64,000 nt of DNA from Pseudoxanthomonas mexicana. Its GTDB lineage: Bacteria; Pseudomonadota; Gammaproteobacteria; Xanthomonadales; Xanthomonadaceae. The notes under the pieces are model-generated. The model ran no database searches, was not told where the DNA came from, and was given only the letters and a program-made list of their open reading frames with translations. The translations under genes and the position numbers were made by a program. The number at the start of each line of letters is the position of its first letter. Position 1 is the stretch's first letter. The DNA lies in contig NZ_PDWV01000012.1 in assembly GCF_010093385.1 (NCBI RefSeq), positions 1 to 64,000 of the forward strand, written 5' to 3'. Below, in pieces: positions 1-64,000 of this stretch.

Positions 1-30
1 CCCTGATTCCGCACTCTGCTGGAGCCCCCC

Positions 31-2493
<2,463 letters not shown>

Positions 2494-2520
2494 CGAAGGA
2501 ATGGATTGACCCTGCAATCG

Positions 2521-2553
2521 CCCGGAAACCCGCGTCATTGCTGGGTTTTCGGG
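2521..2553 (+). terminator. Hairpin downstream of lon
   Basis: CCCGGAAACCC (2521-2531) pairs imperfectly with GGGTTTTCGGG (2543-2553) across an 11-nt loop, 28 nt after the lon stop. There is no clean T run immediately after it, so it may be a weak or bidirectional terminator. Confidence 0.45.
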
Positions 2554-2582
2554 TTGCGTGGCATTTTTCGCACTGGTATAAC
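2554..2582 (+). promoter_or_regulatory. Sigma-70-like promoter for hupB
   Basis: TTGCGT (2554-2559) and TATAAC (2577-2582) are separated by exactly 17 bases. The pair lies about 125 bases before the hupB start, after the lon hairpin, so hupB can be transcribed independently with a long 5' leader. Confidence 0.6.
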
Positions 2583-2708
2583 GAGTCACCTGCGCGCGCG
2601 GGGTAAGGCCTTGTTGCGCGCGGAGACAAACGGTCGGACCCGCAAGGCAACCCTTGCCCGAGGTGCCGGCTACTCATTCCGCGGGTTTACCGCAAAGGGA
2701 GTTACTCA

Positions 2709-2981
2709 ATGAACAAAACCGAATTGATCGATGCCGTCGCCGACGAAGCCGAAGTGTCCAAGGCGGAAGCCGGCCGTGCTGTCGACGCCGTCATCTCCAG
2801 CATCACCAAGGCTCTCAAGAAGGGCGACAGCGTGACGCTGGTCGGCTTCGGCACCTTCCAGGTCCGCAAGCGCGCGGCGCGTACCGGCCGCAACCCGAAG
2901 ACCGGCGACACGATCAAGATCAAGGCGTCTAAGAACCCCGCGTTCAAGGCTGGCAAAGCCCTGAAGGATGCCGTAAACTAA
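2709..2981 (+). CDS. hupB: DNA-binding protein HU-beta
   Basis: A 90-residue histone-like nucleoid protein. It begins [11 protein letters not shown] and shows the HU/IHF arm region with the GRNPKTG signature around residues 61-67 and the C-terminal [12 protein letters not shown] helix. HU dimers bend and compact DNA without strong sequence preference. The upstream GGGAG serves as ribosome binding site. Position directly after lon is conserved, and a strong promoter candidate lies at 2554-2582. The assignment to HU rather than IHF follows from overall motif pattern and from the lon linkage. Confidence 0.97.
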
Positions 2982-3015
2982 TTGACTCGCTGCCGATGGC
3001 AGGGTGCTTGCACCC

Positions 3016-3090
3016 GGGTGCTTAGCTCAGCGGTAGAGCGTCTCCCTTACACGGAGAGGGTCGGGGGTTCGAAACCCTCAGCACCCACCA
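3016..3090 (+). tRNA. tRNA-Val (anticodon TAC)
   Basis: A 75-nt cloverleaf with encoded CCA. The acceptor stem GGGTGCT pairs with AGCACCC, the anticodon stem is TCTCC/GGAGA with loop CTTACAC giving anticodon TAC, and the T arm contains GGTTCGAAA. It begins 34 nt after the hupB stop. Confidence 0.95.
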
Positions 3091-3173
3091 CATCGGGGCG
3101 ATGCAAGGTAAAAAAATTGTCGGATGGGCTGGCGCAAAGCGCTTAAATCGTCTTACAATGTTCGTCTCAACGC

Positions 3174-3250
3174 GGAGTGGTAGTTCAGTCGGTTAGAATG
3201 CTGGCCTGTCACGCCGGAGGTCGCGGGTTCGAGTCCCGTCCACTCCGCCA
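3174..3250 (+). tRNA. tRNA-Asp (anticodon GTC)
   Basis: A 77-nt cloverleaf with encoded CCA. Acceptor GGAGTGG pairs with CCACTCC, the anticodon loop CTGTCAC gives GTC, and the T arm is GCGGGTTCGAGTCCCGT. A TACAAT -10-like hexamer at 3154-3159 suggests its own promoter, although no good -35 is evident. Confidence 0.95.
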
Positions 3251-3259
3251 CTTGATCCC

Positions 3260-3285
3260 AAAAAGCCCGCGAAAGCGGGCTTTTT
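3260..3285 (+). terminator. Rho-independent terminator after tRNA-Asp
   Basis: AAAAAGCCCGC-GAAA-GCGGGCTTTTT: a perfect GC stem with a GAAA loop and a T5 tail, 10 nt after the tRNA. Confidence 0.93.
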
Positions 3286-3417
3286 GCTGTCTGACTGCGG
3301 ATCGGACACGTCGTTGCGGTTCTGCCTGCGCACCGCAGCGTGCCCGCCGGGCGGCGAGACGCCGCCGCGCCGGCACGCTAAACTGCGCGGCTGAACGAAT
3401 CCGGGTCCCGTGCTCAC

Positions 3418-5394
3418 ATGCTGCAGAAACTCCGCGACAAAACTTCCGGCTGGATCGCCAGCCTGATCCTGGGTCTGCTGATCATTCCGTTCGCCTTCGT
3501 CGGCGTGAACGAATACATGACCGGCGGCACGGCAAGCGACGTGGCCCTGGTCGAGGCGCCGCCCACCTGGTGGGAGTCCGCGCCGCAGTGGTGGCCGGTG
3601 TCTACGCTGTGGCAGCGCGAGGAAGTCACCCTGGACGAGTTCCGCACGGCATTCGAGCAGGCGCGGCAGCAGCAGCGCCAGGCGCTGGGCGATGCATTCG
3701 ATCCGCGCGAGTTCGAGAGCGCCGACAACAAGCGCAAGGTGCTGGAACAGCTGATCGACCAGAAGGTGTTGGCGCTGGGTGCCCAGCGTGCGGGCATCGT
3801 CGTTGGCGATGCGGCCGTGCAGAAGATGATCATGAGCGAACCCGCCTTCCAGGTGGACGGCAAGTTCAGCCCCGAGCAGTACCAGATGCTGCTGTCCTCG
3901 CAGGTGCCGGCGATCTCGCCGCTGCAGTTCCAGGAGCAGCAGCGCGATCGCCTGCGCATGATGCTGGTGCCGCAGGCCATCAGTGAGTCGGACTTCGTCA
4001 CCGAGGGCGAACAGGCCCGCATGTGGAAGGTGCTGGGCGAAACCCGCGACATCGGTATCGCCCTGCTGCCGCCGGTCGCCGAAGACGCCGCGCCGGTCAC
4101 CGATGCCGAGATCAAGGCCTGGTACGACGGCCACAAGGACGACTTCAAGCAGGCCGAGCAGGTGTCGCTGGAGTATCTGGAGATCAACGGCGCCACGTTG
4201 CCCGTCACCGCAACGGCCGACGAGGCCGCGCTGCGCAAGCGCTACGAGGCGGAGAAATCGCGCTTCGTCTCGCCGGAGCAGCGCGTGGTGGCCCACATCC
4301 TGATCGCGGCGGATGCGGGTGCCGATGCCGCCACGCTTAAGAAGGCCGAGGACAAGGCGGCGGCGCTGGCCAAGCAGGCGCGTGAAGGCGCCGACTTCGC
4401 TGCGCTGGCGCGCGCCAATTCCGAAGATCCGGGCTCCAAGGACCAGGGCGGCGAGCTGCCGCCGTTCGCGAAGGACGGGTCGATGGTCAAACCGTTCGAG
4501 GATGCCGCCTTTGCCATGCAGGTGGGCGAGATCCGTGGGCCGGTGAAGAGCGATTTCGGCTACCACGTCCTGCAGCTGAAGCAGGTCACCGGCGGCACCG
4601 GCCGCAGTTTCGAGGAAGTGCGCGACGAACTGGCGGCAGAAGAGACCAATGCCGAGCGCGAGCGCGCGTTCAACGACCTCGCAGGCCGCGTGGTCAACGA
4701 GACGCTGAAGAATCCGACCGCGCTGGCTCCGGCCGCCCAGGCCACCGGCCTGCCGCTGCAGAAGGTCGGTCCGTTCTCGCGCAACGATCCGCAGGGCATC
4801 GCGACCGTGCCGGCGGTGCTGCGTGCCGCCTTCTCCGACACGCTGGTGCAGGACGGCACCATCAGCGATCCGATCGAGATCGCGCCCAACCACAGCGTGG
4901 TCATCCGCGTGACCCAGCACACGCCGGAACAGTCGCTGCCGTTGGACAAGGCGCGCGATGCGGTGGTGCTGGCCATCCGCGCCGCCCGGCGCGAGAAGGC
5001 GGCCCAGGCCGCGGCGGACGCGTTGGTCGCACGCCTGCAGAAGGGCGAGTCGCTGGCGACCATCGCCGCCGCCGAAGGCCTGCGCTACAACGCACTGCCG
5101 GGGCTGCGCCGTGGCATGCCCATGCCGACCGCTGAAGCCAACGAGGCGATCTTCGCTGCCGGGCGCCCTGCGCAGGGCAAGATCACCGCCGGCAAGGTCG
5201 CGCTGGGCAACGGCGCCTATGCCGTGTTCACCGTCGACAAGGTGACCGAGGGTGATATCGCGCAGATGCCGGCCGAAGAGCGCGAGGGCATGCGTCAGCA
5301 GATGGCCCAGCTCAACGGCGGCATCGCGACGCAGGCCTACGTCGATGCGCTGCGCAAGCGTTTCAAGGTCAAGGTGTTCGAAGAGCGCCTCTGA
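3418..5394 (+). CDS. ppiD: Peptidylprolyl isomerase / periplasmic folding factor PpiD
   Basis: Inner-membrane-anchored periplasmic chaperone with a parvulin domain. The 658-residue protein has an N-terminal cytoplasmic stub and one transmembrane helix at about residues 12-33 (SLILGLLIIPFAFVGV), a SurA_N-like chaperone segment, a PpiC-type rotamase domain at about 288-391 (RVVAHILIA to GYHVLQLKQV), and a long C-terminal SurA-like region. Length and anchor match PpiD rather than soluble SurA. It lies downstream of the tRNA pair and ends in its own terminator, so it is probably monocistronic. Confidence 0.93.
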   Translation: MLQKLRDKTSGWIASLILGLLIIPFAFVGVNEYMTGGTASDVALVEAPPTWWESAPQWWPVSTLWQREEVTLDEFRTAFEQARQQQRQALGDAFDPREFESADNKRKVLEQLIDQKVLALGAQRAGIVVGDAAVQKMIMSEPAFQVDGKFSPEQYQMLLSSQVPAISPLQFQEQQRDRLRMMLVPQAISESDFVTEGEQARMWKVLGETRDIGIALLPPVAEDAAPVTDAEIKAWYDGHKDDFKQAEQVSLEYLEINGATLPVTATADEAALRKRYEAEKSRFVSPEQRVVAHILIAADAGADAATLKKAEDKAAALAKQAREGADFAALARANSEDPGSKDQGGELPPFAKDGSMVKPFEDAAFAMQVGEIRGPVKSDFGYHVLQLKQVTGGTGRSFEEVRDELAAEETNAERERAFNDLAGRVVNETLKNPTALAPAAQATGLPLQKVGPFSRNDPQGIATVPAVLRAAFSDTLVQDGTISDPIEIAPNHSVVIRVTQHTPEQSLPLDKARDAVVLAIRAARREKAAQAAADALVARLQKGESLATIAAAEGLRYNALPGLRRGMPMPTAEANEAIFAAGRPAQGKITAGKVALGNGAYAVFTVDKVTEGDIAQMPAEEREGMRQQMAQLNGGIATQAYVDALRKRFKVKVFEERL

Positions 5395-5416
5395 GGCGCC
5401 GCCTTCGCGTCTGACC

Positions 5417-5443
5417 GAAATCCCGCCGCAAGGCGGGATTTCC
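5417..5443 (+). terminator. Terminator between ppiD and the convergent transglycosylase gene
   Basis: GAAATCCCGCC-GCAA-GGCGGGATTTCC: a near-perfect stem with A and T tracts on either side, so it can act in both directions for the two convergent genes. Confidence 0.85.
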
Positions 5444-5475
5444 TTTTCTGCGTCGGAAATGCCGGCGCGTGGAGT

Positions 5476-6648
5476 TCAACCGGCCGCGTCGTCCAGCTTC
5501 AGCACCATGCCCGGGCGAAGGACGGCATCGGTCTTCAGGCCATTGAGTCGCAGCAGCCGTGCCGGCGCAATGCCGTAACGGCGGCCGATGCTCCAGGCGG
5601 ATTCGCCGCGCTGGACGGTGTGCGTGCGCGCCGGGGTGGTGGACGGAGGGGCGAAATCGGAGGCGGCATCGAGTGCCGCGATGCTCCCTTGCGGGGCCGG
5701 CTCCGTGCCGGTACCCGTCGGCGCAAGCAGGCGCAGCGGTTTGCTGCCGCGGGTGAAACGGCCTGCCAGCGCCGGATTGAGTCGTGCGAGCAGTGCGGCG
5801 GACTGTTGCCGGTCGCGGGCCCAGGACGCGAGGGTCGCATCGCCGGGCAGTTCGTGCGCCGCCAGCCGTGGCACCGGACGATCGAGCTCTCTGAGCCACG
5901 CGTCGCGGTCGTCGGCCTGCTGGAAGATGCAGGCGAGCGCATGCAGCTTTTCCACGTAGGCGTAGGTGATGCCGGACAGCCCGGGCAGTTCCGCCGGCCG
6001 GGCATTGCGCGCATTCATGCCGGCGCGGCGCATCGATTGCAGTACCCGGTACTCGCCGGCGTTGTAGGCCATGACGGCCAGCCGCCAGTCGCCGCCGAAC
6101 ATGCCGTGCAGCGTTTTCAGGTACCGCACCGCGGCCTGGGTGGAGTCCACCGGTGAGAGCCGGCCGTCGTAACCGGCGCGCATCGGCACGCCATGGTTGC
6201 GTGCGGTGATGCCGATGAACTGCCACAGGCCGGCCGGCCCATTGGGATTGCGCGCGCCGGGTTTGTAGCCGCTCTCCACGAACGGGATCAGTGCGAATTC
6301 CGTGGGCAGTTGCGCCTCGCGCAGGGCGTCCACCACGTAGCCGAACAGGGGCAACACGTCGTCCTCTGCCCGTGCCAGCTGCCCGGGCGCGTGGCCGAAG
6401 TGCTTCTTCCAGCGCCCGCTCGTCGCCTGGCTGTCGCATTCGGGGTCGGCCAGGCCCTCGCGGAAGCGCTGGTAGATGTCCAGGCCGCTGCGTTGGTGAC
6501 TGGGGGTAATGCCAGCGGCATCGGGCGCGGCGACGGAAGCCTCCAATGGTGCCTCCGCCGACCCGGGTGGCTCCGCCAGGGCGGCGGACGCCGACAAGCT
6601 CCAAGTCGATGCCAGCAGGGCAAGACGCAGCGCGTGGCGGCCGTTCAT
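5476..6648 (-). CDS. mltD: MltD-like lytic transglycosylase with LysM domain
   Basis: A 390-residue envelope protein predicted to cleave peptidoglycan glycan strands. It has a signal peptide (LALLASTWSLSASAALA) and a transglycosylase SLT domain with catalytic Glu125 in the ES-G-Y motif, followed by GPAGLWQF and the AYNAGE motif. A C-terminal LysM (HTVQRGESAWSIGRRYGIAP onward) binds peptidoglycan. It has one LysM where E. coli MltD has two, and no lipobox cysteine is evident, so the membrane anchor may differ. The ATG overlaps the gloB stop by 4 bases (6645-6648), indicating translational coupling. Confidence 0.9.
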   Translation of the reverse strand: MNGRHALRLALLASTWSLSASAALAEPPGSAEAPLEASVAAPDAAGITPSHQRSGLDIYQRFREGLADPECDSQATSGRWKKHFGHAPGQLARAEDDVLPLFGYVVDALREAQLPTEFALIPFVESGYKPGARNPNGPAGLWQFIGITARNHGVPMRAGYDGRLSPVDSTQAAVRYLKTLHGMFGGDWRLAVMAYNAGEYRVLQSMRRAGMNARNARPAELPGLSGITYAYVEKLHALACIFQQADDRDAWLRELDRPVPRLAAHELPGDATLASWARDRQQSAALLARLNPALAGRFTRGSKPLRLLAPTGTGTEPAPQGSIAALDAASDFAPPSTTPARTHTVQRGESAWSIGRRYGIAPARLLRLNGLKTDAVLRPGMVLKLDDAAG

Positions 6649-7424
6649 GCGCGGAAATCGTTCTTCCACTGCCGCAGCGTAGCGAACGTCTCCACCCGAT
6701 CGGCCGGCGCACGTCCCAGGCGATGGGTGACCGCGGTGATGAGGGCGTCCTCGTCCACCCGCAGGAAGGGGTTGGTCGTCGCCTCGCCGGCCAGCGTCAC
6801 GGGGAGGGTGGGTCGGCCGGTCTGGCGCATGGTGCGGGCGTCCTCGATGCGTCGGCGCAGGGCCGGGTTGTGCGGATCCACGGTGGTGGCGAAGGCGGCA
6901 TTGGACAGGGTGTATTCGTGACCGGAACAGACCAGCGACGCGGGCGGCAGCGCCGCCAGCCGGTCGAGCGAGGCGAGCATCTGCGCGGGCGTACCTTCGA
7001 ACAGGCGGCCACAGCCGAGGCTGAACAAGGTGTCCCCGCAGAAGAGATGCGGAGCGGTGCCGGGGCTGCCTCCGTGGAAGGCGATATGGCTGCGCGTGTG
7101 CCCCGGCACCTCCAGCACGGACAGGCGCCAGTGTTTCACCTGCACCACATCGCCTTCGCCAACGCGGTCCGATGCTTCGGGAATGCGATCGTCGCGCGGG
7201 GCGAATACCGGCAGCGTCGGCCAGCGCGCACGCAGGGCGGCGATGCCGCCGGCGTGGTCGGGGTGGTGGTGCGTGACCAGGACGGCGGCAGGCCACAGAC
7301 CGTTGCCGGTGGCGGCGAGCACGGGCGCGGCATCGCCGGGATCGATCACCAGCGCATCGCCTTCGTCGTCGACCAATGCCCAGATGTAGTTGTCCTCGAA
7401 GGCGGGCAGGGCGAGCAGGCGCAT
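6645..7424 (-). CDS. gloB: Hydroxyacylglutathione hydrolase (glyoxalase II)
   Basis: A 259-residue metallo-beta-lactamase-fold thioesterase that hydrolyses S-lactoylglutathione, completing methylglyoxal detoxification. The metal-binding motif THHHPDHAGG is at residues 51-60. Later metal ligands appear as GHT (VPGHTRSHIAFH) and FCGDTLF, and the C-terminal HAGH-like region ends in LRQWKNDFRA, typical of GloB. It is divergent from the methyltransferase gene that starts 58 bases away, an arrangement conserved with rnhA and dnaQ in many gammaproteobacteria. Confidence 0.95.
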   Translation of the reverse strand: MRLLALPAFEDNYIWALVDDEGDALVIDPGDAAPVLAATGNGLWPAAVLVTHHHPDHAGGIAALRARWPTLPVFAPRDDRIPEASDRVGEGDVVQVKHWRLSVLEVPGHTRSHIAFHGGSPGTAPHLFCGDTLFSLGCGRLFEGTPAQMLASLDRLAALPPASLVCSGHEYTLSNAAFATTVDPHNPALRRRIEDARTMRQTGRPTLPVTLAGEATTNPFLRVDEDALITAVTHRLGRAPADRVETFATLRQWKNDFRA

Positions 7425-7482
7425 CGGGGGCGGACTCCGGACGGGACGGACGCCCGGGGGCGGCGTCCTCTACAATCCGAAC

Positions 7483-8145
7483 ATGCCTGCCTTCGCGTTT
7501 ACCCGTCAACCCGATGCCCTGGCGTGGTTCGGGACGGGCCGCGGGGGGGCGGTCCTGGCCTCGGAACAGGCCCGGGTCAGCCAGGCGCTCACCAGCAGGA
7601 CCCCGGGGCCATGGCTCTGGGTTTCGCCGGACGGCGTGGAGCCTGTGCCTGCCGGGGACATCCCCCGCATGCGTGGCCTGCGGCTGCATGCCCGGTCCGG
7701 TGCCCAGCGACTGACCGGACAGGTGCGTTGCGGCCTGCCGCTGCCGCTTCCCACCGAGGCGGTCGCCGTGATCGTGCTGCAGCACGTGCTGGATGCGGGC
7801 TACCCGCAACCGCTGCTGCAGGAATGCGCGCGCGTCCTCGAGCCCGGCGGACGGCTGTGGCTGTTCGTGCTGAACCCCTGGAGCCCGTATCGACTGCGCT
7901 GGCGCGGCACCGGCCTGACCGCCCGGGCCTTGGGCCAGTGGCAGCTTCAGCTGGCCGCGGCGGGCCTCACGACGGCCGAACACGTCCTGCACTACGGCCC
8001 CGTCTGGCGGGGTGTCCCCGACGCTCCCGGCCACGGCCCTGCACCTCTGCGTGCGGCCCGCCTGCTCGGCGCGGAAAAGCGCGTGGCGGGCCTGATTCCC
8101 CCGGCTCCGGTGGCGCGTGCCTGGCGCGCCGCTCCGGCGGCCTGA
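7483..8145 (+). CDS. SAM-dependent methyltransferase-like protein of the gloB-rnhA region
   Basis: A 220-residue protein of the class I methyltransferase family that is commonly found between gloB and rnhA. Visible marks are the segment [21 protein letters not shown] and the post-motif [19 protein letters not shown]. The glycine-rich SAM-binding motif I is not obvious in the N-terminal part, so activity is uncertain. An in-frame extension to 7390 exists, but the ATG at 7483 is preferred because it leaves room for the divergent gloB promoter. Substrate is unknown. Confidence 0.75.
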
Positions 8146-8164
8146 CTTTCTTCCACGAGGACAC

Positions 8165-8614
8165 ATGAAGCACGTCAGCATCCACACCGATGGCTCTTGC
8201 CTGGGGAATCCCGGCCCCGGCGGCTGGGCCGCACTCCTGCGGTACGGGGAGAAGGAGCGTGAGCTGGTCGGGGGCGAGGCGCAGACCACCAACAACCGCA
8301 TGGAGCTGATGGCGGCCATCGCCGCGCTGGAAGTGCTGACGGAGGGCTGCCGGGTGACGTTGCACATCGATTCGCAGTACGTGCGCCAGGGCATCACCGA
8401 ATGGATGCCGGGCTGGGTACGACGCGGCTGGAGGACGGCCGGCGGCGACCCGGTCAAGAACCGCGACCTGTGGGAGCGTCTGCATGCCGCCACCGGCCGG
8501 CACACGATCGAATGGAAGTGGGTCAAGGGCCACAACGGCGATCCGGACAACGAGCGCGTCGACGTGCTGGCGCGCAACGCGGCGGTGCGGTTCCGCAACG
8601 GGGCGGTGGTATGA
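8165..8614 (+). CDS. rnhA: Ribonuclease HI
   Basis: A 149-residue endonuclease that degrades RNA in RNA-DNA hybrids. The four catalytic carboxylates are present at Asp9, Glu47, Asp69 and Asp133, with the supporting His123 in [10 protein letters not shown]. The basic handle [16 protein letters not shown] is also present. A GAGGAC ribosome binding site precedes the ATG. The stop overlaps the acetyltransferase start by 4 bases, so these genes probably form a unit with dnaQ. Confidence 0.97.
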
Positions 8615-9171
8615 CGATAGCGGTCATGCCTGGTCAGATCGTCGCCGAGACGCCGCGCCTGTGCCTGCATGCCATGTCCGATCGCAATGACGATGACGCG
8701 GCGCTGATGCTCGCGCTGCTCAACGACCCGGACTTCATCCGCCATATCGCCGACCGCGGCGTGCGCACGCTGGACCAGGCGCGTGCCTACCTGCGTGACG
8801 GCGCGCTGCGGAGCTATGCGGAGCATGGCTTCGGCATGTACGCGGTACGGCGCAAGGACACCGGTGCGCTGATCGGCAACTGCGGCCTGGTCCGACGCGA
8901 GGGGCTGGACGGCCCCGATCTGGGCTACGCACTGTTGCCCATGCACACGGGTGAGGGCTTTGCCCACGAGGCCGCGCAGGCGGTTATTGCCGACGCCGCC
9001 ACGCGGCTGTGGCTTGGCCGCCTGCAAGCCATCGTCAATCCCGACAACGTCGCGTCGATCGGCTTGTTGCAGAAGCTGGGATTCGAATTCGACAGAATGA
9101 TCGTGTTGCCGCACATCGAGCATTCGCTCGACCTGTTCCACCTGTCCCTGACCAAGGAAGCCTCCCTCTGA
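8611..9171 (+). CDS. GNAT-family N-acetyltransferase (RimJ/RimL-like)
   Basis: A 186-residue GNAT protein. Recognisable parts are the N-terminal [13 protein letters not shown] segment typical of RimJ/RimL-like acetyltransferases, the central [22 protein letters not shown] strand, the acetyl-CoA loop region [14 protein letters not shown], and [20 protein letters not shown]. The acceptor is unknown. It overlaps rnhA by 4 bases (ATGA) and dnaQ by 1 base, so it is embedded in a housekeeping operon. Confidence 0.85.
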
Positions 9172-9899
9172 TGCGCCAGATCGTCCTCGACACCGAAACC
9201 ACCGGCCTGGAGTGGAAGAAGGGCAACCGCGTGGTCGAAATCGGCTGCGTGGAGCTGATCGAGCGCCGGCCGACCGGGCGGACCTACCACCAGTACATCA
9301 ATCCGCAGCGCGAGTTCGAGCAGGGGGCGGCCGAGGTCACGGGCCTCAGCCTGGAGTTCCTGTCGGACAAGCCCGTGTTCGCGGCGATCGCCGACGAGTT
9401 CCTGGCCTTCATCGACGGTGCCGAGCTGGTGATCCACAACGCCGCCTTCGACGTGGGGTTCCTGGACTACGAGCTGTCGCTGTTGGGGGAGGCCTACGGT
9501 CGCCTGGGCGACCGCGTGACGGTCGAGGATTCGCTGCTGCTGGCCCGGCAGCGGTTCCCGGGGCAGCGCAATTCGCTGGACGCGCTGTGCAAGCGGTTGG
9601 GTGTGGACAACACGCACCGGCAGCTGCACGGCGCGCTGCTCGATGCCCAGTTGCTGTGCGATGTCTACCTGAACCTGACGGCGGGACAGCGTGAGATCGG
9701 CTTCGGTGGCGCCGATGAGGCGGCACCGGGCGCCGCGGTGGCGGTGGTCCGCCATTTCGATCCCGCGGTTGCGGGCGCCCGTCCGCGCGTGACCGTGTCG
9801 GCGGACGAACTGGCCGCGCACGAGGCGCGCCTGGCGACCCTGCGCAAGAAGGCGGGGGGGCGCTGCCTGTGGGACCCGCCGGCGCTCGAAGCCGGCTGA
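9171..9899 (+). CDS. dnaQ: DNA polymerase III epsilon subunit (proofreading exonuclease)
   Basis: A 242-residue DEDDh 3'-5' exonuclease that proofreads for Pol III. Catalytic residues are Asp7 and Glu9 (VLDTETTGL), Asp94 (HNAAFDVGF), His153 and Asp158 (QLHGALLDAQLL). A C-terminal tail rich in Ala and charged residues should contact the alpha subunit. The start ATG overlaps the preceding stop by one base. The rnhA-dnaQ linkage is classical. Confidence 0.97.
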   Translation: MRQIVLDTETTGLEWKKGNRVVEIGCVELIERRPTGRTYHQYINPQREFEQGAAEVTGLSLEFLSDKPVFAAIADEFLAFIDGAELVIHNAAFDVGFLDYELSLLGEAYGRLGDRVTVEDSLLLARQRFPGQRNSLDALCKRLGVDNTHRQLHGALLDAQLLCDVYLNLTAGQREIGFGGADEAAPGAAVAVVRHFDPAVAGARPRVTVSADELAAHEARLATLRKKAGGRCLWDPPALEAG

Positions 9900-9905
9900 A
9901 ACGGA

Positions 9906-10610
9906 TCAGTGGCAGCGCACGAGGATGGCGGTGACGTTGTCCGAACCGCCGCCGTCCAGCGCGGCGGCGATCAGGGTATCGACGCATTCCTGCGCACTGC
10001 AGTCGTCGTGCTTCAGGGTGGCGGCGATGCTGGGGTCGTCGACTTCCTCGGTCAGGCCGTCGCTGCACAACAGCAGCTGCATGCCGGGGCGGAGTTCGCC
10101 CGTCATCGTCTCTACGTTGAGGTGGTTCGGGTCGGTGACGCCGAGCGCCTGGGTGACGACGTTGCGGTGCGGATGCGTGCGCGCCTGCTCGCTGGTCAGC
10201 GCGCCCTGCGCGATCAGTTCCTGCACGTAGCTGTGGTCCTGGCTCAACTGCGCCAGTTGGCCCTCGCGCCACAGATAGGCGCGGCTGTCGCCCACCCAGG
10301 CCACCTCGAAGCGGTTGCCCTGGATGCGCGCGGCCACCACCGTGGTGCCCATGGGCAGGGTGTCGTTGCGGCGGCGGGAGGTACGGATGATCTCTTCGTC
10401 GGCGATCCGGATGGCCTGCGCCAGCGGCGTGCCGTCGCGGATCTCGCGCACGATGGTCTCGCGTGCCAGTGCGCTGGCCACTTCGCCACAGGCATGCCCG
10501 CCCATGCCGTCGGCCACCAGCCACAGGCCCAGCTCGCTGTCGCCGTAGTACGTGTCCTCGTTCAGCTCGCGCCGGAGTCCCACGTGCGAAATGTGGCCGA
10601 ATTCGATCAT
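9906..10610 (-). CDS. PP2C-family serine/threonine protein phosphatase
   Basis: A 234-residue Stp1/PrpC-type phosphatase. Metal-binding motifs are RRELNEDTYY (Asp19), LVADGMGGH (Asp34), LLLCSDGLTEEVDD and GGGSDNVTAILVRC at the C-terminus. The ATG at 10610 gives the standard MIEFGHISHVG start; an upstream in-frame extension to 10685 lacks family similarity. No kinase partner lies beside it in this window. It is convergent with dnaQ, with only 6 bases between stops. Confidence 0.92.
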   Translation of the reverse strand: MIEFGHISHVGLRRELNEDTYYGDSELGLWLVADGMGGHACGEVASALARETIVREIRDGTPLAQAIRIADEEIIRTSRRRNDTLPMGTTVVAARIQGNRFEVAWVGDSRAYLWREGQLAQLSQDHSYVQELIAQGALTSEQARTHPHRNVVTQALGVTDPNHLNVETMTGELRPGMQLLLCSDGLTEEVDDPSIAATLKHDDCSAQECVDTLIAAALDGGGSDNVTAILVRCH

Positions 10611-10779
10611 GGTGCCCTGTCTGTGCGGACGGCGGTCGCCTATCCCGTCATACGCAATGATCCGGGTGGACAGGACATCGGGCAAGGCGGGCGTGCCGTG
10701 GGGCGTGGCCGGAGTTCATTCACGTGCAGGCGAAGTGAGGCACCGAGACGGCGGACGCGCCGGTGGGCATGGTGTCGGC

Positions 10780-10808
10780 TTGTCCGGACGCGGCCTGCCA
10801 CGTATCAT
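10780..10808 (+). promoter_or_regulatory. Sigma-70 promoter of tRNA-Ser(CGA)
   Basis: TTGTCC (10780-10785) and TATCAT (10803-10808) with a 17-base spacer, 27 nt before the tRNA 5' end. Confidence 0.7.
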
Positions 10809-10835
10809 TCACGCCCCGGCAAGCGCCGGGCCACC

Positions 10836-10926
10836 GGAGAGGTGGCAGAGTGGTTGAATGTACCTGACTCGAAATCAGGCATACGTTAATAGCGTATCGA
10901 GGGTTCGAATCCCTCCCTCTCCGCCA
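10836..10926 (+). tRNA. tRNA-Ser (anticodon CGA)
   Basis: A 91-nt class II tRNA with encoded CCA. Acceptor GGAGAGG pairs with CCTCTCC, the anticodon arm CTGACTCGAAATCAG gives CGA, and a long variable arm (CATACGTTAATAGCGTATC) identifies a serine tRNA. Confidence 0.95.
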
Positions 10927-10933
10927 GTTTCAA

Positions 10934-10957
10934 GAAAGCCCCCGCAAGGGGGCTTTC
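10934..10957 (+). terminator. Terminator after tRNA-Ser(CGA)
   Basis: GAAAGCCCCC-GCAA-GGGGGCTTTC, a strong GC stem with a short T run, 7 nt after the tRNA. Confidence 0.88.
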
Positions 10958-11014
10958 GCGTTCCGGGGCGCGCGCCGGCGCCTAGAATGTCCTCCCCAGC
11001 CGCGGAAGTCCCCC

Positions 11015-11422
11015 ATGTCCGAGATCCTCGTCCCCGTGTCCTTCGGCGAACTGCTGGACAAGATCGCGATCCTGCAGATCAAGTCCGAACGCATGAGCGA
11101 TCCGGCCAAACTGGCCCATGTGCGCGATGAACTGGCCGCGCTGGAAAAGACCGGGCTGGCGCATCCCGTCGCCGGACACGACATCGCCGAACTCCGCGCC
11201 AGGCTGAAGGCCGTCAACGAACGGCTATGGGTGATCGAGGACGACGTGCGGCTGAAGGAGAAAGCGCAGGCGTTCGACGACGACTTCGTCCGCCTGGCAC
11301 GCAGCGTCTACATCGAGAACGACGAACGCGCGCGGATCAAGAAGGCCATCAACCTGGCCCTGGGCTCGAGCTACGTCGAAGAGAAGTCCTACCAGGACTA
11401 CCGGGTGGCCGGCACGCCCTGA
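11015..11422 (+). CDS. DUF6165 family protein
   Basis: A 135-residue, mostly helical, soluble protein without known function. It matches the DUF6165 pattern: MSEILVPVSFGELLDKIAILQIKSER at the start, an ELRARLKAVNERLWVIEDDVRLKE helix, and a conserved tail LGSSYVEEKSYQDY. It sits beside a heptosyltransferase and a Kdo kinase gene, where the family is usually found, suggesting a link to lipopolysaccharide synthesis (inference from context only). Confidence 0.8.
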   Translation: MSEILVPVSFGELLDKIAILQIKSERMSDPAKLAHVRDELAALEKTGLAHPVAGHDIAELRARLKAVNERLWVIEDDVRLKEKAQAFDDDFVRLARSVYIENDERARIKKAINLALGSSYVEEKSYQDYRVAGTP

Positions 11423-11434
11423 GCGCGGATCCGC

Positions 11435-12481
11435 TCACGCCGCCAGGTCGGCGCGGCGGCGTTCGAACGCGGCGATGGCGTCGTCCACGGTGATCAGTGC
11501 CATCACGCCATCGTGTTCGATCTTGGCGCCCCATTTCAGCTCCGACGCCGGCTTGCCCCTGTAGCGGCGCGCGGCATCGTCGTAGCGGTCCACGCAGTAG
11601 CGCACGCTGGAGTACGGGCCGCTGCGGAGCGGGTTGCTGGCGGCATGCAGGCCAAGCACGGCGGTTCCCATCGCATTGGCGATGTGCATGGGGCCGGGGT
11701 CGGGCGTCATCACCAGGTCCGCGCGCGCCAGCAGGGCCGGCAACTGCTTCAGGGTGTCCTTGCCCACCAGGTCCAGCGCGGGCGCCCGCATGGCGCCGAT
11801 GATGGCATCCGCAGTCCGGCGTTCCAGGTCGCTGCGTCCGCCGCAGAGCACGATGCGCCATCCCTGGGCGGCGGCATGGTCGGCCACCGCCGCGTAGCGG
11901 TCGGCGTACCAGTTGCGGCGTTCGTGGCTGGAGCACGGCGAAATGACCAGCGTGCGCATCGCGTCCGTGGGCCACTGCGCGCGGGCCCAGGCATGCGCGT
12001 CGGCGGGGACGGGCAGGTCCCAGGTGACGCCGGTCTGTTTCAGGCCCAGCGGTTCGCAGAAGCTGCCGATGGCATCCAGCACGTGGATGCCGGGACGGTC
12101 CGGGATCCGCTCATTGATGACCAGGCCGTGCAGGTCCTTGGAGCGGCTGCGGTCGTAGCCGATGCGCCTGCGCGCGCGGATGAAGGCCGACAGCAGGTTG
12201 GCGCGCAGGGCCACCTGCATCTGCAGCAGCGCATCGAAACCTTCGGCCAGCAGTTCCGCCCGCAACGCCCGCATGCCCGCCAGGCCCGTCTTCTTGTCGT
12301 AGGTGTGGAAGGTGACGCCTTCCAGGCCCTCCAGCAGCTTGAAGCCTCCCTTGTCGATCACCCAGTGCAGGCGCGCCTGGGGCCAGTGGCGCTGCAGCGT
12401 GCGCACCAGCGGGACCACATGGGTGACGTCGCCCAACGCGGACAGGCGGAGCAGGCAGAGCGATTGGGGAATCGTGGACAA
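11435..12481 (-). CDS. Glycosyltransferase family 9 (LPS heptosyltransferase-like)
   Basis: A 348-residue GT9 enzyme predicted to add a heptose or related sugar to lipopolysaccharide core at the inner membrane. It begins SLCLLRLSALGDVTHVVPLVRTL, the typical GT9 N-terminus, and has the donor-site region ISPCSSHERRNWYADRYA and the DPGPMHIANAMGT motif. The predicted start is TTG at 12481 with no clear Shine-Dalgarno. Its start faces the kdkA start only 19 bases away. Which core sugar it adds cannot be told. Confidence 0.87.
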   Translation of the reverse strand: MSTIPQSLCLLRLSALGDVTHVVPLVRTLQRHWPQARLHWVIDKGGFKLLEGLEGVTFHTYDKKTGLAGMRALRAELLAEGFDALLQMQVALRANLLSAFIRARRRIGYDRSRSKDLHGLVINERIPDRPGIHVLDAIGSFCEPLGLKQTGVTWDLPVPADAHAWARAQWPTDAMRTLVISPCSSHERRNWYADRYAAVADHAAAQGWRIVLCGGRSDLERRTADAIIGAMRAPALDLVGKDTLKQLPALLARADLVMTPDPGPMHIANAMGTAVLGLHAASNPLRSGPYSSVRYCVDRYDDAARRYRGKPASELKWGAKIEHDGVMALITVDDAIAAFERRRADLAA

Positions 12482-12500
12482 GTGTTGTTAGACTCGCTGG

Positions 12501-13250
12501 ATGGTCGGTTTTGACGCCTCGGAATCCCTGACGCCGTTCCGCGAAGGCCGCGGATACGGTGCGATTCTGTTCGACCGCAAACACCTGCGGCAAGCCAGCC
12601 CGGACTGGTTCTCGCCGGAAAAGTGGGGTGAACGCGCCCGGCCGGTCGACAGCGGGGGCCGCGGCGGCGCCTGGTTCATCGATGCCCCTTCCAGCCAGTG
12701 CGTCTTGCGGCACTACCGGCGCGGGGGCCTGGCGGCGCGATTCAGCCGCGACCGCTACCTGTGGCATGGGCCCGACAAGACGCGCAGTTTCGCCGAATTC
12801 CGTCTCACCCGTGCCCTGTTGGCGCGTGGATTGCCCGTGCCGCGCCCGGTCGCAGCGAGCTACGTGCGCGACGGCATGTTCTACCGCGCCTCCATCCTGC
12901 TGGAACGGTTGATGGACGTGCGCACGCTCGCCGACCTTGCCGCGAAGACGGAAGGGCAGGCGCCGTGGGAAAGCACGGGCCGCCTGGTGGCGCGTTTCCA
13001 CCGCGCCGGCCTGGACCATGCGGACCTCAATGCCCACAACATCCTGTTCGACGGGGATGGCCACGGTTGGCTGATCGACTTCGATCGCGGACGCCTGCGT
13101 ATCCCCGCCACCGCCTGGCGCGAACAGAACCTCGCGCGCTTGAGGCGCTCGCTGCTGAAGCTGCGGGGCGAGCGCAGCGCGGACGACGTGGGTCTCGCCT
13201 TCGCTCATCTGCGGCGCGCCTACGACCACGCCTGGTCGCGGGGGTACTGA
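12501..13250 (+). CDS. kdkA: 3-deoxy-D-manno-octulosonic acid kinase
   Basis: A 249-residue Kdo kinase that phosphorylates Kdo of the LPS inner core, as in Haemophilus and Xanthomonads, where a single phosphorylated Kdo is used. The kinase-like motifs [12 protein letters not shown] (catalytic loop with Asp) and [12 protein letters not shown] (DFD metal motif) are clear, together with the N-terminal [14 protein letters not shown] and GAWFID segments. It is divergent from the glycosyltransferase gene and followed 1 base later by the MBL-fold gene. Confidence 0.9.
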
Positions 13251-13251
13251 G

Positions 13252-14004
13252 GTGGAGTGGGTGCTGCGCTTCCACGGCGTCGGTAACGCCAGCGCGGTCG
13301 AGCTGGGCTCGGCGATGGCCACGCTCGAACGCGAGGGCGCGCCATGGTTGACCATCGATTGCGGGGGCGAAGGCCTGACCGCCTTCCAGGCACGCTACGG
13401 CGACATGCCGCGGGCGGTCTTCATCACCCACCTGCACCTGGACCACGTGGCGGGGATGGAACGGCTGTTCGTGGCCAGCTATTTCGATCCTGCGCGGCGC
13501 GGCCAGGTGCGCCTGTACGTGCCGGCGCCGCTGGTACCGCTGCTGCACCAGCGTATCGCCAGCTATCCGAACGTACTGGCCGAGGGTGGCGCGAACTTCT
13601 GGGATGCGTTCCAGCTGGTGCCGGTGGGCGAGGCCTTCTGGCACGACGGTCAGCGGCTGGAGGTCTTCCCGGTGCGGCATCACTGGCCCGAGACGGCGTT
13701 CGGCCTGCGCCTGCGCGGCAGCGTGGTCTGGACCGGCGATACGCGGCCCATTCCGGAAATGCTGGCGCGCCATGCCGATGCCGGCGAACTGATCGCGCAC
13801 GACTGCGGGCTGCACGGCAATCCCTCGCACAGCGGTATCGACGACCTCGAACGCGAGTACCCGCCCGCGCTGCTGGCCCGCTGCGTGCTTTACCACTACG
13901 CCAGTGCCGAGGACGGTGAAGCCCTGCGCGCGCGCGGGCATCGGGTCGCGACGCCCGGCGAGGGCGCGGCGCTGTCGCCGCCCCGGCAGGTCGAACTGCC
14001 GTGA
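13252..14004 (+). CDS. MBL-fold metallo-hydrolase
   Basis: A 250-residue metallo-beta-lactamase-fold protein of unknown substrate. Metal motif THLHLDHVAGM is at about residues 60-70, with later ligands in FPVRHHWPE, WTGDTRPIPE and AHDCGL. The pattern resembles RNase Z/phosphorylcholine-esterase-like hydrolases more than antibiotic lactamases. It starts with GTG one base after the kdkA stop and overlaps moaA by 4 bases (GTGA, 14001-14004), so it is coupled to both. Confidence 0.82.
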   Translation: MEWVLRFHGVGNASAVELGSAMATLEREGAPWLTIDCGGEGLTAFQARYGDMPRAVFITHLHLDHVAGMERLFVASYFDPARRGQVRLYVPAPLVPLLHQRIASYPNVLAEGGANFWDAFQLVPVGEAFWHDGQRLEVFPVRHHWPETAFGLRLRGSVVWTGDTRPIPEMLARHADAGELIAHDCGLHGNPSHSGIDDLEREYPPALLARCVLYHYASAEDGEALRARGHRVATPGEGAALSPPRQVELP

Positions 14005-15014
14005 GCGACAGCCACCTGCCGTACGACCTGCTGGGACGTCCGCTGCACGACCTGCGCCTGTCGGTCATCGACGCCTGCAACTTCCGCTGCGGCTATTGCA
14101 TGCCGGCGGACCGTGTGCCCGAAGACTACGGCACGGATGCTTCGCAGCGCCTGTCCTTCGACGAGATCGAGACCCTGGTGCGCGCCTTCGTGCGACTGGG
14201 CGTGCGCAAGCTCCGGCTGACGGGCGGTGAGCCCCTGCTGCGCAAGCGCCTGCCTGACCTGGTGCGCCGGTTGGCCGTGATACCGGGTTTGGAGGACATC
14301 GCCCTGACCACCAACGGCGTGCTGCTCGCCCAGCAGGCGCAGGCCCTGCACGACGCCGGCCTGCGGCGCATCACCGTCAGCCTGGACGCGCTGGATCCGG
14401 AGGTGTTCGCCGAGATGTCCGGAAGGCGCGGTCAGGTCGGCGAGGTGCTGGCCGGCATCGACGCCGCCGTGGCGGCCGGCTTCAAGCGCTTGAAGATCAA
14501 TGCCGTCGTGCAGCGCGGCGTCAACGAGGGCCAGGTGGTGCCGCTGCTGGAGCGCTTCCGTGGCACCGGGCATGTCGTGCGTTTCATCGAGTTCATGGAC
14601 GTGGGCGACAGCAACGACTGGCGACTGGAACGGATGGTGCCGTCGTCGGTGCTGCGTGACCGCATCGCCGCGCGCTGGCCGCTGCATCCCGTGCAGGCGG
14701 ACTATCGGGGCGAGGTGGCCGAGCGTTACGGATTCGACGACGGCGGGGGCGAAGTCGGTTTCGTCAGTTCCGTCAGCACGCCGTTCTGCGGCGACTGCCA
14801 TCGTGCGGGCGTGTCCGCGGATGGCCGCTTGTTCACCTGCCTGTTTGCGGCCGCGGGCGCCGACCTGCGCGCGGTCCTGGCGCAGGGCGAAGACGCCTTG
14901 GCCGCGCATGTGGCCGGCCTGTGGTCGGCGCGCGGCGACCGCTACAGCGAGCTGCGCGGCCGGCCGGAAGTGCGGGACCGGCGCCGTGTCGAGATGTATC
15001 TTATCGGCGGCTGA
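14001..15014 (+). CDS. moaA: GTP 3',8-cyclase MoaA
   Basis: Radical-SAM enzyme for the first step of molybdenum cofactor synthesis, converting GTP to 3',8-cyclo-GTP. In this 337-residue protein the SAM cluster motif is CNFRCGYC (Cys26, Cys30, Cys33), the GGEPLLRK motif follows, the second cluster cysteines are in CGDCHRAG and LFTCLF, and the protein ends with the required Gly-Gly (MYLIGG). GTG start overlaps the upstream stop. First of four consecutive Moco genes. Confidence 0.97.
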
Positions 15015-15030
15015 TTCCCCCAGGACCTGC

Positions 15031-15513
15031 ATGCCCCGCACCGTACTGACCCATCTGGATGCTGCCGGTCGACCCGCGATGGTCGACGTTTCCGGCAAGG
15101 CCGTCACCGCGCGGGAGGCCCGGGCGACCTGCCGGGTACGCTTTCCCGCCGACGTCGCACGACAGCTGAAGCGAAACGGCCTGCGCAGCGCGAAGGGCGG
15201 CATCGTCGATACCGCCATCATCGCCGGCACGATGGCGGTGAAGCGCACGCACGAACTGATCCCGTTCTGCCATCCACTCCCCATCGATGGATGCCGGTTG
15301 GCCATCGACTGGGACGGAGAGAGTGCGCTGCTGATCGAATGCCAGGTCCGCACCGTGCACCGCACCGGGGTGGAGATGGAAGCGTTGACCGGGGCCACCG
15401 TGGCCGCGTTGACGGTGTACGACATGTGCAAGGCGCTGTCGCACGCCATCGTGCTGGGGCCGGCGAAGCTGGTGGGCAAACGCGGCGGCAAGCGCGATGT
15501 GGGGGCAGCATGA
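15031..15513 (+). CDS. moaC: Cyclic pyranopterin monophosphate synthase MoaC
   Basis: A 160-residue enzyme acting with MoaA to give cyclic pyranopterin monophosphate. Family marks include [42 protein letters not shown], and [23 protein letters not shown]. It begins 16 bases after moaA and overlaps moaD by 4 bases. Confidence 0.97.
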
Positions 15514-15755
15514 GCGTCACCCTGACCCTGCTGTATTTCGCCAGCCTGCGCGAGCGCGCGGGTGTGCCCAGTGAGTCGCTCAGCACCGAGGCGGCCGATC
15601 TGGCCGGGCTTTATGAGGAGATCCAGGCCCGCCACGGCATCGCCTGGCCACGCGAACACCTGCGCGTCGCCGTGGATGGCGAATTCGCGCGCTGGCAGGA
15701 ACCGCTGCGCGCTGGCAGCGAGGTCGCCTTCATCCCGCCCGTGAGCGGAGGCTGA
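15510..15755 (+). CDS. moaD: Molybdopterin synthase sulfur carrier subunit MoaD
   Basis: An 81-residue ubiquitin-fold protein carrying sulfur as a C-terminal thiocarboxylate. It has [13 protein letters not shown] at the start and ends [10 protein letters not shown] with the essential Gly-Gly. ATGA overlap with moaC; moaE starts 3 bases after the stop. Confidence 0.96.
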
Positions 15756-15758
15756 GCG

Positions 15759-16187
15759 ATGCCGCGTTTCCTACTGTCGGCGGAGCCGCTGGACGTCGCC
15801 GCGTTGGGGGCCGGCCTGCGCGATCCGCGCGCGGGCGGCTTCGCGACGTTCGAGGGCTGGGTCCGCGACCACCACGCCGGTCGCGCGGTGGATGGCCTGG
15901 ACTATGAAGCCTATGGCGCCCTGGCCGAATGCGAAGGCGAACGGATCGTGGCCGAGGCGATGGCGCGTTTCGATGTGCTGGCGGCCTGCTGCGCGCACCG
16001 TGTCGGCGCCCTCGCGATCGGCGATCTCGCCGTGTGGGTCGGGGTGAGCGCAGCGCATCGTGGCGCCGCCTTCGACGCCTGCCGCTACATCATCGATGAA
16101 GTGAAGCAGCGCGTGCCGATCTGGAAGCGCGAACACTATCGCGAAGGCGATGCGGACTGGCTGCATCCCGTGGCGGACGGCCCGTGA
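15759..16187 (+). CDS. moaE: Molybdopterin synthase catalytic subunit MoaE
   Basis: A 142-residue large subunit of molybdopterin synthase that inserts the dithiolene sulfurs using MoaD. Recognised by GGFATFEGWVRDHHAGRAVDGLDYEAY, the AVWVGVSAAHRGAAFDACRYIIDEVKQRVPIWKREHY block with active-site lysines, and its place after moaD. Its stop overlaps the following GTG start (GTGA). Confidence 0.96.
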   Translation: MPRFLLSAEPLDVAALGAGLRDPRAGGFATFEGWVRDHHAGRAVDGLDYEAYGALAECEGERIVAEAMARFDVLAACCAHRVGALAIGDLAVWVGVSAAHRGAAFDACRYIIDEVKQRVPIWKREHYREGDADWLHPVADGP

Positions 16188-17200
16188 GCGCGGTTCGGGC
16201 GGTCGCACTCGGCATCGGCATCGCCCTGGCATGCCTGGGCGCACGTGCGACGCATGCGGCCGAACTGCTGGTGGGCAACAAGTCCGCGGACACCGTGTGG
16301 CGGCTGTCGCTGCGCGACGGACGCAGGACGGGCGAGTACAGGACGGGCGAGGCACCGCACGAAATCGCGGTGGCGCCGGACGGCCGCACGGCCGTGGTGA
16401 CGAACTATGGAGGCTCGCAGTCCGGCAACACGCTGTCGGTCCTGGACCTGGTGGGAGGCAAGCCCACGCGCTCGATCGACCTGGGGCAGCACAGCGCCCC
16501 GCATGGCATCCGCTTCCTCCCCGACGGTCGCCGGGTGCTGGTCACCACGGAAGCCACCGCCAGCCTGGTGGTGGTGGATGTCGCGTCGGGCGAAGTCGAG
16601 CGGACGCTCGACGTGGGCGCCGGCACCGGCCACATGGTGGCGTTGTCGCCGGACGGGCAGGTGGCCTACCTGACCAAGATCCAGGCCGGCACGGTCAGCC
16701 GGATCGACCTGGCCACCGGTGCGCGCGTGGAACGCGCCGCGGGCAAGGGCGCCGAAGGTGTCGCGGTGCGGCCGGACGGGGCCGAAGTCTGGGTGAGCAA
16801 TCGCGAGGACGGCACCCTCACCGTGCACGACCCGCGCACGCTGGCCATCAGGCGCCGCATGAGCAGCAAGGGCTTCCCGATCCGCGTGACCTTCGCTGCC
16901 GACGGTACGCTCGCCTTCGTCACCAATGCGCGCGCCGCGACGCTGGCCGTGTTCAATGCGCGCACCAAGGTCCCGTTGGCCACGGTCCCGCTGTCGCGCG
17001 AGGACATGACTTACCAGCCCACGATGCTCGGCCATGCGGCGCTTCCCATCGGAGTGGTGGTGGCGCCGGACCGTCCGCGCGCCTACGTGGCGATCAGTGG
17101 GGGCGATCGCATCGCCGTGATCGACACGCAGCGCTGGCAGGTCATCGACTACTGGGTGACCGGACGTGAACCCGACGCCCTGGCCTTCATTCCTGACTGA
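16184..17200 (+). CDS. YVTN-type beta-propeller repeat protein, secreted
   Basis: A 338-residue protein with a signal peptide (residues about 1-24, AVALGIGIALACLGARATHA) and repeated blades of the YVTN/YncE type: ELLVGNKSADTVW, AVVTNYGGSQSGNTLSVLDL, VAYLTKIQAGTVSRIDL, VWVSNREDGTLTVHD, AFVTNARAATLAVFN. Such propellers usually act as periplasmic binding scaffolds. It is coupled by GTGA to moaE, which may be simple operon packing or a link to a periplasmic molybdoenzyme. Function unknown. Confidence 0.8.
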   Translation: MSAVRAVALGIGIALACLGARATHAAELLVGNKSADTVWRLSLRDGRRTGEYRTGEAPHEIAVAPDGRTAVVTNYGGSQSGNTLSVLDLVGGKPTRSIDLGQHSAPHGIRFLPDGRRVLVTTEATASLVVVDVASGEVERTLDVGAGTGHMVALSPDGQVAYLTKIQAGTVSRIDLATGARVERAAGKGAEGVAVRPDGAEVWVSNREDGTLTVHDPRTLAIRRRMSSKGFPIRVTFAADGTLAFVTNARAATLAVFNARTKVPLATVPLSREDMTYQPTMLGHAALPIGVVVAPDRPRAYVAISGGDRIAVIDTQRWQVIDYWVTGREPDALAFIPD

Positions 17201-17253
17201 ACAGCCGGCCTGACGGGAAGAAGAGGCCGCGCCCAGTGACTCGCTGAAAAGGC

Positions 17254-17361
17254 GGTGACCCCGCCGGCTGACCTCGGCGCCCGCGTCGATCGATACCGTT
17301 GCTGCCTTCCGGCCCTGGCGGGATTTTCGACCTAGCGTCGCGAGGGGCCGACGGGGCCACC
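17254..17361 (-). ncRNA. ffs: 4.5S signal recognition particle RNA
   Basis: On the minus strand the conserved SRP core CAGGGCCGGAAGGCAGCAAC is present, close to the universal CAGGTCCGGAAGGAAGCAGC of bacteria, and the ends pair (GGTGGCCCCG with CGGGGTCACC). About 108 nt, small bacterial SRP type. It lies just downstream of tRNA-Ser on the same strand. Exact ends are set by the pairing and may be off by a few bases. Confidence 0.93.
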
Positions 17362-17372
17362 ATAGAAACGAA

Positions 17373-17390
17373 ACCGCGCCTTGGCGCGGT
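17373..17390 (-). terminator. Hairpin between tRNA-Ser(GGA) and ffs
   Basis: ACCGCGCC-TT-GGCGCGGT on the plus strand: a perfect 8-bp stem with a 2-base gap; on the minus strand it is followed by TTCGTTT. It may terminate tRNA-Ser or separate it from ffs. Confidence 0.55.
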
Positions 17391-17425
17391 CCGTCGTCAC
17401 CCGCCATGGCGGGTTGCGATGAATC

Positions 17426-17518
17426 TGGCGGAGAGAGGGGGATTCGACCCCCCGAAGCGCGGTTTAGACGCTTACACGCTTTCCAGGCGTGCTCCTTCAA
17501 CCACTCGGACACCTCTCC
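17426..17518 (-). tRNA. tRNA-Ser (anticodon GGA)
   Basis: A 93-nt class II tRNA with encoded CCA on the minus strand. Acceptor GGAGAGG pairs with its 3' strand, the anticodon arm ACGCCTGGAAAGCGT gives GGA, and a long variable arm is present. Confidence 0.95.
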
Positions 17519-17650
17519 GGGCCCTGAACGCGGCTTGCGGCCGCTTTCAGGGGCGTGAATTCTAGCCCCCGCAGGGGGCGCGCCACAAGCGAAACCGGCA
17601 AGCGGTCCCCGGCGGGAGGACGGGCTTGCGCAGCGTGGCACAATGGCGGC

Positions 17651-19411
17651 ATGTCCTATCTCGTCCTCGCCCGCAAGTGGCGTCCCAAGCGATTCGCAGA
17701 GCTGGTCGGCCAGCAACACGTGGTCCGCGCGCTCACCAATGCGCTGGACAGCGGCCGCGTTCACCATGCCTTCCTGTTCACGGGTACGCGCGGCGTGGGC
17801 AAGACCACCATCGCCCGCATCTTCGCCAAATCGCTGAACTGCGAGAAGGGCACCAGTGCCGATCCCTGCGGCCAGTGCGCGGCCTGCCTGGACATCGATG
17901 CCGGCCGCTACATCGACCTGCTGGAGATCGACGCCGCCTCGAACACCGGTGTGGACGATGTGCGCGAAGTGATCGAGAACGCGCAGTACATGCCCTCGCG
18001 CGGCAAGTACAAGGTCTATCTGATCGACGAAGTGCACATGCTGTCGAAAGCGGCGTTCAACGCGCTGCTGAAGACGCTGGAGGAGCCGCCGGAACACGTC
18101 AAGTTCCTGCTCGCCACCACCGACCCGCAGAAGCTGCCGGTCACCGTGCTGTCGCGCTGCCTGCAGTTCAACCTCAAGCGCCTGGACGAGGAACAGATCC
18201 GCGGCCAGATGACGAAGATCCTGGGGGCGGAAGCCATCGAGGCCGATGCGACCGCCATCGCCCAGCTCGCGCGCGCCGCCGACGGTTCGCTGCGCGACGG
18301 CCTGTCGCTGCTCGACCAGGCCATCGCCTACGCCGGTGGTGCGCTGCGCGAGGAGGGCGTGCGCACCATGCTGGGCACGGTGGACCGTACGCAGGTCAGC
18401 GCCATGCTGGCGGCCCTGGTGCAGGGCGATGGCGAGGCCCTGCTGCAGGTGGTGGCACGGCTGGCGGAGTTCTCGCCCGACTGGGCAGGCGTCCTCGATG
18501 CGGTGGCGGAAGCGCTGCATCGCATCCAGGTGCGCCAGCTGGTGCCGTCGGCCAGCGTGGAAGCGGAGGGCGTCGATGTCGATGCGTTCGCCGGCCAGCT
18601 GCGGCCCGAGGTCGTCCAGCTGTGGTATCAGATGGCGATCAATGGGCGTCGCGACCTGCACCTGGCGCCGAGTGGGCGCGCCGGCTTCGAGATGAGCCTG
18701 CTGCGGATGCTCGCGTTCCGTCCCGCCCAGGCCGGCGAGATGCGCGGCGACGCGCGCACGTCTTCCGCCAGCGTCACGTCGGCATCCGCGCCAGTGGCGT
18801 CGGCACCGGCTTCCAGCGCTTCCGCGCCTGTGCAGGCGAGGGTGACCGCCACAGCGGAGCCGGTCATGCCGCCGCAACAGATGGCGCGCGAAGAGATGCC
18901 GGCGCCGGCACGCGTTGCCGTCGACGACATGCCGCCGTGGCCTCCGGCCGAACCGGCGAAGGTTGGCGCATCTGCACCTGCGCCTGTATCTGCAGCGTCG
19001 GCGACGATGCCGGCCGACATCGGCATCACCGATGCCGAAACCTGGCTGCATTTCGCCGGGACCTGCGGCCTGAAGGGCGTGGGCAAGCAATTGGTGGACA
19101 GCGTAGCCTTTGCCGGTTATGCGAACGGAACGTTGACCCTGGCGCTGGACAGCGGCTTCGACTACCTCCGCTCCGAACGCACCCTGGGCGAGTTGCGCGA
19201 TGCGATCGCCAGCCGCTATGGCGTGGCGCCCCGGCTGGCCTTCGCCACCGCGGCCGAAGGCGAGACGCTCAAGCAGCGCAGCCATCGCCAGCGCGACGAG
19301 CAGCAGAACGTCGCCGAGGAAACCTTCATGAACCATCCGGACGTGCGGCAGCTGATGCAGCAGCATGGCGCCAGGCTCGTCCCGGATTCCATCCGACCTT
19401 ACGAAGAGTGA
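17651..19411 (+). CDS. dnaX: DNA polymerase III subunits gamma/tau
   Basis: Clamp-loader ATPase. The 586-residue product begins [21 protein letters not shown], has Walker [10 protein letters not shown] at residues 45-53, the zinc cysteines Cys64, Cys73, Cys76 and Cys79, the [14 protein letters not shown] and LIDEVHMLS motifs, and sensor [10 protein letters not shown] long Ala/Pro-rich linker follows, then a C-terminal tau-like domain V. No slippery A-tract such as the E. coli frameshift signal is evident, so gamma production cannot be shown. Upstream in-frame sequence to 17555 is rejected as start. ybaB follows 7 bases later. Confidence 0.96.
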
Positions 19412-19418
19412 TCACGAC

Positions 19419-19739
19419 ATGCGTGGAAACATCGCCCAACTGATGCAGCAGGCGCAGAAGATGCAGGAAAACCTGCAGCGCGCCCAGGAAGAACTGGCCA
19501 AGCTGGAGGTCACCGGCAACGCGGGCGGCGGCATGGTCAGCGTGACGCTGACCGGCGCCAAGGAATGCCGCAAGGTCCGCATCGACCCCTCGCTGCTGTC
19601 CGACGCCGAGATGCTGGAAGACCTGATCGCGGCGGCCTTCAACGACGCCTCCAACAAGGTCGATGCCGAATCAAAGGCACGCATGGGCGCGGCCACGGCC
19701 GGGATGCCGATCCCGCCGGGCATGAAGCTGCCGTTCTGA
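19419..19739 (+). CDS. ybaB: YbaB/EbfC nucleoid-associated protein
   Basis: A 106-residue DNA-binding dimer of the YbaB/EbfC family, with [26 protein letters not shown] at the start, the [23 protein letters not shown] core and the C-terminal [13 protein letters not shown] tail. dnaX-ybaB-recR is a widely conserved order. The ATG lies 7 bases past the dnaX stop. Confidence 0.96.
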
Positions 19740-19824
19740 GCGTCGTGGGGGGCAGGGGGAGGGCAAGCCGTCGTTGCGGTTGGCCCGTCTGCACGCTGCC
19801 GCATAGCCGCGACCAACCGCATCC

Positions 19825-20418
19825 GTGTCCACACTCCTCGAACAACTGATCGAGTCGTTGCGCGTCCTGCCCGGTGTCGGGCAGAAGACCGCGCAGCGCA
19901 TGGCCTACCACCTGCTCGACCGCGAGCGGGACGGCGGCAAGCGCCTGGCCGGCGTGCTGGCGGAGGCGCTGGACCATATCGGCCATTGCGCACAGTGCCG
20001 CGACTTCACCGAGAGCGAGATCTGCGCTTTGTGCGCCAGCGGCAGCCGCGACCGTCATCAGCTGTGCGTGGTGGAGTCGCCGTCGGACCGGCTGGCGATC
20101 GAACAGGCGACCGGTTACCGCGGCCTCTATTTCGTCCTGCATGGACGGCTGTCGCCGCTGGATGGCATCGGTCCGCGCGAACTGGGGCTGGACGCACTGT
20201 CCGCGCGCCTGGCGCAGGGCGAGGTGACCGAACTGATCATCGCCACCAATCCCACCGTCGAAGGTGAGGCGACCGCGCACTATCTGGCGCAACTGGCGCG
20301 CCAGCAGGGCGTGCGGCCGAGCAGGCTCGCCCACGGCGTACCGCTGGGGGGCGAACTGGAATACGTGGACCGCGGCACGCTGGCGCACGCGTTCGGTGGC
20401 CGCAGCGAAATGAATTGA
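19825..20418 (+). CDS. recR: Recombination mediator RecR
   Basis: A 197-residue DNA repair protein working with RecO and RecF to load RecA at gaps. It shows a helix-hairpin-helix ([17 protein letters not shown]), a C4 zinc finger (Cys55, Cys58, Cys67, Cys70) and a Toprim domain ([37 protein letters not shown]). Start is GTG, chosen from the conserved N-terminus. An 85-base gap separates it from ybaB. Confidence 0.96.
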
Positions 20419-20443
20419 CCGTACCCGCACGAGGACGCGCCCC

Positions 20444-20797
20444 ATGACCGACACCATCTTCGCCAAGATCATCCGCCGCGAAATTCCCGCCACCATCGTC
20501 TACGAGGACGAGGAGGTGCTGGGCTTCAAGGACATCGCGCCGCAGGCGCCCGTGCACGTGCTCTTCATCCCGAAGAACGAAGCCATCCCCACGCTGGACG
20601 ACGTGCGCCAGGACCAAGCGCACCTGATCGGCAAGCTGGCGCTGGCGGCAGCCGAATATGCGCGCCGAGAAGGCTTCGCCCAGGACGGTTACCGCATCGT
20701 CATGAACTGCCGTGAGCATGCGGGCCAGACCGTGTTCCACATCCACCTGCACCTGCTCGCCGGTGCACCGCTGGGGCGCTTCGGGACCTCCGCCTGA
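20444..20797 (+). CDS. hinT: HIT-family purine nucleoside phosphoramidase-like protein
   Basis: A 117-residue histidine-triad hydrolase acting on nucleotide phosphoramidates. It starts TDTIFAKIIRREIPATIVYED and has the HIT motif His99-Ile-His-Leu-His103 (FHIHLHLLAG). A GAGGA ribosome binding site precedes the ATG. It is the last chromosomal gene before the mobile element; its stop is 18 bases from the possible attachment site. Confidence 0.94.
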   Translation: MTDTIFAKIIRREIPATIVYEDEEVLGFKDIAPQAPVHVLFIPKNEAIPTLDDVRQDQAHLIGKLALAAAEYARREGFAQDGYRIVMNCREHAGQTVFHIHLHLLAGAPLGRFGTSA

Positions 20798-20815
20798 GCG
20801 ATGCGATGCAGGCCC

Positions 20816-20823
20816 ATGAAAAA
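20816..20823. other. Possible ICE attachment site (att)
   Basis: ATGAAAAA here is the exact reverse complement of TTTTTCAT, which I recall as the 8-bp attachment sequence of Tn4371-type elements. It lies between hinT and the trbI end of the element, which is the expected position of one junction. The other junction and the integrase are outside the window, so this is unproven. Confidence 0.5.
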
Positions 20824-20852
20824 TGTCCGCTGTCAAGCCTTTGATGCGGACA
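20824..20852. repeat. Inverted repeat next to the possible att site
   Basis: TGTCCGC (20824-20830) and GCGGACA (20846-20852) form a perfect 7-bp inverted repeat separated by 15 bases, directly adjoining ATGAAAAA. It could be a recombinase arm or core binding site (inference). Confidence 0.45.
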
Positions 20853-21035
20853 GGCAGCAACATGAAAGGTCTTGTGGGGCAATAGGTTAGGCCAAAAATC
20901 GACCGTTGCGCGCTCCTACTGCTTTTTAGGCTAGGTGCCACATAGGCGCTTTGCGGTGGCAAGTGTAGGGGCACTCCGGCGAGCCGGGGCGCATCGCTGT
21001 TGTAGCTTCTAGCCTGGTGCAATCCACTCCAAAAG
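20853..21035. other. Non-coding terminal region of the ICE
   Basis: No gene can be supported. The stretch includes CTCCGGCGAGCCGGG, a GC hairpin candidate, and an AT-richer segment CTGCTTTTTAGGCTAGG. Terminal regions of integrative elements often lack genes and hold recombinase sites. Confidence 0.4.
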
Positions 21036-21065
21036 CGAAAGCGCAGCCCGTAGGCTGCGCTTTCG
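21036..21065 (-). terminator. Terminator of the traG-trb operon
   Basis: CGAAAGCGCAGCC-CGTA-GGCTGCGCTTTCG: a perfect 13-bp stem with 4-nt loop, 20 bases past the last gene of the operon; on the minus strand it is followed by CTTTTGG. Confidence 0.85.
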
Positions 21066-21084
21066 TCGTGATGAACCAACAAAA

Positions 21085-21336
21085 TCAGGCCTGTTTCGGT
21101 TGCACGGCCTTCGCCGCCGCCACTGCTCCTTTCCTGAATCCTCGATCCCCAGCCATGAACGCCTCCAGCATGTGCGGGATGAGCGTCGCAGCATCGACCG
21201 CCTCGCCGTAGGTCTGCGCGTGCAGCGCGGCGTAGCGGTCGAGGTCGGCCCGCAGGCTGGCCGGACACGCGAAGGTCAGCTTCGTGGACTCCAGTTTCGG
21301 CAGTGGCCCGAGCCGCAGCTTCTTGCCCGTGCTCAT
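21085..21336 (-). CDS. DUF2274 domain protein at the end of the trb operon
   Basis: An 83-residue protein matching DUF2274, regularly found as the last gene after trbI in Tn4371-type elements. It has LPKLESTKLTFACPASLRADLDRYAALHA, resembling a ribbon-helix-helix DNA-binding fold. Overlaps trbI by 4 bases. Its role in conjugation is not known. Confidence 0.82.
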   Translation of the reverse strand: MSTGKKLRLGPLPKLESTKLTFACPASLRADLDRYAALHAQTYGEAVDAATLIPHMLEAFMAGDRGFRKGAVAAAKAVQPKQA

Positions 21337-22595
21337 CGCATCGCCCCCCTGTTGAAGAACATCGGCTGGTACGGTCGCAGCACCAGGTCACGCTTGACGA
21401 TGATCCGCACCGGCAGGCCCGGCCGCTCGGTCAAGGTCGGCTGGATGTTCATGTTGCGCCGGGTCATCTCCTGGCCGACCTGATTGATGCTGTCCTGCGC
21501 GCTGTCGCGCCCCGCGATCACGATGCGGTTGCCGTCCTGCCGGTTCTCCGGCGCGGCCAACTCGGCACCCACGCCCAGTAGCGTCGTCAGCGCCGCGCCG
21601 GCGACGATGCGGCTCCAGTGGTAGTCCACGCCATCTTCGAGGCCGGAATAGCCGGCCGGGTCGGTGCCCACAAGGTTGTCGATGGTCAGCGAAGACGTGT
21701 CCGGCAGGATGATCCGGTTCCACACCACCTGCACGCGACTCTGCCCGTAGCTGACCTGGCTGTTGTATTTGCCCATGATGCGCGAGCCTTGCGGGATCAG
21801 CAGGAACTTGCCTGTGGCCGAGTCATAGACCGGCTCCGTCACCGTGGCGATCACGTCGCCCGGCAAGTCCGACTTGATGCCCGTGACGAGCGCCCCGGCG
21901 ATCACCGTGCCAGCCATGACCTGATACGGCGATGCCGGCATTTGCAGGTTGCCGGAATTGCGGGTTTCCGTAGAACCGCCTTTCAGGAACGCCTCCTTCT
22001 GGTCTTGCCGGTTCTGCGTGGCGGTCGGGTCGGCGGGCTGGGCCGCTGTCGAGGCCGGCCCGGCCGCCAGCGGGTCGAAGGCGCTGCCCGGCGCAGCCGC
22101 AGGGGTTTGGGCCGTGGCTGGCGCTGCGGCCTTGCCCTGCTGGCCCGAGCGGAAGAACACCGATGAGGCCGCCGCGGCGTCGGCCTCCTTGCGCAAGGCG
22201 TCCTCTGGGTCGTGGCCGGGCGGCGCATAGGTCGGCGTTACCGGCTGCTGCGAGGCCACGATGGCGGGGCCAAGGTCGCCCGGCAGCGGCGGCCCCAGCT
22301 CGGGCACCTTCTGCGGCAGCTTCGAGTAGTCCGAAGGCAGGCCGTCCAGCCCTTCGGACTTGCTCACGCGATCGACGTTGTAAAGCTCGGTCTGCTCGCC
22401 CGCGCCCCGCCGGTGCGGCTGCAATGACCAGATAGTCGCACCCAGCACGGCGACCGACAGGCCGCCCATGAGCATCGCCAGCGTGCGCCGGTTCAGGCGA
22501 GTGACCGGGCGCGGCTGGGCGCGCAGCGCCACCGCCTCGGGCGCGACCTTGCCCGCCTGCGGCGCGGCACGGTCGGGGGTGTCGTCCTTGCTCAT
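21333..22595 (-). CDS. trbI: Conjugal transfer protein TrbI (VirB10-like)
   Basis: A 420-residue inner-to-outer membrane bridging component of the type IV secretion channel. After a cytoplasmic N-terminus a single membrane helix (LAMLMGGLSVAVLGATIW, about residues 38-56) leads to a Pro/Ala-rich periplasmic stretch and the C-terminal VirB10/TrbI domain with PYQVMAGTVIAGALVTGIKSDLPGDVIATVT and FLLIPQGSRIMGKYNSQV. Spaced 2 bases from trbG. Confidence 0.95.
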   Translation of the reverse strand: MSKDDTPDRAAPQAGKVAPEAVALRAQPRPVTRLNRRTLAMLMGGLSVAVLGATIWSLQPHRRGAGEQTELYNVDRVSKSEGLDGLPSDYSKLPQKVPELGPPLPGDLGPAIVASQQPVTPTYAPPGHDPEDALRKEADAAAASSVFFRSGQQGKAAAPATAQTPAAAPGSAFDPLAAGPASTAAQPADPTATQNRQDQKEAFLKGGSTETRNSGNLQMPASPYQVMAGTVIAGALVTGIKSDLPGDVIATVTEPVYDSATGKFLLIPQGSRIMGKYNSQVSYGQSRVQVVWNRIILPDTSSLTIDNLVGTDPAGYSGLEDGVDYHWSRIVAGAALTTLLGVGAELAAPENRQDGNRIVIAGRDSAQDSINQVGQEMTRRNMNIQPTLTERPGLPVRIIVKRDLVLRPYQPMFFNRGAMR

Positions 22596-22597
22596 GG

Positions 22598-23587
22598 TCA
22601 GTTCCTCCGGGTGCCGTCCGTGCGCTCGATCCGCACCACGTCGCCCTTGTCGCCGCCCAGGCGCAGCTCCGCCGCGCCAAAGAGGCGATCCACGATGTAG
22701 TACGGCGCGCGGAAGCGGTAGTTCACCAGTTGCCCGTCGCCCTGCGCACCGATCACGAACAGCGGCGGCAGCTCGCCTTGCGCGATGCCGGCGGGGAACT
22801 GGATATAGACCTTCTCGCCGTCATCGAAGGCGCGCAGCGGCTTCCACGGCGGATTGCTGCCGCTGACCGCGTAGCGGAAGCGGATCTTCTCCAGCGACAA
22901 GCCGGTATCAACAGGCGCGGCGGTGCTGGCCGCCTGCGCCTGGCGCTGCAAGGCCAGCATCTTGTCCTTCGGGTACTCCCAGGAAACCGAGGCCATCCAT
23001 GTCTTTTCGGTCGAGGTCAGCTCCAGCAGGTAGGTGCGCCGGCTGGTGGTGATGACCAGATTCGTCTTGAGGCCCGAGCGGATGGGCTTGACCATCACGT
23101 TCACGCGCAGCGCATCACCGCTGCCGCTGGACGTGTCGCCCACGATCCAGCGCACCGTGTCGCCCGCGGCGACCGTCACCAGTTCCTCGCCGGGCTGGAG
23201 CGCGATCACGGTCACGCGGCCCACGGCCGCATAGACCTGATACAGCGCGCCATCGGTGAAGGGCCACACCTGAATCGCATTGACGTAGCCCTCGCGCGTG
23301 GGCGCGATGCGCGCCTCGGCATTGGCACGCGAGACGCGCACAGTTTCGTCGGCCGGTTCCGGCACGGGCTTGGCGGCCTCGGCTTCGGGCAACGGCTTCA
23401 ACTGCGCCGGCAGCGCCAGCGGCTCGGGCACCTTGACCACTTCCACCGGCGCGGGCGGCTCCGGCAGCGGCTGGGCCGGCACCGGCTCATCGAGCGAGAT
23501 GGCCGGCGGCGGCTTGCCCTGTGTGGCGCAGCCCGCCAAGGCAACGAGCATCAACGGCAAAGCGTAAAAGCGGAAAGACAGGTTCAT
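22598..23587 (-). CDS. trbG: Conjugal transfer protein TrbG (VirB9-like), lipoprotein
   Basis: A 329-residue outer-membrane core-complex component. The signal sequence ends in a lipobox (LMLVALAGCATQ), so this version appears lipid-anchored. The VirB9/CagX domain is visible in ANAEARIAPTREGYVNAIQVWPFTDGALYQVYAA and the C-terminal FRAPYYIVDRLFGAAELRLG. Overlaps trbF by 4 bases. Confidence 0.94.
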   Translation of the reverse strand: MNLSFRFYALPLMLVALAGCATQGKPPPAISLDEPVPAQPLPEPPAPVEVVKVPEPLALPAQLKPLPEAEAAKPVPEPADETVRVSRANAEARIAPTREGYVNAIQVWPFTDGALYQVYAAVGRVTVIALQPGEELVTVAAGDTVRWIVGDTSSGSGDALRVNVMVKPIRSGLKTNLVITTSRRTYLLELTSTEKTWMASVSWEYPKDKMLALQRQAQAASTAAPVDTGLSLEKIRFRYAVSGSNPPWKPLRAFDDGEKVYIQFPAGIAQGELPPLFVIGAQGDGQLVNYRFRAPYYIVDRLFGAAELRLGGDKGDVVRIERTDGTRRN

Positions 23588-24288
23588 GGTTTTGCTCCTT
23601 CGGAAGAATCCAGCTCACGGCTCCACGACAGGCCGTTGACGTAGATGCCCAGGGGGTTCTTGCGCAGGCGCTGTTCGGTGCGCGGGGTCTGCTGCACGAT
23701 GGAAATCACGGCGTTCCAGCGTTCAGTGCCCGCCGCGGCGCCGTTGACGAAGCGCCGTTCCGTCCAGCGCACGTTGAAAGACGTGTCGCTGGCGCGGGTC
23801 ACGCTGGTTATCTGCACCGTGACGGATTCCTTGCCGATACGCGCGAACGGGTCGTTGGTGCGCGCGTAGTCGTTGAGCACCACGGCGCCCTTGTCGGTGG
23901 TGTAGTCGTAGGCGTCGAGCCAGTTCTGGCGCACGACAATGGGGTCGATGGACAGCGAGCGCACCAGCTCGATGAAGCGGCCCAGGTGGTAGGCCACTTG
24001 TGCATCGCTGGGCCGGTACGGCGTGGCGGCTTCGCCGACGGCGCGCACTTGGCCCGCGTTGTCCACCTCCACCACGTAGGGCGTGACGATGGATTGCGCG
24101 GAGCGCCACACCAGGCCGCCGGCCATCAGCAGCGCCAGCAGCAGGCAGCCGAAAGCCATCAGCCGCCAGTTCTTCGCTTGCACGCGGGACGAACCGATGC
24201 GCTCGTCCCACACTTGCGCGGCGGATTGATACGGGGTCGCAGGCTGCGGCGTGTCGGCATAGCGCACCTGCGGGCGTTTGAATCGCAT
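23584..24288 (-). CDS. trbF: Conjugal transfer protein TrbF (VirB8-like)
   Basis: A 234-residue inner-membrane assembly factor. It has a cytoplasmic N-terminus, one transmembrane helix (LMAFGCLLLALLMAGGLVW, about 43-61), and the periplasmic VirB8 domain (VAYHLGRFIELVRSLSIDPIVVRQNW; SFNVRWTERRF). Followed 18 bases upstream by trbL. Confidence 0.94.
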   Translation of the reverse strand: MRFKRPQVRYADTPQPATPYQSAAQVWDERIGSSRVQAKNWRLMAFGCLLLALLMAGGLVWRSAQSIVTPYVVEVDNAGQVRAVGEAATPYRPSDAQVAYHLGRFIELVRSLSIDPIVVRQNWLDAYDYTTDKGAVVLNDYARTNDPFARIGKESVTVQITSVTRASDTSFNVRWTERRFVNGAAAGTERWNAVISIVQQTPRTEQRLRKNPLGIYVNGLSWSRELDSSEGAKP

Positions 24289-24306
24289 GGGTGTTCTCCT
24301 TGAAGA

Positions 24307-25650
24307 TCAGGAATCGGAATCGCGCAGGCTCGGCCCTTGGCTGGAACTGCCGCCGTCGCCACCGCGCAGCGTGTGGGCGGCGGTCGTCGCGGCATGGGTG
24401 AGCTGTTGGCGTCGGTGCAGGCGCTTGGCCCAGGCCGGTTGCTCCTGCGGTGCTGACGGCGGCGCATCGCCACTCGCTGGGGACGCGGCTGCTGGCGCAT
24501 CGGTGCTGAACGCAGCGGCAGCGCGATCGCGGATCGAGCGCGCGCCTTGCGCCACCTTCTGCCCGGCCGCCTGTGCGCCGGTCTTGGCGACGTTGCCCAC
24601 GCCGGCGGCTGCGCCCTTGAGGCCGCCGCCAGCAGAAGCGGAACCAGCCTGAAACGCGGACTTCGCGCTGCTGGCGGCCCCGGCGGCGGCACGCGCGCCG
24701 CTACCGGCCAGCTTGGCGGCAGCCGGGGCCATGCGCGCGCCGGCAGCGACGGCGCCACCAACGCCCGTGGCCGCAGCGCCCACGGCAACGGCGGTGCCGG
24801 CCGCGCCCAGCACGGCGCCGGCCATCGCGCCCGCGCCGAGTTGCGGGCCGCCCGATACCAGCCCGGTCGCAATGCCTGGCCCGAAGATGCCCAGCGCCAG
24901 CAGGGTCAGCGAGGCCAGCATGACGACGACCGAATGGTCGATGGACGGCTCGGCCGGTTGCACCTGAAACTCGGCGAACAAGCCCGAGCCGATGCCCACG
25001 ATGACGGCCAGCACCAGCACCTTGATGCCCGACGACACCACGTTGCCCAGCACCTTTTCGGCGAGGAACGCGGTCTTGTTCCAAAGGGCGAACGGCACCA
25101 GCACGAAGCCCGCGAGCGTCGTCAATTTGAACTCGATCAGCGTGATGAAAAGCTGGATCGCCAACACGAAGAAGCACAGCAGGACGATCAGCCAGGCGAG
25201 GAACATTACGACGATGGGCGTGATGTTCACGAACACCTCGGGAAAGCCCGCCATGTCGCCGATCTGATCGAGGATCGGCGCTCCGGCGTCGATGCCGATC
25301 TTGGCCAGCCTTCCCGGATGCAGGAAGTTCTCCATGCTCAAGGTCGAGCCGCTGGCCGTCAGGCCCAGCCCGGCGAAGGAGCGGAACACGATGCCGGCCA
25401 GCCAGTTGAAGTTGCCGATGATGTAGGCGAAGGCACCGACGTAGAGCACCTTGCGGATCAGCTTGGCGATCACGTCTTCGCCCTGGCCGGTGGCATGGCT
25501 CATCGCCCAGAACAGCCCGGCGATCGTCATGTCGATGACGATCAGCGTGGCGGTCAGAAACGCCACCTCGCCATGCAGCAGGCCAAACCCCGAGTCGATG
25601 TAGCGCGAGAACGTATCGAGGAAGCGGTCGATGATGGTTACGTCATTCAT
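24307..25650 (-). CDS. trbL: Conjugal transfer protein TrbL (VirB6-like)
   Basis: A 447-residue polytopic inner-membrane channel component. Hydrophobic segments occupy about residues 24-260 (for instance AFLTATLIVIDMTIAGLFWAM and PIVVMFLAWLIVLLCFFVLAIQL), followed by a Gly/Ala-rich region and a long hydrophilic, Ser/Gly-rich C-terminal tail. This layout is typical of TrbL. Overlaps trbK by 4 bases. Confidence 0.94.
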   Translation of the reverse strand: MNDVTIIDRFLDTFSRYIDSGFGLLHGEVAFLTATLIVIDMTIAGLFWAMSHATGQGEDVIAKLIRKVLYVGAFAYIIGNFNWLAGIVFRSFAGLGLTASGSTLSMENFLHPGRLAKIGIDAGAPILDQIGDMAGFPEVFVNITPIVVMFLAWLIVLLCFFVLAIQLFITLIEFKLTTLAGFVLVPFALWNKTAFLAEKVLGNVVSSGIKVLVLAVIVGIGSGLFAEFQVQPAEPSIDHSVVVMLASLTLLALGIFGPGIATGLVSGGPQLGAGAMAGAVLGAAGTAVAVGAAATGVGGAVAAGARMAPAAAKLAGSGARAAAGAASSAKSAFQAGSASAGGGLKGAAAGVGNVAKTGAQAAGQKVAQGARSIRDRAAAAFSTDAPAAASPASGDAPPSAPQEQPAWAKRLHRRQQLTHAATTAAHTLRGGDGGSSSQGPSLRDSDS

Positions 25651-25949
25651 GGCGAGTTCTCCTGCCCAGGCCCGTTGTCATCGGCAGCGGGTTCATCGAA
25701 GCTGGGTGGGATCGGCGGCAGGTCGGCGAGCGTCTGGTACTCGCCGGGGCCGGCCTTGCCGGAGAGAAAGCGGCGCAGGTCGGCTCGGGCCACCTGCGCG
25801 CAGAACGCGCCGCCGTGCTCGCCCGCGCGGCATTGCGCGCGTAGCGCGTGCAGCCGGGACGGGTCGGCGGCCAGCGCGTCCACCGAAGGCGGCCGGCCGC
25901 ACCCGGCCAACAGGGAAGCGAGAGCGAACAGGACGGGCGCGTTCTTCAT
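25647..25949 (-). CDS. trbK: TrbK-type entry-exclusion lipoprotein candidate
   Basis: A 100-residue lipoprotein with lipobox LASLLAGCGRPP. The core DPSRLHALRAQCRAGEHGGAFCAQV resembles the eexN product encoded at 38,625-38,903, with two matching cysteines. Position between trbJ and trbL is that of trbK. In RP4, TrbK blocks entry of like plasmids; that role is inferred here. Confidence 0.8.
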   Translation of the reverse strand: MKNAPVLFALASLLAGCGRPPSVDALAADPSRLHALRAQCRAGEHGGAFCAQVARADLRRFLSGKAGPGEYQTLADLPPIPPSFDEPAADDNGPGQENSP

Positions 25950-25960
25950 GGCCGCACCCG

Positions 25961-26689
25961 TCAGGGGTTGTAGAAGTTGACGGGCTGCGGCGTGTACGGC
26001 GTGCCGCTGCCCAGGAAGCGCCGCGTCACTTCGCGCCCGCGCTCGGTGGCTGCGGCCTGCCGCGCCAGCTCCAGTGCGGTGGCTCGGTCTTGCGTGATCT
26101 GGAGCCGCTGCGACTGGATCGACTGCTTGGCCTGCAAGGCGAGCAACTGGTTCATGGCCTGCATCGCCTGCAACGCGCCTTCGGCCGATTGGCTCTTGCC
26201 CACGAGGTCGGCCAGCACGGTTTCGTCAACGCCCAGGTTCTGCGACACCTGCGCCTGCATCTGCATGGTGGTCTGCAAGCCGTTGAGCGTGTTCTTCCAA
26301 CGCTCCTGCGTGTCGCGGTACATCTGGTCGCCACTGACGGTGGCCGCGTACTGCTCGGGGTACAGGCGCGCGAACTCCTGATCCAGATTCGTCACGTCGT
26401 AGGCCAAGCCCTTCGCCTGGGCGATCAGCCGCTCGGTCGTCGCCAGGTTGGTGCGCAACTGGCCGACCACGCTGGACGGCAGGCTGGCGAGGTTGCGCGC
26501 CTGGTTCATCAGCATCTGCGCTTCGTTCTGGAGCTGCTGGATCTGGTTGTTGATCTGCTCCAGCGTGCGAATCGCGGTCAGCGTGTTCTGCACGAGGTTC
26601 GTGGGGTCGATCACGACCCATTGCGCGTGTACGGTGGAAACGGTGCAAAGCATGGCCGCGACGGCAGCGGCGATGAGTCGCTTTTTCAT
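25961..26689 (-). CDS. trbJ: Conjugal transfer protein TrbJ (VirB5-like)
   Basis: A 242-residue secreted pilus-associated protein. A signal peptide (KKRLIAAAVAAMLCTVSTVHA) is followed by long coiled-coil-rich helices (LTAIRTLEQINNQIQQLQNEAQMLMNQARNL; VSQNLGVDETVLADLVGKSQSAEGALQAMQAMNQL). Matches the P-type TrbJ family. Overlaps trbE by 4 bases. Confidence 0.93.
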   Translation of the reverse strand: MKKRLIAAAVAAMLCTVSTVHAQWVVIDPTNLVQNTLTAIRTLEQINNQIQQLQNEAQMLMNQARNLASLPSSVVGQLRTNLATTERLIAQAKGLAYDVTNLDQEFARLYPEQYAATVSGDQMYRDTQERWKNTLNGLQTTMQMQAQVSQNLGVDETVLADLVGKSQSAEGALQAMQAMNQLLALQAKQSIQSQRLQITQDRATALELARQAAATERGREVTRRFLGSGTPYTPQPVNFYNP

Positions 26690-29145
26690 GGCTGGTTCTC
26701 CTGTGGGTAGTCGGCGGTACGGAGGAAATCCGGCGTGAGGCCGGAGAACAAGGGCAGCAGGTCAGCCGCCCAATCGAGGCCGCGATGGCGCAGCCAGGCG
26801 CCGGCGAAACCGGGGGTACCGGCGTCCAGCCGCACGCGGTCTATGTCGAGCTGGTCTTGCGGCGTGGAAGCGCCTACGAACGCGAGCGCAGCCGCCCCCA
26901 GGTCGAGGTCGAACAGGCGGTTTCCGAGGCGGGATTGGTAGTAGTAGTCGCGCTTCGGAACTGCCGTGGCGACGATTTCGATCTGGCGGTTGTTGAGGCC
27001 GAAGCCCTGATAGATCGTCTTGATCTGCGGCTCGGTCGCCTGCGGGTTCGGCAGGAAGATGCGGCTCGCGCAGCTTTCGACGATCGCGGGCGCGATGCCC
27101 GAATCCTTGATGTCCGCGAGCGACTGCGTGGCGGAGATGACGCTGACGGTTTTCTTGCGCCGCGTCTTGAGCCATTGGCGGATGCGCGCTGCAAACACTG
27201 GGTCATCGAGAAACAACCAGGCTTCATCGAGGATCAGCAGCGTGGGCGCACCGTCGAAGCGTTCATCGAAACGCGCAAAGAGGTAATGCAGCACGGCCAG
27301 GACGGCGGCCTTGCTGTGCATCAGCTCCTCCATCTCGAACCCCTGCACGTCCGCCATGCCCAGCCGGTCGGGGTCGGCGTCCAGCAGCTTGCCGTGTGCG
27401 CCGCCCAACACATAGGGCGACAAGGCTTGGCGCAGCGCGTTCGATTGCAGCAGCACTGACAAGCCGGTCATGGTGCGCTGCTCCACCGGCGCACCAGCGA
27501 GGCTGCCGAGTGCCGACCAGATAGCCGCCTTCTCGTCCGGGCCGACGGCCACGCCTTCGTGCAGCAAGCGGCCTTCGATCCATTCGGCCGCCCAGGTGCG
27601 GTAGCCGTCGCGGTCAATGCGTGCCAACGGCTGGAAGGCGATTTCGCCATCCATGCCCAGGTCGTAGTGCTCGCCGCCCAGCCCGAGAACAGTGGCGCGC
27701 ATCGAGCGCCCCATATCGAACGCGAAGAAGCGCGAGCCGCGATAGCGGCGGAACTGCATCGCCAGCGTGGCAAGCAAGACCGACTTGCCCATGCCCGTCG
27801 GGCCGGCGACCAGCGTGTGGCCCACGTCGCCGATGTGCGTCACCAGCCGGAACGGCGTCGCGCCATCGGTGCGGGTGACGATCAGCGGCGGGCCGTCCAA
27901 GTGGTCGTTCTTCTCCGGCCCGGCCCATACCGCCGACACCGGCCTCATGTGCGCCAGATTGAGGGTCGAGATGATCGGCTGCCGGACATTCGCATAGGCG
28001 TTGCCGGGAAGCGAGGACAGCCACGCATCCACGGCATTGAGCGTTTCGGGGATGGTCACAAACCCGCGCCCCTGGATGACGCGCTCCACCATCCGCAGCT
28101 TCTCGTCGGCTGCGCCGGCGTCCTCGTCCATGACGGTGACGGTCGCCGTCAGGTAGCCGAAGGCGACTTGATCGCTGCCCAGCTCCTGCAAGGCGGCATC
28201 CGCATCGGCGGCCTTGTTGCTGGCATCGGTATCGACCAGCGGGCTTTCCTGCTGGAAGATCGTTTCGCGCAGCAGCGCGATGACGTTCTTGCGCTTGGCG
28301 AACCACTGGCGGCGCAGACGCCCCAATTCCCGTTCCGCCTCGGATTTGTCGAGGCACAGAAAGCGCGTACTCCAGCGATACCCAAATCCCAGGCGGTTGA
28401 GGTCGTCCAGAATCCCCGGCCAGGTCGAGGTCGGAAAGCCCCGCACCGACACCACGCGCAGGTGCCGGTCGCCCAGCATGGGCGCCAGGCCGCCGACCAG
28501 CGGCGAATCAGTCAGTAGCGCGTCGATGTGGAACGGCACTTCGGGCACCGCCAGCCGATCGCGCCGCGTCGATACCGTGGCGTGCAGGTACGTCAGCGTC
28601 TGGCTGTCGTCCAGCCAGGAGATTTCCGGCATCACGCCATCGAGCAGATCAAAGACCCGATCCGTCTCCGCCACGAAGGCGGTCAGGCGCTCACGCCAGT
28701 CCACGCCCTCGGTGGGCCGGTTCTCGTACAGCATTCCCGCTGCACGGGCACGCGATTCTTCGGGCGGCAGGTACACCAGCGTCAGGTGATAGCCGCTCTC
28801 GAAGTGGTTGTCGGATTCCTCGAACGCTGCACGGCGTTCCTCGTCCACCAGCCACGAAAGCGGCTCGGAAAACTCGGAGTGAGGATAGTCGGCGGCGGCG
28901 CGGCGCTCGGCCTCGATGAACAGCGCCCAGCCCGAACCCAGCCGGCGCAGCGCGTTGTTCAAGCGCGCCGACGTGGCGATCAGCTCGCCTTGCGTGGCGC
29001 TGTCGAGGTCAGGACCGCGAAACCGGGCCGTGCGCTGGAAACTGCCGTCCTTGTTCAAGACGACACCCGGCGCGACCAGCCCGGCCCAGGGCAGCCAGTC
29101 GGCGAGCAGCGTGGGCCGCTGGCGGTATTCGGCGAGGTTCAGCAT
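26686..29145 (-). CDS. trbE: Conjugal transfer ATPase TrbE (VirB4-like)
   Basis: The 819-residue energising ATPase of the mating channel. An N-terminal CagE/TrbE domain precedes the ATPase part with Walker A AGPTGMGKSVLLATLA and Walker B TLLILDEAWLFLDD; the RKKTVSVISATQSLADI sensor region and the FLPNPQATEP block are typical VirB4 features. Full length for the family. No internal stop or frameshift. Confidence 0.96.
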   Translation of the reverse strand: MLNLAEYRQRPTLLADWLPWAGLVAPGVVLNKDGSFQRTARFRGPDLDSATQGELIATSARLNNALRRLGSGWALFIEAERRAAADYPHSEFSEPLSWLVDEERRAAFEESDNHFESGYHLTLVYLPPEESRARAAGMLYENRPTEGVDWRERLTAFVAETDRVFDLLDGVMPEISWLDDSQTLTYLHATVSTRRDRLAVPEVPFHIDALLTDSPLVGGLAPMLGDRHLRVVSVRGFPTSTWPGILDDLNRLGFGYRWSTRFLCLDKSEAERELGRLRRQWFAKRKNVIALLRETIFQQESPLVDTDASNKAADADAALQELGSDQVAFGYLTATVTVMDEDAGAADEKLRMVERVIQGRGFVTIPETLNAVDAWLSSLPGNAYANVRQPIISTLNLAHMRPVSAVWAGPEKNDHLDGPPLIVTRTDGATPFRLVTHIGDVGHTLVAGPTGMGKSVLLATLAMQFRRYRGSRFFAFDMGRSMRATVLGLGGEHYDLGMDGEIAFQPLARIDRDGYRTWAAEWIEGRLLHEGVAVGPDEKAAIWSALGSLAGAPVEQRTMTGLSVLLQSNALRQALSPYVLGGAHGKLLDADPDRLGMADVQGFEMEELMHSKAAVLAVLHYLFARFDERFDGAPTLLILDEAWLFLDDPVFAARIRQWLKTRRKKTVSVISATQSLADIKDSGIAPAIVESCASRIFLPNPQATEPQIKTIYQGFGLNNRQIEIVATAVPKRDYYYQSRLGNRLFDLDLGAAALAFVGASTPQDQLDIDRVRLDAGTPGFAGAWLRHRGLDWAADLLPLFSGLTPDFLRTADYPQENQP

Positions 29146-29154
29146 GGCATCACC

Positions 29155-29427
29155 TCACACGTCCAGCAGCGGGCGATGCTTGACGTGCCGCGCGAAGACC
29201 TGCATGAACTGCGGATCGACGCGCGCCCCCCAAACCGCCAGCGCATGGCCGACGATCCAGAGCACGGCACCGGGAATCCAGAGTTGCAGGCCCAGCCCGA
29301 CAGCGGCGGCCAGCGTGCCGTTGGCGATCGCCACGGTGCGCGGTGCGCCGCCCAGCAAGATCGGCTCGGTGAGCGAGCGATGCAAAGGCACCTCGAACCC
29401 TGCCGCGAAGCTGTCCGGGCCGCTCAT
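29155..29427 (-). CDS. trbD: Conjugal transfer protein TrbD (VirB3-like)
   Basis: A 90-residue inner-membrane protein. It opens FEVPLHRSLTEPILLGGAPR, the VirB3/TrbD signature, and has two hydrophobic stretches (TVAIANGTLAAAVGLGLQLWI; AVLWIVGHALAVWG). The ATG at 29427 overlaps the trbC stop. Confidence 0.92.
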   Translation of the reverse strand: MSGPDSFAAGFEVPLHRSLTEPILLGGAPRTVAIANGTLAAAVGLGLQLWIPGAVLWIVGHALAVWGARVDPQFMQVFARHVKHRPLLDV

Positions 29428-29816
29428 ACGACAGCCCCGCCGGAGAAGCTGAAGAACGACAGGAAGAAGCTCGAAGCCGCGAACGCGATGGACAGGCCGA
29501 ACACGATCTGGATCAGTTTGCGGAAGCCGCCCGACGTGTCGCCGAAGGCCAGCGCGAGGCCCGTGGCGATGATGATGATGACCGCGACGATGCGCGCCAC
29601 CGGCCCTTGGATCGACTCCAAGATCGACTGCAGCGGCCCTTCCCACGGCATCGAGGAACCTGCGGCCTTTGCCGTCCCGGCCATGAACAGCATTACCGCA
29701 GCCATCATCATTCCCTGCTGTGCAGGGCGAGCCAGGCGGCGCAGTCGGGCAAGGCCGGACAGGCGCGAAGGCGGATTTACGGAAATACGGAAAGCAGGAA
29801 CGTGCATCTGCGTCAT
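29424..29816 (-). CDS. trbC: Conjugal transfer pilin TrbC (VirB2-like)
   Basis: A 130-residue prepilin. After a basic N-terminus comes a signal-like segment (GMMMAAVMLFMAGTAKA) and the mature pilin with two membrane segments (GPVARIVAVIIIIATGLALAFG; IVFGLSIAFAASSFFLSFF). In RP4 the pilin is cyclised by TraF; a TraF-like peptidase is encoded at 51,965-52,564. Overlaps trbB by 4 bases. Confidence 0.93.
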   Translation of the reverse strand: MTQMHVPAFRISVNPPSRLSGLARLRRLARPAQQGMMMAAVMLFMAGTAKAAGSSMPWEGPLQSILESIQGPVARIVAVIIIIATGLALAFGDTSGGFRKLIQIVFGLSIAFAASSFFLSFFSFSGGAVV

Positions 29817-30850
29817 GGCAGTTCTCCAGGGTGGTTGAGGGACGGGGAAGAAAGGTCGGACTGCGATGGCAGCTCGGGAAACGGCGCGGCCAGAGCGTCC
29901 GCCAGTTGGTAGCCCACGCCATCGAAGCCGACGACGCGGGCGATGCTCTCGATGCGGCGCTTGCGCCCGCGCCCGGCGATATGGATCACCACGTCCACGG
30001 CTTCGGCGATCAGCGCACGGGGCGGGTTCACCGCCACTTCGAGAATCAGTTGCTCCATGCGCAGCAGCGCGCCCAGCGCGGAGCCTGCGTGGATCGTGGC
30101 GATGCCGCCGGGGTGGCCGGTGCCCCACACCTTGATGAGATCCAGCGCCTCGGGGCCGCGCACCTCGCCGACGACGACGCGATCCGGCCGCAGACGCATG
30201 GATGAGCGCACCAGCTCGGTCATGGACACCACGCCGGAACGCGTGCGCAGCGGAACGTGGTCGCGGGCCGCGCATTGCAGCTCCACCGTGTCTTCGAGCA
30301 CTAGCACGCGGTCGCCGGTAGCGGCGATTTCAGCGAGCAAGGCATTGGCGAGCGTGGTCTTACCGCTGCTGGTGGCCCCGGCGATCAGGATGTTCTTGCG
30401 CTCGCGCACCGCGCGAACGAGAAAGGCCGCCTGGGCGGCGGTCATCATTCCGTCCACGACGTACCGCTCCAGCGGGATCACGCCGATGGCGCGCTTGCGC
30501 AGCGCAAAGGCAGGCCCCGGCGCGGCGGGCGGCAAGATGCCCTCGAAGCGTTCGCCGGTTTCGGGCAGCTCGGCGGATAGCAGCGGCTGGCCGCGATGCA
30601 CCTCCGCGCCGACGTGAGCCGCGACTAGGCGGATGATTCGCTCGCCATCCGCTTCGGGCATTTCCACGCCCATCGGCGCGCGGCCCGAGGACAGGCGATC
30701 CACCCAAAGGGTGCGATCCGGGTTGAGCATGATTTCCACCACGTCGGGGTCTTCGAGCGCGGTGGCGATCAGCGGCCCCATTGCCGTGCGCAGCATCTGG
30801 ATGCGCCGGTCGAGCGACGTGGCGCTCATGGATTGGGGAACTGCGCTCAT
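29813..30850 (-). CDS. trbB: Conjugal transfer ATPase TrbB (VirB11-like)
   Basis: A 345-residue hexameric traffic ATPase. Features: N-terminal domain with VVEIMLNPDRTLWVDRL, Walker A GATSSGKTTLAN, the Asp box LVLEDTVELQC, Walker B-region RVVVGEVRGPEALDLIKVWGTGHPGG with the His box, and a C-terminal VVHIAGRGRKRRIESI. Complete for the family. Confidence 0.96.
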   Translation of the reverse strand: MSAVPQSMSATSLDRRIQMLRTAMGPLIATALEDPDVVEIMLNPDRTLWVDRLSSGRAPMGVEMPEADGERIIRLVAAHVGAEVHRGQPLLSAELPETGERFEGILPPAAPGPAFALRKRAIGVIPLERYVVDGMMTAAQAAFLVRAVRERKNILIAGATSSGKTTLANALLAEIAATGDRVLVLEDTVELQCAARDHVPLRTRSGVVSMTELVRSSMRLRPDRVVVGEVRGPEALDLIKVWGTGHPGGIATIHAGSALGALLRMEQLILEVAVNPPRALIAEAVDVVIHIAGRGRKRRIESIARVVGFDGVGYQLADALAAPFPELPSQSDLSSPSLNHPGELP

Positions 30851-31323
30851 GACGCACGCTCCTGCGCTTCTGTGGCTGCCGCCGCGTCCTCCATCCGTAC
30901 CGGATCAGGATGCAGTTCTTCCACTACGTCACGCACGAGGCTTCGCCCGCGCAGCAGGTGGCGACCAAGCTGCTCCACGAACTGCTCGAAGCGCGCTTTG
31001 CCCTGGGCGCGCGCTGCCTCTTGGTGCGCCTCGGGAACCGGCATGCTGACCGTGAGGTAGTAGCGGATGAACAGCGCCAGCGTTTCGATGGCGATGTTCT
31101 GGTCGCGCTCCATACGCTCGGCCTGGCGCGACAGGCGATCCAGCCGCTTGGCGATGGCCGCCTCGCGCTGGTCGGCGGCATCGGGCGACAGCCAGGACGC
31201 CAAGGCGGCAGCGACGATGCTGGATTTGGACACGCCTTTCTTGGCGGCCAGTTCGTCGAGCCGCTGGGCGTGCTCGGGCTGGATAAAGAGATTCAGGCGA
31301 TAACTTGAACGATGTGGGCTCAT
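30847..31323 (-). CDS. CopG-family ribbon-helix-helix protein
   Basis: A 158-residue protein with an N-terminal ribbon-helix-helix (YRLNLFIQPEHAQRLDELAAKKGVSKSSIVAAALASWL) and a helical tail. It sits between traG and trbB with 4-base overlaps on both sides, a conserved place in Tn4371-type operons. A role in operon autoregulation or DNA processing is likely but unproven. Confidence 0.87.
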   Translation of the reverse strand: MSPHRSSYRLNLFIQPEHAQRLDELAAKKGVSKSSIVAAALASWLSPDAADQREAAIAKRLDRLSRQAERMERDQNIAIETLALFIRYYLTVSMPVPEAHQEAARAQGKARFEQFVEQLGRHLLRGRSLVRDVVEELHPDPVRMEDAAAATEAQERAS

Positions 31324-33353
31324 AGTTCGATTCCATCGTTGGGGTCGAGGGATGCCAGCCGGGCCGTGCGCTGCATGGCCGTATCGAGCTGGCGAGGAAG
31401 GGGAAGCGGCAGGTCGTCGTCGTCATCGAGCAGCCCGAGGTCGGCCGCGGGTGCGGCTTGCTCGGGGTCGTAGGCGACGGCCTCAGTTAGCTCGGGCTGG
31501 CGGCGCGGGCCGCCGTCGTCGGCCGTTCCCAGGTGCTCCAGGCCATCGGCGGATGCCGTGGCCGGTGCGGCAGGCGTCGGCGGAATCGCCAGGCCACTCC
31601 AGTCGTCAGCGCGTGCCGGAGGAACATCGGCATAGCGCCCTGGACTGGACGCTGTGGCGAGCGCAGGCGGCGACAGAACGCGCCGCTTGAAGTTGGCGTC
31701 GGCGTAGTAGCGCAGCTTCTTGGCCCTGATCGGCGCCACGCTCGACACCATCACCACGGCTTCGTCGGGTGGTAGCTGCATGACTTCGCCCGGCGTGAGC
31801 AGCGGGCGGGCCGTTTCCTGCCGCGACACCATGAGGTGCCCCAGCCACGGCGCGAGGCGATGGCCCGCGTAGTTGCGCTGCGCGCGCAGCTCGGTCGCGG
31901 TGCCCAGCGTCTCGGAAATGCGCTTGGCCGTGCGTTCGTCGTTGGTGGCGAACGTCACGCGCACATGGCAGTTGTCGAGGATCGAATGGTTCTGCCCATA
32001 CGCCTTGTCGATCTGGTTGAGCGACTGCGCGATGAGGAAGCTGCGGATGCCGTAGCCCGCCATGAAGGCCAAGGCCGTCTCGAAGAAGTCCAGGCGCCCG
32101 AGCGCCGGAAACTCATCGAGCATCAGCAGCAGCTTGTGGCGGCGCTCGATGCCATCGCTGCCGTCGAGTGATTCGGTGAGCCGCCGCCCGATCTGGTTGA
32201 GGATCAAGCGGATCAGCGGCTTCGTGCGCGAAATGTCCGAAGGCGGCACTACGAGGTACAGCGATACCGGGTGCTCGGCGGAAATGAGGTCTGCAATGCG
32301 CCAGTCGCAGCGCGACGTGACTTCGGCCACCGTAGGGTCTCGGTACAGGCCGAGGAACGACATGGCGGTGGACAGCACGCCCGAGCGCTCGTTGTCGCTC
32401 TTGTTGAGCACTTCGCGCGCCGCAGAGGCCACCACCGGATGCGGGCTTCCACCGTTCCCGTTCATCAGGTGGGGCGTGGTCATCATCCGGTGCAGGGTCA
32501 GCTCGAAGGGACTGGCCGGATCGGAGAGGAAGTTGGCGACGCCGCGCAGCGTCTTGTCTTCGCCCGCATACAGAACATGCAGGATGGCGCCCACCAGCAG
32601 CGCGTGCGAAGTCTTCTCCCAATGGTTGCGCTTCTCCAGCGCGCCTTCGGGATCGACCAGAATGTCCGCGATGTTCTGCACGTCGCGCACCTCATGCGCG
32701 CCGCGCCGCACCTCCAGCAGCGGGTTGTAGGCCGCCGACTTCGCATCCGTGGGGTTGAACAGCAGGCAATGCGAGAAGCGCGAGCGCCAGCCGGCGGTGA
32801 TCTGCCAGTTCTCGCCCTTGATGTCATGGACGACGGCGGACGCGGGCCAGGAAAGCAGCGTTGGCACCACCAGGCCGACACCCTTGCCGCTGCGCGTCGG
32901 CGCGAAGGTCAGGACGTGTTCCGGGCCTTCGTGGCGCAGGTACTGGCGGTCGTGCGGGCCGGGGAACACGCCGGCCGGCTGCGGGAGGCCCGCCTTGCGG
33001 ATGTCCTCCGCGTTGGCCCAGCGGGCCGAGCCGTAGGTGGTGACGAGGCGTGATTGGCGCGAGCGCCAGATCGACATGCCGATGGCGACCAGCACAGCGA
33101 CAAGGCCGCTGCCGCCGGCAAACGCACCGCCGATGTCGAAAACACGGGGCGCGTAGGCGTCGAAGAAGAACCACCACTCGAACAACCGCCACGGGTGGTA
33201 GATCGGCGTACCCAGGAAATCAAACCAGGGCGAGCCAAGGCGTAGCTGATAGCCCAGAGCGGCGGCTGTCCATTGCGTGGCGCTCCAGACGCCAGCGATC
33301 ACGATGCCGAATACCACGGCGATCTGACCGAACAGTACGTTCGTCCCTTGCAT
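31320..33353 (-). CDS. traG: Type IV coupling protein TraG (VirD4-like)
   Basis: A 677-residue inner-membrane ATPase linking the relaxosome to the mating channel. Two N-terminal membrane segments, then RLVTTYGSARWANAEDI, Walker A FAPTRSGKGVGLVVPTLL, Walker B LLLMLDEFPALGRLDFFE and IAQSLNQIDKAYGQNH; the acidic C-terminal tail has poly-Asp. Complete. First gene of the mating operon; the sequence upstream of it now holds three insertion sequences. Confidence 0.96.
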   Translation of the reverse strand: MQGTNVLFGQIAVVFGIVIAGVWSATQWTAAALGYQLRLGSPWFDFLGTPIYHPWRLFEWWFFFDAYAPRVFDIGGAFAGGSGLVAVLVAIGMSIWRSRQSRLVTTYGSARWANAEDIRKAGLPQPAGVFPGPHDRQYLRHEGPEHVLTFAPTRSGKGVGLVVPTLLSWPASAVVHDIKGENWQITAGWRSRFSHCLLFNPTDAKSAAYNPLLEVRRGAHEVRDVQNIADILVDPEGALEKRNHWEKTSHALLVGAILHVLYAGEDKTLRGVANFLSDPASPFELTLHRMMTTPHLMNGNGGSPHPVVASAAREVLNKSDNERSGVLSTAMSFLGLYRDPTVAEVTSRCDWRIADLISAEHPVSLYLVVPPSDISRTKPLIRLILNQIGRRLTESLDGSDGIERRHKLLLMLDEFPALGRLDFFETALAFMAGYGIRSFLIAQSLNQIDKAYGQNHSILDNCHVRVTFATNDERTAKRISETLGTATELRAQRNYAGHRLAPWLGHLMVSRQETARPLLTPGEVMQLPPDEAVVMVSSVAPIRAKKLRYYADANFKRRVLSPPALATASSPGRYADVPPARADDWSGLAIPPTPAAPATASADGLEHLGTADDGGPRRQPELTEAVAYDPEQAAPAADLGLLDDDDDLPLPLPRQLDTAMQRTARLASLDPNDGIEL

Positions 33354-33553
33354 GACCTTGCCTCCGATTTCTCCTGCGCTGATTCCTCATGGGAAAAGCG
33401 GCACAAGGGCGTGCCGCAGGCGTCAGGATCGGTGTCAGGTCAGTGCCGGTCAAAGACCGTTTCAGGCAGAAAGATCGAGCAAAAGGAAAGAATTCGTGAA
33501 GCGGCGAGTCAAAGAAAAACGCCACAAGAACTGGCGCATTGCGGCGTGTTGAG
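33354..33553. other. Leader region of traG up to the IS insertion
   Basis: About 200 bases without a supported gene. It is the traG-proximal part of an original intergenic region of about 230 bases between eexN and traG, now split by the insertion sequences. Confidence 0.5.
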
Positions 33554-33575
33554 AAAAATAAGGCTCTGTTGAATT

Positions 33576-34512
33576 TCAAGTGGGTTGCGGGGCATGAGGA
33601 TTGATGGCCTGGAAGTCGAGCTTGCCGGCGATCAGGAAGATGACGGTTCTGATGGTGGCCAGGCGCACGAAGCCACGGGCGCGGCGCTTGGCGGCCTGGA
33701 ACAGGCCGTTGATGGCCTCCAAGAAGCCGTTGGTCTGGCGGGTCTGCGCCCAGGCGACGATGCCCTCCAGGTGGCGACGCACGAGCGCGGCCACCTCCTT
33801 CATCGGTTCAACCTTGGAGTGCATGACGCAAGTGCACCAGTGCTGGAGCATGGTGCGCACGACGTTGATCTGCTTGCGCTCGAGGATCTCTCGCAGCTGC
33901 TCCTTGTAGACCCAGGCGCGGGCCGTGCGCACCGTGGTCATTCTGGCGATCAAGGCGTCCAGATCGGCGGCGGCCTCGGGCCTGAGGCGGCTGCGATCCT
34001 TCAGCAGCGACCAGCGCAGACCCTTGAGCGACTTGTCGCTGCGCTGCTCGATGCGGCGCATCTTGTCCACCGCCGCACTGGCATGCCAGACAACGTGGAA
34101 CTTGTCGAAGGTGATGCGGGCGTTGGGCAGGAACTCAGTGCAGCCCTTGATGAAGGCGGGTGACATGTCGATGCTCACCGAGGTGATCTGCTCGGCCGGG
34201 CAGCCGTGCGCAGCAAGGTCCGCTGCCAGCGCTTGGAGCGTCTTGGCGTCACGGCCCTCGGTGACGAACAGCACCCGGCGTGCGGCGGCGTCGGCAGCCA
34301 AAGTGGCGTAGTCGTGGCCTCGGGCACGCGAGGTCTCGTCGATGGCCAGAGCCGTGACCTGGCTGAAGTCGGCCAGGCCCAGGGCGATCTCAACGTAGCG
34401 CTCGCACACGGCCATCACCCGGTGGGCCGACTCGCCCACGATGCGCGCCACGGCGGCAAACGGCATCTGCTGCGCCAGCATCAGGATCAGCGCCTCGAAC
34501 AGCAGCGTGAAG
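33576..34512 (-). pseudogene. ISL3 transposase, C-terminal part
   Basis: The DDE catalytic part of an ISL3-type transposase (VTALAIDETSRARGHDYATL, FIKGCTEFLPNARITFDKFHVVWHA, VRRHLEGIVAWAQTRQTNGFLEAINGLFQAAKRRARG). It lacks its N-terminus because IS66 inserted at 34513. The frame rejoins exactly with the fragment at 37,056-37,365 through the duplicated GCGTGAAG, restoring SGFTLLFEALILMLAQQ, so the disruption is recent and only due to the insertion. Confidence 0.92.
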
Positions 34513-34569
34513 GTATCCGTCCGGCCAACTCACCTGGACGGATTTGCATTCCTTTGATCTGGCGCGCTG

Positions 34570-36150
34570 CTACGGGGCTGCCGCAAGCTTCCAGCGATGC
34601 GGCAGCAACTCATCAATGCGGCTGGCCGGGTGCGTGGGCAGGCGCTCCAACACGTTCTTGATGTAGGCGTAGGGCTCATGCCCGTTGATGCGCGCCGAGT
34701 GCAGCAGGCTCATGATGGCCGCCGCCCGCTGGCCTGCGCGCAGGCTGCCGGCGAACAGCCAATTCGAGCGGCCGATGGCGATGGGCCGGATCTGGTTCTC
34801 CACCCAGTTGTTGGAGATCGGCACATCGCCGTCCTGCACGAAGCGCGTGAGTTGCGTCCAGCGCTTGAAGCTGTAGTCGATGGCCTTCATCGTGGCCGAG
34901 CCCGGCGGCACCAACTGCCGCTGTCTGAGCAACCAGCGATGCAAGACCGCTAGCACCCGACGTGACTTGCGCTGCCGTATCTTCCTGCGCTCATCGCCAG
35001 GCAGTTCCTCGATCTCGCGCTCGATACTGAACAGCACCTGGAAGTAGCGCAGCGCTTGGTGGCCGACCGCGCTGGCGTGGTTGGCCCACAGGTCGTTGAA
35101 TTTCCTGCGCGCGTGCGCCATGCATTGCGCCGATGTCACGCCCTTGGTCGTCGTGGCGGTGTAGCCGCCAAAGCCGTCGGTAACCAGCGTTCCCTGCCAG
35201 GCTCGCGGGGTGTCGAGCTTGAGGAACTGCTGAACGTTCTCGCCGCTGCGGCCCTCGGTGAACTGGAAGACCACGGCCTTCGTCGCGTTCAAGCTCGTGG
35301 TGCAGTACGACCAGATGTAGGCCTTGTGCGTCTTGCCGTCGCTCAGGTGCTTGGGCTTGAGCATGGCCACCGGCGTCTCGTCGGCGTGCAGCACCGCATG
35401 GCGGCGCAACTCGTCGGCCAGCGCGTTGACCAGCGGCTGCAATTGCGCCCCGCACTCGCCGACCCACTGCGCCAGCGTCGAGCGGGCGATCAGGTGGCCG
35501 GCGCGCTCGAAGATGGCTTCCTGGCGGTACAGCGGCAGGTGATCCAGGAACTTGGCAACCAGCAGGTGCGCCAGCAGGCCGGCGCTCGGGATGCCCTTGT
35601 CGATGACGTGTGCCGGCACCGGCGCCTGAACAATCCGCTCGCAGCAGCGGCATGCCCACTTGCCACGCACATGGCGCTCGACGCTGAACACGCCGGGCTG
35701 GTAGTCCAGCCGCTCGGCCACGTCCTCGCCGAAGCGCTGCAGGGGCTGCCCGCAATTGCAGGTGGTGTCCACCGGCTCGTGCAGCACGTCGCGGCGCGGC
35801 AGATGCGCTGGCAACGGGGTGCGCTTGGGCGTCTTCTTCTCGGTCTTGTCCTTGGCCTTGTCGTCGGCCTGGCCCTGCTCGCGTTCGATCTCCCGTTCGA
35901 GTTCGGCCAGGTCGGCGTCCAGCGTCTCCTCCAGCAGACTCCTTTGCTCGGGTGCCAGGCTGGCAGCGAAGCGTTCGCTGGTGGCGGCGAACTTCATCCG
36001 CTTGAGCACGGCCATCTCGTGCGTGAGCTTGTCGATGAACGCCTGCTTGAAGGCGATCTCGGCGTCGCGCTGCTGGATCTGCGCCAGCAGCGACTGCACG
36101 GCCTGGCGCATCTGCGGCTGCAGGGTGTCCAGTTGCTCGGCGCTGATCAT
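34570..36150 (-). CDS. tnpC: IS66 transposase TnpC
   Basis: A DDE transposase of about 526 residues from the ATG at 36150 (an in-frame ATG at 36207 is an alternative). N-terminal leucine-rich helix LLAQIQQRDAEIAFKQAFIDKLTHEMAVLKRMKF, a zinc-finger region (TCNCGQPLQR; CRCCERIVQAPVP), and the DDE domain with LHADETPVAMLKP, VTDGFGGYTATT and the IS66 C-terminal box NNWVENQIRPIAIGRSNWLF. Full length for the family. Confidence 0.95.
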   Translation of the reverse strand: MISAEQLDTLQPQMRQAVQSLLAQIQQRDAEIAFKQAFIDKLTHEMAVLKRMKFAATSERFAASLAPEQRSLLEETLDADLAELEREIEREQGQADDKAKDKTEKKTPKRTPLPAHLPRRDVLHEPVDTTCNCGQPLQRFGEDVAERLDYQPGVFSVERHVRGKWACRCCERIVQAPVPAHVIDKGIPSAGLLAHLLVAKFLDHLPLYRQEAIFERAGHLIARSTLAQWVGECGAQLQPLVNALADELRRHAVLHADETPVAMLKPKHLSDGKTHKAYIWSYCTTSLNATKAVVFQFTEGRSGENVQQFLKLDTPRAWQGTLVTDGFGGYTATTTKGVTSAQCMAHARRKFNDLWANHASAVGHQALRYFQVLFSIEREIEELPGDERRKIRQRKSRRVLAVLHRWLLRQRQLVPPGSATMKAIDYSFKRWTQLTRFVQDGDVPISNNWVENQIRPIAIGRSNWLFAGSLRAGQRAAAIMSLLHSARINGHEPYAYIKNVLERLPTHPASRIDELLPHRWKLAAAP

Positions 36151-36214
36151 GGACGTGATCCTGCCGCGCCGAAGCGCCCTGCGCATCGGCACATCCGGCA
36201 ATTGCAAGGGTGGT

Positions 36215-36547
36215 TCAGATCACACGGATGATCCCCGCATCGCCCAGCCGCTGCCAGGGCAGGCCCAGCACCAGGGCATCGAACTGCGGCCGCGTCAGCT
36301 GCAGCGTGGCGCTGGCGTCGGCGGGCCAGACGAACTTGCCGGCGTTGAGCCTGCGAGCGGCCAGCCACACGCCGATGCCGTCGTGCACCAGCACCTTCAT
36401 GCGGTTGGCGCGCCGATTGGCGAAGAGGTAGGCATGGTTCGGGTGCGCAGCGCCGAAGACGCCGACCACGCGGGCGAGTGCGGCCTCGGTGCCCAGGCGC
36501 ATGTCCAGGGGCTGTACGGCCAGCCACACAGCATCGACCTTGATCAT
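36215..36547 (-). CDS. tnpB: IS66 accessory protein TnpB
   Basis: A 110-residue IS66 Orf2 protein required for transposition in this family. Shows DMRLGTEAALARVVGVFG, HPNHAYLFANRRANRMKVLVHDGIGVWLAARRLNAGKFVWP. The ATG at 36547 is taken over the longer frame to 36706 because it matches the family N-terminus. tnpA ends 7 bases upstream. Confidence 0.93.
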   Translation of the reverse strand: MIKVDAVWLAVQPLDMRLGTEAALARVVGVFGAAHPNHAYLFANRRANRMKVLVHDGIGVWLAARRLNAGKFVWPADASATLQLTRPQFDALVLGLPWQRLGDAGIIRVI

Positions 36548-36554
36548 GCGCGTC

Positions 36555-36989
36555 TCAAGCCAGTACGTCGCGCAGCCAGGCGGCGCTGCGCGCGTCCATC
36601 GGCAGGCTGGCGCTGACACTGGTGGTGCCGCGGCGGATCTCCACCGTGACGCGTTCGGATGCCGAGGGGGCAGCGCTCGGCTCGGGCGCGGCAGGTGTTC
36701 GATCACCGAAGTCGGCCAGCGTCACCGGCACGAATGCGGGTGGGCTCATGGCGGCCTGGGTGCGCGTCGCCGCGGATGCATCGTCGGCCATCTCCGACTC
36801 CCGCACCCAGCGTCGCAGCATGTTCGCGTTCAGGCCGTTGGCAAGCGCCACTGCGGCGACCGAGCCATGGCCTTGGCGGGCCATCGCGATGACATGCGAC
36901 TTGAACTCATCGCAGTGCCGCCGCCAGCTCCGCTTGGGTGGCCGCGCCACACCGGGATCGGGTTGGGAAGTGTCCATGTGTCCACGCAT
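36555..36989 (-). CDS. tnpA: IS66 accessory protein TnpA
   Basis: A protein of about 144 residues with a helix-turn-helix of the IS66/IS3 OrfA type (RRHCDEFKSHVIAMARQGHGSVAAVALANGLNANMLRRWVRE) and a C-terminal region found in IS66 OrfA (ERVTVEIRRGTTSVSASLP). A longer frame reaching 37127 runs into the flanking ISL3 and is rejected; the start at 36989 or 36977 lies inside the element. Confidence 0.9.
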   Translation of the reverse strand: MRGHMDTSQPDPGVARPPKRSWRRHCDEFKSHVIAMARQGHGSVAAVALANGLNANMLRRWVRESEMADDASAATRTQAAMSPPAFVPVTLADFGDRTPAAPEPSAAPSASERVTVEIRRGTTSVSASLPMDARSAAWLRDVLA

Positions 36990-37055
36990 TTGTTCGTGGA
37001 CACAAGCATCCAGGGCCGGCTGCGGCAATTCAAGGTGGGTTGGCCGGACGGTTAC

Positions 37056-37365
37056 GCGTGAAGCCCGACAGGCGCCCGGCAAAGTCCGGCTCGACCAGGC
37101 GCACCGAGCCGTTGGGCAGCTTGACACGAGGCGTGCGCACCTGCAGGTGGCATTCGTGCTGGAAGAAGTTCAGGTGCCGATAGGTCTTGGTCACGGTGTC
37201 GTGCACCGGGTGCGCACCTTCGTGTCCGGAGATCGTGAAGCGCGTGCCCGGCTTGAAGTCGATCAGCACCGTCAGCACCTTGGCCGCTTCGTCGAACTCC
37301 ACCGTGTCCACCACCCAGGGCTGGGCAATCCCCAGCGCCACCTCAAACAGCTTGGCCGTCATCAC
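37056..37365 (-). pseudogene. ISL3 transposase, N-terminal part
   Basis: The N-terminal 103 codons of the interrupted ISL3 transposase: FEVALGIAQPWVVDTVEFDE, the zinc-finger-like region FFQHECHLQVRTPRV, and EPDFAGRLSGFT up to the IS66 junction. The normal zf-ISL3 cysteines are partly replaced, but the frame is open until the insertion. Confidence 0.9.
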
Positions 37366-37450
37366 TGCCCCCCGCTTCTATGCCCACCAAGGCCCAAGAT
37401 TACCCACTCGGAATTCAAGAGAGGCAAAAATAATGAGGTGATGCGGCTAA

Positions 37451-38610
37451 GGAAGGTCTGAACAAGTGCATGTTTCTTGCATGAGGCACAGGGTCACGCA
37501 GCGGAGCCACATCGATGAGCCAGATCAGTTTCTCGGACGCGGAGCAAGCGGGCAAGAGGAAGAAGACGCGGCGCGAAGTCTTCCTCGGCGAGATGGAAGT
37601 GGTGGTGCCGTGGAAGGCGCTGCTCAAGGTGATCGAGCCGCACTACCCGGTGGCGGGTCGGGGCCGCAGGCCGTATCCGCTGGAGGCGATGCTGCGAGTG
37701 AACCTGATGCAGAACTGGGTCGCGCTGAGCGATCCGGCGATGGAAGAGGCGCTGTACGAGATCGCCTCGCTGCGCACGTTTGCCGAGCTGGATCTGGCGG
37801 CGATCCCTGACGAGACGACGATCCTAAACTTCCGCCACCTGCTGGAGGCCAACGACCTGGCCGAGGACATCCTCAAGACGGTCAACGCGCACCTGGCCCG
37901 CAAAGGCCTGCTGCTCAAGCGCGGCAGCATCGTGGACGCCACGATCATCGCCGCGCCGAGTTCGACCAAGAACGCCGAGGGTGGGCGCGACCCCGAGATG
38001 CACCAGACCCGCAAGGGCAAGCAGTGGCACTTCGGCATGAAGGCGCACATCGCGGTGGATGCCGACAGTGGTCTGGTTCACACGGTCACCACCACGGCGG
38101 CCAACGAGTCCGACGTCGAACAGATCGGCGATCTGCTGCATGGCAAGGAACAAGACGTGTGGGCCGACTCGGGCTACCGGGGCGCGCAGCGCCGAGTGAC
38201 CCGAGATGATCGGCACTGGCACATCGCCGGCCGGCCCAGCGACATGGCCAAGCTGCCCGAGGGGCGTGCGAAGCAGAGGCTCAGGAAGCAGGAGTACCGC
38301 AAGGCCAGCGTGCGCGCAAAGGTCGAGCACCCGTTTCGGGTCATCAAGTGGCAGTTCGGGCTGGTGAAGGTCAGGTTCCGGGGGTTGGCGAAGAACACGG
38401 CCCACGTGGTCACCCTCTTCGCGCTGTCGAACCTGTGGATGGCGCGCAAGAAGTTGATGGCGATGGTGGGAGTCGTCCGCCTGCAGATGGCATGACGCAC
38501 GAACAACGCGGCGCGATGCGCCCAAAATCCTCGAAGCGCCGGCACTCTTCCGGGCCGAACCAGTTCGCACGGCTCAATGCCATCGCGTTCTTGCCCTGTT
38601 CAGACCTTCC
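37451..38610 (+). mobile_element. IS5-family insertion sequence, complete
   Basis: 1,160 bp with terminal inverted repeats GGAAGGTCTGAACA at both ends (37451-37464 and, inverted, 38597-38610), flanked by a 4-bp target duplication CTAA (37447-37450 and 38611-38614), the YTAR target typical of IS5. It contains one intact transposase gene. Only 13 bases separate its target repeat from that of the ISL3 element. Confidence 0.95.
37515..38495 (+). CDS. IS5-family transposase
   Basis: A 326-residue DDE transposase with MSQISFSDAEQAGKRKKTRREVFLGEME at the start, the N-terminal DUF772-like region (YPLEAMLRVNLMQNWVALSDPAMEEALYE), LKRGSIVDATIIAAPSSTKN, KGKQWHFGMKAHIAVDADSGLVHT, WADSGYRGAQRR and RAKVEHPFRVIKWQFG. 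All DDE motifs are present and the frame is intact. Confidence 0.95.
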   Translation: MSQISFSDAEQAGKRKKTRREVFLGEMEVVVPWKALLKVIEPHYPVAGRGRRPYPLEAMLRVNLMQNWVALSDPAMEEALYEIASLRTFAELDLAAIPDETTILNFRHLLEANDLAEDILKTVNAHLARKGLLLKRGSIVDATIIAAPSSTKNAEGGRDPEMHQTRKGKQWHFGMKAHIAVDADSGLVHTVTTTAANESDVEQIGDLLHGKEQDVWADSGYRGAQRRVTRDDRHWHIAGRPSDMAKLPEGRAKQRLRKQEYRKASVRAKVEHPFRVIKWQFGLVKVRFRGLAKNTAHVVTLFALSNLWMARKKLMAMVGVVRLQMA

Positions 38611-38624
38611 CTAACCGCCAACAG

Positions 38625-38903
38625 TCAGAACTTCGGCGATTCTTTCGGTGGCGCGTACGGGGTTTCGCCGTCGCCATAGAACCGCTTGCGCGTGGCTTCG
38701 GCGACCCGGTTGCACAGAAGGTCACCCAACTTGGGGCGGCCGGCTTTGCATTGCCGCCGCAGCTCCTTGAGCCGTTCGGGGTTGGCTGCCAGTTCTTCCA
38801 CCGTTGGAATGCTGACCTCTGAGACGGCGGCCTTTTGAGGCGTCTCGGACTGGCCGCAGGCTGTCAGGGCTGCCACGAACAGGAAGGGGATGATCTTCTT
38901 CAC
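38625..38903 (-). CDS. eexN: EexN-family entry-exclusion lipoprotein
   Basis: A 92-residue lipoprotein with lipobox FLFVAALTACGQ, the pattern VEELAANPERLKELRRQCKAGRPKLGDLLCNRVAEATRKRF and a C-terminal FYGDGETPYAPPKESPKF. This matches the EexN family of conjugative elements, which is thought to reduce entry of identical elements. It starts with GTG overlapping the traR stop (GTGA), so the two are coupled. The traG operon that should follow is now separated by insertion sequences. Confidence 0.87.
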   Translation of the reverse strand: MKKIIPFLFVAALTACGQSETPQKAAVSEVSIPTVEELAANPERLKELRRQCKAGRPKLGDLLCNRVAEATRKRFYGDGETPYAPPKESPKF

Positions 38904-39844
38904 GGCCTCGGTTCCTCCGGTGGATCGGGATGGAGGTCCGGTATGGGCCCGGGCGACTCCGGTGACTCGACGGCCTGCACGCGCTCAATGAACCGCGCCA
39001 GCACATCGGACGAGTTGCCTTCGAGACGCAGCAGGTAAGTTGTCAAAGGCGGCACGCGCGATGCCAACGGCCGGGCCACGACGCCAGGCTCGCGATTGGC
39101 AGCAATGCGTGCGGCGCCGACCAGTCCCAGCGCGAAGCCGGCTGATACCAGGGCCATCATCAGGTCAGTGGATGCCACCCGCTCTGCAATCAGTGGCTCC
39201 ATATCCGCGCGGCGTAGCACCCGCTCAACGTGCTTGGCATGGCCTTCACATGCCTGTGGATCGCACAAGACCAACGGATAGCGCAAAAGTTCGTCTAAAG
39301 GAATGCGCTTATGTGCCAGTAGGGGGTGCCGAGCGGGCACTGCCACTATCAGCGCATCGCTCCAAGCGGGCACGGAAACGATGCCATTGCCAACTTCGTT
39401 GGACTGGGCGAACCCTACGTCATAGAGATCGTCATGTAGCCCTTTGATCTGCTGCGACAGCGGCACCTCGAAGAGGCGAATCTCGACCTCAGGTTCTTCT
39501 TGGCGACAAAGTACAAGCAAAGCGGATAGGCGCGACAGCGTGATACCGTCGGACAGAGCCACGCGCAGTTGCCTGTGAAAGCCATTGGCTGCCGCTTTCA
39601 CGCTGTCACGCGCTTGTTCCAAGGCAGCAAACACGCGACGCACGTGCTCAAGGAACAGATTCCCGGCTCGGGTTAGCCGCGTGCTGCGTGTGGTGCGAGC
39701 AAACAAAATCACGCCTAGTTCTTCTTCCAGTTCCTTGATGGCGCGCGATAGCGGCGACTGCTCGATATACAATCGCTCGGCGGCGCGGGCGAAGTGGAGT
39801 TCTTCGGCCACAGCCAGAAAGCAGCGCAAATGACGAAGTTCCAT
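38900..39844 (-). CDS. traR: LysR-type regulator TraR of the conjugation region
   Basis: A 314-residue LysR-family regulator. N-terminal helix-turn-helix MELRHLRCFLAVAEELHFARAAERLYIEQSPLSRAIKELEEELGVILFART, then a substrate-binding domain (VALSDGITLSRLSALLVLCRQEEPEVEIRLFEV) and a Pro/Glu-rich tail. The ATG at 39844 fits the family; an extension to 39919 is unlikely. In Tn4371-type elements a LysR-type gene is found in this position next to eexN and traG, so it is assigned to conjugation control rather than to the adjacent catabolic genes. Confidence 0.85.
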   Translation of the reverse strand: MELRHLRCFLAVAEELHFARAAERLYIEQSPLSRAIKELEEELGVILFARTTRSTRLTRAGNLFLEHVRRVFAALEQARDSVKAAANGFHRQLRVALSDGITLSRLSALLVLCRQEEPEVEIRLFEVPLSQQIKGLHDDLYDVGFAQSNEVGNGIVSVPAWSDALIVAVPARHPLLAHKRIPLDELLRYPLVLCDPQACEGHAKHVERVLRRADMEPLIAERVASTDLMMALVSAGFALGLVGAARIAANREPGVVARPLASRVPPLTTYLLRLEGNSSDVLARFIERVQAVESPESPGPIPDLHPDPPEEPRP

Positions 39845-39894
39845 ATCCCGTTCCTCACTAGGTGACTGGCAAAGCCTTGTGGTGATGCATGGCC

Positions 39895-40350
39895 GAGTGA
39901 CCTGCCCCAACGCGCGCATTGCCTTCGATAAGTTCTACTTCGTTGCCCACGCCACAAGCGATGTTGACTAGACGCCTCACCTTGGACAGAAGATCGAACC
40001 GGATCTCGAGGGCTCATGCTGGGCGTTGATCAGAGACCGCATCCGCCAGCCCGCCTTCCTACGGGCCGATCTGAGCAGCCTCATCACCCAAGTTGCGACC
40101 AAGCGCACGGCGCGCGAGCCTTTACCGAAAGCGGCTGCACGAGTTCCCCGTTCGGAAGCAGACCATCGTTGCGTGCGAGATGCGCACCCAGTGGTACACG
40201 ACCTTCATGCGCTCCGGGGTTGAGCCGAGGAGGGGCGCTTGTCTGATCCGCAAACATTTCGAGGACATCGTTGCCTAGACGCAAGTCCGTCAGACCAACG
40301 GCTTCTTCCATGCGGCTAAGCGCAAGGCGCGCGTCTACCCGCTTCGCCAC
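39895..40350 (+). pseudogene. Decayed ISL3 transposase remnant
   Basis: Conceptual translation gives pieces aligning in order with the ISL3 transposase at 33.6-34.5 kb: PNARIAFDKFYFVAHASDVD, LITQVATKRTARA, MRTQWYTTFMRSGVEPRRGACLIRKHFEDIVA, then after a stop TQVRQTNGFFHAAKRKARV. Several stops, a deletion and frame changes make it non-functional. It is in the opposite orientation to the intact-end ISL3 copy and borders the catabolic cargo. Confidence 0.8.
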
Positions 40351-40525
40351 CAGGTGAACCGTATTCTTCCTGAGCACAGGCAAGCACAACTTCGTTCAGA
40401 TAGGCCCGCAACTGCTTAACCCACGCAAAGTCGGAAAGAGTCTGTAGCGAAAGAGCCCTTGATTCACCTCCAGACTTGCTTGGGTAAACTGAAAATCCTT
40501 TCAAATTGGTATGAATTTCTCGCCG
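40351..40525. other. Non-coding stretch after the ISL3 remnant
   Basis: No gene can be supported. It includes the 3' flank of the aldehyde dehydrogenase gene and AT-richer sequence (CTGAAAATCCTTTCAAATTGG). Confidence 0.4.
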
Positions 40526-42265
40526 TCACCCACGCAGGGCGTTGACGAAAATCCTCGGCAGCTTGGTCCAGCTGGGTTTGAACTGGAAGTCGGTCAAGAG
40601 ACGGCCAATCACATCTTGCCGCCGGTTCGTGATGAACCAAGGTGGCCGAGGAAGGAGCGTTGGATGCAGTGAGAGCAGACTGCGAGGGAATGGTCGCCAT
40701 GGGGCGGATATGACGGTACGCTCCGTTCCTTCAAGCATGAACGAGTTATGTACCGTCCCAATACCAGATTGCGGATCGCGCGACGACCCTCCGGGAAATC
40801 CTCCCCAGGGGCAGGGTGCAAGCAGAAATCCCAATCCGGTCCAAGCATTCACGGCGATGGTGCCGTAGCGCAGCTTTTGAAGCAGTTCTTCGAAGCGTTG
40901 ACGACCGATCTCTCGCACAGTCTTGGGGTGAATCAGAATATTTGCCCCCAGGGTGCCGTACAAACGGTCATTAGCGTACGCAATGGCTGATTCAAGGTAC
41001 GACCCCGCATCTTTATATTCGAAGGACTTTATTGCTAACGCCGTGCCGAAGACTTCGTGCTGCGCCAGCCATGGCTCATCGCCCCGATCCATGTTCGCAA
41101 GAATGCACGCAGGCGCAAGCAGACCACGGTCGATCGCATCCGAACCTCCGGCGTGGGCGGCAAACTCTTCGATGCGCTGCTCGTTGCCAGGGTAGTAGGC
41201 CTCCCGCTGCCCGAAGCGCGACATGACATTGGACACAGCAGCCAAAAGTTTGTCCGTGTGTCGCCAGCCACGAGGCACGATCAAGGTTTGGCACGCCACG
41301 CAGTTAAAGCCGGAGTTGTGCAACTTGTGCGTTGCTATCTGTTCGGCCTGAAAGCGGATGTCCGCGTTCGACCACGGCCCGGGCACCACAATGGTGGGGC
41401 AGACTGCGCCCAGTTCGGACGTGATCTTTCGATGGTTCTTCGGTGTATTCGCGGCCTTGTTGCGTGCGCCTTCTTCTCCGATGCCCCAGACGATGGCATC
41501 GTGGGTGGCCTTTGCGCCGGTGATGTGGATTTCCTCTACCAGCGGATGCTCGCACAGGTAGGCACCCACGGCGCCATCGCCGCGAATGATGCGTAGCGCG
41601 TCGCATTCGATCAGGGGCCGCAGGGCTGCCTTGAGATAGTCGGTCAGGTAGTCGTTGACCGGATTCATCTTCAGCAGAACCACCTGGTTTTCGATAAACA
41701 GCTTCTGAAATGCATCGAGAGGCGAGATGGCCGCGATGTTGCCTGCCCCCAAGACTAGGGCCACCTTACCGCGCCGCTGTTCGGGAGGGATGTCATAGGC
41801 GACCGCCGCATGTTGAGCGAGACTGGCCTCGGAGATTCCCTTTTGCATCCAGACTTCAGCTGAGACCCCGGATAGGAGCAACCGATCCCAGATCGAATGG
41901 GGCAGAACTCTAACCGCCAATTGCCCATTCTTGAGGTGGCCCAAGGGCAAGTGCTCAAGATATTCCTTTCTATCAATGGCACCGAGTGTCTGCATCAACC
42001 CGTTGCAGGCGCCCATGAGGGCGTAGGGGCCGGAGAGCCATTCCTCCCCGGCCAGCGGCGATGCATGCGGAATGCGCTTCTTCCGGGCAGCTGTCTCCGC
42101 CCACCCCTGCGCAACCTGCATCAGCGCTGGCTTGATGCGGCCGAGAATAGCAATCCGATCGGCGACCGAGGTTTTTGCCCAGTGGTGCTTGGCCCCATCC
42201 AGTGCCTGCAAGTCCTGATCCAACAGGGCCTGAATATCGAAATTTGGGAGAGCGGCCCCCATCAC
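40526..42265 (-). CDS. Aldehyde dehydrogenase of the hydrocarbon-oxidation cluster (AlkH-like role)
   Basis: A 579-residue NAD(P)-dependent aldehyde dehydrogenase superfamily member, predicted to oxidise the aldehyde made by the adjacent alcohol dehydrogenase. The general-base Glu284 is in ITSELGAVCPTIVVPG and the nucleophile is Cys322 in NSGFNCVACQTL. It is about 80 residues longer than common ALDHs, with extra sequence at both ends (C-terminal LPRPPWFITNRRQDVIGR region). It departs from the usual ELGGK motif, so it belongs to a divergent subfamily. Overlaps the acyl-CoA ligase stop region by 4 bases (42262-42265). Confidence 0.85.
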   Translation of the reverse strand: MMGAALPNFDIQALLDQDLQALDGAKHHWAKTSVADRIAILGRIKPALMQVAQGWAETAARKKRIPHASPLAGEEWLSGPYALMGACNGLMQTLGAIDRKEYLEHLPLGHLKNGQLAVRVLPHSIWDRLLLSGVSAEVWMQKGISEASLAQHAAVAYDIPPEQRRGKVALVLGAGNIAAISPLDAFQKLFIENQVVLLKMNPVNDYLTDYLKAALRPLIECDALRIIRGDGAVGAYLCEHPLVEEIHITGAKATHDAIVWGIGEEGARNKAANTPKNHRKITSELGAVCPTIVVPGPWSNADIRFQAEQIATHKLHNSGFNCVACQTLIVPRGWRHTDKLLAAVSNVMSRFGQREAYYPGNEQRIEEFAAHAGGSDAIDRGLLAPACILANMDRGDEPWLAQHEVFGTALAIKSFEYKDAGSYLESAIAYANDRLYGTLGANILIHPKTVREIGRQRFEELLQKLRYGTIAVNAWTGLGFLLAPCPWGGFPGGSSRDPQSGIGTVHNSFMLEGTERTVISAPWRPFPRSLLSLHPTLLPRPPWFITNRRQDVIGRLLTDFQFKPSWTKLPRIFVNALRG

Positions 42266-43902
42266 TGCGTGCTCTCCGTGGTATTGCCGGTCAGGAGGCT
42301 GCCGTAGGCTTCGCGGAGCCTGTTCTTGAGCACCTTCCCCGTGCCACTGAGTGGCAGCACATCAACGAAGACGGCTTTGTCGGGGATCTGCCAGTCCGGC
42401 AGGCGTCCTTTGAAGCAGGCCAGAAGGTCCGCTTCGGACACATTCGCGCCTTCCTTTTTCACGGCGACCAGAACCGGTCGTTCGTCCCACTTCGGGTGGG
42501 GCACGCCGATGGCCGCCGCATTGGCGATGGCAGGATGTCCGATAGCGATGTTCTCGATCTCGACCGATGAAATCCACTCTCCACCAGACTTGATGATGTC
42601 CTTGGCGCGGTCGCGGATGACCATATAGCCGTTGACATCAAGCGTTGCTATATCACCGGTGTCGAACCAGCCATCACTGGTCAGCGCACTGGATTCGGCG
42701 CCGAAGTAGCTGCTGACGATCCAGTGCCCCCTGATCTGTAGTTTGCCCGGGGATTTGCCGTCGTTCGGCAAGACTGCGCCGCCGTCATCGACCACGCGCA
42801 GCTGAACGCCGTAGGGTGGTCGTCCCTGCCCCAGTCGCACTTCGCTCTGCCGCTGAGGATCAAGATGGATGTGGCGAGCCAGTGGTTGATTCAGGGTGCC
42901 CAGCGGGCTCGTTTCGGTCATGCCCCAGGCATGGATCAGTTCGACACCGAACTCGTCCCGGAACGCGGCGAACATCGACGGCGGCAGTGCCGCGCCGCCA
43001 ACGATGGTGCGTTTCAAGCTTTTGGGCTTGGTGCCGCGCGCCCTCAACGCCGCCAGCAGTCCCATCCAGATCGTGGGAACGCCAAGTGCCAGACCGACTT
43101 CCTCGTCGTCGATCAGGGTGGCGAGACTTGGGCCGTCAAGGTTCGGGCCAGGCAATACCAGTTTCGCTCCCTGCGCCGCCGCAATGTAGGGCACTCCCCA
43201 GGCGTTGACGTGAAACATGGGAACAACCGGCATGACAGCATCGCGGGCCGAAACGCCAATGCCGTCCGGGCTGTTGCCCGCCAACGCATGCAGCACCGTG
43301 GAGCGGTGGCTGTAAAGCACACCCTTCGGATGTCCCGTAGTGCCGGAGGTGTAACACAACGAAGAAGGTAGATCCTCGTCAATGCTCGGCCACGGGTAGT
43401 CGGCGTCGCCCGAGGCGACCACCTCGTCGTAGAACTGCAAGCCATCCAACATGCCCGATGCCTCCTCATCGCGTGGCCCCATGAGAATGACATGTTTGAC
43501 GGTGCTCAATGCCGACCGAAGCTTGGCCACAATGGGCAGAAAGGTCCGGTCGATGAACAGCACCTGATCATCGGCGTGGTTGACGATGTAGATCAGGGTT
43601 TCGGCGGACAGGCGCGGATTGACTGTGTGGCACACCATGCCCGCGCCGGAAACGCCATAGTAAATTTCCAAATGTCGCCGATTGTTCCATGCAATGGTCG
43701 CGCAACGCTCGCCCGATTGCACGCCCAGCTTGGCCAGCGCTGACGACAGGCGTCGCGCATTGATCTCGACTTGACCCCAGGTCGTGTGTTCGATCCCGCC
43801 CGTGGTGTTGACGGAAACGACTGGCGTATCGGCATGGTAACGCGCAGCATGGGCGATGAGACTGGAGACGAGCAAAGGCTCGCGCATCATTTTTCCGAGC
43901 AT
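42262..43902 (-). CDS. Medium/long-chain acyl-CoA ligase (AlkK-like)
   Basis: A 546-residue AMP-forming ligase, close to the length I recall for AlkK. It activates a carboxylic acid to its CoA thioester. Motifs: LCYTSGTTGHPKGVLYSHRST (P-loop-like), AWGMTETSPLG, DGWFDTGDIATLD and the C-terminal KSGGEWISSVEIENIAIGHPAIANAAAIGVPHPKW with a late catalytic lysine in LSGTGKVLKNRLRE. A Shine-Dalgarno-like GAAAG precedes the ATG. In the pathway it follows the aldehyde dehydrogenase step, feeding beta-oxidation. Confidence 0.9.
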   Translation of the reverse strand: MLGKMMREPLLVSSLIAHAARYHADTPVVSVNTTGGIEHTTWGQVEINARRLSSALAKLGVQSGERCATIAWNNRRHLEIYYGVSGAGMVCHTVNPRLSAETLIYIVNHADDQVLFIDRTFLPIVAKLRSALSTVKHVILMGPRDEEASGMLDGLQFYDEVVASGDADYPWPSIDEDLPSSLCYTSGTTGHPKGVLYSHRSTVLHALAGNSPDGIGVSARDAVMPVVPMFHVNAWGVPYIAAAQGAKLVLPGPNLDGPSLATLIDDEEVGLALGVPTIWMGLLAALRARGTKPKSLKRTIVGGAALPPSMFAAFRDEFGVELIHAWGMTETSPLGTLNQPLARHIHLDPQRQSEVRLGQGRPPYGVQLRVVDDGGAVLPNDGKSPGKLQIRGHWIVSSYFGAESSALTSDGWFDTGDIATLDVNGYMVIRDRAKDIIKSGGEWISSVEIENIAIGHPAIANAAAIGVPHPKWDERPVLVAVKKEGANVSEADLLACFKGRLPDWQIPDKAVFVDVLPLSGTGKVLKNRLREAYGSLLTGNTTESTQ

Positions 43903-43916
43903 TTTTCTACTTTCTT

Positions 43917-44030
43917 TCAGAATTGGTATTTGAGGCCGACGTCGACAACCAGAGGATTGAGGCGAATGGAGACTGAAGTAGACGGTCCACCAAGCGCAAG
44001 CATCGTGCCAGCGGCCTTTAAGAGGTTTTT
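43917..44030 (-). pseudogene. 3' remnant of an OmpW/AlkL-like outer-membrane protein gene
   Basis: On the minus strand, between the alcohol dehydrogenase and ligase genes, 37 codons read through to a stop and end ...SIRLNPLVVDVGLKYQF. This is the form of a last beta-strand of an outer-membrane barrel (alternating hydrophobic residues, final Phe) and resembles OmpW-family ends. An in-frame TAG lies just upstream, so only the tail survives. In the GPo1 alk system an OmpW-type porin, AlkL, imports alkanes; the assignment here is by inference from position and tail only. Confidence 0.5.
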
Positions 44031-44061
44031 CTATTGGTATGCAAGAAGTAATGCACCAGAT

Positions 44062-45738
44062 TTACCTGAGGAGTGCGCTCTCGTATGCTTGGCGTTCGTT
44101 CTTTCGGGAAATCTGGGCTGGGTGTCCATGTGCTCGTTTAATGAGGTCCGCAGCCCTCTCGGCGATCATGATCGTTGGCGCGTTGGTGTTGCCGCTGATC
44201 AAAGTCGGCATGATGGAGGCATCGACGACACGCAAACCTTGCAGACCATGTACCTTCAGCTCCGCATCGACCACGGCCATTGGGTCCACACCCATCTTGC
44301 AGGTGCCGACCGGGTGGTAAATGGTGTCGGATCGATCTCGAATGAGCTGGCCCCATTGCGCATCACTCATGCCATCGGTAACGCCGAACAATTCGCGCCC
44401 ACGGTACTTGGCCAAGGGGGATGCCAGCATTATCTCTCGTGTGGCCTTGGCCCCTTGGACCAGGAGCTTCACGTCACGCTCGTCAGACAGGAAGCGCGGA
44501 TCAATTCCTGGGTCGTCCAGCGGGTTGGGTGATTGCAAGAACACCTCGCCACGCGAGTAAGGGCGCAGATTGCAGACGTGGCACGAGAAACCATACCCAA
44601 CATGCAGTTTGCGCGCGTGGTCGTCCACGATCGAGATCACGAAGTGCAGTTGCAAATCCGGCCGATCCACGTCAGGGGCGCTCTTGAAGAATGCGCCGCC
44701 CTCGGCAAATGGGGTGGCAAGCATGCCGCTGCCATCCTTGCGCCAACTGGAAATGTGGCCCAGCATGTCCACTGACCCTTTGAGTCCGATGCCGAAGTTG
44801 TCAGTGTCCTGGGAGGTGTAGGCCAGAATGAAATCCAGGTGATCCTGCAAGTTCTGGCCAACACCGGGCAACTCATGCACCATGCGGATGCCGTGATGGG
44901 TGATGTCTTCCGGGCGCCCGACGCCGGACAGCTGAAGAATCTGCGGTGAACCAAAGGCGCCGGCAGCCAGAATGACCTCCCGCTTGGCCCTGACCTCGTG
45001 TTCGGCACCGCCGGCATGGTAGGCCACGCCCACGGCGCGCTTGCCCTCGAAGATGATCCGGCTGGCGCGGGTATTCGTCTTGATCGTGAGATTCGGCCGT
45101 TGCCCCCGCAGAGGATGCAAGTATGCGGCTGCAGCGGAGCAACGCTCGCCTCGGCGGGCAGCATCGTGGAATTGCGTGACCTGATACAAGCCAACGCCTT
45201 CGTTGTCTCCATCATTGAAAGCGGCACGAAACGGAATGCCGCGCTGCTTGGCTGCCTCAATGAACGCAAGCGTGATCGGCCTGGGGCTACGCTGCTCGGA
45301 CACATGCAAAGGTCCATTCCCGCCATGGAGCTTGCTCGCTCCACGCTCGTTGTTCTCTGCCTTCAGGAAATACGGCAGCACCGAGTTCCAGTCCCACCCT
45401 TGACACCCCAGGTCGGCCCAGTGATCGTAGTCCTGACGCTGTCCACGGACATAGAGCATGGCGTTGATGGCCGAAGATCCGCCAAGGGCGCGGCCCCGCG
45501 GTTGATAGCCCCGCCGACCATTGAGGTTCGGCTGAGGTGCGGTGTTGAATGCCCAGTTATTGATCTTGCCCTTGCCTGGCATCATGACCACCGTTCCAGC
45601 TGGCATGCGGACGACCAATGAGTCGCCTTGTCCGCCCGCCTCAAGCAGGCAAACACTGATGCGGGAGTCTTCGCTCAGCCGCGAGGCCAAGGTGGCGCCG
45701 GCAGAGCCGCCGCCTAAGATGATGTAATCGAAATTCAT
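44062..45738 (-). CDS. GMC-family alcohol dehydrogenase (AlkJ-like)
   Basis: A 558-residue FAD-dependent oxidoreductase, the length I recall for AlkJ, predicted to oxidise the primary alcohol from the hydroxylase to an aldehyde, passing electrons to the respiratory chain. N-terminal FAD motif FDYIILGGGSAGATLASRLSED, the GMC signature RALGGSSAINAMLYVRGQRQDYD, and the C-terminal active-site region YHPVGTCKMG and SGNTNAPTIMIAERAADLI are present. It lies 66 bases after the fused hydroxylase gene and is presumably cotranscribed. Confidence 0.92.
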   Translation of the reverse strand: MNFDYIILGGGSAGATLASRLSEDSRISVCLLEAGGQGDSLVVRMPAGTVVMMPGKGKINNWAFNTAPQPNLNGRRGYQPRGRALGGSSAINAMLYVRGQRQDYDHWADLGCQGWDWNSVLPYFLKAENNERGASKLHGGNGPLHVSEQRSPRPITLAFIEAAKQRGIPFRAAFNDGDNEGVGLYQVTQFHDAARRGERCSAAAAYLHPLRGQRPNLTIKTNTRASRIIFEGKRAVGVAYHAGGAEHEVRAKREVILAAGAFGSPQILQLSGVGRPEDITHHGIRMVHELPGVGQNLQDHLDFILAYTSQDTDNFGIGLKGSVDMLGHISSWRKDGSGMLATPFAEGGAFFKSAPDVDRPDLQLHFVISIVDDHARKLHVGYGFSCHVCNLRPYSRGEVFLQSPNPLDDPGIDPRFLSDERDVKLLVQGAKATREIMLASPLAKYRGRELFGVTDGMSDAQWGQLIRDRSDTIYHPVGTCKMGVDPMAVVDAELKVHGLQGLRVVDASIMPTLISGNTNAPTIMIAERAADLIKRAHGHPAQISRKNERQAYESALLR

Positions 45739-45804
45739 AAGAGCCCACGAAGGAGCCGATGGCTCCGAATTGAAAGAAGGGAGTGGAAGGAGCAGCGAGC
45801 GTGT

Positions 45805-48066
45805 TCAGCCAGCCGCCAATTCCTTGTTCCATTGGCGTGGGTCGTAGAAACGCAATGCCTTCAGGCCACTTTTCTGGTTTGCACGCAGCGCCAACTCCCT
45901 CTCCTCTGGCGTGGCGTAGTGCCGATCCCACTCCATGAGCTTGGGGATCATCATTCGCTGCCAAAGCGGCGGAATCATCGTCAGCAGTATCGTGGTAAGG
46001 TAGCCAGCGGCCATTGTCGGGGCCTCCGGCAAGGGCATCAAGTTCTGGTAAGGCACCTCGCCTTGGGCATGGTGGTGCGAATGCCGACTTAGATTGAACA
46101 TGGCCCAGGAACTCATTCTGGCATTGGTATTCCATGAGTGCCGTAGTTGTACAGCCTGATCGGGAGCGCGCACCATGCCGTAATGCTCCATGTAGTTCAC
46201 GATTTCGAGCAGGGATTTTCCCCACAGCGCGCTGCCGGTAAATCCAAGCACGCCGATCCATCCCGCCATCCAGTAGGCGATCGCCACGAGCACCGCACTC
46301 ATGAGCAATCCGCGGATATAGGCGTTGCGCAAGGAGATCACCGGAAGATGCTTGCGCTTGAGGCGTTCGGCTTCGATGCGCCAGGCGCTGGCGTTGCCGC
46401 GAATGGTGGAGATTACGATGTGCTGATACACATTGCGTCCTCGCGGGGCCGTGGCCGGATCATGCTCGGTCGACACATAGCGGTGATGCCCGTAGACATG
46501 CTCGATGGCGAATCCCACGTCGAAGCTGAAAGACAGCAGCCAACGGCCAATGAACATCGAGACCGGCTCCCAAGTGCGATGCGTCAATTCGTGCGCCGTG
46601 ATCGTTCCCAGCACGCCAATCACGAAGCCAGTCAATATGCCTCCAGTGAGGTGGTGCCAAAAGCCCGTCGCCTCCCGGGCGGCCAGAACGTCATAGTGGG
46701 TGAGATGGGCTACCCATGCGCCGAATCCCAACGGATCACCGGAAGAAAGCGTCCAGATGTAGGCAAATACGATCAGCGCCACCAGGGGCAGGATGAACCA
46801 CAGTTGCACCGTGAGAATCCACGGTGATTTGTATTTTGGCGTTCGGGTATCGTTGCCCAACAGCGCATCACCGCCAACGTAGAAGGCGAGAAAGCCGAGC
46901 AGCCCCAAACTGGTGTAGGCGCCGCCCGCCAGAATGGAGACCAAAGCACCGATCCCCGCCCCATGCAAAAGGAAGAACTTCAGATAGTCCAAGATATTGG
47001 CTGGCACACGCTCAACGGTAGGCAAGCCGACAGCGCCGTAGAAGCCGGTGTGGAGCTTGGGCGCCTGATCGACGAAGCGGTCCGCGTGCAAATTCGTGTC
47101 TGCAATACCACGCTGGCGCAGGACGGCGATGGCCGAGTCGATCATGGCCGGCGGGCCGCACAGATAAGCCGACGTGGCGCCCCCAAGCAGTTCTGGAATG
47201 GGCTCCGTCACCAAGCCAGTGCGCCCGTCCCAGGGCGATGAAGGGTCGGCCTCGGACAGAACCGGCACGAACCGGAAGTTCGGCCAATCCTTTTCGTAGG
47301 CTGCCATCTCGTCGAGCGCGTACAGATCCTTCTGGCTCCGAGCGCCAAACAGCACCGTCACCGGCCGCGTGTCGCCCGAGCGCTTCATGTCTTGAAGCAT
47401 CGCGAGGATGGGCGCCAAGCCGCTGCCCCCAGCCACCATAAGGACTGGCCCCCGGCCCGGGCGCATGTAAAAGTGACCGCCGGGGCCGCGCACGGCGACC
47501 GATTCGCCCACATGCGCCTGGTCCACGAGATGCCCGGACACCCGCCCCCCCGGCACACGGCGCACCGTGAAACTCACTTGGCGATCATTGCCAGGTGCGG
47601 CCGAGAATGAATAGCTGCGAGGAGCATCCCACATCGAAGTCAGCGTGACCTCTGCAAACTGGCCGGCACGATAGCGAATCGGCGTGTCCAGTTGAATGTC
47701 GATTCTCGCGATGTCGTGAGTCAGCATTTGCTTGCCGACGATCACGCCCTTGACCGGAGGGCCATCGATCGCACCCTCCCGATCCAGCTCGATCTTCACA
47801 TCGCTGCGCAGGCGGCTCTGGCAGGCCAATATGAACCCGTCGGAGATTTCCCTCTCCGTCAGCAGGTACGCCGTCTCGGTCAGTTCGTCAACCTTGCCGC
47901 TCTTGAGCTTGCACTTGCAAGTCCCGCAGCCGCCGACACGACAGATGGAGGGAATGTTGATGTTCTGGCGTTGCGCTGCCTCCAGCAAAGTTTCATCGGG
48001 CTCGACGGTGATGGTCTGCCCGTTTATCTCCGCTTGGTGCAAGCTTCTTCCGTGAAGAAAATTCAT
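45805..48066 (-). CDS. Ferredoxin-reductase-AlkB three-domain fusion hydroxylase
   Basis: A 753-residue apparently self-contained membrane hydroxylase. Residues about 1-95 form a plant-type [2Fe-2S] ferredoxin (Cys42, Cys47, Cys50, Cys82). Residues about 100-335 form a ferredoxin-NAD(P)+ reductase-type domain (FAD motif RSYS at 150-153, MVAGGSGLAPI at 210-220, CGPPAMI at 303-309). Residues about 355-745 form an AlkB-type di-iron hydroxylase with membrane helices and the His motifs HELTH (492-496), EHVYGHH (522-528), NYMEHYG (624-630) and RHSHHH (661-666). AlkB enzymes normally need separate rubredoxin and reductase; here electrons can run NADH-FAD-[2Fe-2S]-di-iron in one chain. The reductase half resembles XylA-type partners of XylM. 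Substrate (n-alkane, alkyl-aromatic or terpene) is not shown. Confidence 0.93.
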   Translation of the reverse strand: MNFLHGRSLHQAEINGQTITVEPDETLLEAAQRQNINIPSICRVGGCGTCKCKLKSGKVDELTETAYLLTEREISDGFILACQSRLRSDVKIELDREGAIDGPPVKGVIVGKQMLTHDIARIDIQLDTPIRYRAGQFAEVTLTSMWDAPRSYSFSAAPGNDRQVSFTVRRVPGGRVSGHLVDQAHVGESVAVRGPGGHFYMRPGRGPVLMVAGGSGLAPILAMLQDMKRSGDTRPVTVLFGARSQKDLYALDEMAAYEKDWPNFRFVPVLSEADPSSPWDGRTGLVTEPIPELLGGATSAYLCGPPAMIDSAIAVLRQRGIADTNLHADRFVDQAPKLHTGFYGAVGLPTVERVPANILDYLKFFLLHGAGIGALVSILAGGAYTSLGLLGFLAFYVGGDALLGNDTRTPKYKSPWILTVQLWFILPLVALIVFAYIWTLSSGDPLGFGAWVAHLTHYDVLAAREATGFWHHLTGGILTGFVIGVLGTITAHELTHRTWEPVSMFIGRWLLSFSFDVGFAIEHVYGHHRYVSTEHDPATAPRGRNVYQHIVISTIRGNASAWRIEAERLKRKHLPVISLRNAYIRGLLMSAVLVAIAYWMAGWIGVLGFTGSALWGKSLLEIVNYMEHYGMVRAPDQAVQLRHSWNTNARMSSWAMFNLSRHSHHHAQGEVPYQNLMPLPEAPTMAAGYLTTILLTMIPPLWQRMMIPKLMEWDRHYATPEERELALRANQKSGLKALRFYDPRQWNKELAAG

Positions 48067-48103
48067 CGCAATTGTCTCCTAATGAATGTTTTTTTCCTTT
48101 TTT

Positions 48104-48133
48104 ATTAGACTTCGCCACCACTTTCTGTCGCAA
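48104..48133 (-). promoter_or_regulatory. Candidate promoter of the hydroxylase operon
   Basis: On the minus strand TTGCGA (48128-48133) and TCTAAT (48104-48109) are 18 bases apart, 38 bases before the ATG, which is preceded by the strong ribosome binding site TTAGGAGACAATTGCG. The segment between this and the divergent araC-type gene would hold activator sites. Confidence 0.5.
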
Positions 48134-48287
48134 GCGCATAAACTGACAAACATGGTGCATTTCTTGCCAAGCACCTGCCGCTACGTGTAGGATCGTTTTG
48201 ATAGTCATCAGAGGAAGAAGGCTGAGGAGCGTGTCGGACTCCTCAGGGCGGCCACCGGCCGGCACAAGAACATGGAGCGAGACAACC

Positions 48288-49310
48288 GTGAACCCAAAAA
48301 CTGTTCGAGTCACCTACCTGCGGCAAATTGCAGATCAAGCGGCTGAACTGGGCGTGGATACCGTGGCGTGGCTGGCCATTTCCGACCTCAAGCAAGATGA
48401 TCTTGCCGATGCGTCGGCGGTAGTTGCCGTCGAAAAGTTTGGAGAGCTGATCACCCGCGCCGTCAGTCTGTCGCGTGAGACGGGCTTCGGGGTATTGGCT
48501 GGGCGTCGTTTGCTTACAGCAACCCATGGTGTCCTCGGCATGGCGGCTGCGGCAAGCCGCAGCATCCGTGAAGCCATGCAAATCGTCGAGCGTTTTGTCT
48601 GCATCCGAACGGAGGCTATCAGTATTCATACCCGCGAGGTAAATGGAAGTCTGGAGGTCTGGTTTGAACCGGCGATCGGTCTGGGTTCTGCAAGCAACAC
48701 GGTGACGGAAATCGCGATGGTTGCAGTCAAAAATATCGCCGACGACATATTTCTGAGTCGCAGTGCCTGCAATATGGCTTACTTTCAATTTCCTGAGCCG
48801 CCTCATGCGGCACTGGCACGCGGCGTTTACGGCTGCGCAGTTCGATACAATCAGAAATGGTCAGGTTTATCTTTTGATATTTCTGCTGCCGAAGAAGTCA
48901 CCCAGAAATACGATCCATTGGTTCTAACAGAGGCAGTACGCTTCTGCGTCGAAGAGTTAAATGAAACTGGAGATAACAGGAGCGCAGGCTCGAAATTGGA
49001 GAAAATTGTTCTAGAACGGCTTCCGCCAATTCCTCATCTCACCGTATGTGCACGGCTGCTGAGCACGACGCCTCGGACACTTCATCGGCGCTTGATCGAA
49101 GAAGGAACCACTTACCGTGAAATAGTGGAATCAATTAGGCATCGCATGGCGTTAAAACTGCTCAGAAAAGGGTCTTCCATCAAAGAAGTGACCTATTTCT
49201 TGGGCTATGCGGACATCGCCAGTTTCAGGCGCGCATTCCGGCGCTGGGAAGGTATGGCGCCGTCGGATTGGTCGGCAAGAGTGCAAGAGCCGGCGGGTGA
49301 ATCCAGGTAA
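48288..49310 (+). CDS. AraC-family transcriptional activator of the hydrocarbon cluster
   Basis: A 340-residue regulator with an N-terminal arabinose-binding-type ligand domain as in OruR/AlkR-like regulators (TYLRQIADQAAELGVDTVAWLAISDLKQDD; YFQFPEPPHAALARGVYGC) and a C-terminal AraC double helix-turn-helix (LSTTPRTLHRRLIEEGTTYREIVESIRHRMALKLLRKGSSIKEVTYFLGYADIASFRRAFRRWEGMAPSDWSA). The GTG at 48288, with GGAGCGAG before it, is preferred to an upstream in-frame ATG at 48198. Divergent from the fused hydroxylase gene, as expected for its activator. Base composition is visibly less GC-rich than the ICE core. Confidence 0.88.
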   Translation: MNPKTVRVTYLRQIADQAAELGVDTVAWLAISDLKQDDLADASAVVAVEKFGELITRAVSLSRETGFGVLAGRRLLTATHGVLGMAAAASRSIREAMQIVERFVCIRTEAISIHTREVNGSLEVWFEPAIGLGSASNTVTEIAMVAVKNIADDIFLSRSACNMAYFQFPEPPHAALARGVYGCAVRYNQKWSGLSFDISAAEEVTQKYDPLVLTEAVRFCVEELNETGDNRSAGSKLEKIVLERLPPIPHLTVCARLLSTTPRTLHRRLIEEGTTYREIVESIRHRMALKLLRKGSSIKEVTYFLGYADIASFRRAFRRWEGMAPSDWSARVQEPAGESR

Positions 49311-49376
49311 TTGATGGCTCTTGGAATGTGAAGGATATGCTTGATGACACACCAGAAAAGTTCGTGCGACTGAACT

Positions 49377-49403
49377 ATATTCGGCCAAATTTTTGCCGAA
49401 TAT
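49377..49403 (+). terminator. Terminator after the araC-type gene
   Basis: ATATTCGGC-(9 nt)-GCCGAATAT followed by TTTGATC: a perfect 9-bp stem, 66 bases after the stop, at the end of the cargo module and ahead of the convergent relaxase gene. Confidence 0.7.
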
Positions 49404-49512
49404 TTTGATCAAGTGTAGAGCCAGCAGATGCCCCGTGCGCGTGCGATGCTTTCTTGATCGAAACATTGCAGGCCTTCGGTATCGAATGGAAAAAAACGTT
49501 TTGTCCATCGTC

Positions 49513-51516
49513 TCAAACGATAGCAGGCCCGCGTTTACGCCCGATCTCCCAACATACCCCGCTACCGCGCACTATGGCCGCAAGCGGCTGCCCCAGGCGC
49601 TGTTCAATTACCGGTTTCCAGGGCACCAGGCTGAATCCTATGCCATCGTCCAGCATCGCGTAGCGCCCACTGGCGAGCATGACGCTGCGGCGGTAGATGC
49701 CGGCCACGCGCTGCCCGTCGGCCACCGGGCGATGCTCCAGGCCGGTTTCGCCGGCAATGTCCTTCGCGGCCTGCGCCAGTTCCCGGTTGCGCAGCATGCC
49801 CAGCAGGTTGCGCGCCAGGATCACACGCTGCCCGCGCCGCTCGGCCAGCCCCTGTTCGGCCAGGAAGTCGGCGCGCTGCTGCATCGCCTGCTTGGCCTCC
49901 GCGCCAAAGCCCAGGTCGCCCAGGCCCGAGCCGCCGCCGATCAACTGCTGGTCGAGCCAGGTGGCCCCGATCACGCGTGCCTGCCGCTCGATGGGCAGGT
50001 GCGATTTCAGCTCCACGGCCACGCCGCCCAGGCGTTGCGCGTCGTAGCGCTGGCCCTGCTCGGGCAGGTCGCCCGGCACCTTCCATAGCCCTTCCGCCAC
50101 ACGCTCCACGATGCCCGCCCGGCGCAGAGCTTCCAGGCGGCGGACATGGGCCGCCACAACTTCCTGCGGGTCGCGGCCCGGTACGACCTGGCCCTGCGCG
50201 ATGGCGAGGTGGTGGTCGGTGCGGTACAAGCCATCGCTCGCCAGCGCGGCGATGTTCCTGTCGGCCGCGCGCACATCGGCCGATCCCTTCACCTCCACTA
50301 CGGCCCCGGTCGGATAGTTCGCCAGCTCGTCGCGGGCGTTGAGCGCGACGTAGTGGGCCTTGCCGTCCACGCCGTCTATGACCAGATAGCCCCGGTCGCG
50401 CAACTCGTCGGCCAGCCCCTTCGCGGCCACGCGGCCGAGGATGGTTCGGCCGTCGTCCCCCGGCTCGAACACCGCCAGCTCGCGCGGCTCGCCGCGCATG
50501 GCCCGCTGCATCGTGCGGATGATGTCGCCGCGCTCGCCCAGGGCGCACAGGGTCTTCTCTGCATCGGCATGGACGGCCCAGGTGCCCGGCCGCGTCTCGT
50601 CGGCCAGGCCCAGGCGCTGCAAGCGTTGCAGGCGGCCGATCAGCAGCAGGCGCCGGCGCTGCAAGCGGGGTTCGTTGAGCCGTTCGGTATGCACCAGGCC
50701 ATCGCCGCCGGCCTCGCCCATTTCTCGTTTGAGGGTGCGATCCAGGCTCGTCCACCGCTCTTGCTCCACCTCGCGCTGCAAGGTCTGCTGGATCTCCAGC
50801 TCGGTGCGCGGCCCCAGCCATTCGGTCGCCAGCTCGGCGGCGCGGTGGCGGAAGCCAACGGCGATGTAGTCGCCCGCGATGATGAGGTCTTTGCCCGTGT
50901 CGTCGCGCCCGCGCACGACGATGTGCGTGTGCGGGTTGTCGGTGTTCCAGTGGTTCACGGCCACCCAATCGAGGCCCGTGCCCAGGTCGGCCTCCATACG
51001 CTGCATCAGGTGCCGCGTGTAGGTGCGCAGGTCTTCCAGCTCCGCGCCATCCTCGGGCGAGAGGATGAAGCGGAAATGGTGCCGGTCGTCGGCGCAGCGT
51101 TCCTTGAAGGCGTCGAGGTCGGCCATGTCTGTCTGCGGCCTATAGGCTTGGCCCGGCTCGCCGTCGCGACCCACGCCATCGCGCTCGATGTAGCGCAGGT
51201 GCTTGGCAAGCGACTGCGGGCTGGCCCGCTGGTGATTCACCAGCAGCGTCTTGATGGTCACGCGCCGGGACATCGGCGTCAGCTTCGCGCCCGCAAAGCG
51301 CGCCGCCGTATGGCCGCGCCCCAGGCGCGATCCGGGCCGTTGGCCGGTGCCGCCCGCCGAGCCAGGACGGCGCACCGTGGACTTGCCGCTGCTGGCCTTG
51401 CCCGTCTGCTTGAGCACCTTGGAAACGAAGCTCTGCCCCTGGCCCTTGCCCCGGTTCTTCGGGGCCTTTGGAGGGTTCGGGTGCACGCGGAAATCGTCAT
51501 CGCGGCGGTCGCTCAT
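49513..51516 (-). CDS. rlxS: Relaxase/mobilisation nuclease (VirD2/TraI-type, DUF3363)
   Basis: A 667-residue relaxase expected to nick the transfer origin and pilot the DNA strand. It begins MSDRRDDDFRVHPNPPK; a basic, Gly/Ser-rich N-terminal stretch precedes the relaxase core with RRVTIKTLLVNHQRASPQSLAKHLRYIERDGVGRDG, FRFILSPEDGAELEDLRTYTRHLM and the three-His motif TDNPHTHIVVRG. A long DUF3363 C-terminal half follows. The frame to 51642 is longer than needed; ATG 51516 fits the family. Confidence 0.92.
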   Translation of the reverse strand: MSDRRDDDFRVHPNPPKAPKNRGKGQGQSFVSKVLKQTGKASSGKSTVRRPGSAGGTGQRPGSRLGRGHTAARFAGAKLTPMSRRVTIKTLLVNHQRASPQSLAKHLRYIERDGVGRDGEPGQAYRPQTDMADLDAFKERCADDRHHFRFILSPEDGAELEDLRTYTRHLMQRMEADLGTGLDWVAVNHWNTDNPHTHIVVRGRDDTGKDLIIAGDYIAVGFRHRAAELATEWLGPRTELEIQQTLQREVEQERWTSLDRTLKREMGEAGGDGLVHTERLNEPRLQRRRLLLIGRLQRLQRLGLADETRPGTWAVHADAEKTLCALGERGDIIRTMQRAMRGEPRELAVFEPGDDGRTILGRVAAKGLADELRDRGYLVIDGVDGKAHYVALNARDELANYPTGAVVEVKGSADVRAADRNIAALASDGLYRTDHHLAIAQGQVVPGRDPQEVVAAHVRRLEALRRAGIVERVAEGLWKVPGDLPEQGQRYDAQRLGGVAVELKSHLPIERQARVIGATWLDQQLIGGGSGLGDLGFGAEAKQAMQQRADFLAEQGLAERRGQRVILARNLLGMLRNRELAQAAKDIAGETGLEHRPVADGQRVAGIYRRSVMLASGRYAMLDDGIGFSLVPWKPVIEQRLGQPLAAIVRGSGVCWEIGRKRGPAIV

Positions 51517-51964
51517 GGCTGTGCTCCCTGCAAGCTCTGGCGTGTCCTGTCGTGCGAAGCACGCGGACATGCCTGCATTGGCGCGGGCCTCGCGCCATAC
51601 GCGGCACGGCGGCGAAGCCGCTCCGTGCCGCGCCACCCCCACGTGCAGACTGGCTTTCGACGCGGCCCGGTGCCGCGTCCTTTTGTCTTGCCTTCCGCCT
51701 TTGCCCTTCGCTGTCGCTCCGGGCAGCGGCGGCCCGGTGGCGCTGCTGCGCGTGCAGCCAGCGCGCCGGCGAACGCGGCGACGGCCATAGGCCGGGCGCG
51801 TTCAAGGCAAGACGCCTGCACATGGGAAGGCAGCGCGAAGTGCGGCGCCCGATACGAAGGATCGGCGCTCGCACTGCATGCGCGATGACACGCGGAAAGC
51901 CACGGGATCGACACGCCCGATGGCACGAGAAGATGCACGGCAACGTGCAGCGAATCGGCGGCCA
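51517..51964. other. Gene-free region upstream of the relaxase; candidate oriT
   Basis: About 450 bases with no convincing gene between relaxase and traF genes. It holds inverted repeats: GTCGTGCGAAGCACG near 51,548-51,563 nested in TGTCC...GGACA, and GCGGCACGG (51601-51609) with CCGTGCCGC (51623-51631). Transfer origins usually lie beside the relaxase gene and contain such repeats; no nick sequence could be recognised. Confidence 0.4.
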
Positions 51965-52564
51965 TCATGGGCGGGACTCCAGCCACACCGGACGGGCGAT
52001 GCCGATCACGGCGGATGCGCTGACCGGGCCGAAATACCGGCTGTCGAACGATGCCGGATTGGTCACGCTCAACAGGAACAGCTCGCCCGGTTCGAGGCGT
52101 CGGCAAAGGTGCAAAGACGGCAGCGCCCGACCCATCCGGTCGGCAGGCAGCACGGCGGCCGAAGGCATGCCGTCGATGCGTACCTGACCTGCGGCTATGC
52201 AGACGTGTTGCGGCGCGACTGCGCCCACACGTTTGAGCAGCGGAACGCGCGTCGGCAGGTAGCCGCGCTGCGCAGCGAGCGCGGCGGCCGTAGCCGGAAG
52301 CGGCACCAGCACGATGCTGTCCACGGACAAAGGACGTGGCAGCGAGGTGGTGTGCGAATCGAGCGGTTCGATGCGATACCAGCCGACCGCCACGCTGTCG
52401 GACGGGTTGTAGGTCAGACGCGGCAGCGGCGACACGAAAGCCGCCCAGGCCAGCGAAGCGAAGCCGATGGCGGCCAGTGTCGCCACGACGATGCGAGCGC
52501 GCAGGCGTGAGCGAGGACGCGGCGCCACGTCGAGCGCCTTGGGTGTGGTGGTCGGGGCGGTCAT
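51965..52564 (-). CDS. traF: TraF-type signal peptidase (S26 family)
   Basis: A 199-residue S26 peptidase with one N-terminal membrane helix (IVVATLAAIGFASLAWAAFV) and the catalytic region YNPSDSVAVGWYRI (Ser) and LLKRVGAVAPQHVCI (Lys) plus FDSRYFGPV. In RP4, TraF processes and cyclises the TrbC pilin, here encoded at 29,424-29,816. The ATG at 52564 overlaps the DUF2840 stop by 4 bases. Confidence 0.9.
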   Translation of the reverse strand: MTAPTTTPKALDVAPRPRSRLRARIVVATLAAIGFASLAWAAFVSPLPRLTYNPSDSVAVGWYRIEPLDSHTTSLPRPLSVDSIVLVPLPATAAALAAQRGYLPTRVPLLKRVGAVAPQHVCIAAGQVRIDGMPSAAVLPADRMGRALPSLHLCRRLEPGELFLLSVTNPASFDSRYFGPVSASAVIGIARPVWLESRP

Positions 52565-53106
52565 GGCAGCACCTCCCCGGCCAGCCAAGCAGCGTGCCGC
52601 CCGGTGGTGTATTCGGGCAGCGCAAGGCGAGCCGCAAGACGGTTGCCCAGCGTGCGCCAGTACGCGGGCGACACGTCGATGACGGCGATGCCCAGCGCCT
52701 CGATGCCGTCGATGCGCTCCAGCACGGCGCGCACGTTGGCATCGCCTTCGGTGTGCAGCAGCAGGCGCGCGCCCGGCTGCACGCCGGGGATGCGCTGTGC
52801 CGCGTCCAGCGGTGTGCAAGCCTGCATCACCATGAGCTGCCAGCGGATCGTGCCGTAATCGTTGGCCTGCCAGCGGATGCGGCAGAACATCGCGCCCGGC
52901 AGGAACACCGCGCAGCGCCGCCAGTCGTCCAGGCGCAGCGTGCGCGCCGGTTCACCAAAGCGCAGGTAGAGCTTGAAGCGATGTTCCAGGTAGGCCAGCG
53001 AAACGCGCGTCAGCGGCACGTTGCCGGCCTGGCCGGCGAGTACCGCGGGATGTAGCGACGGTGCAGCCGTGGCCGCGCCAGCGGCGGGCGAAGCGGATGC
53101 GGTCAT
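52561..53106 (-). CDS. DUF2840 domain protein
   Basis: A 181-residue protein of the DUF2840 family, standard between traF and parA in Tn4371-type elements. Marks include TRVSLAYLEHRFKLYLRFGEPARTLRLDDWRRCAVFLPGAMFCRIRWQANDYGTIRWQL. No motif gives a function. 4-base overlaps on both sides. Confidence 0.85.
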   Translation of the reverse strand: MTASASPAAGAATAAPSLHPAVLAGQAGNVPLTRVSLAYLEHRFKLYLRFGEPARTLRLDDWRRCAVFLPGAMFCRIRWQANDYGTIRWQLMVMQACTPLDAAQRIPGVQPGARLLLHTEGDANVRAVLERIDGIEALGIAVIDVSPAYWRTLGNRLAARLALPEYTTGRHAAWLAGEVLP

Positions 53107-53387
53107 GGTGTGTTCTCCCTGCGGTGTTCTGGAAACTCTCGCTCCAGCAGGCCGCGCAGCAGGTCGGCCACGGTCACGCCTTGCGTGAAGGCCGACACCT
53201 TGATGCGCGCCCGCATGGCGGGTGTGATGTCGAGGGTCAGGCGCGCGGTGTAGAGGTCGCCTTTGCCCAGCGCATCGGCATCGCCCTGGCGAATCCACGC
53301 CTCGGCGTGTGGATTCGCAGGAGGACGTGCGCCGATGCCAACGCGCTTGCCCGTGCGTTTGGTGTTGGGTGGCTGCTGCGCTGTCAT
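53103..53387 (-). CDS. Small ribbon-helix-helix protein next to ParA
   Basis: A 94-residue protein with a basic N-terminus and a C-terminal ribbon-helix-helix (YTARLTLDITPAMRARIKVSAFTQGVTVADLLRGLLEREFP). Directly follows parA with a 4-base overlap, suggesting a ParB-like centromere-binding or autoregulatory partner (inference). Confidence 0.85.
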   Translation of the reverse strand: MTAQQPPNTKRTGKRVGIGARPPANPHAEAWIRQGDADALGKGDLYTARLTLDITPAMRARIKVSAFTQGVTVADLLRGLLEREFPEHRRENTP

Positions 53388-54022
53388 GTCGGCCACCGCA
53401 GCAGTTCGTCCACCAGGGCGGTGATTTCGCGGGCGGCGGCGCTGTCGGGCGCTGTCTCGCGTGCGAGCCGGCCAGCGGCCACGCTGTCGGCGAACACGAT
53501 GCGCTGATGCACTTCCGAACGCAGCGCGGGCAGCGGCTGTTCGGCCAGCGATTGCCGCGCCTCGCGGCCGATGATGGTGGTGCTGACGCGCCGGTTGATG
53601 ATGAAGGCCGCGCGCAGCGCAGGCCTGAACACCTGCGCCTCGCGGATCAGCGCCACCATCTCGGCGCTGGCCCAGAGGTCGTAGGGGCTGGGCTGCACGG
53701 GGATCAGCACGCGCTCGGCCGCCAGCAGCGCGGAGCGCGCCAAGGCGGCGATGCGCGGCGGGCCGTCGATGATGACGTGATCGGCCCGCCTGGCGAGTTC
53801 TGGCGCTTCCTGATGCAGCGTTTCGCGGGCAAGGCCCACGGCGCTGAACAGCCGTGGCAAGCCTTGCTGGCTTCTGCGCTGCGTCCAGTCCAGCGATGAG
53901 CCTTGCGGGTCGGCATCGAGCAGCACGACATGCTGCCCGCGCAGCGCCAGCTCGCCGGCGATGTGTGTGGCGAGCGTGGTCTTGCCGACGCCGCCTTTCT
54001 GGTTGAGCAGCGCGACGATCAT
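53384..54022 (-). CDS. parA: ParA-family partition ATPase
   Basis: A 212-residue ParA/MinD-type ATPase with deviant Walker A KGGVGKTT at residues 9-16, Walker A' LLDADPQGSSLDW and the HVIIDGPPRIAALARSALLAAERVLIPVQPSPYD stretch. Short type without N-terminal helix-turn-helix, as in small plasmid and ICE partition modules. Lies next to iterons and repA. Confidence 0.94.
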   Translation of the reverse strand: MIVALLNQKGGVGKTTLATHIAGELALRGQHVVLLDADPQGSSLDWTQRRSQQGLPRLFSAVGLARETLHQEAPELARRADHVIIDGPPRIAALARSALLAAERVLIPVQPSPYDLWASAEMVALIREAQVFRPALRAAFIINRRVSTTIIGREARQSLAEQPLPALRSEVHQRIVFADSVAAGRLARETAPDSAAAREITALVDELLRWPT

Positions 54023-54198
54023 GGCGTGGCCCTCCTGACTGGAAAGCCAAGCTTTGCCTGCCGTGCGAAACGCTGTTCGCCGTGCCGTTTGATGGTTGTC
54101 CACCGAAACGGCGCGCTTCTACTAAAAGTTATGTATTTCTTGTTAGGGAAGTTAGAGGGGACGCAAACCCGCGCCGTTATTGGCTTTCCGGCGCTTTC
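54023..54198. other. parA leader / start of the replication-control region
   Basis: No gene. The AT-rich segment CTACTAAAAGTTATGTATTTCTTGTTAGGG is a candidate promoter for parA on the minus strand and for DNA melting near the iterons. Confidence 0.45.
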
Positions 54199-54264
54199 GT
54201 ACTCCTGATAGCACGATAGGCGTACTCCCGATAGCACGATACCTGGTACTCCTGATAGCACGAG
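54199..54264. repeat. Three iterons between parA and repA
   Basis: Three direct copies of a 19-bp sequence, GTACTCCTGATAGCACGAT, begin at 54199, 54222 (one change, C for T) and 54246 (last base changed). Repeat starts are 23 and 24 bases apart, about two helical turns. Their place beside repA and an AT-rich tract fits a RepA-binding origin. Confidence 0.85.
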
Positions 54265-54287
54265 GCCGTCCACACCTTTTCCCGCAG

Positions 54288-55145
54288 TTATCCCCGTGCC
54301 GTGTGCAGCACGGGCCGGAAGGTCAGCAGTTCTTGTCCGTCGTCCGGCATCCGCTCGATGCCCAGGACGTAGCCGGGCAGCGACTGCCGCGCCACCAGGG
54401 CGCGCAGGTCGTAGGCGAAGTCCGAGAAGCGCGCCGCGCTGCCCGACTTGCGGTGCAGGTGCTTGAAGTCGAATTGCCAGCCGTGTTCCTGCCGCCCGCC
54501 GTGCTTGCGCACCAGGCGGTACAGCCAGCGTTCGATGCCGCCCTTCAAGCGGAAATAGGCCGGGTCGATGGTCAGCACCAGGGCGGCATCGAGCACGCCC
54601 GCATAGAACCAGTCCGGCAGGATCAGTTCGATGCCCAGCGGCACGCCGCTGGCATCGGCCAGTTCCTTCCACTCGTTGATCCACGAGAAGCGATGCAATC
54701 GCCTTCCCGTGGTTTCGCGGATGGACGTGGCCACCGTGGTCGATTGCAGCCGGTCGAGCGCGGCTTTCAGCCGCAGGTAGTCGTTGAGGGACGTGCCGCG
54801 CCCGATGAAGCGCAGGATCTCGTAGGGCGTGGCGCGTATCCAGCGCGAGGGGCGGATGCCCGCGTCGCGCGCCTCCACGATCTGCGAGGCGGCCCATATC
54901 AGCACGTCGGCATCCCATATCGTTGCGATGCCATGCTCGGCCGTGCCTTCCACGCGGATGGTGATGCCGCCGGCGCGAAAGTCGATCGGCGCCGTGCGCC
55001 GCGACTTCGCCAGCGAGAAGAACGGAAAGGCCATCAAGTCCTGGCTGTCGCGGGGTGCCATGTCGCCCGGCAGCGCGCGGAACAGGTCGAGCTGTTCGCG
55101 CTGCGGCAAGGCTTGCCCTGGCGGGCTGGACATGGCGACGGCCAC
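54288..55145 (-). CDS. repA: Replication initiator protein RepA
   Basis: A 285-residue RepA-type initiator (replication initiator protein A family). Typical segments are PRDSQDLMAFPFFSLAKSRRTAPIDF, IATIWDADVLIWAASQIVEARD, RATPYEILRFIGRGTSLNDYLRLKAALDRLQSTTVATSI and DPAYFRLKGGIERWLYRLVRKHGG. Iterons lie 24 bases beyond its stop. It suggests the excised element can replicate. The extended frame to 55200 is not needed. Confidence 0.92.
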   Translation of the reverse strand: MAVAMSSPPGQALPQREQLDLFRALPGDMAPRDSQDLMAFPFFSLAKSRRTAPIDFRAGGITIRVEGTAEHGIATIWDADVLIWAASQIVEARDAGIRPSRWIRATPYEILRFIGRGTSLNDYLRLKAALDRLQSTTVATSIRETTGRRLHRFSWINEWKELADASGVPLGIELILPDWFYAGVLDAALVLTIDPAYFRLKGGIERWLYRLVRKHGGRQEHGWQFDFKHLHRKSGSAARFSDFAYDLRALVARQSLPGYVLGIERMPDDGQELLTFRPVLHTARG

Positions 55146-55159
55146 CCACGCGCCAGCGA

Positions 55160-55444
55160 TCAGCGGCCGTCACGGTAGTCGCCCGCATGGCGTTCGGCAT
55201 ATTCCGGGTCGGAAGTCGCCTCGTAGCTGCGCTGGTCGGCCCAGGCGTCGAGGTCGGACACGGCGTACATGACGCGGCGGCCGAACTTGCGGAACTTCGG
55301 GCCGCCGCCGACCACGCGCTGTTTCTCCAGCGTGCGGGGACTGAGGCGCAGGTACTCGGCGGCTTCGTCGTTGGTCAGGTAGCGTTGGGGCTGCGCAGGT
55401 GCAGTGACAGCAGCGGCGGCAGGCCGCAAGGGAGCAGGTCGCAT
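55160..55444 (-). CDS. AlpA/excisionase-like helix-turn-helix protein
   Basis: A protein of about 94 residues with a MerR/excisionase-type winged helix (YLTNDEAAEYLRLSPRTLEKQRVVGGGPKFRKFGRRVMYAVSDLDAWAD). Proteins of this type act as excisionases or local regulators. The ATG at 55444 is preferred; 55459 and 55501 are in-frame alternatives. 15 bases upstream of repA, probably same operon. Confidence 0.87.
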   Translation of the reverse strand: MRPAPLRPAAAAVTAPAQPQRYLTNDEAAEYLRLSPRTLEKQRVVGGGPKFRKFGRRVMYAVSDLDAWADQRSYEATSDPEYAERHAGDYRDGR

Positions 55445-55555
55445 GGGATGAACCTCCATCAAGCCCGGCCGCACCACGCGGCCGGATAGAGGCACTTTCA
55501 AGTAAGCGCGGCCCCCCGCGAAGGGACGATCTGCGGGGGACGCGAAACGTCCCCC

Positions 55556-56326
55556 CTACTGCAACCGCAGCGGCGGAAGCTGTGCCAGGCGGCGATAGCC
55601 GCCGCGCATCAGCGCATCCCCACGGCGCACCAGCCTGCGCACGCGGGCGCGCAAGGCGCTGTCGGTGTGCCAGTCGGCGGCGACGGCATCGGCACCGAAC
55701 AGACCTTCGGCCATTTCGCGCAAGGACGCGCCCGCCAGGGTCGCGTCGAGCGCCTGGAGCGTATGCAGTTCCAGCAGCGCGGCCGGCGGGGGCCGGGAAC
55801 GGGCCGCCGCCGCAGGCGCGGCGGCGGTGGCCACGGCCAGGGCGTCCAGCCCGGCCGCGAGCGTGCGATAGCGCGCGCACGGCGTGGCGCAGGCCCGAGT
55901 GGCGTAGAGGTAGGCCATGCCGTCCTCTAGGCCCGGCCCGAGCGCGAGCCGCAGGCAGCAGCCGGGCCAGTGCGACACCAGCACCAGGCGCTTGCCGTCG
56001 TGGATCAGTTGCTTGCGGCCAGGAACGCGCCAGAACTCGAAGGCATGGGCTTCGGGTGGCGGGTCGTCATCCGGGTAGAGCTGCTCCACGGCATCGTGAT
56101 CGGGGAACCAGGCTGGATGCGCGTCGCGCGCATCCAGCGCCGGGTCTTCCAGCAGGCGCAGGCCCCCCGCCTGCGCCGCGTCCGGCCAGCGGCGACGGTG
56201 CAGCCAGTCGCGGCGGTAGCCGGGATTCCGGCGCAGGTATTCCCAGGCCAGCGCGGGGCCATCGAGGTGCAGGACGTAGAGATAGGCCGCTGTCGGATAC
56301 CAGTGTTCGGCGCTGCGATCAGTCAT
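55556..56326 (-). CDS. DUF2285 (DUF6499) domain protein
   Basis: A 256-residue protein common in these elements. N-terminal DUF6499-like YLYVLHLDGPALAWEYLRRNPGYRRDW, then the DUF2285 part with RPPPAALLELHTLQALDATLAGASLREMAEGLFGADAVAADWHTDSALRARVRRLVRRGDALMRGGYRRL, which looks like a helix-turn-helix. A regulatory role is plausible but unproven. Confidence 0.85.
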   Translation of the reverse strand: MTDRSAEHWYPTAAYLYVLHLDGPALAWEYLRRNPGYRRDWLHRRRWPDAAQAGGLRLLEDPALDARDAHPAWFPDHDAVEQLYPDDDPPPEAHAFEFWRVPGRKQLIHDGKRLVLVSHWPGCCLRLALGPGLEDGMAYLYATRACATPCARYRTLAAGLDALAVATAAAPAAAARSRPPPAALLELHTLQALDATLAGASLREMAEGLFGADAVAADWHTDSALRARVRRLVRRGDALMRGGYRRLAQLPPLRLQ

Positions 56327-56670
56327 GGCAAAACCTCCCTGTGCTCGGGATGCGTCGCCACGGATTCCGCCGTGCGGGAGCTATCGAATCGCCATCAGGT
56401 CGTCATCAAGATCGGGTTAAGCTGTAACTGTCGGTGTCAAGACCGTTTGGCTCCGGCGTGTTGCGGAAATCGTCTGAATGCGACGGCCGCACAACCCGGA
56501 AATGGTGCGCGGCATCGGATACCGTGCCGCAGTCCTTGCCAAAGATCATGACTGCCTGCATCAGGCTGGCACCGCTTCGGTGCATCAATGCCGATCCAGA
56601 CCTGTCCGGTCTTGAGTAAGACTGAAATAGTCTCAATGCGCCCCGGCTGGCCGGACTGCGCTGGCGTTCA
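56327..56670. other. Gene-free stretch between DUF2285 and DUF2958 genes
   Basis: No gene can be supported. Short frames exist on both strands without family resemblance or ribosome binding sites. The segment is more mixed in base composition than its neighbours and could be a remnant. Confidence 0.4.
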
Positions 56671-57028
56671 TCAGTCCGTGATCGAACCGTTCTCCTGGGC
56701 CAGCCGGATATACTCCGACAGCGGGCGCACCGCCTGGAAATACCGATCCCGCCGCACCGGCAGTTTGCGCGGCCCGACGATGCCGGCCAGGTCGGAGAGC
56801 TTGACCGTTCCCAGCGCAGGCATCCCGATGCCGAGGTCGATCAGGCCGTAGGCCGTAGGCCGTGTCGCCATCGGCGGGATCGAGCGACACCAGCAGCCAG
56901 GTCGCGTGCGCGTCCGGCGTGAACAGTCGCACCACGGGCATCGGGTCGATGCCTTGGCCGGCAGCGCGTGCCGCGCCGTGGGCCAGCAGCCGGGCGCGTT
57001 CGTCGGCGGTGAGAAGCGGCAGGGTCAT
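56671..57028 (-). pseudogene. DUF2958 gene frameshifted by a 7-bp duplication
   Basis: The start MTLPLLTADERARLLAHGAARAAGQGIDPMPVVRLFTPDAHATWLL...DTAYGL and the continuation DLGIGMPALGTVKLSDLAGIVGPRKLPVRRDRYFQAVRPLSEY lie in different frames. At the break the minus strand reads GACACGGCCTACGGCCTACGGCCTGATC: the 7-mer CTACGGC is present twice. Removing one copy restores DTAYGLIDLG and a normal-length DUF2958 protein. Either a slippage mutation or a sequencing error. Confidence 0.88.
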
Positions 57029-57293
57029 GGCCGGAACCTCCACGAAACCGAGGATGCGCGGATGCGCTTCTGCGTCGAAGCACGGAACCGCCAAACCGTT
57101 TCCGTGCTTTCGTGCGCAAGCACGGATGTGCAAACCATCGCATCCGTAGAAGAACGCATGCGCGTAGGCGGGATTGTAGGAAGCCGGAAAGACACGGATG
57201 CGATTCCCCGGTTCTGTCGGAATCCGCCGATGCGGATTTCCGTAAAGGCACGAATACGGAAATCAACATCGCCAAATGAACACTTTAGATTGT
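57029..57293. other. Intergenic region between divergent DUF2958 and Xre genes
   Basis: About 265 bases without a supported gene. It contains repeated motifs of the type CGGAAA/TTTCCG (for example CACGGAACCGCCAAACCGTTTCCGTGC and TACGGAAATC) that may be operator sequences for the downstream Xre regulator. Confidence 0.4.
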
Positions 57294-57345
57294 AGCCCTA
57301 TTGGGTTCAATGGGCTGTCATCTTGGTTTTTACGGGGAAACCAAG
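57294..57345 (+). promoter_or_regulatory. Two inverted repeats ahead of the Xre gene
   Basis: AGCCCTATTG (57294-57303) faces CAATGGGCT (57308-57316), and CTTGGTTT (57322-57329) faces AAACCAAG (57338-57345), a perfect 8-bp stem whose loop holds the GGGG ahead of the GTG start. They may be operators or an RNA hairpin limiting translation. Confidence 0.5.
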
Positions 57346-57348
57346 TTG

Positions 57349-57642
57349 GTGACAGCGAAACACTCATTGGCGACGGCAATACGGACGGTCAGGAAGGCGC
57401 GCGGCTTGAGCCAGGAAGCCTTTTCGGACGTGTCCAGCCGCACCTACATGAGTTCGCTGGAGCGCGATCTGAAAAGCCCGACCCTGCATAAGCTGACCGC
57501 GCTGTGCGAGGTCATGGAAGTGCATCCGTTGACGTTGCTGACGCTGGCGTATGCCGGCGACAGTTCGCGCAAGACCGAGCAGATCTTGGCGCTGGTGCGC
57601 CAAGAGCTTGAGGCCATCTCGAAGGAAAGCGACGCGCCGTAG
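57349..57642 (+). CDS. Xre-family transcriptional regulator
   Basis: A 97-residue protein with a Cro/C1-type helix-turn-helix (SLATAIRTVRKARGLSQEAFSDVSSRTYMSSLERDLKSPTLHKLTALCEVMEVHPLTLLTLAYA). The GTG at 57349 gives the usual short N-terminus (VTAKHSL); ATG at 57310 and TTG at 57301 are possible. It is transcribed opposite to the ICE core genes and probably represses them. Confidence 0.87.
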   Translation: MTAKHSLATAIRTVRKARGLSQEAFSDVSSRTYMSSLERDLKSPTLHKLTALCEVMEVHPLTLLTLAYAGDSSRKTEQILALVRQELEAISKESDAP

Positions 57643-57674
57643 GCGCGTGCGTGACGTGCTGCGCCAGCAGCCCG

Positions 57675-57700
57675 GCGCCCCGCCGCAATGGGCGGGGCGC
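57675..57700. terminator. Bidirectional hairpin between Xre and DUF736 genes
   Basis: GCGCCCCGCC-GCAATG-GGCGGGGCGC, a perfect 10-bp stem between two convergent genes. The same core in inverse orientation occurs at 58564-58585. Confidence 0.65.
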
Positions 57701-57712
57701 GGTGGGTGACCG

Positions 57713-58027
57713 TCAGGCCGCCTTGGGCTTGCTGCGCGACCAGATCAGGTCGTGCGTGCCGTCCTCGTTCTCGATCAGGCGGGCATAGACCGTTGCCGGG
57801 AACGAAGGATCGTCCAGGGTCACGGACACGTAAGGGCGTCCGGCCTCGCTGGTCTTCTTCCACGCCGCGCCGATGTCGTGGCCTGCCGCCTGCACGCGGA
57901 AGTCGGGGGCGTTCTCGCTGTCGCCCTTGTCGTTGGGAACCAGCTTGACCTTGACGTTGAGCGTCAGGGTGCGGAGCGTGCCGGTGAAGCCGTCTTTCTC
58001 TGCGGTGAAGGTGCCGATGTTAGCCAT
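57713..58027 (-). CDS. DUF736 domain protein
   Basis: A 104-residue protein of the DUF736 family ([60 protein letters not shown]), present in nearly all elements of this type and some plasmids. Function unknown. AGGAGAAACATC directly before the ATG is a strong ribosome binding site, so expression may be high. Confidence 0.9.
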
Positions 58028-58392
58028 GATGTTTCTCCTTTCGGGTTGAACAAGGTCGCGCCCATCGCGTCCTTGTTGTGAACCGGCCGGGGGGGGATGG
58101 GCTGGCGGCACCGCGCAGCGGGCGCAACCCCGGGGAGCACCTGAAAGCGAAAAGAATTTGTCCCGCGAGGAATGCGCGTAGCGCAGGGGAAATTGTTTTC
58201 GCTGGAAGGTTGCCGCCATGAAGCCCAAGGCGCAGCCGTGCCCTCACCAGGATTCACGACAAGCCAAGGACGCAGGGGCCGCCCGCTCCCGAAAGGAGAC
58301 ATGGCCGACCTCGGCATCCCCGCATGACGGCTGCACCGGCTTGTGCCCTGACGCGGGCAAGGCCAACCCCAATGACAAAGCGAGAACGCCCC

Positions 58393-58773
58393 TTGCCGCC
58401 GCTGGCGGCAACGTGCTTGAGGGGTGGCGTGGAAGCTCCATAAGGCAAGGCCGGGCGGCGTGTCGGTGAACCGTCCTTCGTGACGTACAGGCGAACCGCC
58501 AGCGTCGAGGACGGCACGCTTTCGCACAACCTGCCGCAGCAAGCCGGGGCGTAGCCCCACAAGCCCCGCCCATTGCGGCGGGGCGCCATCGAGATCCTGC
58601 CCGCGCCAGCGGGCGCCGATTGCCGTGCCGCGTGCAAGACACTTGCACGCCCGCCCCGTCGCCACCTGGTCAAAGGCGGCGACGGGGCGGTCTTGCTGTG
58701 GACATTGAAACCGGGCGCGGCCACCGCCGCGCCCGGATTTTGAGAACGGCCCCGGCGCATCGCGCCGGGGCCG
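58393..58773. repeat. Array of perfect GC-rich hairpins in a gene-free region
   Basis: Between the DUF736 gene and the next gene (58,028-58,779) no gene is supported, but there are seven perfect stems: TTGCCGCC at 58393/58404; GCCCCGCC at 58564/58578; GCCCGC at 58600/58610; CGTGCAAG at 58632/58643; a 13-bp stem 58652-58664/58679-58691; CCGGGCGCGG at 58712/58728; and a 12-bp stem 58747-58758/58762-58773. The last one directly follows the gene ending at 58780 and may terminate it; the others suggest a structured RNA or DNA region. Confidence 0.75.
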
Positions 58774-58779
58774 CTGCGG

Positions 58780-59061
58780 TTATTCCTTGGTTTCGATGAT
58801 CCACCACACCGAACGCGACAAGGCGCTGCCGGTGATGGGGTGAATGTCGGTCAGGTCGGCGCAGGCCGTCCAGCCCTGCGGCGGACGGTAGCCGCGCACG
58901 TCGCCATCGCCATGCCAGCGGCGGGCGCGCACTGTGCCGGGGGCATAGACCGCTGCCATGCGCGGGCGGGCGGTCGGGTTCTGGCGATTCATGGGAAAGG
59001 CTCCGGGCTTGCCGAAGCGCCCCGGCCGAAAACCGGGGCGCTCGGTAGTGGTGAGGGTCAT
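58780..59061 (-). CDS. Hypothetical ICE protein
   Basis: A 93-residue protein I do not recognise, with a basic N-terminus and a core PRMAAVYAPGTVRARRWHGDGDVRGYRPPQGWTACADLTDIHPITGSALSRSVWWIIE. Its start overlaps the parB-like stop by 4 bases and its codon usage matches neighbours, so it is likely real. Confidence 0.7.
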   Translation of the reverse strand: MTLTTTERPGFRPGRFGKPGAFPMNRQNPTARPRMAAVYAPGTVRARRWHGDGDVRGYRPPQGWTACADLTDIHPITGSALSRSVWWIIETKE

Positions 59062-61109
59062 GCGGCCAGCGCCTGCACCTCGTCGTCGGCTTCGAGGGCT
59101 TCCGGCGCGTCATCGGCCACGGCCTGCGGCTCGTCCTGCGCCGTGGTGTCGTCCGCGCCCTCGGCCTTGAACACCGCAGGCATCCAGCCGGTGCCGTCCG
59201 CCAGCCGTTCGGCTTCGCTGGCAATGTCGCCCTTCTTGAGTTTCGCCAACCGGGTGACGTGCGCCGGGGCGTACTCGGTCACGGCTTCCAGAATCACGGC
59301 TTTGGAAACGTGCTTGAAGTAGCCTTCGGCGGTCGGCTTCCACCATGCGGCCATGTCCAGCCCCACGGCCTGCGCCAGTTCCGCGCCGGGCTGGTGCTGC
59401 GAAGCGCGGGGCGTCACCACGTCCACCGTGGACGCCACGCACACGGCCAGCAGGCGCACCAGCTCGTCTTGCGATTTCGCCTGCAACGCGGCAAACAGTT
59501 CGGCGCCGTCCTCCGGCAACGCTTCGCCCGCGACTTCCTGCAAGGTGCGCAGCGCCACGGCGGCGGGCGATTCCGGCATGTCCGGGGCCATGCCTTCCAG
59601 CCGGTCTTGCACTTTCAGGTTCACGCCCAGCGGCAGGTCGTGGCCGTAGTGGCTGCCCTGCAAGACGGCCTGCACCATGCCATGCACCAGCGCGGCCAGC
59701 GCGACGTGCGGATGCCGCGCCACTTCGATTTGCAGCGCCGCCGTGCGGTGGGCGCTCAACCGATGCGCCAGCCGGTCGGACAGGCTCGCGGTCTTGGGCG
59801 CTTCGTCGGTGTCGTCACCTTCCTCGTCGTTCGCACTGTCGCCCGCGCTGAAACCCTGCCGCAGCTTTTCCAGCGTGCGCAGCGCCTTGGCCTCGGCCTC
59901 TCGCAGCAGGCCGCGATGAATCACGGCCTCGCCTTCGCGGTCGAGGGTGACGACGGCACCGGCCACGGCGCGCACGTCCGGGGCGTAGCCCTGCAAGGCA
60001 TCCTCCACGGCCTGCAATTCCCCGGCCACCTGTTCGCGGCGCGGTTCCAGCGCCTCGGTCTTGTCCTCGTCCTCGGCGTCGTAGGCGTCTTCCAGTTCGG
60101 CGTCGATCTTGTCGAGACGGGTTTGCAGCGAAGCGATGCGGCGGGCTTCGCGGGCGCTCGGTTCGCGGCGCTGGCGCGGGGCGCTCTGGAACGCCTGCCG
60201 GTCGGCGTGGCTCATGTGCGGCACGGCTTCCACCCATGCCCAACCCTCGGCGCGCACGTCCTCGGCCTGCGCGTCCAGCTTGGCGCGCACCAGCGTTTCC
60301 AGCAACGCGGCATCGGTCAGGTAGGTTCCGGCATCGCCTTCTGCGAACAGATCGCGGCGGATGCCGCCGCCTGCGGCTTCGTAGGCGTCCAGCCCGACGA
60401 AGCGCACCAGCGGATGCGTGGCGGTGATTTCACGCTCGGTCAGGCGGTCGCGCAGCGCGGATGCGCCGCGCTGCCATTCCGGCGCGCCATAGAACGCGGC
60501 TTCCTGCGCGGCGTGGTCGTCGGTGATGGTCAGGGCCATCAACTGTTCCAGCGTCACGCTACTGGCGCGGTAATCCGTCATCAGGCGCGGCGACACGTTC
60601 GCCAGCTTCAAGCGGCGATGCACCACCAGCGGGGACACGCCGAAGTCGGCGGCAATGTCTTCGATGGGTCGGCCTTCCTTGACCAGCGCGGCGAAGGCCG
60701 CGAACTGGTCGGCGGGGTGCATGGCTTCGCGCTGCACGTTCTCGGCGAGGCTCACGGTACGGGCGGACGCATCGGCCACCAGCAGGCACGGCACTTCGTA
60801 GTCGGCGGCAATGCGCTTCTTCTTCGCCAGCAGCTTCAACGCGGTCAGGCGGCGGTCGCCGGCAACCACTTCGTATTGCTCGCCATCGGCGGACAGGATG
60901 ACGATGAGGTTTTGCAGCAGGCCGACGCGGGCGATGCTCGCGGCCAGTTCGGGGATGGACTGGCGCGGGGTCGTGCGGACGTTGCGCTTGGAACGGCGCG
61001 GCAACAACTGCGACAGCGGAACCAGAATCAGGTTCTTGGTCGGGTCGGCCACTTCCAGCGGCGCGGCGGTTTCGATGGCATGGATTTCGGTCTTGGTAAC
61101 GGCGTTCAT
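59058..61109 (-). CDS. parB: ParB/RepB/Spo0J-family partition protein, long form
   Basis: A 683-residue protein. The ParB nuclease-like N-terminal domain is at about residues 28-120 (ILVPLSQLLPRRSKRNVRTTP...VVAGDRRLTALKLLAKKKRI; VSLAENVQREAMHPADQF) and a KorB-like helix-turn-helix at about 140-165 (RPIEDIAADFGVSPLVVHRRLKLANVSP). A long acidic helical middle (QTRLDKIDAELEDAYDAEDEDKTEALEPRREQ) and a C-terminal domain follow. Typical of ICE ParB proteins; the parA gene lies 5 kb away, so partnership is uncertain. Confidence 0.93.
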   Translation of the reverse strand: MNAVTKTEIHAIETAAPLEVADPTKNLILVPLSQLLPRRSKRNVRTTPRQSIPELAASIARVGLLQNLIVILSADGEQYEVVAGDRRLTALKLLAKKKRIAADYEVPCLLVADASARTVSLAENVQREAMHPADQFAAFAALVKEGRPIEDIAADFGVSPLVVHRRLKLANVSPRLMTDYRASSVTLEQLMALTITDDHAAQEAAFYGAPEWQRGASALRDRLTEREITATHPLVRFVGLDAYEAAGGGIRRDLFAEGDAGTYLTDAALLETLVRAKLDAQAEDVRAEGWAWVEAVPHMSHADRQAFQSAPRQRREPSAREARRIASLQTRLDKIDAELEDAYDAEDEDKTEALEPRREQVAGELQAVEDALQGYAPDVRAVAGAVVTLDREGEAVIHRGLLREAEAKALRTLEKLRQGFSAGDSANDEEGDDTDEAPKTASLSDRLAHRLSAHRTAALQIEVARHPHVALAALVHGMVQAVLQGSHYGHDLPLGVNLKVQDRLEGMAPDMPESPAAVALRTLQEVAGEALPEDGAELFAALQAKSQDELVRLLAVCVASTVDVVTPRASQHQPGAELAQAVGLDMAAWWKPTAEGYFKHVSKAVILEAVTEYAPAHVTRLAKLKKGDIASEAERLADGTGWMPAVFKAEGADDTTAQDEPQAVADDAPEALEADDEVQALAA

Positions 61110-61187
61110 GGTGATAACTCCTAGCGGTTCGGATGCAGCAGCGAGAGAAGCGGCAAGGGCTGCTGCCTGCCCCTGCCGCGTGGGGAA

Positions 61188-62018
61188 TCAGGCTTTCAAC
61201 TGGCGCAGGCCATCGGCCAGCATCCAGAGAGCGCGATTGAGGCGCACATCGGAATCAATGCCCTGCACCGGGCGGGTTTGCTGGCGGCGTCCGTTGGCGC
61301 TGCGGCCATGCAATCCGCCTTTGGTCAGGTTTTCTTGGGTGCGGTTGAACACGCTCCACAAGTCCGGGCGGCGGTCGTCGAACCGGCGTGGCATCAGGAT
61401 TTGCGATTCGGTGATGGGCGCGGGCTTGTTGTCGGTGGGGTCGTACTTCAAGGCCAGCGCGGAACGGGCGAACACTTCGGCTTCGCCTTCGTCCAGCGTG
61501 ATAGCGCGCATGGCATCGCGGGAATCCTTCACCCGGTCGAAACCGCGCAAGACTTCGTAAGCGCCTTCGATGACGTGCCCGGAAACGTCGCCCTTGTGGG
61601 GCACGCGCACATCAGCCACGGTGTCGCCGCACACAAGGCCATTGCTGCACACGAACCGGAACATGCCCGCCAGCATCTGATAGCTGCTCGTCCCGTCATG
61701 GGAGTTCAGCAGCACAATTTCATTGGCTTCCGCGCCGTTGATTTGACTGGCATGGCGCAGGCGCAGCATGTGTTTGGTGTGTTCGCGCTTGCCTTCATCG
61801 CGCACGCGGGTTTGCGTCACCATGAAGGGCTGGAAGCCTTCTTTGCGAAGCTCGGTCAGCACGGCGGCGGTGGGGATATAGGCGTAACGCTGCGAACGGC
61901 TTTCATGCGGCGCGTCCGCGAAGATGGACGGCGCTACGCGGTGAATCTGGTCATCGGTCAGCGGGTAATCGCTGCGCAGCGAGGGGGAACGGGAAGCGAA
62001 GCGGGATGCGAGTTGCAT
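61188..62018 (-). CDS. DUF932 domain protein
   Basis: A 276-residue DUF932 protein (MQLASRFASRSPSLRSDYPLTDDQIHRVAPSIFA; GTSSYQMLAGMFRFVCSNGLVCGDT; SHVIEGAYEVL-like HVIEGAYEVLRGFDRV). The family occurs in plasmids, phages and ICEs; no biochemical role is established to my knowledge. The ATG at 62018 has AGGAGAAAGACC before it and is preferred to the frame start at 62060. Confidence 0.9.
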   Translation of the reverse strand: MQLASRFASRSPSLRSDYPLTDDQIHRVAPSIFADAPHESRSQRYAYIPTAAVLTELRKEGFQPFMVTQTRVRDEGKREHTKHMLRLRHASQINGAEANEIVLLNSHDGTSSYQMLAGMFRFVCSNGLVCGDTVADVRVPHKGDVSGHVIEGAYEVLRGFDRVKDSRDAMRAITLDEGEAEVFARSALALKYDPTDNKPAPITESQILMPRRFDDRRPDLWSVFNRTQENLTKGGLHGRSANGRRQQTRPVQGIDSDVRLNRALWMLADGLRQLKA

Positions 62019-62300
62019 GGTCTTTCTCCTGACGAAAAGGGTTTGCTGTTCAAGCCGCACACCGGATTCCTAGATTCGGAGCCCAGCCTTTCGGCTGTTC
62101 TGTGCGGTTGGCACGAGGAACCCGGTTGGCCCTGTTGCCACCGTCTTTCCTGAGTTCATCGCCCGCGGCCAAAGGAGCGCGCGGACGGGGGCCGTCAAGG
62201 AAACAAGCGCAGGGTTGGTGCGGCCCGCAGCGCAGCGAGGACACGGCCCTGCGCGCCTTGACGGCACACGGGAGAGCGGGCTACGGTCGCGGAGAAGGTG

Positions 62301-62558
62301 ATGAAGTCAGGGGAGACGGCTGGACATGGCAACGGCCGTCCCTGTGTGCCGAACCGCACGCAAGCGAAGCGCGCAGGCCCGGATCAAGGAATCCGGGCCG
62401 TAGGCGTCAGCCGAGCGGAGCGAGGGAACGATGGAAGCCCGTCAGGGGCGAGACGCCGCAGGCGGCTCGATGCGCTGCGCGCACGACAGCGCGACCGGCC
62501 ATCTCCCAGGTGGTCGGGGACGCCCATGCTGCTTTTGCGATGTCGCTGTGGGAGCTGA
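62301..62558 (+). CDS. Doubtful small ORF in a structured region
   Basis: An 85-codon frame with a fair ribosome binding site (GGAGAAGGTG) before its ATG. The product is very rich in Arg, Gly and Ser and has no recognisable domain. The same DNA holds a strong hairpin, so it may be a structured RNA rather than a gene. Confidence 0.25.
   Translation: MKSGETAGHGNGRPCVPNRTQAKRAGPDQGIRAVGVSRAERGNDGSPSGARRRRRLDALRARQRDRPSPRWSGTPMLLLRCRCGS
62376..62399. other. Strong hairpin in the DUF932 upstream region
   Basis: GGCCCGGAT-CAAGGA-ATCCGGGCC, a perfect 9-bp stem with a 6-nt loop. No T run follows in either direction, so it is not an ordinary terminator. It lies in the 630-base region 62,019-62,650, which otherwise shows no supported gene. 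Confidence 0.55.
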
Positions 62559-62650
62559 GGCCGAAATCGCTGCGAAATAGAGCGAATTTCGACTGGAGAG
62601 AACCCAGGCGCCTGCCTATCGTGGGGCCTTCACCAATTCAGGAGATTCCC

Positions 62651-62959
62651 ATGACACAGCAGGCCCCTGCCGAGGCTTCAACGCCCGGCACTCCACCCCA
62701 AGGCATCTTCCTGCCCTCGATGGTCTGGATGACCGACCGCGAGACGGTTGCCGCAGAGAAAAAGCGGCTGCTCGCCCTGCATCAGCAGCTCAATGTCCTG
62801 GTCAATGACGCGAATCCTTCGGACGAAAACGCCACCTGGCACATGATGGCCGAGGCGTCGCTGTTCCAGTTGGATCAAGACATTGACGCGCTGTTCGACT
62901 GGCTGGAAGCCAGCGAGCGCGGACAACGGCGGGAACGGCCCGACAGGGTGTACGACTGA
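62651..62959 (+). CDS. Hypothetical ICE protein, mostly helical
   Basis: A 102-residue protein not recognised by function. It has FLPSMVWMTDRETVAAEKKRLLALHQQLNVLVNDANPSDENATWHMMAEASLFQLDQDIDALFDWLEA, an amphipathic helical pattern. AGGAG lies 10 bases before the ATG. Opposite orientation to the core genes. Confidence 0.7.
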   Translation: MTQQAPAEASTPGTPPQGIFLPSMVWMTDRETVAAEKKRLLALHQQLNVLVNDANPSDENATWHMMAEASLFQLDQDIDALFDWLEASERGQRRERPDRVYD

Positions 62960-63098
62960 CCCCACGCGGGCCGCGCCGGCGCAGCCGGGGCGGCGGTATC
63001 GAGGGGCGCCAAGCGCAGCGCGCAGCGCCCCGGAAGGGGCGCGAAGGCATCAACCCGACGGCGGCACGCCGGGATGCCATGCGGTTTCGTCCCGTCAC

Positions 63099-63129
63099 TT
63101 GCCTAATGATTCAATAAATGTTGTATTAT
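63099..63129 (+). promoter_or_regulatory. Candidate promoter of the ars operon
   Basis: TTGCCT (63099-63104) and TATTAT (63124-63129), spacer 19, in a strikingly AT-rich patch (ATTCAATAAATGTTGTATTATAAAATA is spread over 63110-63136) within GC-rich DNA. ArsR repressors usually bind such AT-rich imperfect palindromes over their promoter. Confidence 0.55.
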
Positions 63130-63135
63130 AAAATA

Positions 63136-63459
63136 ATGAACGAAGATCAAGCCGTTTCCGCCCTGAGTGCCCTGGCCCACACGCAGCGACTGCGCGTATT
63201 CCGCGCCCTCGTCGTCGCCGGCTCGGAAGGACTGACCCCCAGCGTGCTCGCCGACCAACTCGACGTGGCCCGCAACACGCTGTCCTTCCATCTGAAAGAG
63301 CTTGCCCACGCCGGCCTTGTCAGCATTGAGCAGCAGGGCCGCAACCTGATCTACCGCGCCGAATACGGGCACATGAACGGCCTGATTGGCTACCTGACCG
63401 AGCACTGCTGCGAAGGCGGCATCTGCGAGGTTTCCGAATCCTCCCGCTGCGCTTGCTGA
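63136..63459 (+). CDS. arsR: ArsR-family arsenic-responsive repressor
   Basis: A 107-residue winged-helix repressor (SALAHTQRLRVFRALVVAGSEGLTPSVLADQLDVARNTLSFHLKELAHAGLVSIEQQGRNLIYRAEYG). The helix-3 CxCxxC of the classical ArsR is missing, but Cys pairs occur in the C-terminal part (EHCCEGGICEVSESSRCAC), as in arsenite sensors with C-terminal ligands. The ATG at 63136 is used; no clear ribosome binding site precedes it. Confidence 0.9.
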   Translation: MNEDQAVSALSALAHTQRLRVFRALVVAGSEGLTPSVLADQLDVARNTLSFHLKELAHAGLVSIEQQGRNLIYRAEYGHMNGLIGYLTEHCCEGGICEVSESSRCAC

Positions 63460-63465
63460 CCCGTA

Positions 63466-63960
63466 ATGACCGACACCACCTACAACGCACTGTTCATCTG
63501 CACCGGCAATTCGGCCCGCTCCATCCTCGCCGAAGGCTTGCTTAACGACTTGGGCAAGGGGCGCTTTCGCGTCTTTTCGGCCGGCAGCCACCCGAAGGGC
63601 GAAGTCCACCCACTGGCGCTCGCCACGCTGGAACGCATGAACCTGCCGACTGCGGGCTACCGCAGCAAGAGCTGGGACGAGTTCGTGGCACCGGGTGCGC
63701 CGGTGTTCGACTTCATCTTCACCGTCTGCGACAACGCCGCCGGCGAGGCGTGTCCACTGTGGCCGGGCAAGCCCGTCTCGGCGCATTGGGGCGTGCCCGA
63801 TCCGGCCGCCGTCGAAGGCAGCGACGAACAGCAGCGCAAAGCGTTCTTCGATGCGGCGGTGACATTGCGCCGACGCATCGAACTGTTCCTGTCGCTGCCG
63901 GTCAAGAGTCTGGATGCCATGTCCTTGCAGCGCGAGCTGCGCGACATCGGCCAGCAGTGA
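63466..63960 (+). CDS. arsC: Arsenate reductase, low-molecular-weight phosphatase type
   Basis: A 164-residue ArsC of the LMW protein tyrosine phosphatase fold. The P-loop is CTGNSARS at residues 12-19, with FSAGSHPKGEVHPLALATLERMNLPTAGYRSKSWDEF and the later Cys-containing FIFTVCDNAAGEACPLWPG that would shuttle the disulfide to thioredoxin or glutaredoxin. It reduces arsenate to arsenite for export. Starts 6 bases after arsR. Confidence 0.93.
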   Translation: MTDTTYNALFICTGNSARSILAEGLLNDLGKGRFRVFSAGSHPKGEVHPLALATLERMNLPTAGYRSKSWDEFVAPGAPVFDFIFTVCDNAAGEACPLWPGKPVSAHWGVPDPAAVEGSDEQQRKAFFDAAVTLRRRIELFLSLPVKSLDAMSLQRELRDIGQQ

Positions 63961-63968
63961 GGCATCCA

Positions 63969-64000
63969 TGACCGCCACGACCAACACGGCCGGCTGTGCG
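63969..64000 (+). CDS. Start of the next ars-operon gene, cut by the window edge
   Basis: An ATG 8 bases after the arsC stop opens MTATTNTAGC and continues past the end of the window. Spacing suggests the same operon, possibly a transporter or second reductase, but ten codons do not identify it. Confidence 0.5.

Follow-up and report, generated by a model that had tools for sequence, protein, structure and literature searches.

A three-domain ferredoxin–reductase–AlkB fusion, probably a self-sufficient alkane hydroxylase, in the cargo of a mobile element of Pseudoxanthomonas mexicana

The window analysed here, a 64,000-nucleotide stretch of Pseudoxanthomonas mexicana DNA (positions 1 to 64,000 of contig NZ_PDWV01000012.1, in a genome assembly of 115 contigs), carries on its minus strand a single gene (45805..48066) that joins a [2Fe-2S] ferredoxin, an FAD/NAD(H) reductase and a di-iron membrane hydroxylase. 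The 753-residue frame starts at an ATG preceded, on inspection of the sequence, by a Shine-Dalgarno-like AGGAG, and the open reading frame list and translation contain no internal stop. Pfam matches follow one another in the order Fer2 (residues 14–86, 2.9e-18), FAD_binding_6 (108–200, 5.6e-12), NAD_binding_1 (210–311, 1.4e-20) and FA_desaturase (470–680, 7.7e-28). The protein comprises a ferredoxin domain (about residues 1–100; 47767..48066, minus strand) with Cys 42, 47, 50 and 82, a reductase domain (about 101–335; 47062..47766, minus strand) with the motifs RSYS 150–153, GGSG 213–216 and CGPP 303–306, a linker (residues ~334–358, within the same minus-strand frame) between the reductase and hydroxylase parts, and an AlkB-type hydroxylase domain (about 341–753; 45808..47046, minus strand) with ten iron ligands. 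With the linker set apart, the three parts take up residues 1 to ~95, ~102–333 and ~359–753. An initial annotation of this DNA had described one intact 753-residue frame of the same three parts; translation and Pfam agree, and the motifs lie where it had placed them: C42, C47, C50 and C82, RSYS 150–153, CGPPAMI 303–309 and the histidine motifs HELTH 492–496, EHVYGHH 522–528, NYMEHYG 624–630 and RHSHHH 661–666. Modelling of the full chain on a shallow six-sequence alignment gave a mean pLDDT of 43.3 and a pTM of 0.29, at which domain contacts are unreadable.

The same single-frame, three-domain architecture occurs in 12 other loci (L009–L014, L016, L023 and L028–L031), so the fusion is neither a chance product nor an assembly error. 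Codon comparison with five orthologues (L009–L012 and L014; L013 was aligned and left out of the measurement) gave dN/dS values of 0.05–0.24 in each of the three parts, and the 23-residue linker is kept as well (dN/dS 0–0.08 in three comparisons; dS saturated in two).

On the same strand follow a GMC alcohol dehydrogenase gene (44062..45738; Pfam and NCBIfam matches, and 44% identity to residues 1–381 of the pCP7-41 plasmid GMC protein), an AMP-binding acyl-CoA ligase gene (42262..43902) and an aldehyde dehydrogenase gene of divergent sequence (40526..42265), for which we suggest AlkJ-, AlkK- and AlkH-like roles, respectively, and beyond them a LysR-type regulator gene (38900..39919, minus strand). 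Divergent from the fusion gene is an AraC-type regulator gene (48198..49310, plus strand; listed from a TTG, a provisional start). In 20 of 26 loci a divergent AraC-type gene neighbours the hydroxylase or fusion gene; two of the other six (L065 and L066) are truncated at a contig end. Among the 13 three-domain loci, which include the short contigs L061 (5.6 kb) and L066 (4.5 kb), six have a gene matching the window's GMC dehydrogenase beside the fusion, and five also have the acyl-CoA ligase and aldehyde dehydrogenase. The operon is like the alk cluster of pCP7-41 (alkane 1-monooxygenase, rubredoxins, aldehyde dehydrogenase, GMC dehydrogenase, CoA ligase and OmpW) but is without rubredoxins; the aldehyde dehydrogenases of the two are distant (24% over 331 columns). 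Between the aldehyde dehydrogenase and LysR genes, at about 40090–40410, lies an apparent ISL3-type transposase remnant, placed through matches of L009 and L010 to the ISL3 gene at 33612–33901 (64%). In the Polaromonas plasmid this place is taken by an OmpW (AlkL-like) gene, for which a search at 1e-6 found no counterpart in window positions 37001–52000; the window operon may have lost its porin.

These genes, with the LysR gene near one end, form an alk island of about 11 kb (38348..49332) that is lower in G+C than its surroundings and has 97.5% DNA identity to a Tepidicella locus (L009) and 96.8% to a Stenotrophomonas locus (L010, there from 38611), two genera of different classes. The island sits between traG and the RlxS relaxase gene of an integrative conjugative element, the in-window part of which spans 20816..64000 with provisional ends. 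The element has trb/traG transfer genes (21333–33353, traG itself at 31320–33353), the RlxS relaxase (49513–51642), a replication initiator (54288–55145), a ParB-like gene (59058–61109) and, beyond the window, an integrase (contig positions 67271–68521). We take it to be of Tn4371 type, a family with an integrase, RlxS relaxase, traG/trb and rep/par genes and short direct repeats at its ends; all of these are present here, the ends being provisional. The 8-base word ATGAAAAA, looked for because it presumably marks elements of this kind, occurs three times on the two strands of the 75-kb contig, at 20816, 26682 (reverse) and 68649; the copies at 20816 and 68649 are the putative ends and bound an element of about 48 kb. 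The alkane-to-acyl-CoA gene set is complete on a mobile element, and as the island is also about 97% DNA-identical in two other bacteria, the whole alkane ability seems to move at once.

In the Stenotrophomonas locus the island runs almost straight into the traG side, so that the transposases at 33576–38495 of the window appear to be an extra load. The longest direct repeat in a general search, a 14-base word at 20372 and 67177, fits neither element end. The surroundings on the Polaromonas plasmid (L014) are the same as in the window element: traG follows the LysR gene, and L014 8611–8754, beside the AraC gene, encodes 48 residues that match the RlxS relaxase tail. Cargo near the integrase end includes a small HTH_20 helix-turn-helix regulator (63118–63459; the ArsR model falls just under its cut-off) and an SBF-family transporter (contig positions 63914–65047), which together are possibly arsenic-related.

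Two alkane 1-monooxygenases, 8f6t and 8sbb, are the solved chains that the hydroxylase half matched at E up to 0.001, and among NCBIfam models it had no hit with E up to 0.1. Compared with 8f6t (35% identity over 254 aligned residues), it keeps all ten iron ligands of FtAlkB, nine His and one Glu (H492, H496, H523, H527, H528, E627, H628, H662, H665 and H666), as mapped from the ligands given in excerpts of PMC10113152 with a three-residue offset between paper and chain numbering, found by fitting, and with 8f6t assumed to be the paper's protein. At the Fe2 carboxylate position the alignment has Glu in the window fusion and in all four AlkB rows, and Gln in all six rows of the XylM group (L036, L037, L047, L051, L052 and L054). 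This one letter is a possible marker of the XylM group versus AlkB, drawn from the present alignment. Identity to four XylM-type proteins is 27–30% over query residues 19–394 of 413. The initial annotation had proposed a phylogeny of this domain, and we ran it against AlkB and XylM groups, leaving out repeats of the same locus and a 296-residue partial hydroxylase frame (L035). In the resulting tree of 39 rows, three clades stand out: the four AlkB rows (100/100), the XylM group on a long branch (100/100) and, outside both, 23 rows that include the window's hydroxylase (100/99). The tree is rooted with the AlkB rows, a small and long-branched set, and the program flagged a risk of long branches being drawn together. 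Given the glutamate at the carboxylate position and a clade separate from the XylM group, we regard the iron site as AlkB-type, and the label first given to the domain is upheld by the presence of all ten FtAlkB ligands.

The electron-donor half (residues 1–335) points elsewhere: its best NCBIfam match is BenC (240 bits, 3.8e-71, under the model cut-off of 430), its best solved chain is 1krh, the reductase of benzoate 1,2-dioxygenase, and its identity to four XylA-type reductases is 39–43% (41% for XylA of pWW0). Judged from sequence, an AlkB-type iron site and a XylA/BenC-type donor are combined in one fusion. The [2Fe-2S] cysteines and the FAD/NAD motifs are intact in the alignment, and Pfam found no rubredoxin domain in the protein. 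Searches of the genome itself returned one rubredoxin match, on another contig, by which an outside donor for the hydroxylase is conceivable, no P450 match, and three FA_desaturase matches, of which one is the fusion and the other two resemble lipid desaturases by eye. One fused relative (L031 1462–3723) has a very divergent reductase domain (38%, branch 2.8) with altered FAD/NAD motifs, its hydroxylase being 57% identical.

Compared with canonical AlkB, the fusion has the same ten iron ligands, but its donor is a fused [2Fe-2S] ferredoxin in place of rubredoxin and rubredoxin reductase, and in the tree its hydroxylase does not group with the four AlkB rows. It shares the donor type with the XylM and XylA pair of pWW0, and its hydroxylase is 30% identical to XylM over most of the length; in pWW0, however, the two proteins come from two genes with the hydroxylase first, and XylM has Gln at the Fe2 carboxylate and belongs to a separate clade.

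Fusions of this type have been published, as the initial annotation had suspected in saying that genome surveys had noted them and that this one might not be the first. Excerpts of the review PMC8918992, which reports Nie 2014 and Williams 2021 on the subject, describe a three-domain ferr_ferrR_AlkB class, one member of which was expressed and active and did not epoxidise alkenes, and an AlphaFold model of a class member that places the redox parts close together; its abstract names two classes of fused AlkB, with rubredoxin and with ferredoxin plus reductase. A legend in the structure paper PMC10113152 lists three-domain AlkB in Leptospira, Limnobacter and Polaromonas, and we infer that the Polaromonas plasmid protein is the one meant there. 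The window protein has the domain order of this class on one chain, and we found no difference in kind from the Polaromonas protein. Parts of PMC12903215 (2026) describe ORF41 of an integrative conjugative element in P. putida EM2-4, a protein of 754 residues (oxidoreductase 1–333, alkane monooxygenase 334–754), the mutants of which lose growth on octane; the strain grew on C8 and C10 alkanes and not on C6 or C12–C16, and section 11 of the paper cites other three-domain enzymes for which NADH alone suffices and C10–C12 are preferred.

By length (753 versus 754 residues), two-part split, gene set (alkB, alkJ, alkH and alkK genes lie on the EM2-4 element too, according to the same excerpts) and element type, ORF41 appears to be equivalent to the window fusion. 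The abstract of PMC12903215 calls one part a desaturase, whereas in the window protein the FA_desaturase match is the hydroxylase and the other half is ferredoxin and reductase; if the EM2-4 protein is the orthologue that it appears to be, that part of the description may need correction. The early judgement that the function of such fusions was little described does not survive the active expressed member of PMC8918992 and the octane-growth mutants of PMC12903215, as far as their excerpts go, and the novelty that it implied falls accordingly. The window protein is one more such enzyme, on a mobile element. What is new here is the AlkB glutamate together with a XylA/BenC-like donor, a subfamily with split and two-domain forms, and an operon carried as cargo by a ~48-kb element.

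We consider it very probable that the fusion is a three-domain alkane 1-monooxygenase of the published ferr_ferrR_AlkB class, probably self-sufficient, that uses NADH for the terminal hydroxylation of medium-chain n-alkanes. NADH would reduce the FAD of the reductase domain, and electrons would pass one at a time from FAD through the [2Fe-2S] ferredoxin domain to the membrane domain, whose di-iron site would use O2 to hydroxylate the terminal carbon (C8–C10, possibly up to C12). The alcohol would then be converted to acyl-CoA by the downstream dehydrogenases and CoA ligase, and the divergent AraC-type protein probably turns the operon on. The electron path and the preference for NADH follow from the known reductase family, and the predicted substrate range is carried over from relatives, which disagree in part. 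The self-sufficient membrane hydroxylase that the initial annotation had envisaged is, as a prediction from sequence, still the likeliest mechanism. An alkane hydroxylase that runs on NADH within a single chain would be of use in producing alcohols from alkanes, as no separate electron carriers need be supplied.

A methyl hydroxylase of the xylene or cymene type, acting on aromatic or terpene side chains, would also account for a XylA/BenC-like donor half and for a hydroxylase that can be aligned with all four XylM-type proteins. We consider it unlikely, because the glutamate ligand is Gln in every XylM-group row and not in the window, the XylM group stands apart on its long branch, the operon with its GMC alcohol dehydrogenase and acyl-CoA ligase resembles alk clusters and not the xyl neighbours of pWW0, and octane growth requires a fusion of the same type in the excerpts of PMC12903215. 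It is improbable, too, that the fused donor contributes little or is a mere vestige, with a host rubredoxin actually feeding the hydroxylase: the genome does hold one rubredoxin match, and the introduction of PMC12903215 suggests dependence on host donors, but the cofactor motifs are intact, purifying selection on the ferredoxin and reductase is comparable to that on the hydroxylase, and section 11 of that paper cites relatives with NADH as their sole need.

There is very little to recommend a fatty-acid desaturase fusion, the name given in the abstract of PMC12903215 to a protein of the same type. The C-terminal Pfam model is indeed called FA_desaturase and 'fatty acid desaturase' is the annotation given to the Polaromonas orthologue, but the solved relatives of this domain are alkane 1-monooxygenases, and residues 1–333 match ferredoxin and reductase models and no desaturase. 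The existence of relatives with split neighbouring genes might suggest that assembly or sequencing had joined two genes by mistake, which is scarcely credible: the same join in 12 other loci, with the linker kept in frame, refutes it, and in excerpts of PMC12903215 such a fusion was confirmed by re-sequencing and gave a polypeptide of ~83 kDa on expression.

Relatives were sought in genomes and plasmids. A scan of genome contigs returned five loci, in Tepidicella (97%), Stenotrophomonas (94%), Hydrogenophaga (86%), Rugamonas (76%) and Microbulbifer (60%). In a plasmid collection, at least 80% of the query was covered at a single place in each of 14 records: the protein of the Polaromonas naphthalenivorans CJ2 plasmid is a one-frame fusion (79.7% identical over 99%), plasmid psoil36-7 of Hydrocarboniclastica marina has a split pair (52% overall), and the remaining 12 have two annotated genes, hydroxylase and ferredoxin-reductase, beneath the match. 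Four overlapping samples of 398, 395, 397 and 369 genomes, searched at a match threshold of 1e-80, contained 24 distinct genomes with a match, the window's own included. Seven of these have the three-domain frame, three a ferredoxin-hydroxylase without reductase, one (L027) a copy cut by a contig end and 13 separate genes or single parts; the samples were drawn evenly from larger groups, so these counts are not prevalences. The Hydrocarboniclastica locus (L015) has two genes where the window has one frame (the halves being 44% and 63% identical): beyond the reductase's own stop there are two further in-frame stops before the hydroxylase begins at a fresh ATG. It shares the divergent AraC-type gene with the window. 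In L017 the reductase and hydroxylase genes are 29 bases apart, and in both of these loci the reductase precedes the hydroxylase, as in the fusion and in the reverse of the pWW0 order.

The 13 fused rows require three changes on the tree of hydroxylases; constraining them to a single clade was not rejected (AU p 0.231, the group having been chosen after the tree was seen and with L027 left free). In a reductase tree, built without repeats and without the other reductase frames of the window's own genome (L002–L004, L007 and L044), the fused rows form one side of a low-support branch (50/4), and a window clade of 15 rows stands apart from the four XylA-type proteins (99/100). A single origin of the fusion is possible. 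The chances seem to us about even that these proteins make up a distinct subfamily, with an AlkB-type iron site (Glu) and a XylA/BenC-type donor, in which a series runs through split genes, three-domain fusions and two-domain forms without reductase; if so, this natural series of forms would let the effect of fusion on coupling and substrate range be tested.

The two-domain form, of which we found no mention in the open-licence literature searched, lacks the reductase and keeps the four cysteines and all ten ligands in the alignment. A reductase domain like that of the window was not found at 1e-6 in the three two-domain loci L062–L064, and Pfam showed none in the called frames covered (8 of 12 in L063 and 2 of 11 in L064). 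Such proteins would either have dropped the reductase or never had one, and would draw electrons from a separate host reductase. The [2Fe-2S] ferredoxin-hydroxylase fusions themselves are 521–537 residues long (L024 1441–3054, L025 1174–2739 and L026 1177–2778); all three come from one genus of Xanthomonadaceae, the window's own family, and fall inside the same subfamily as the fusion.
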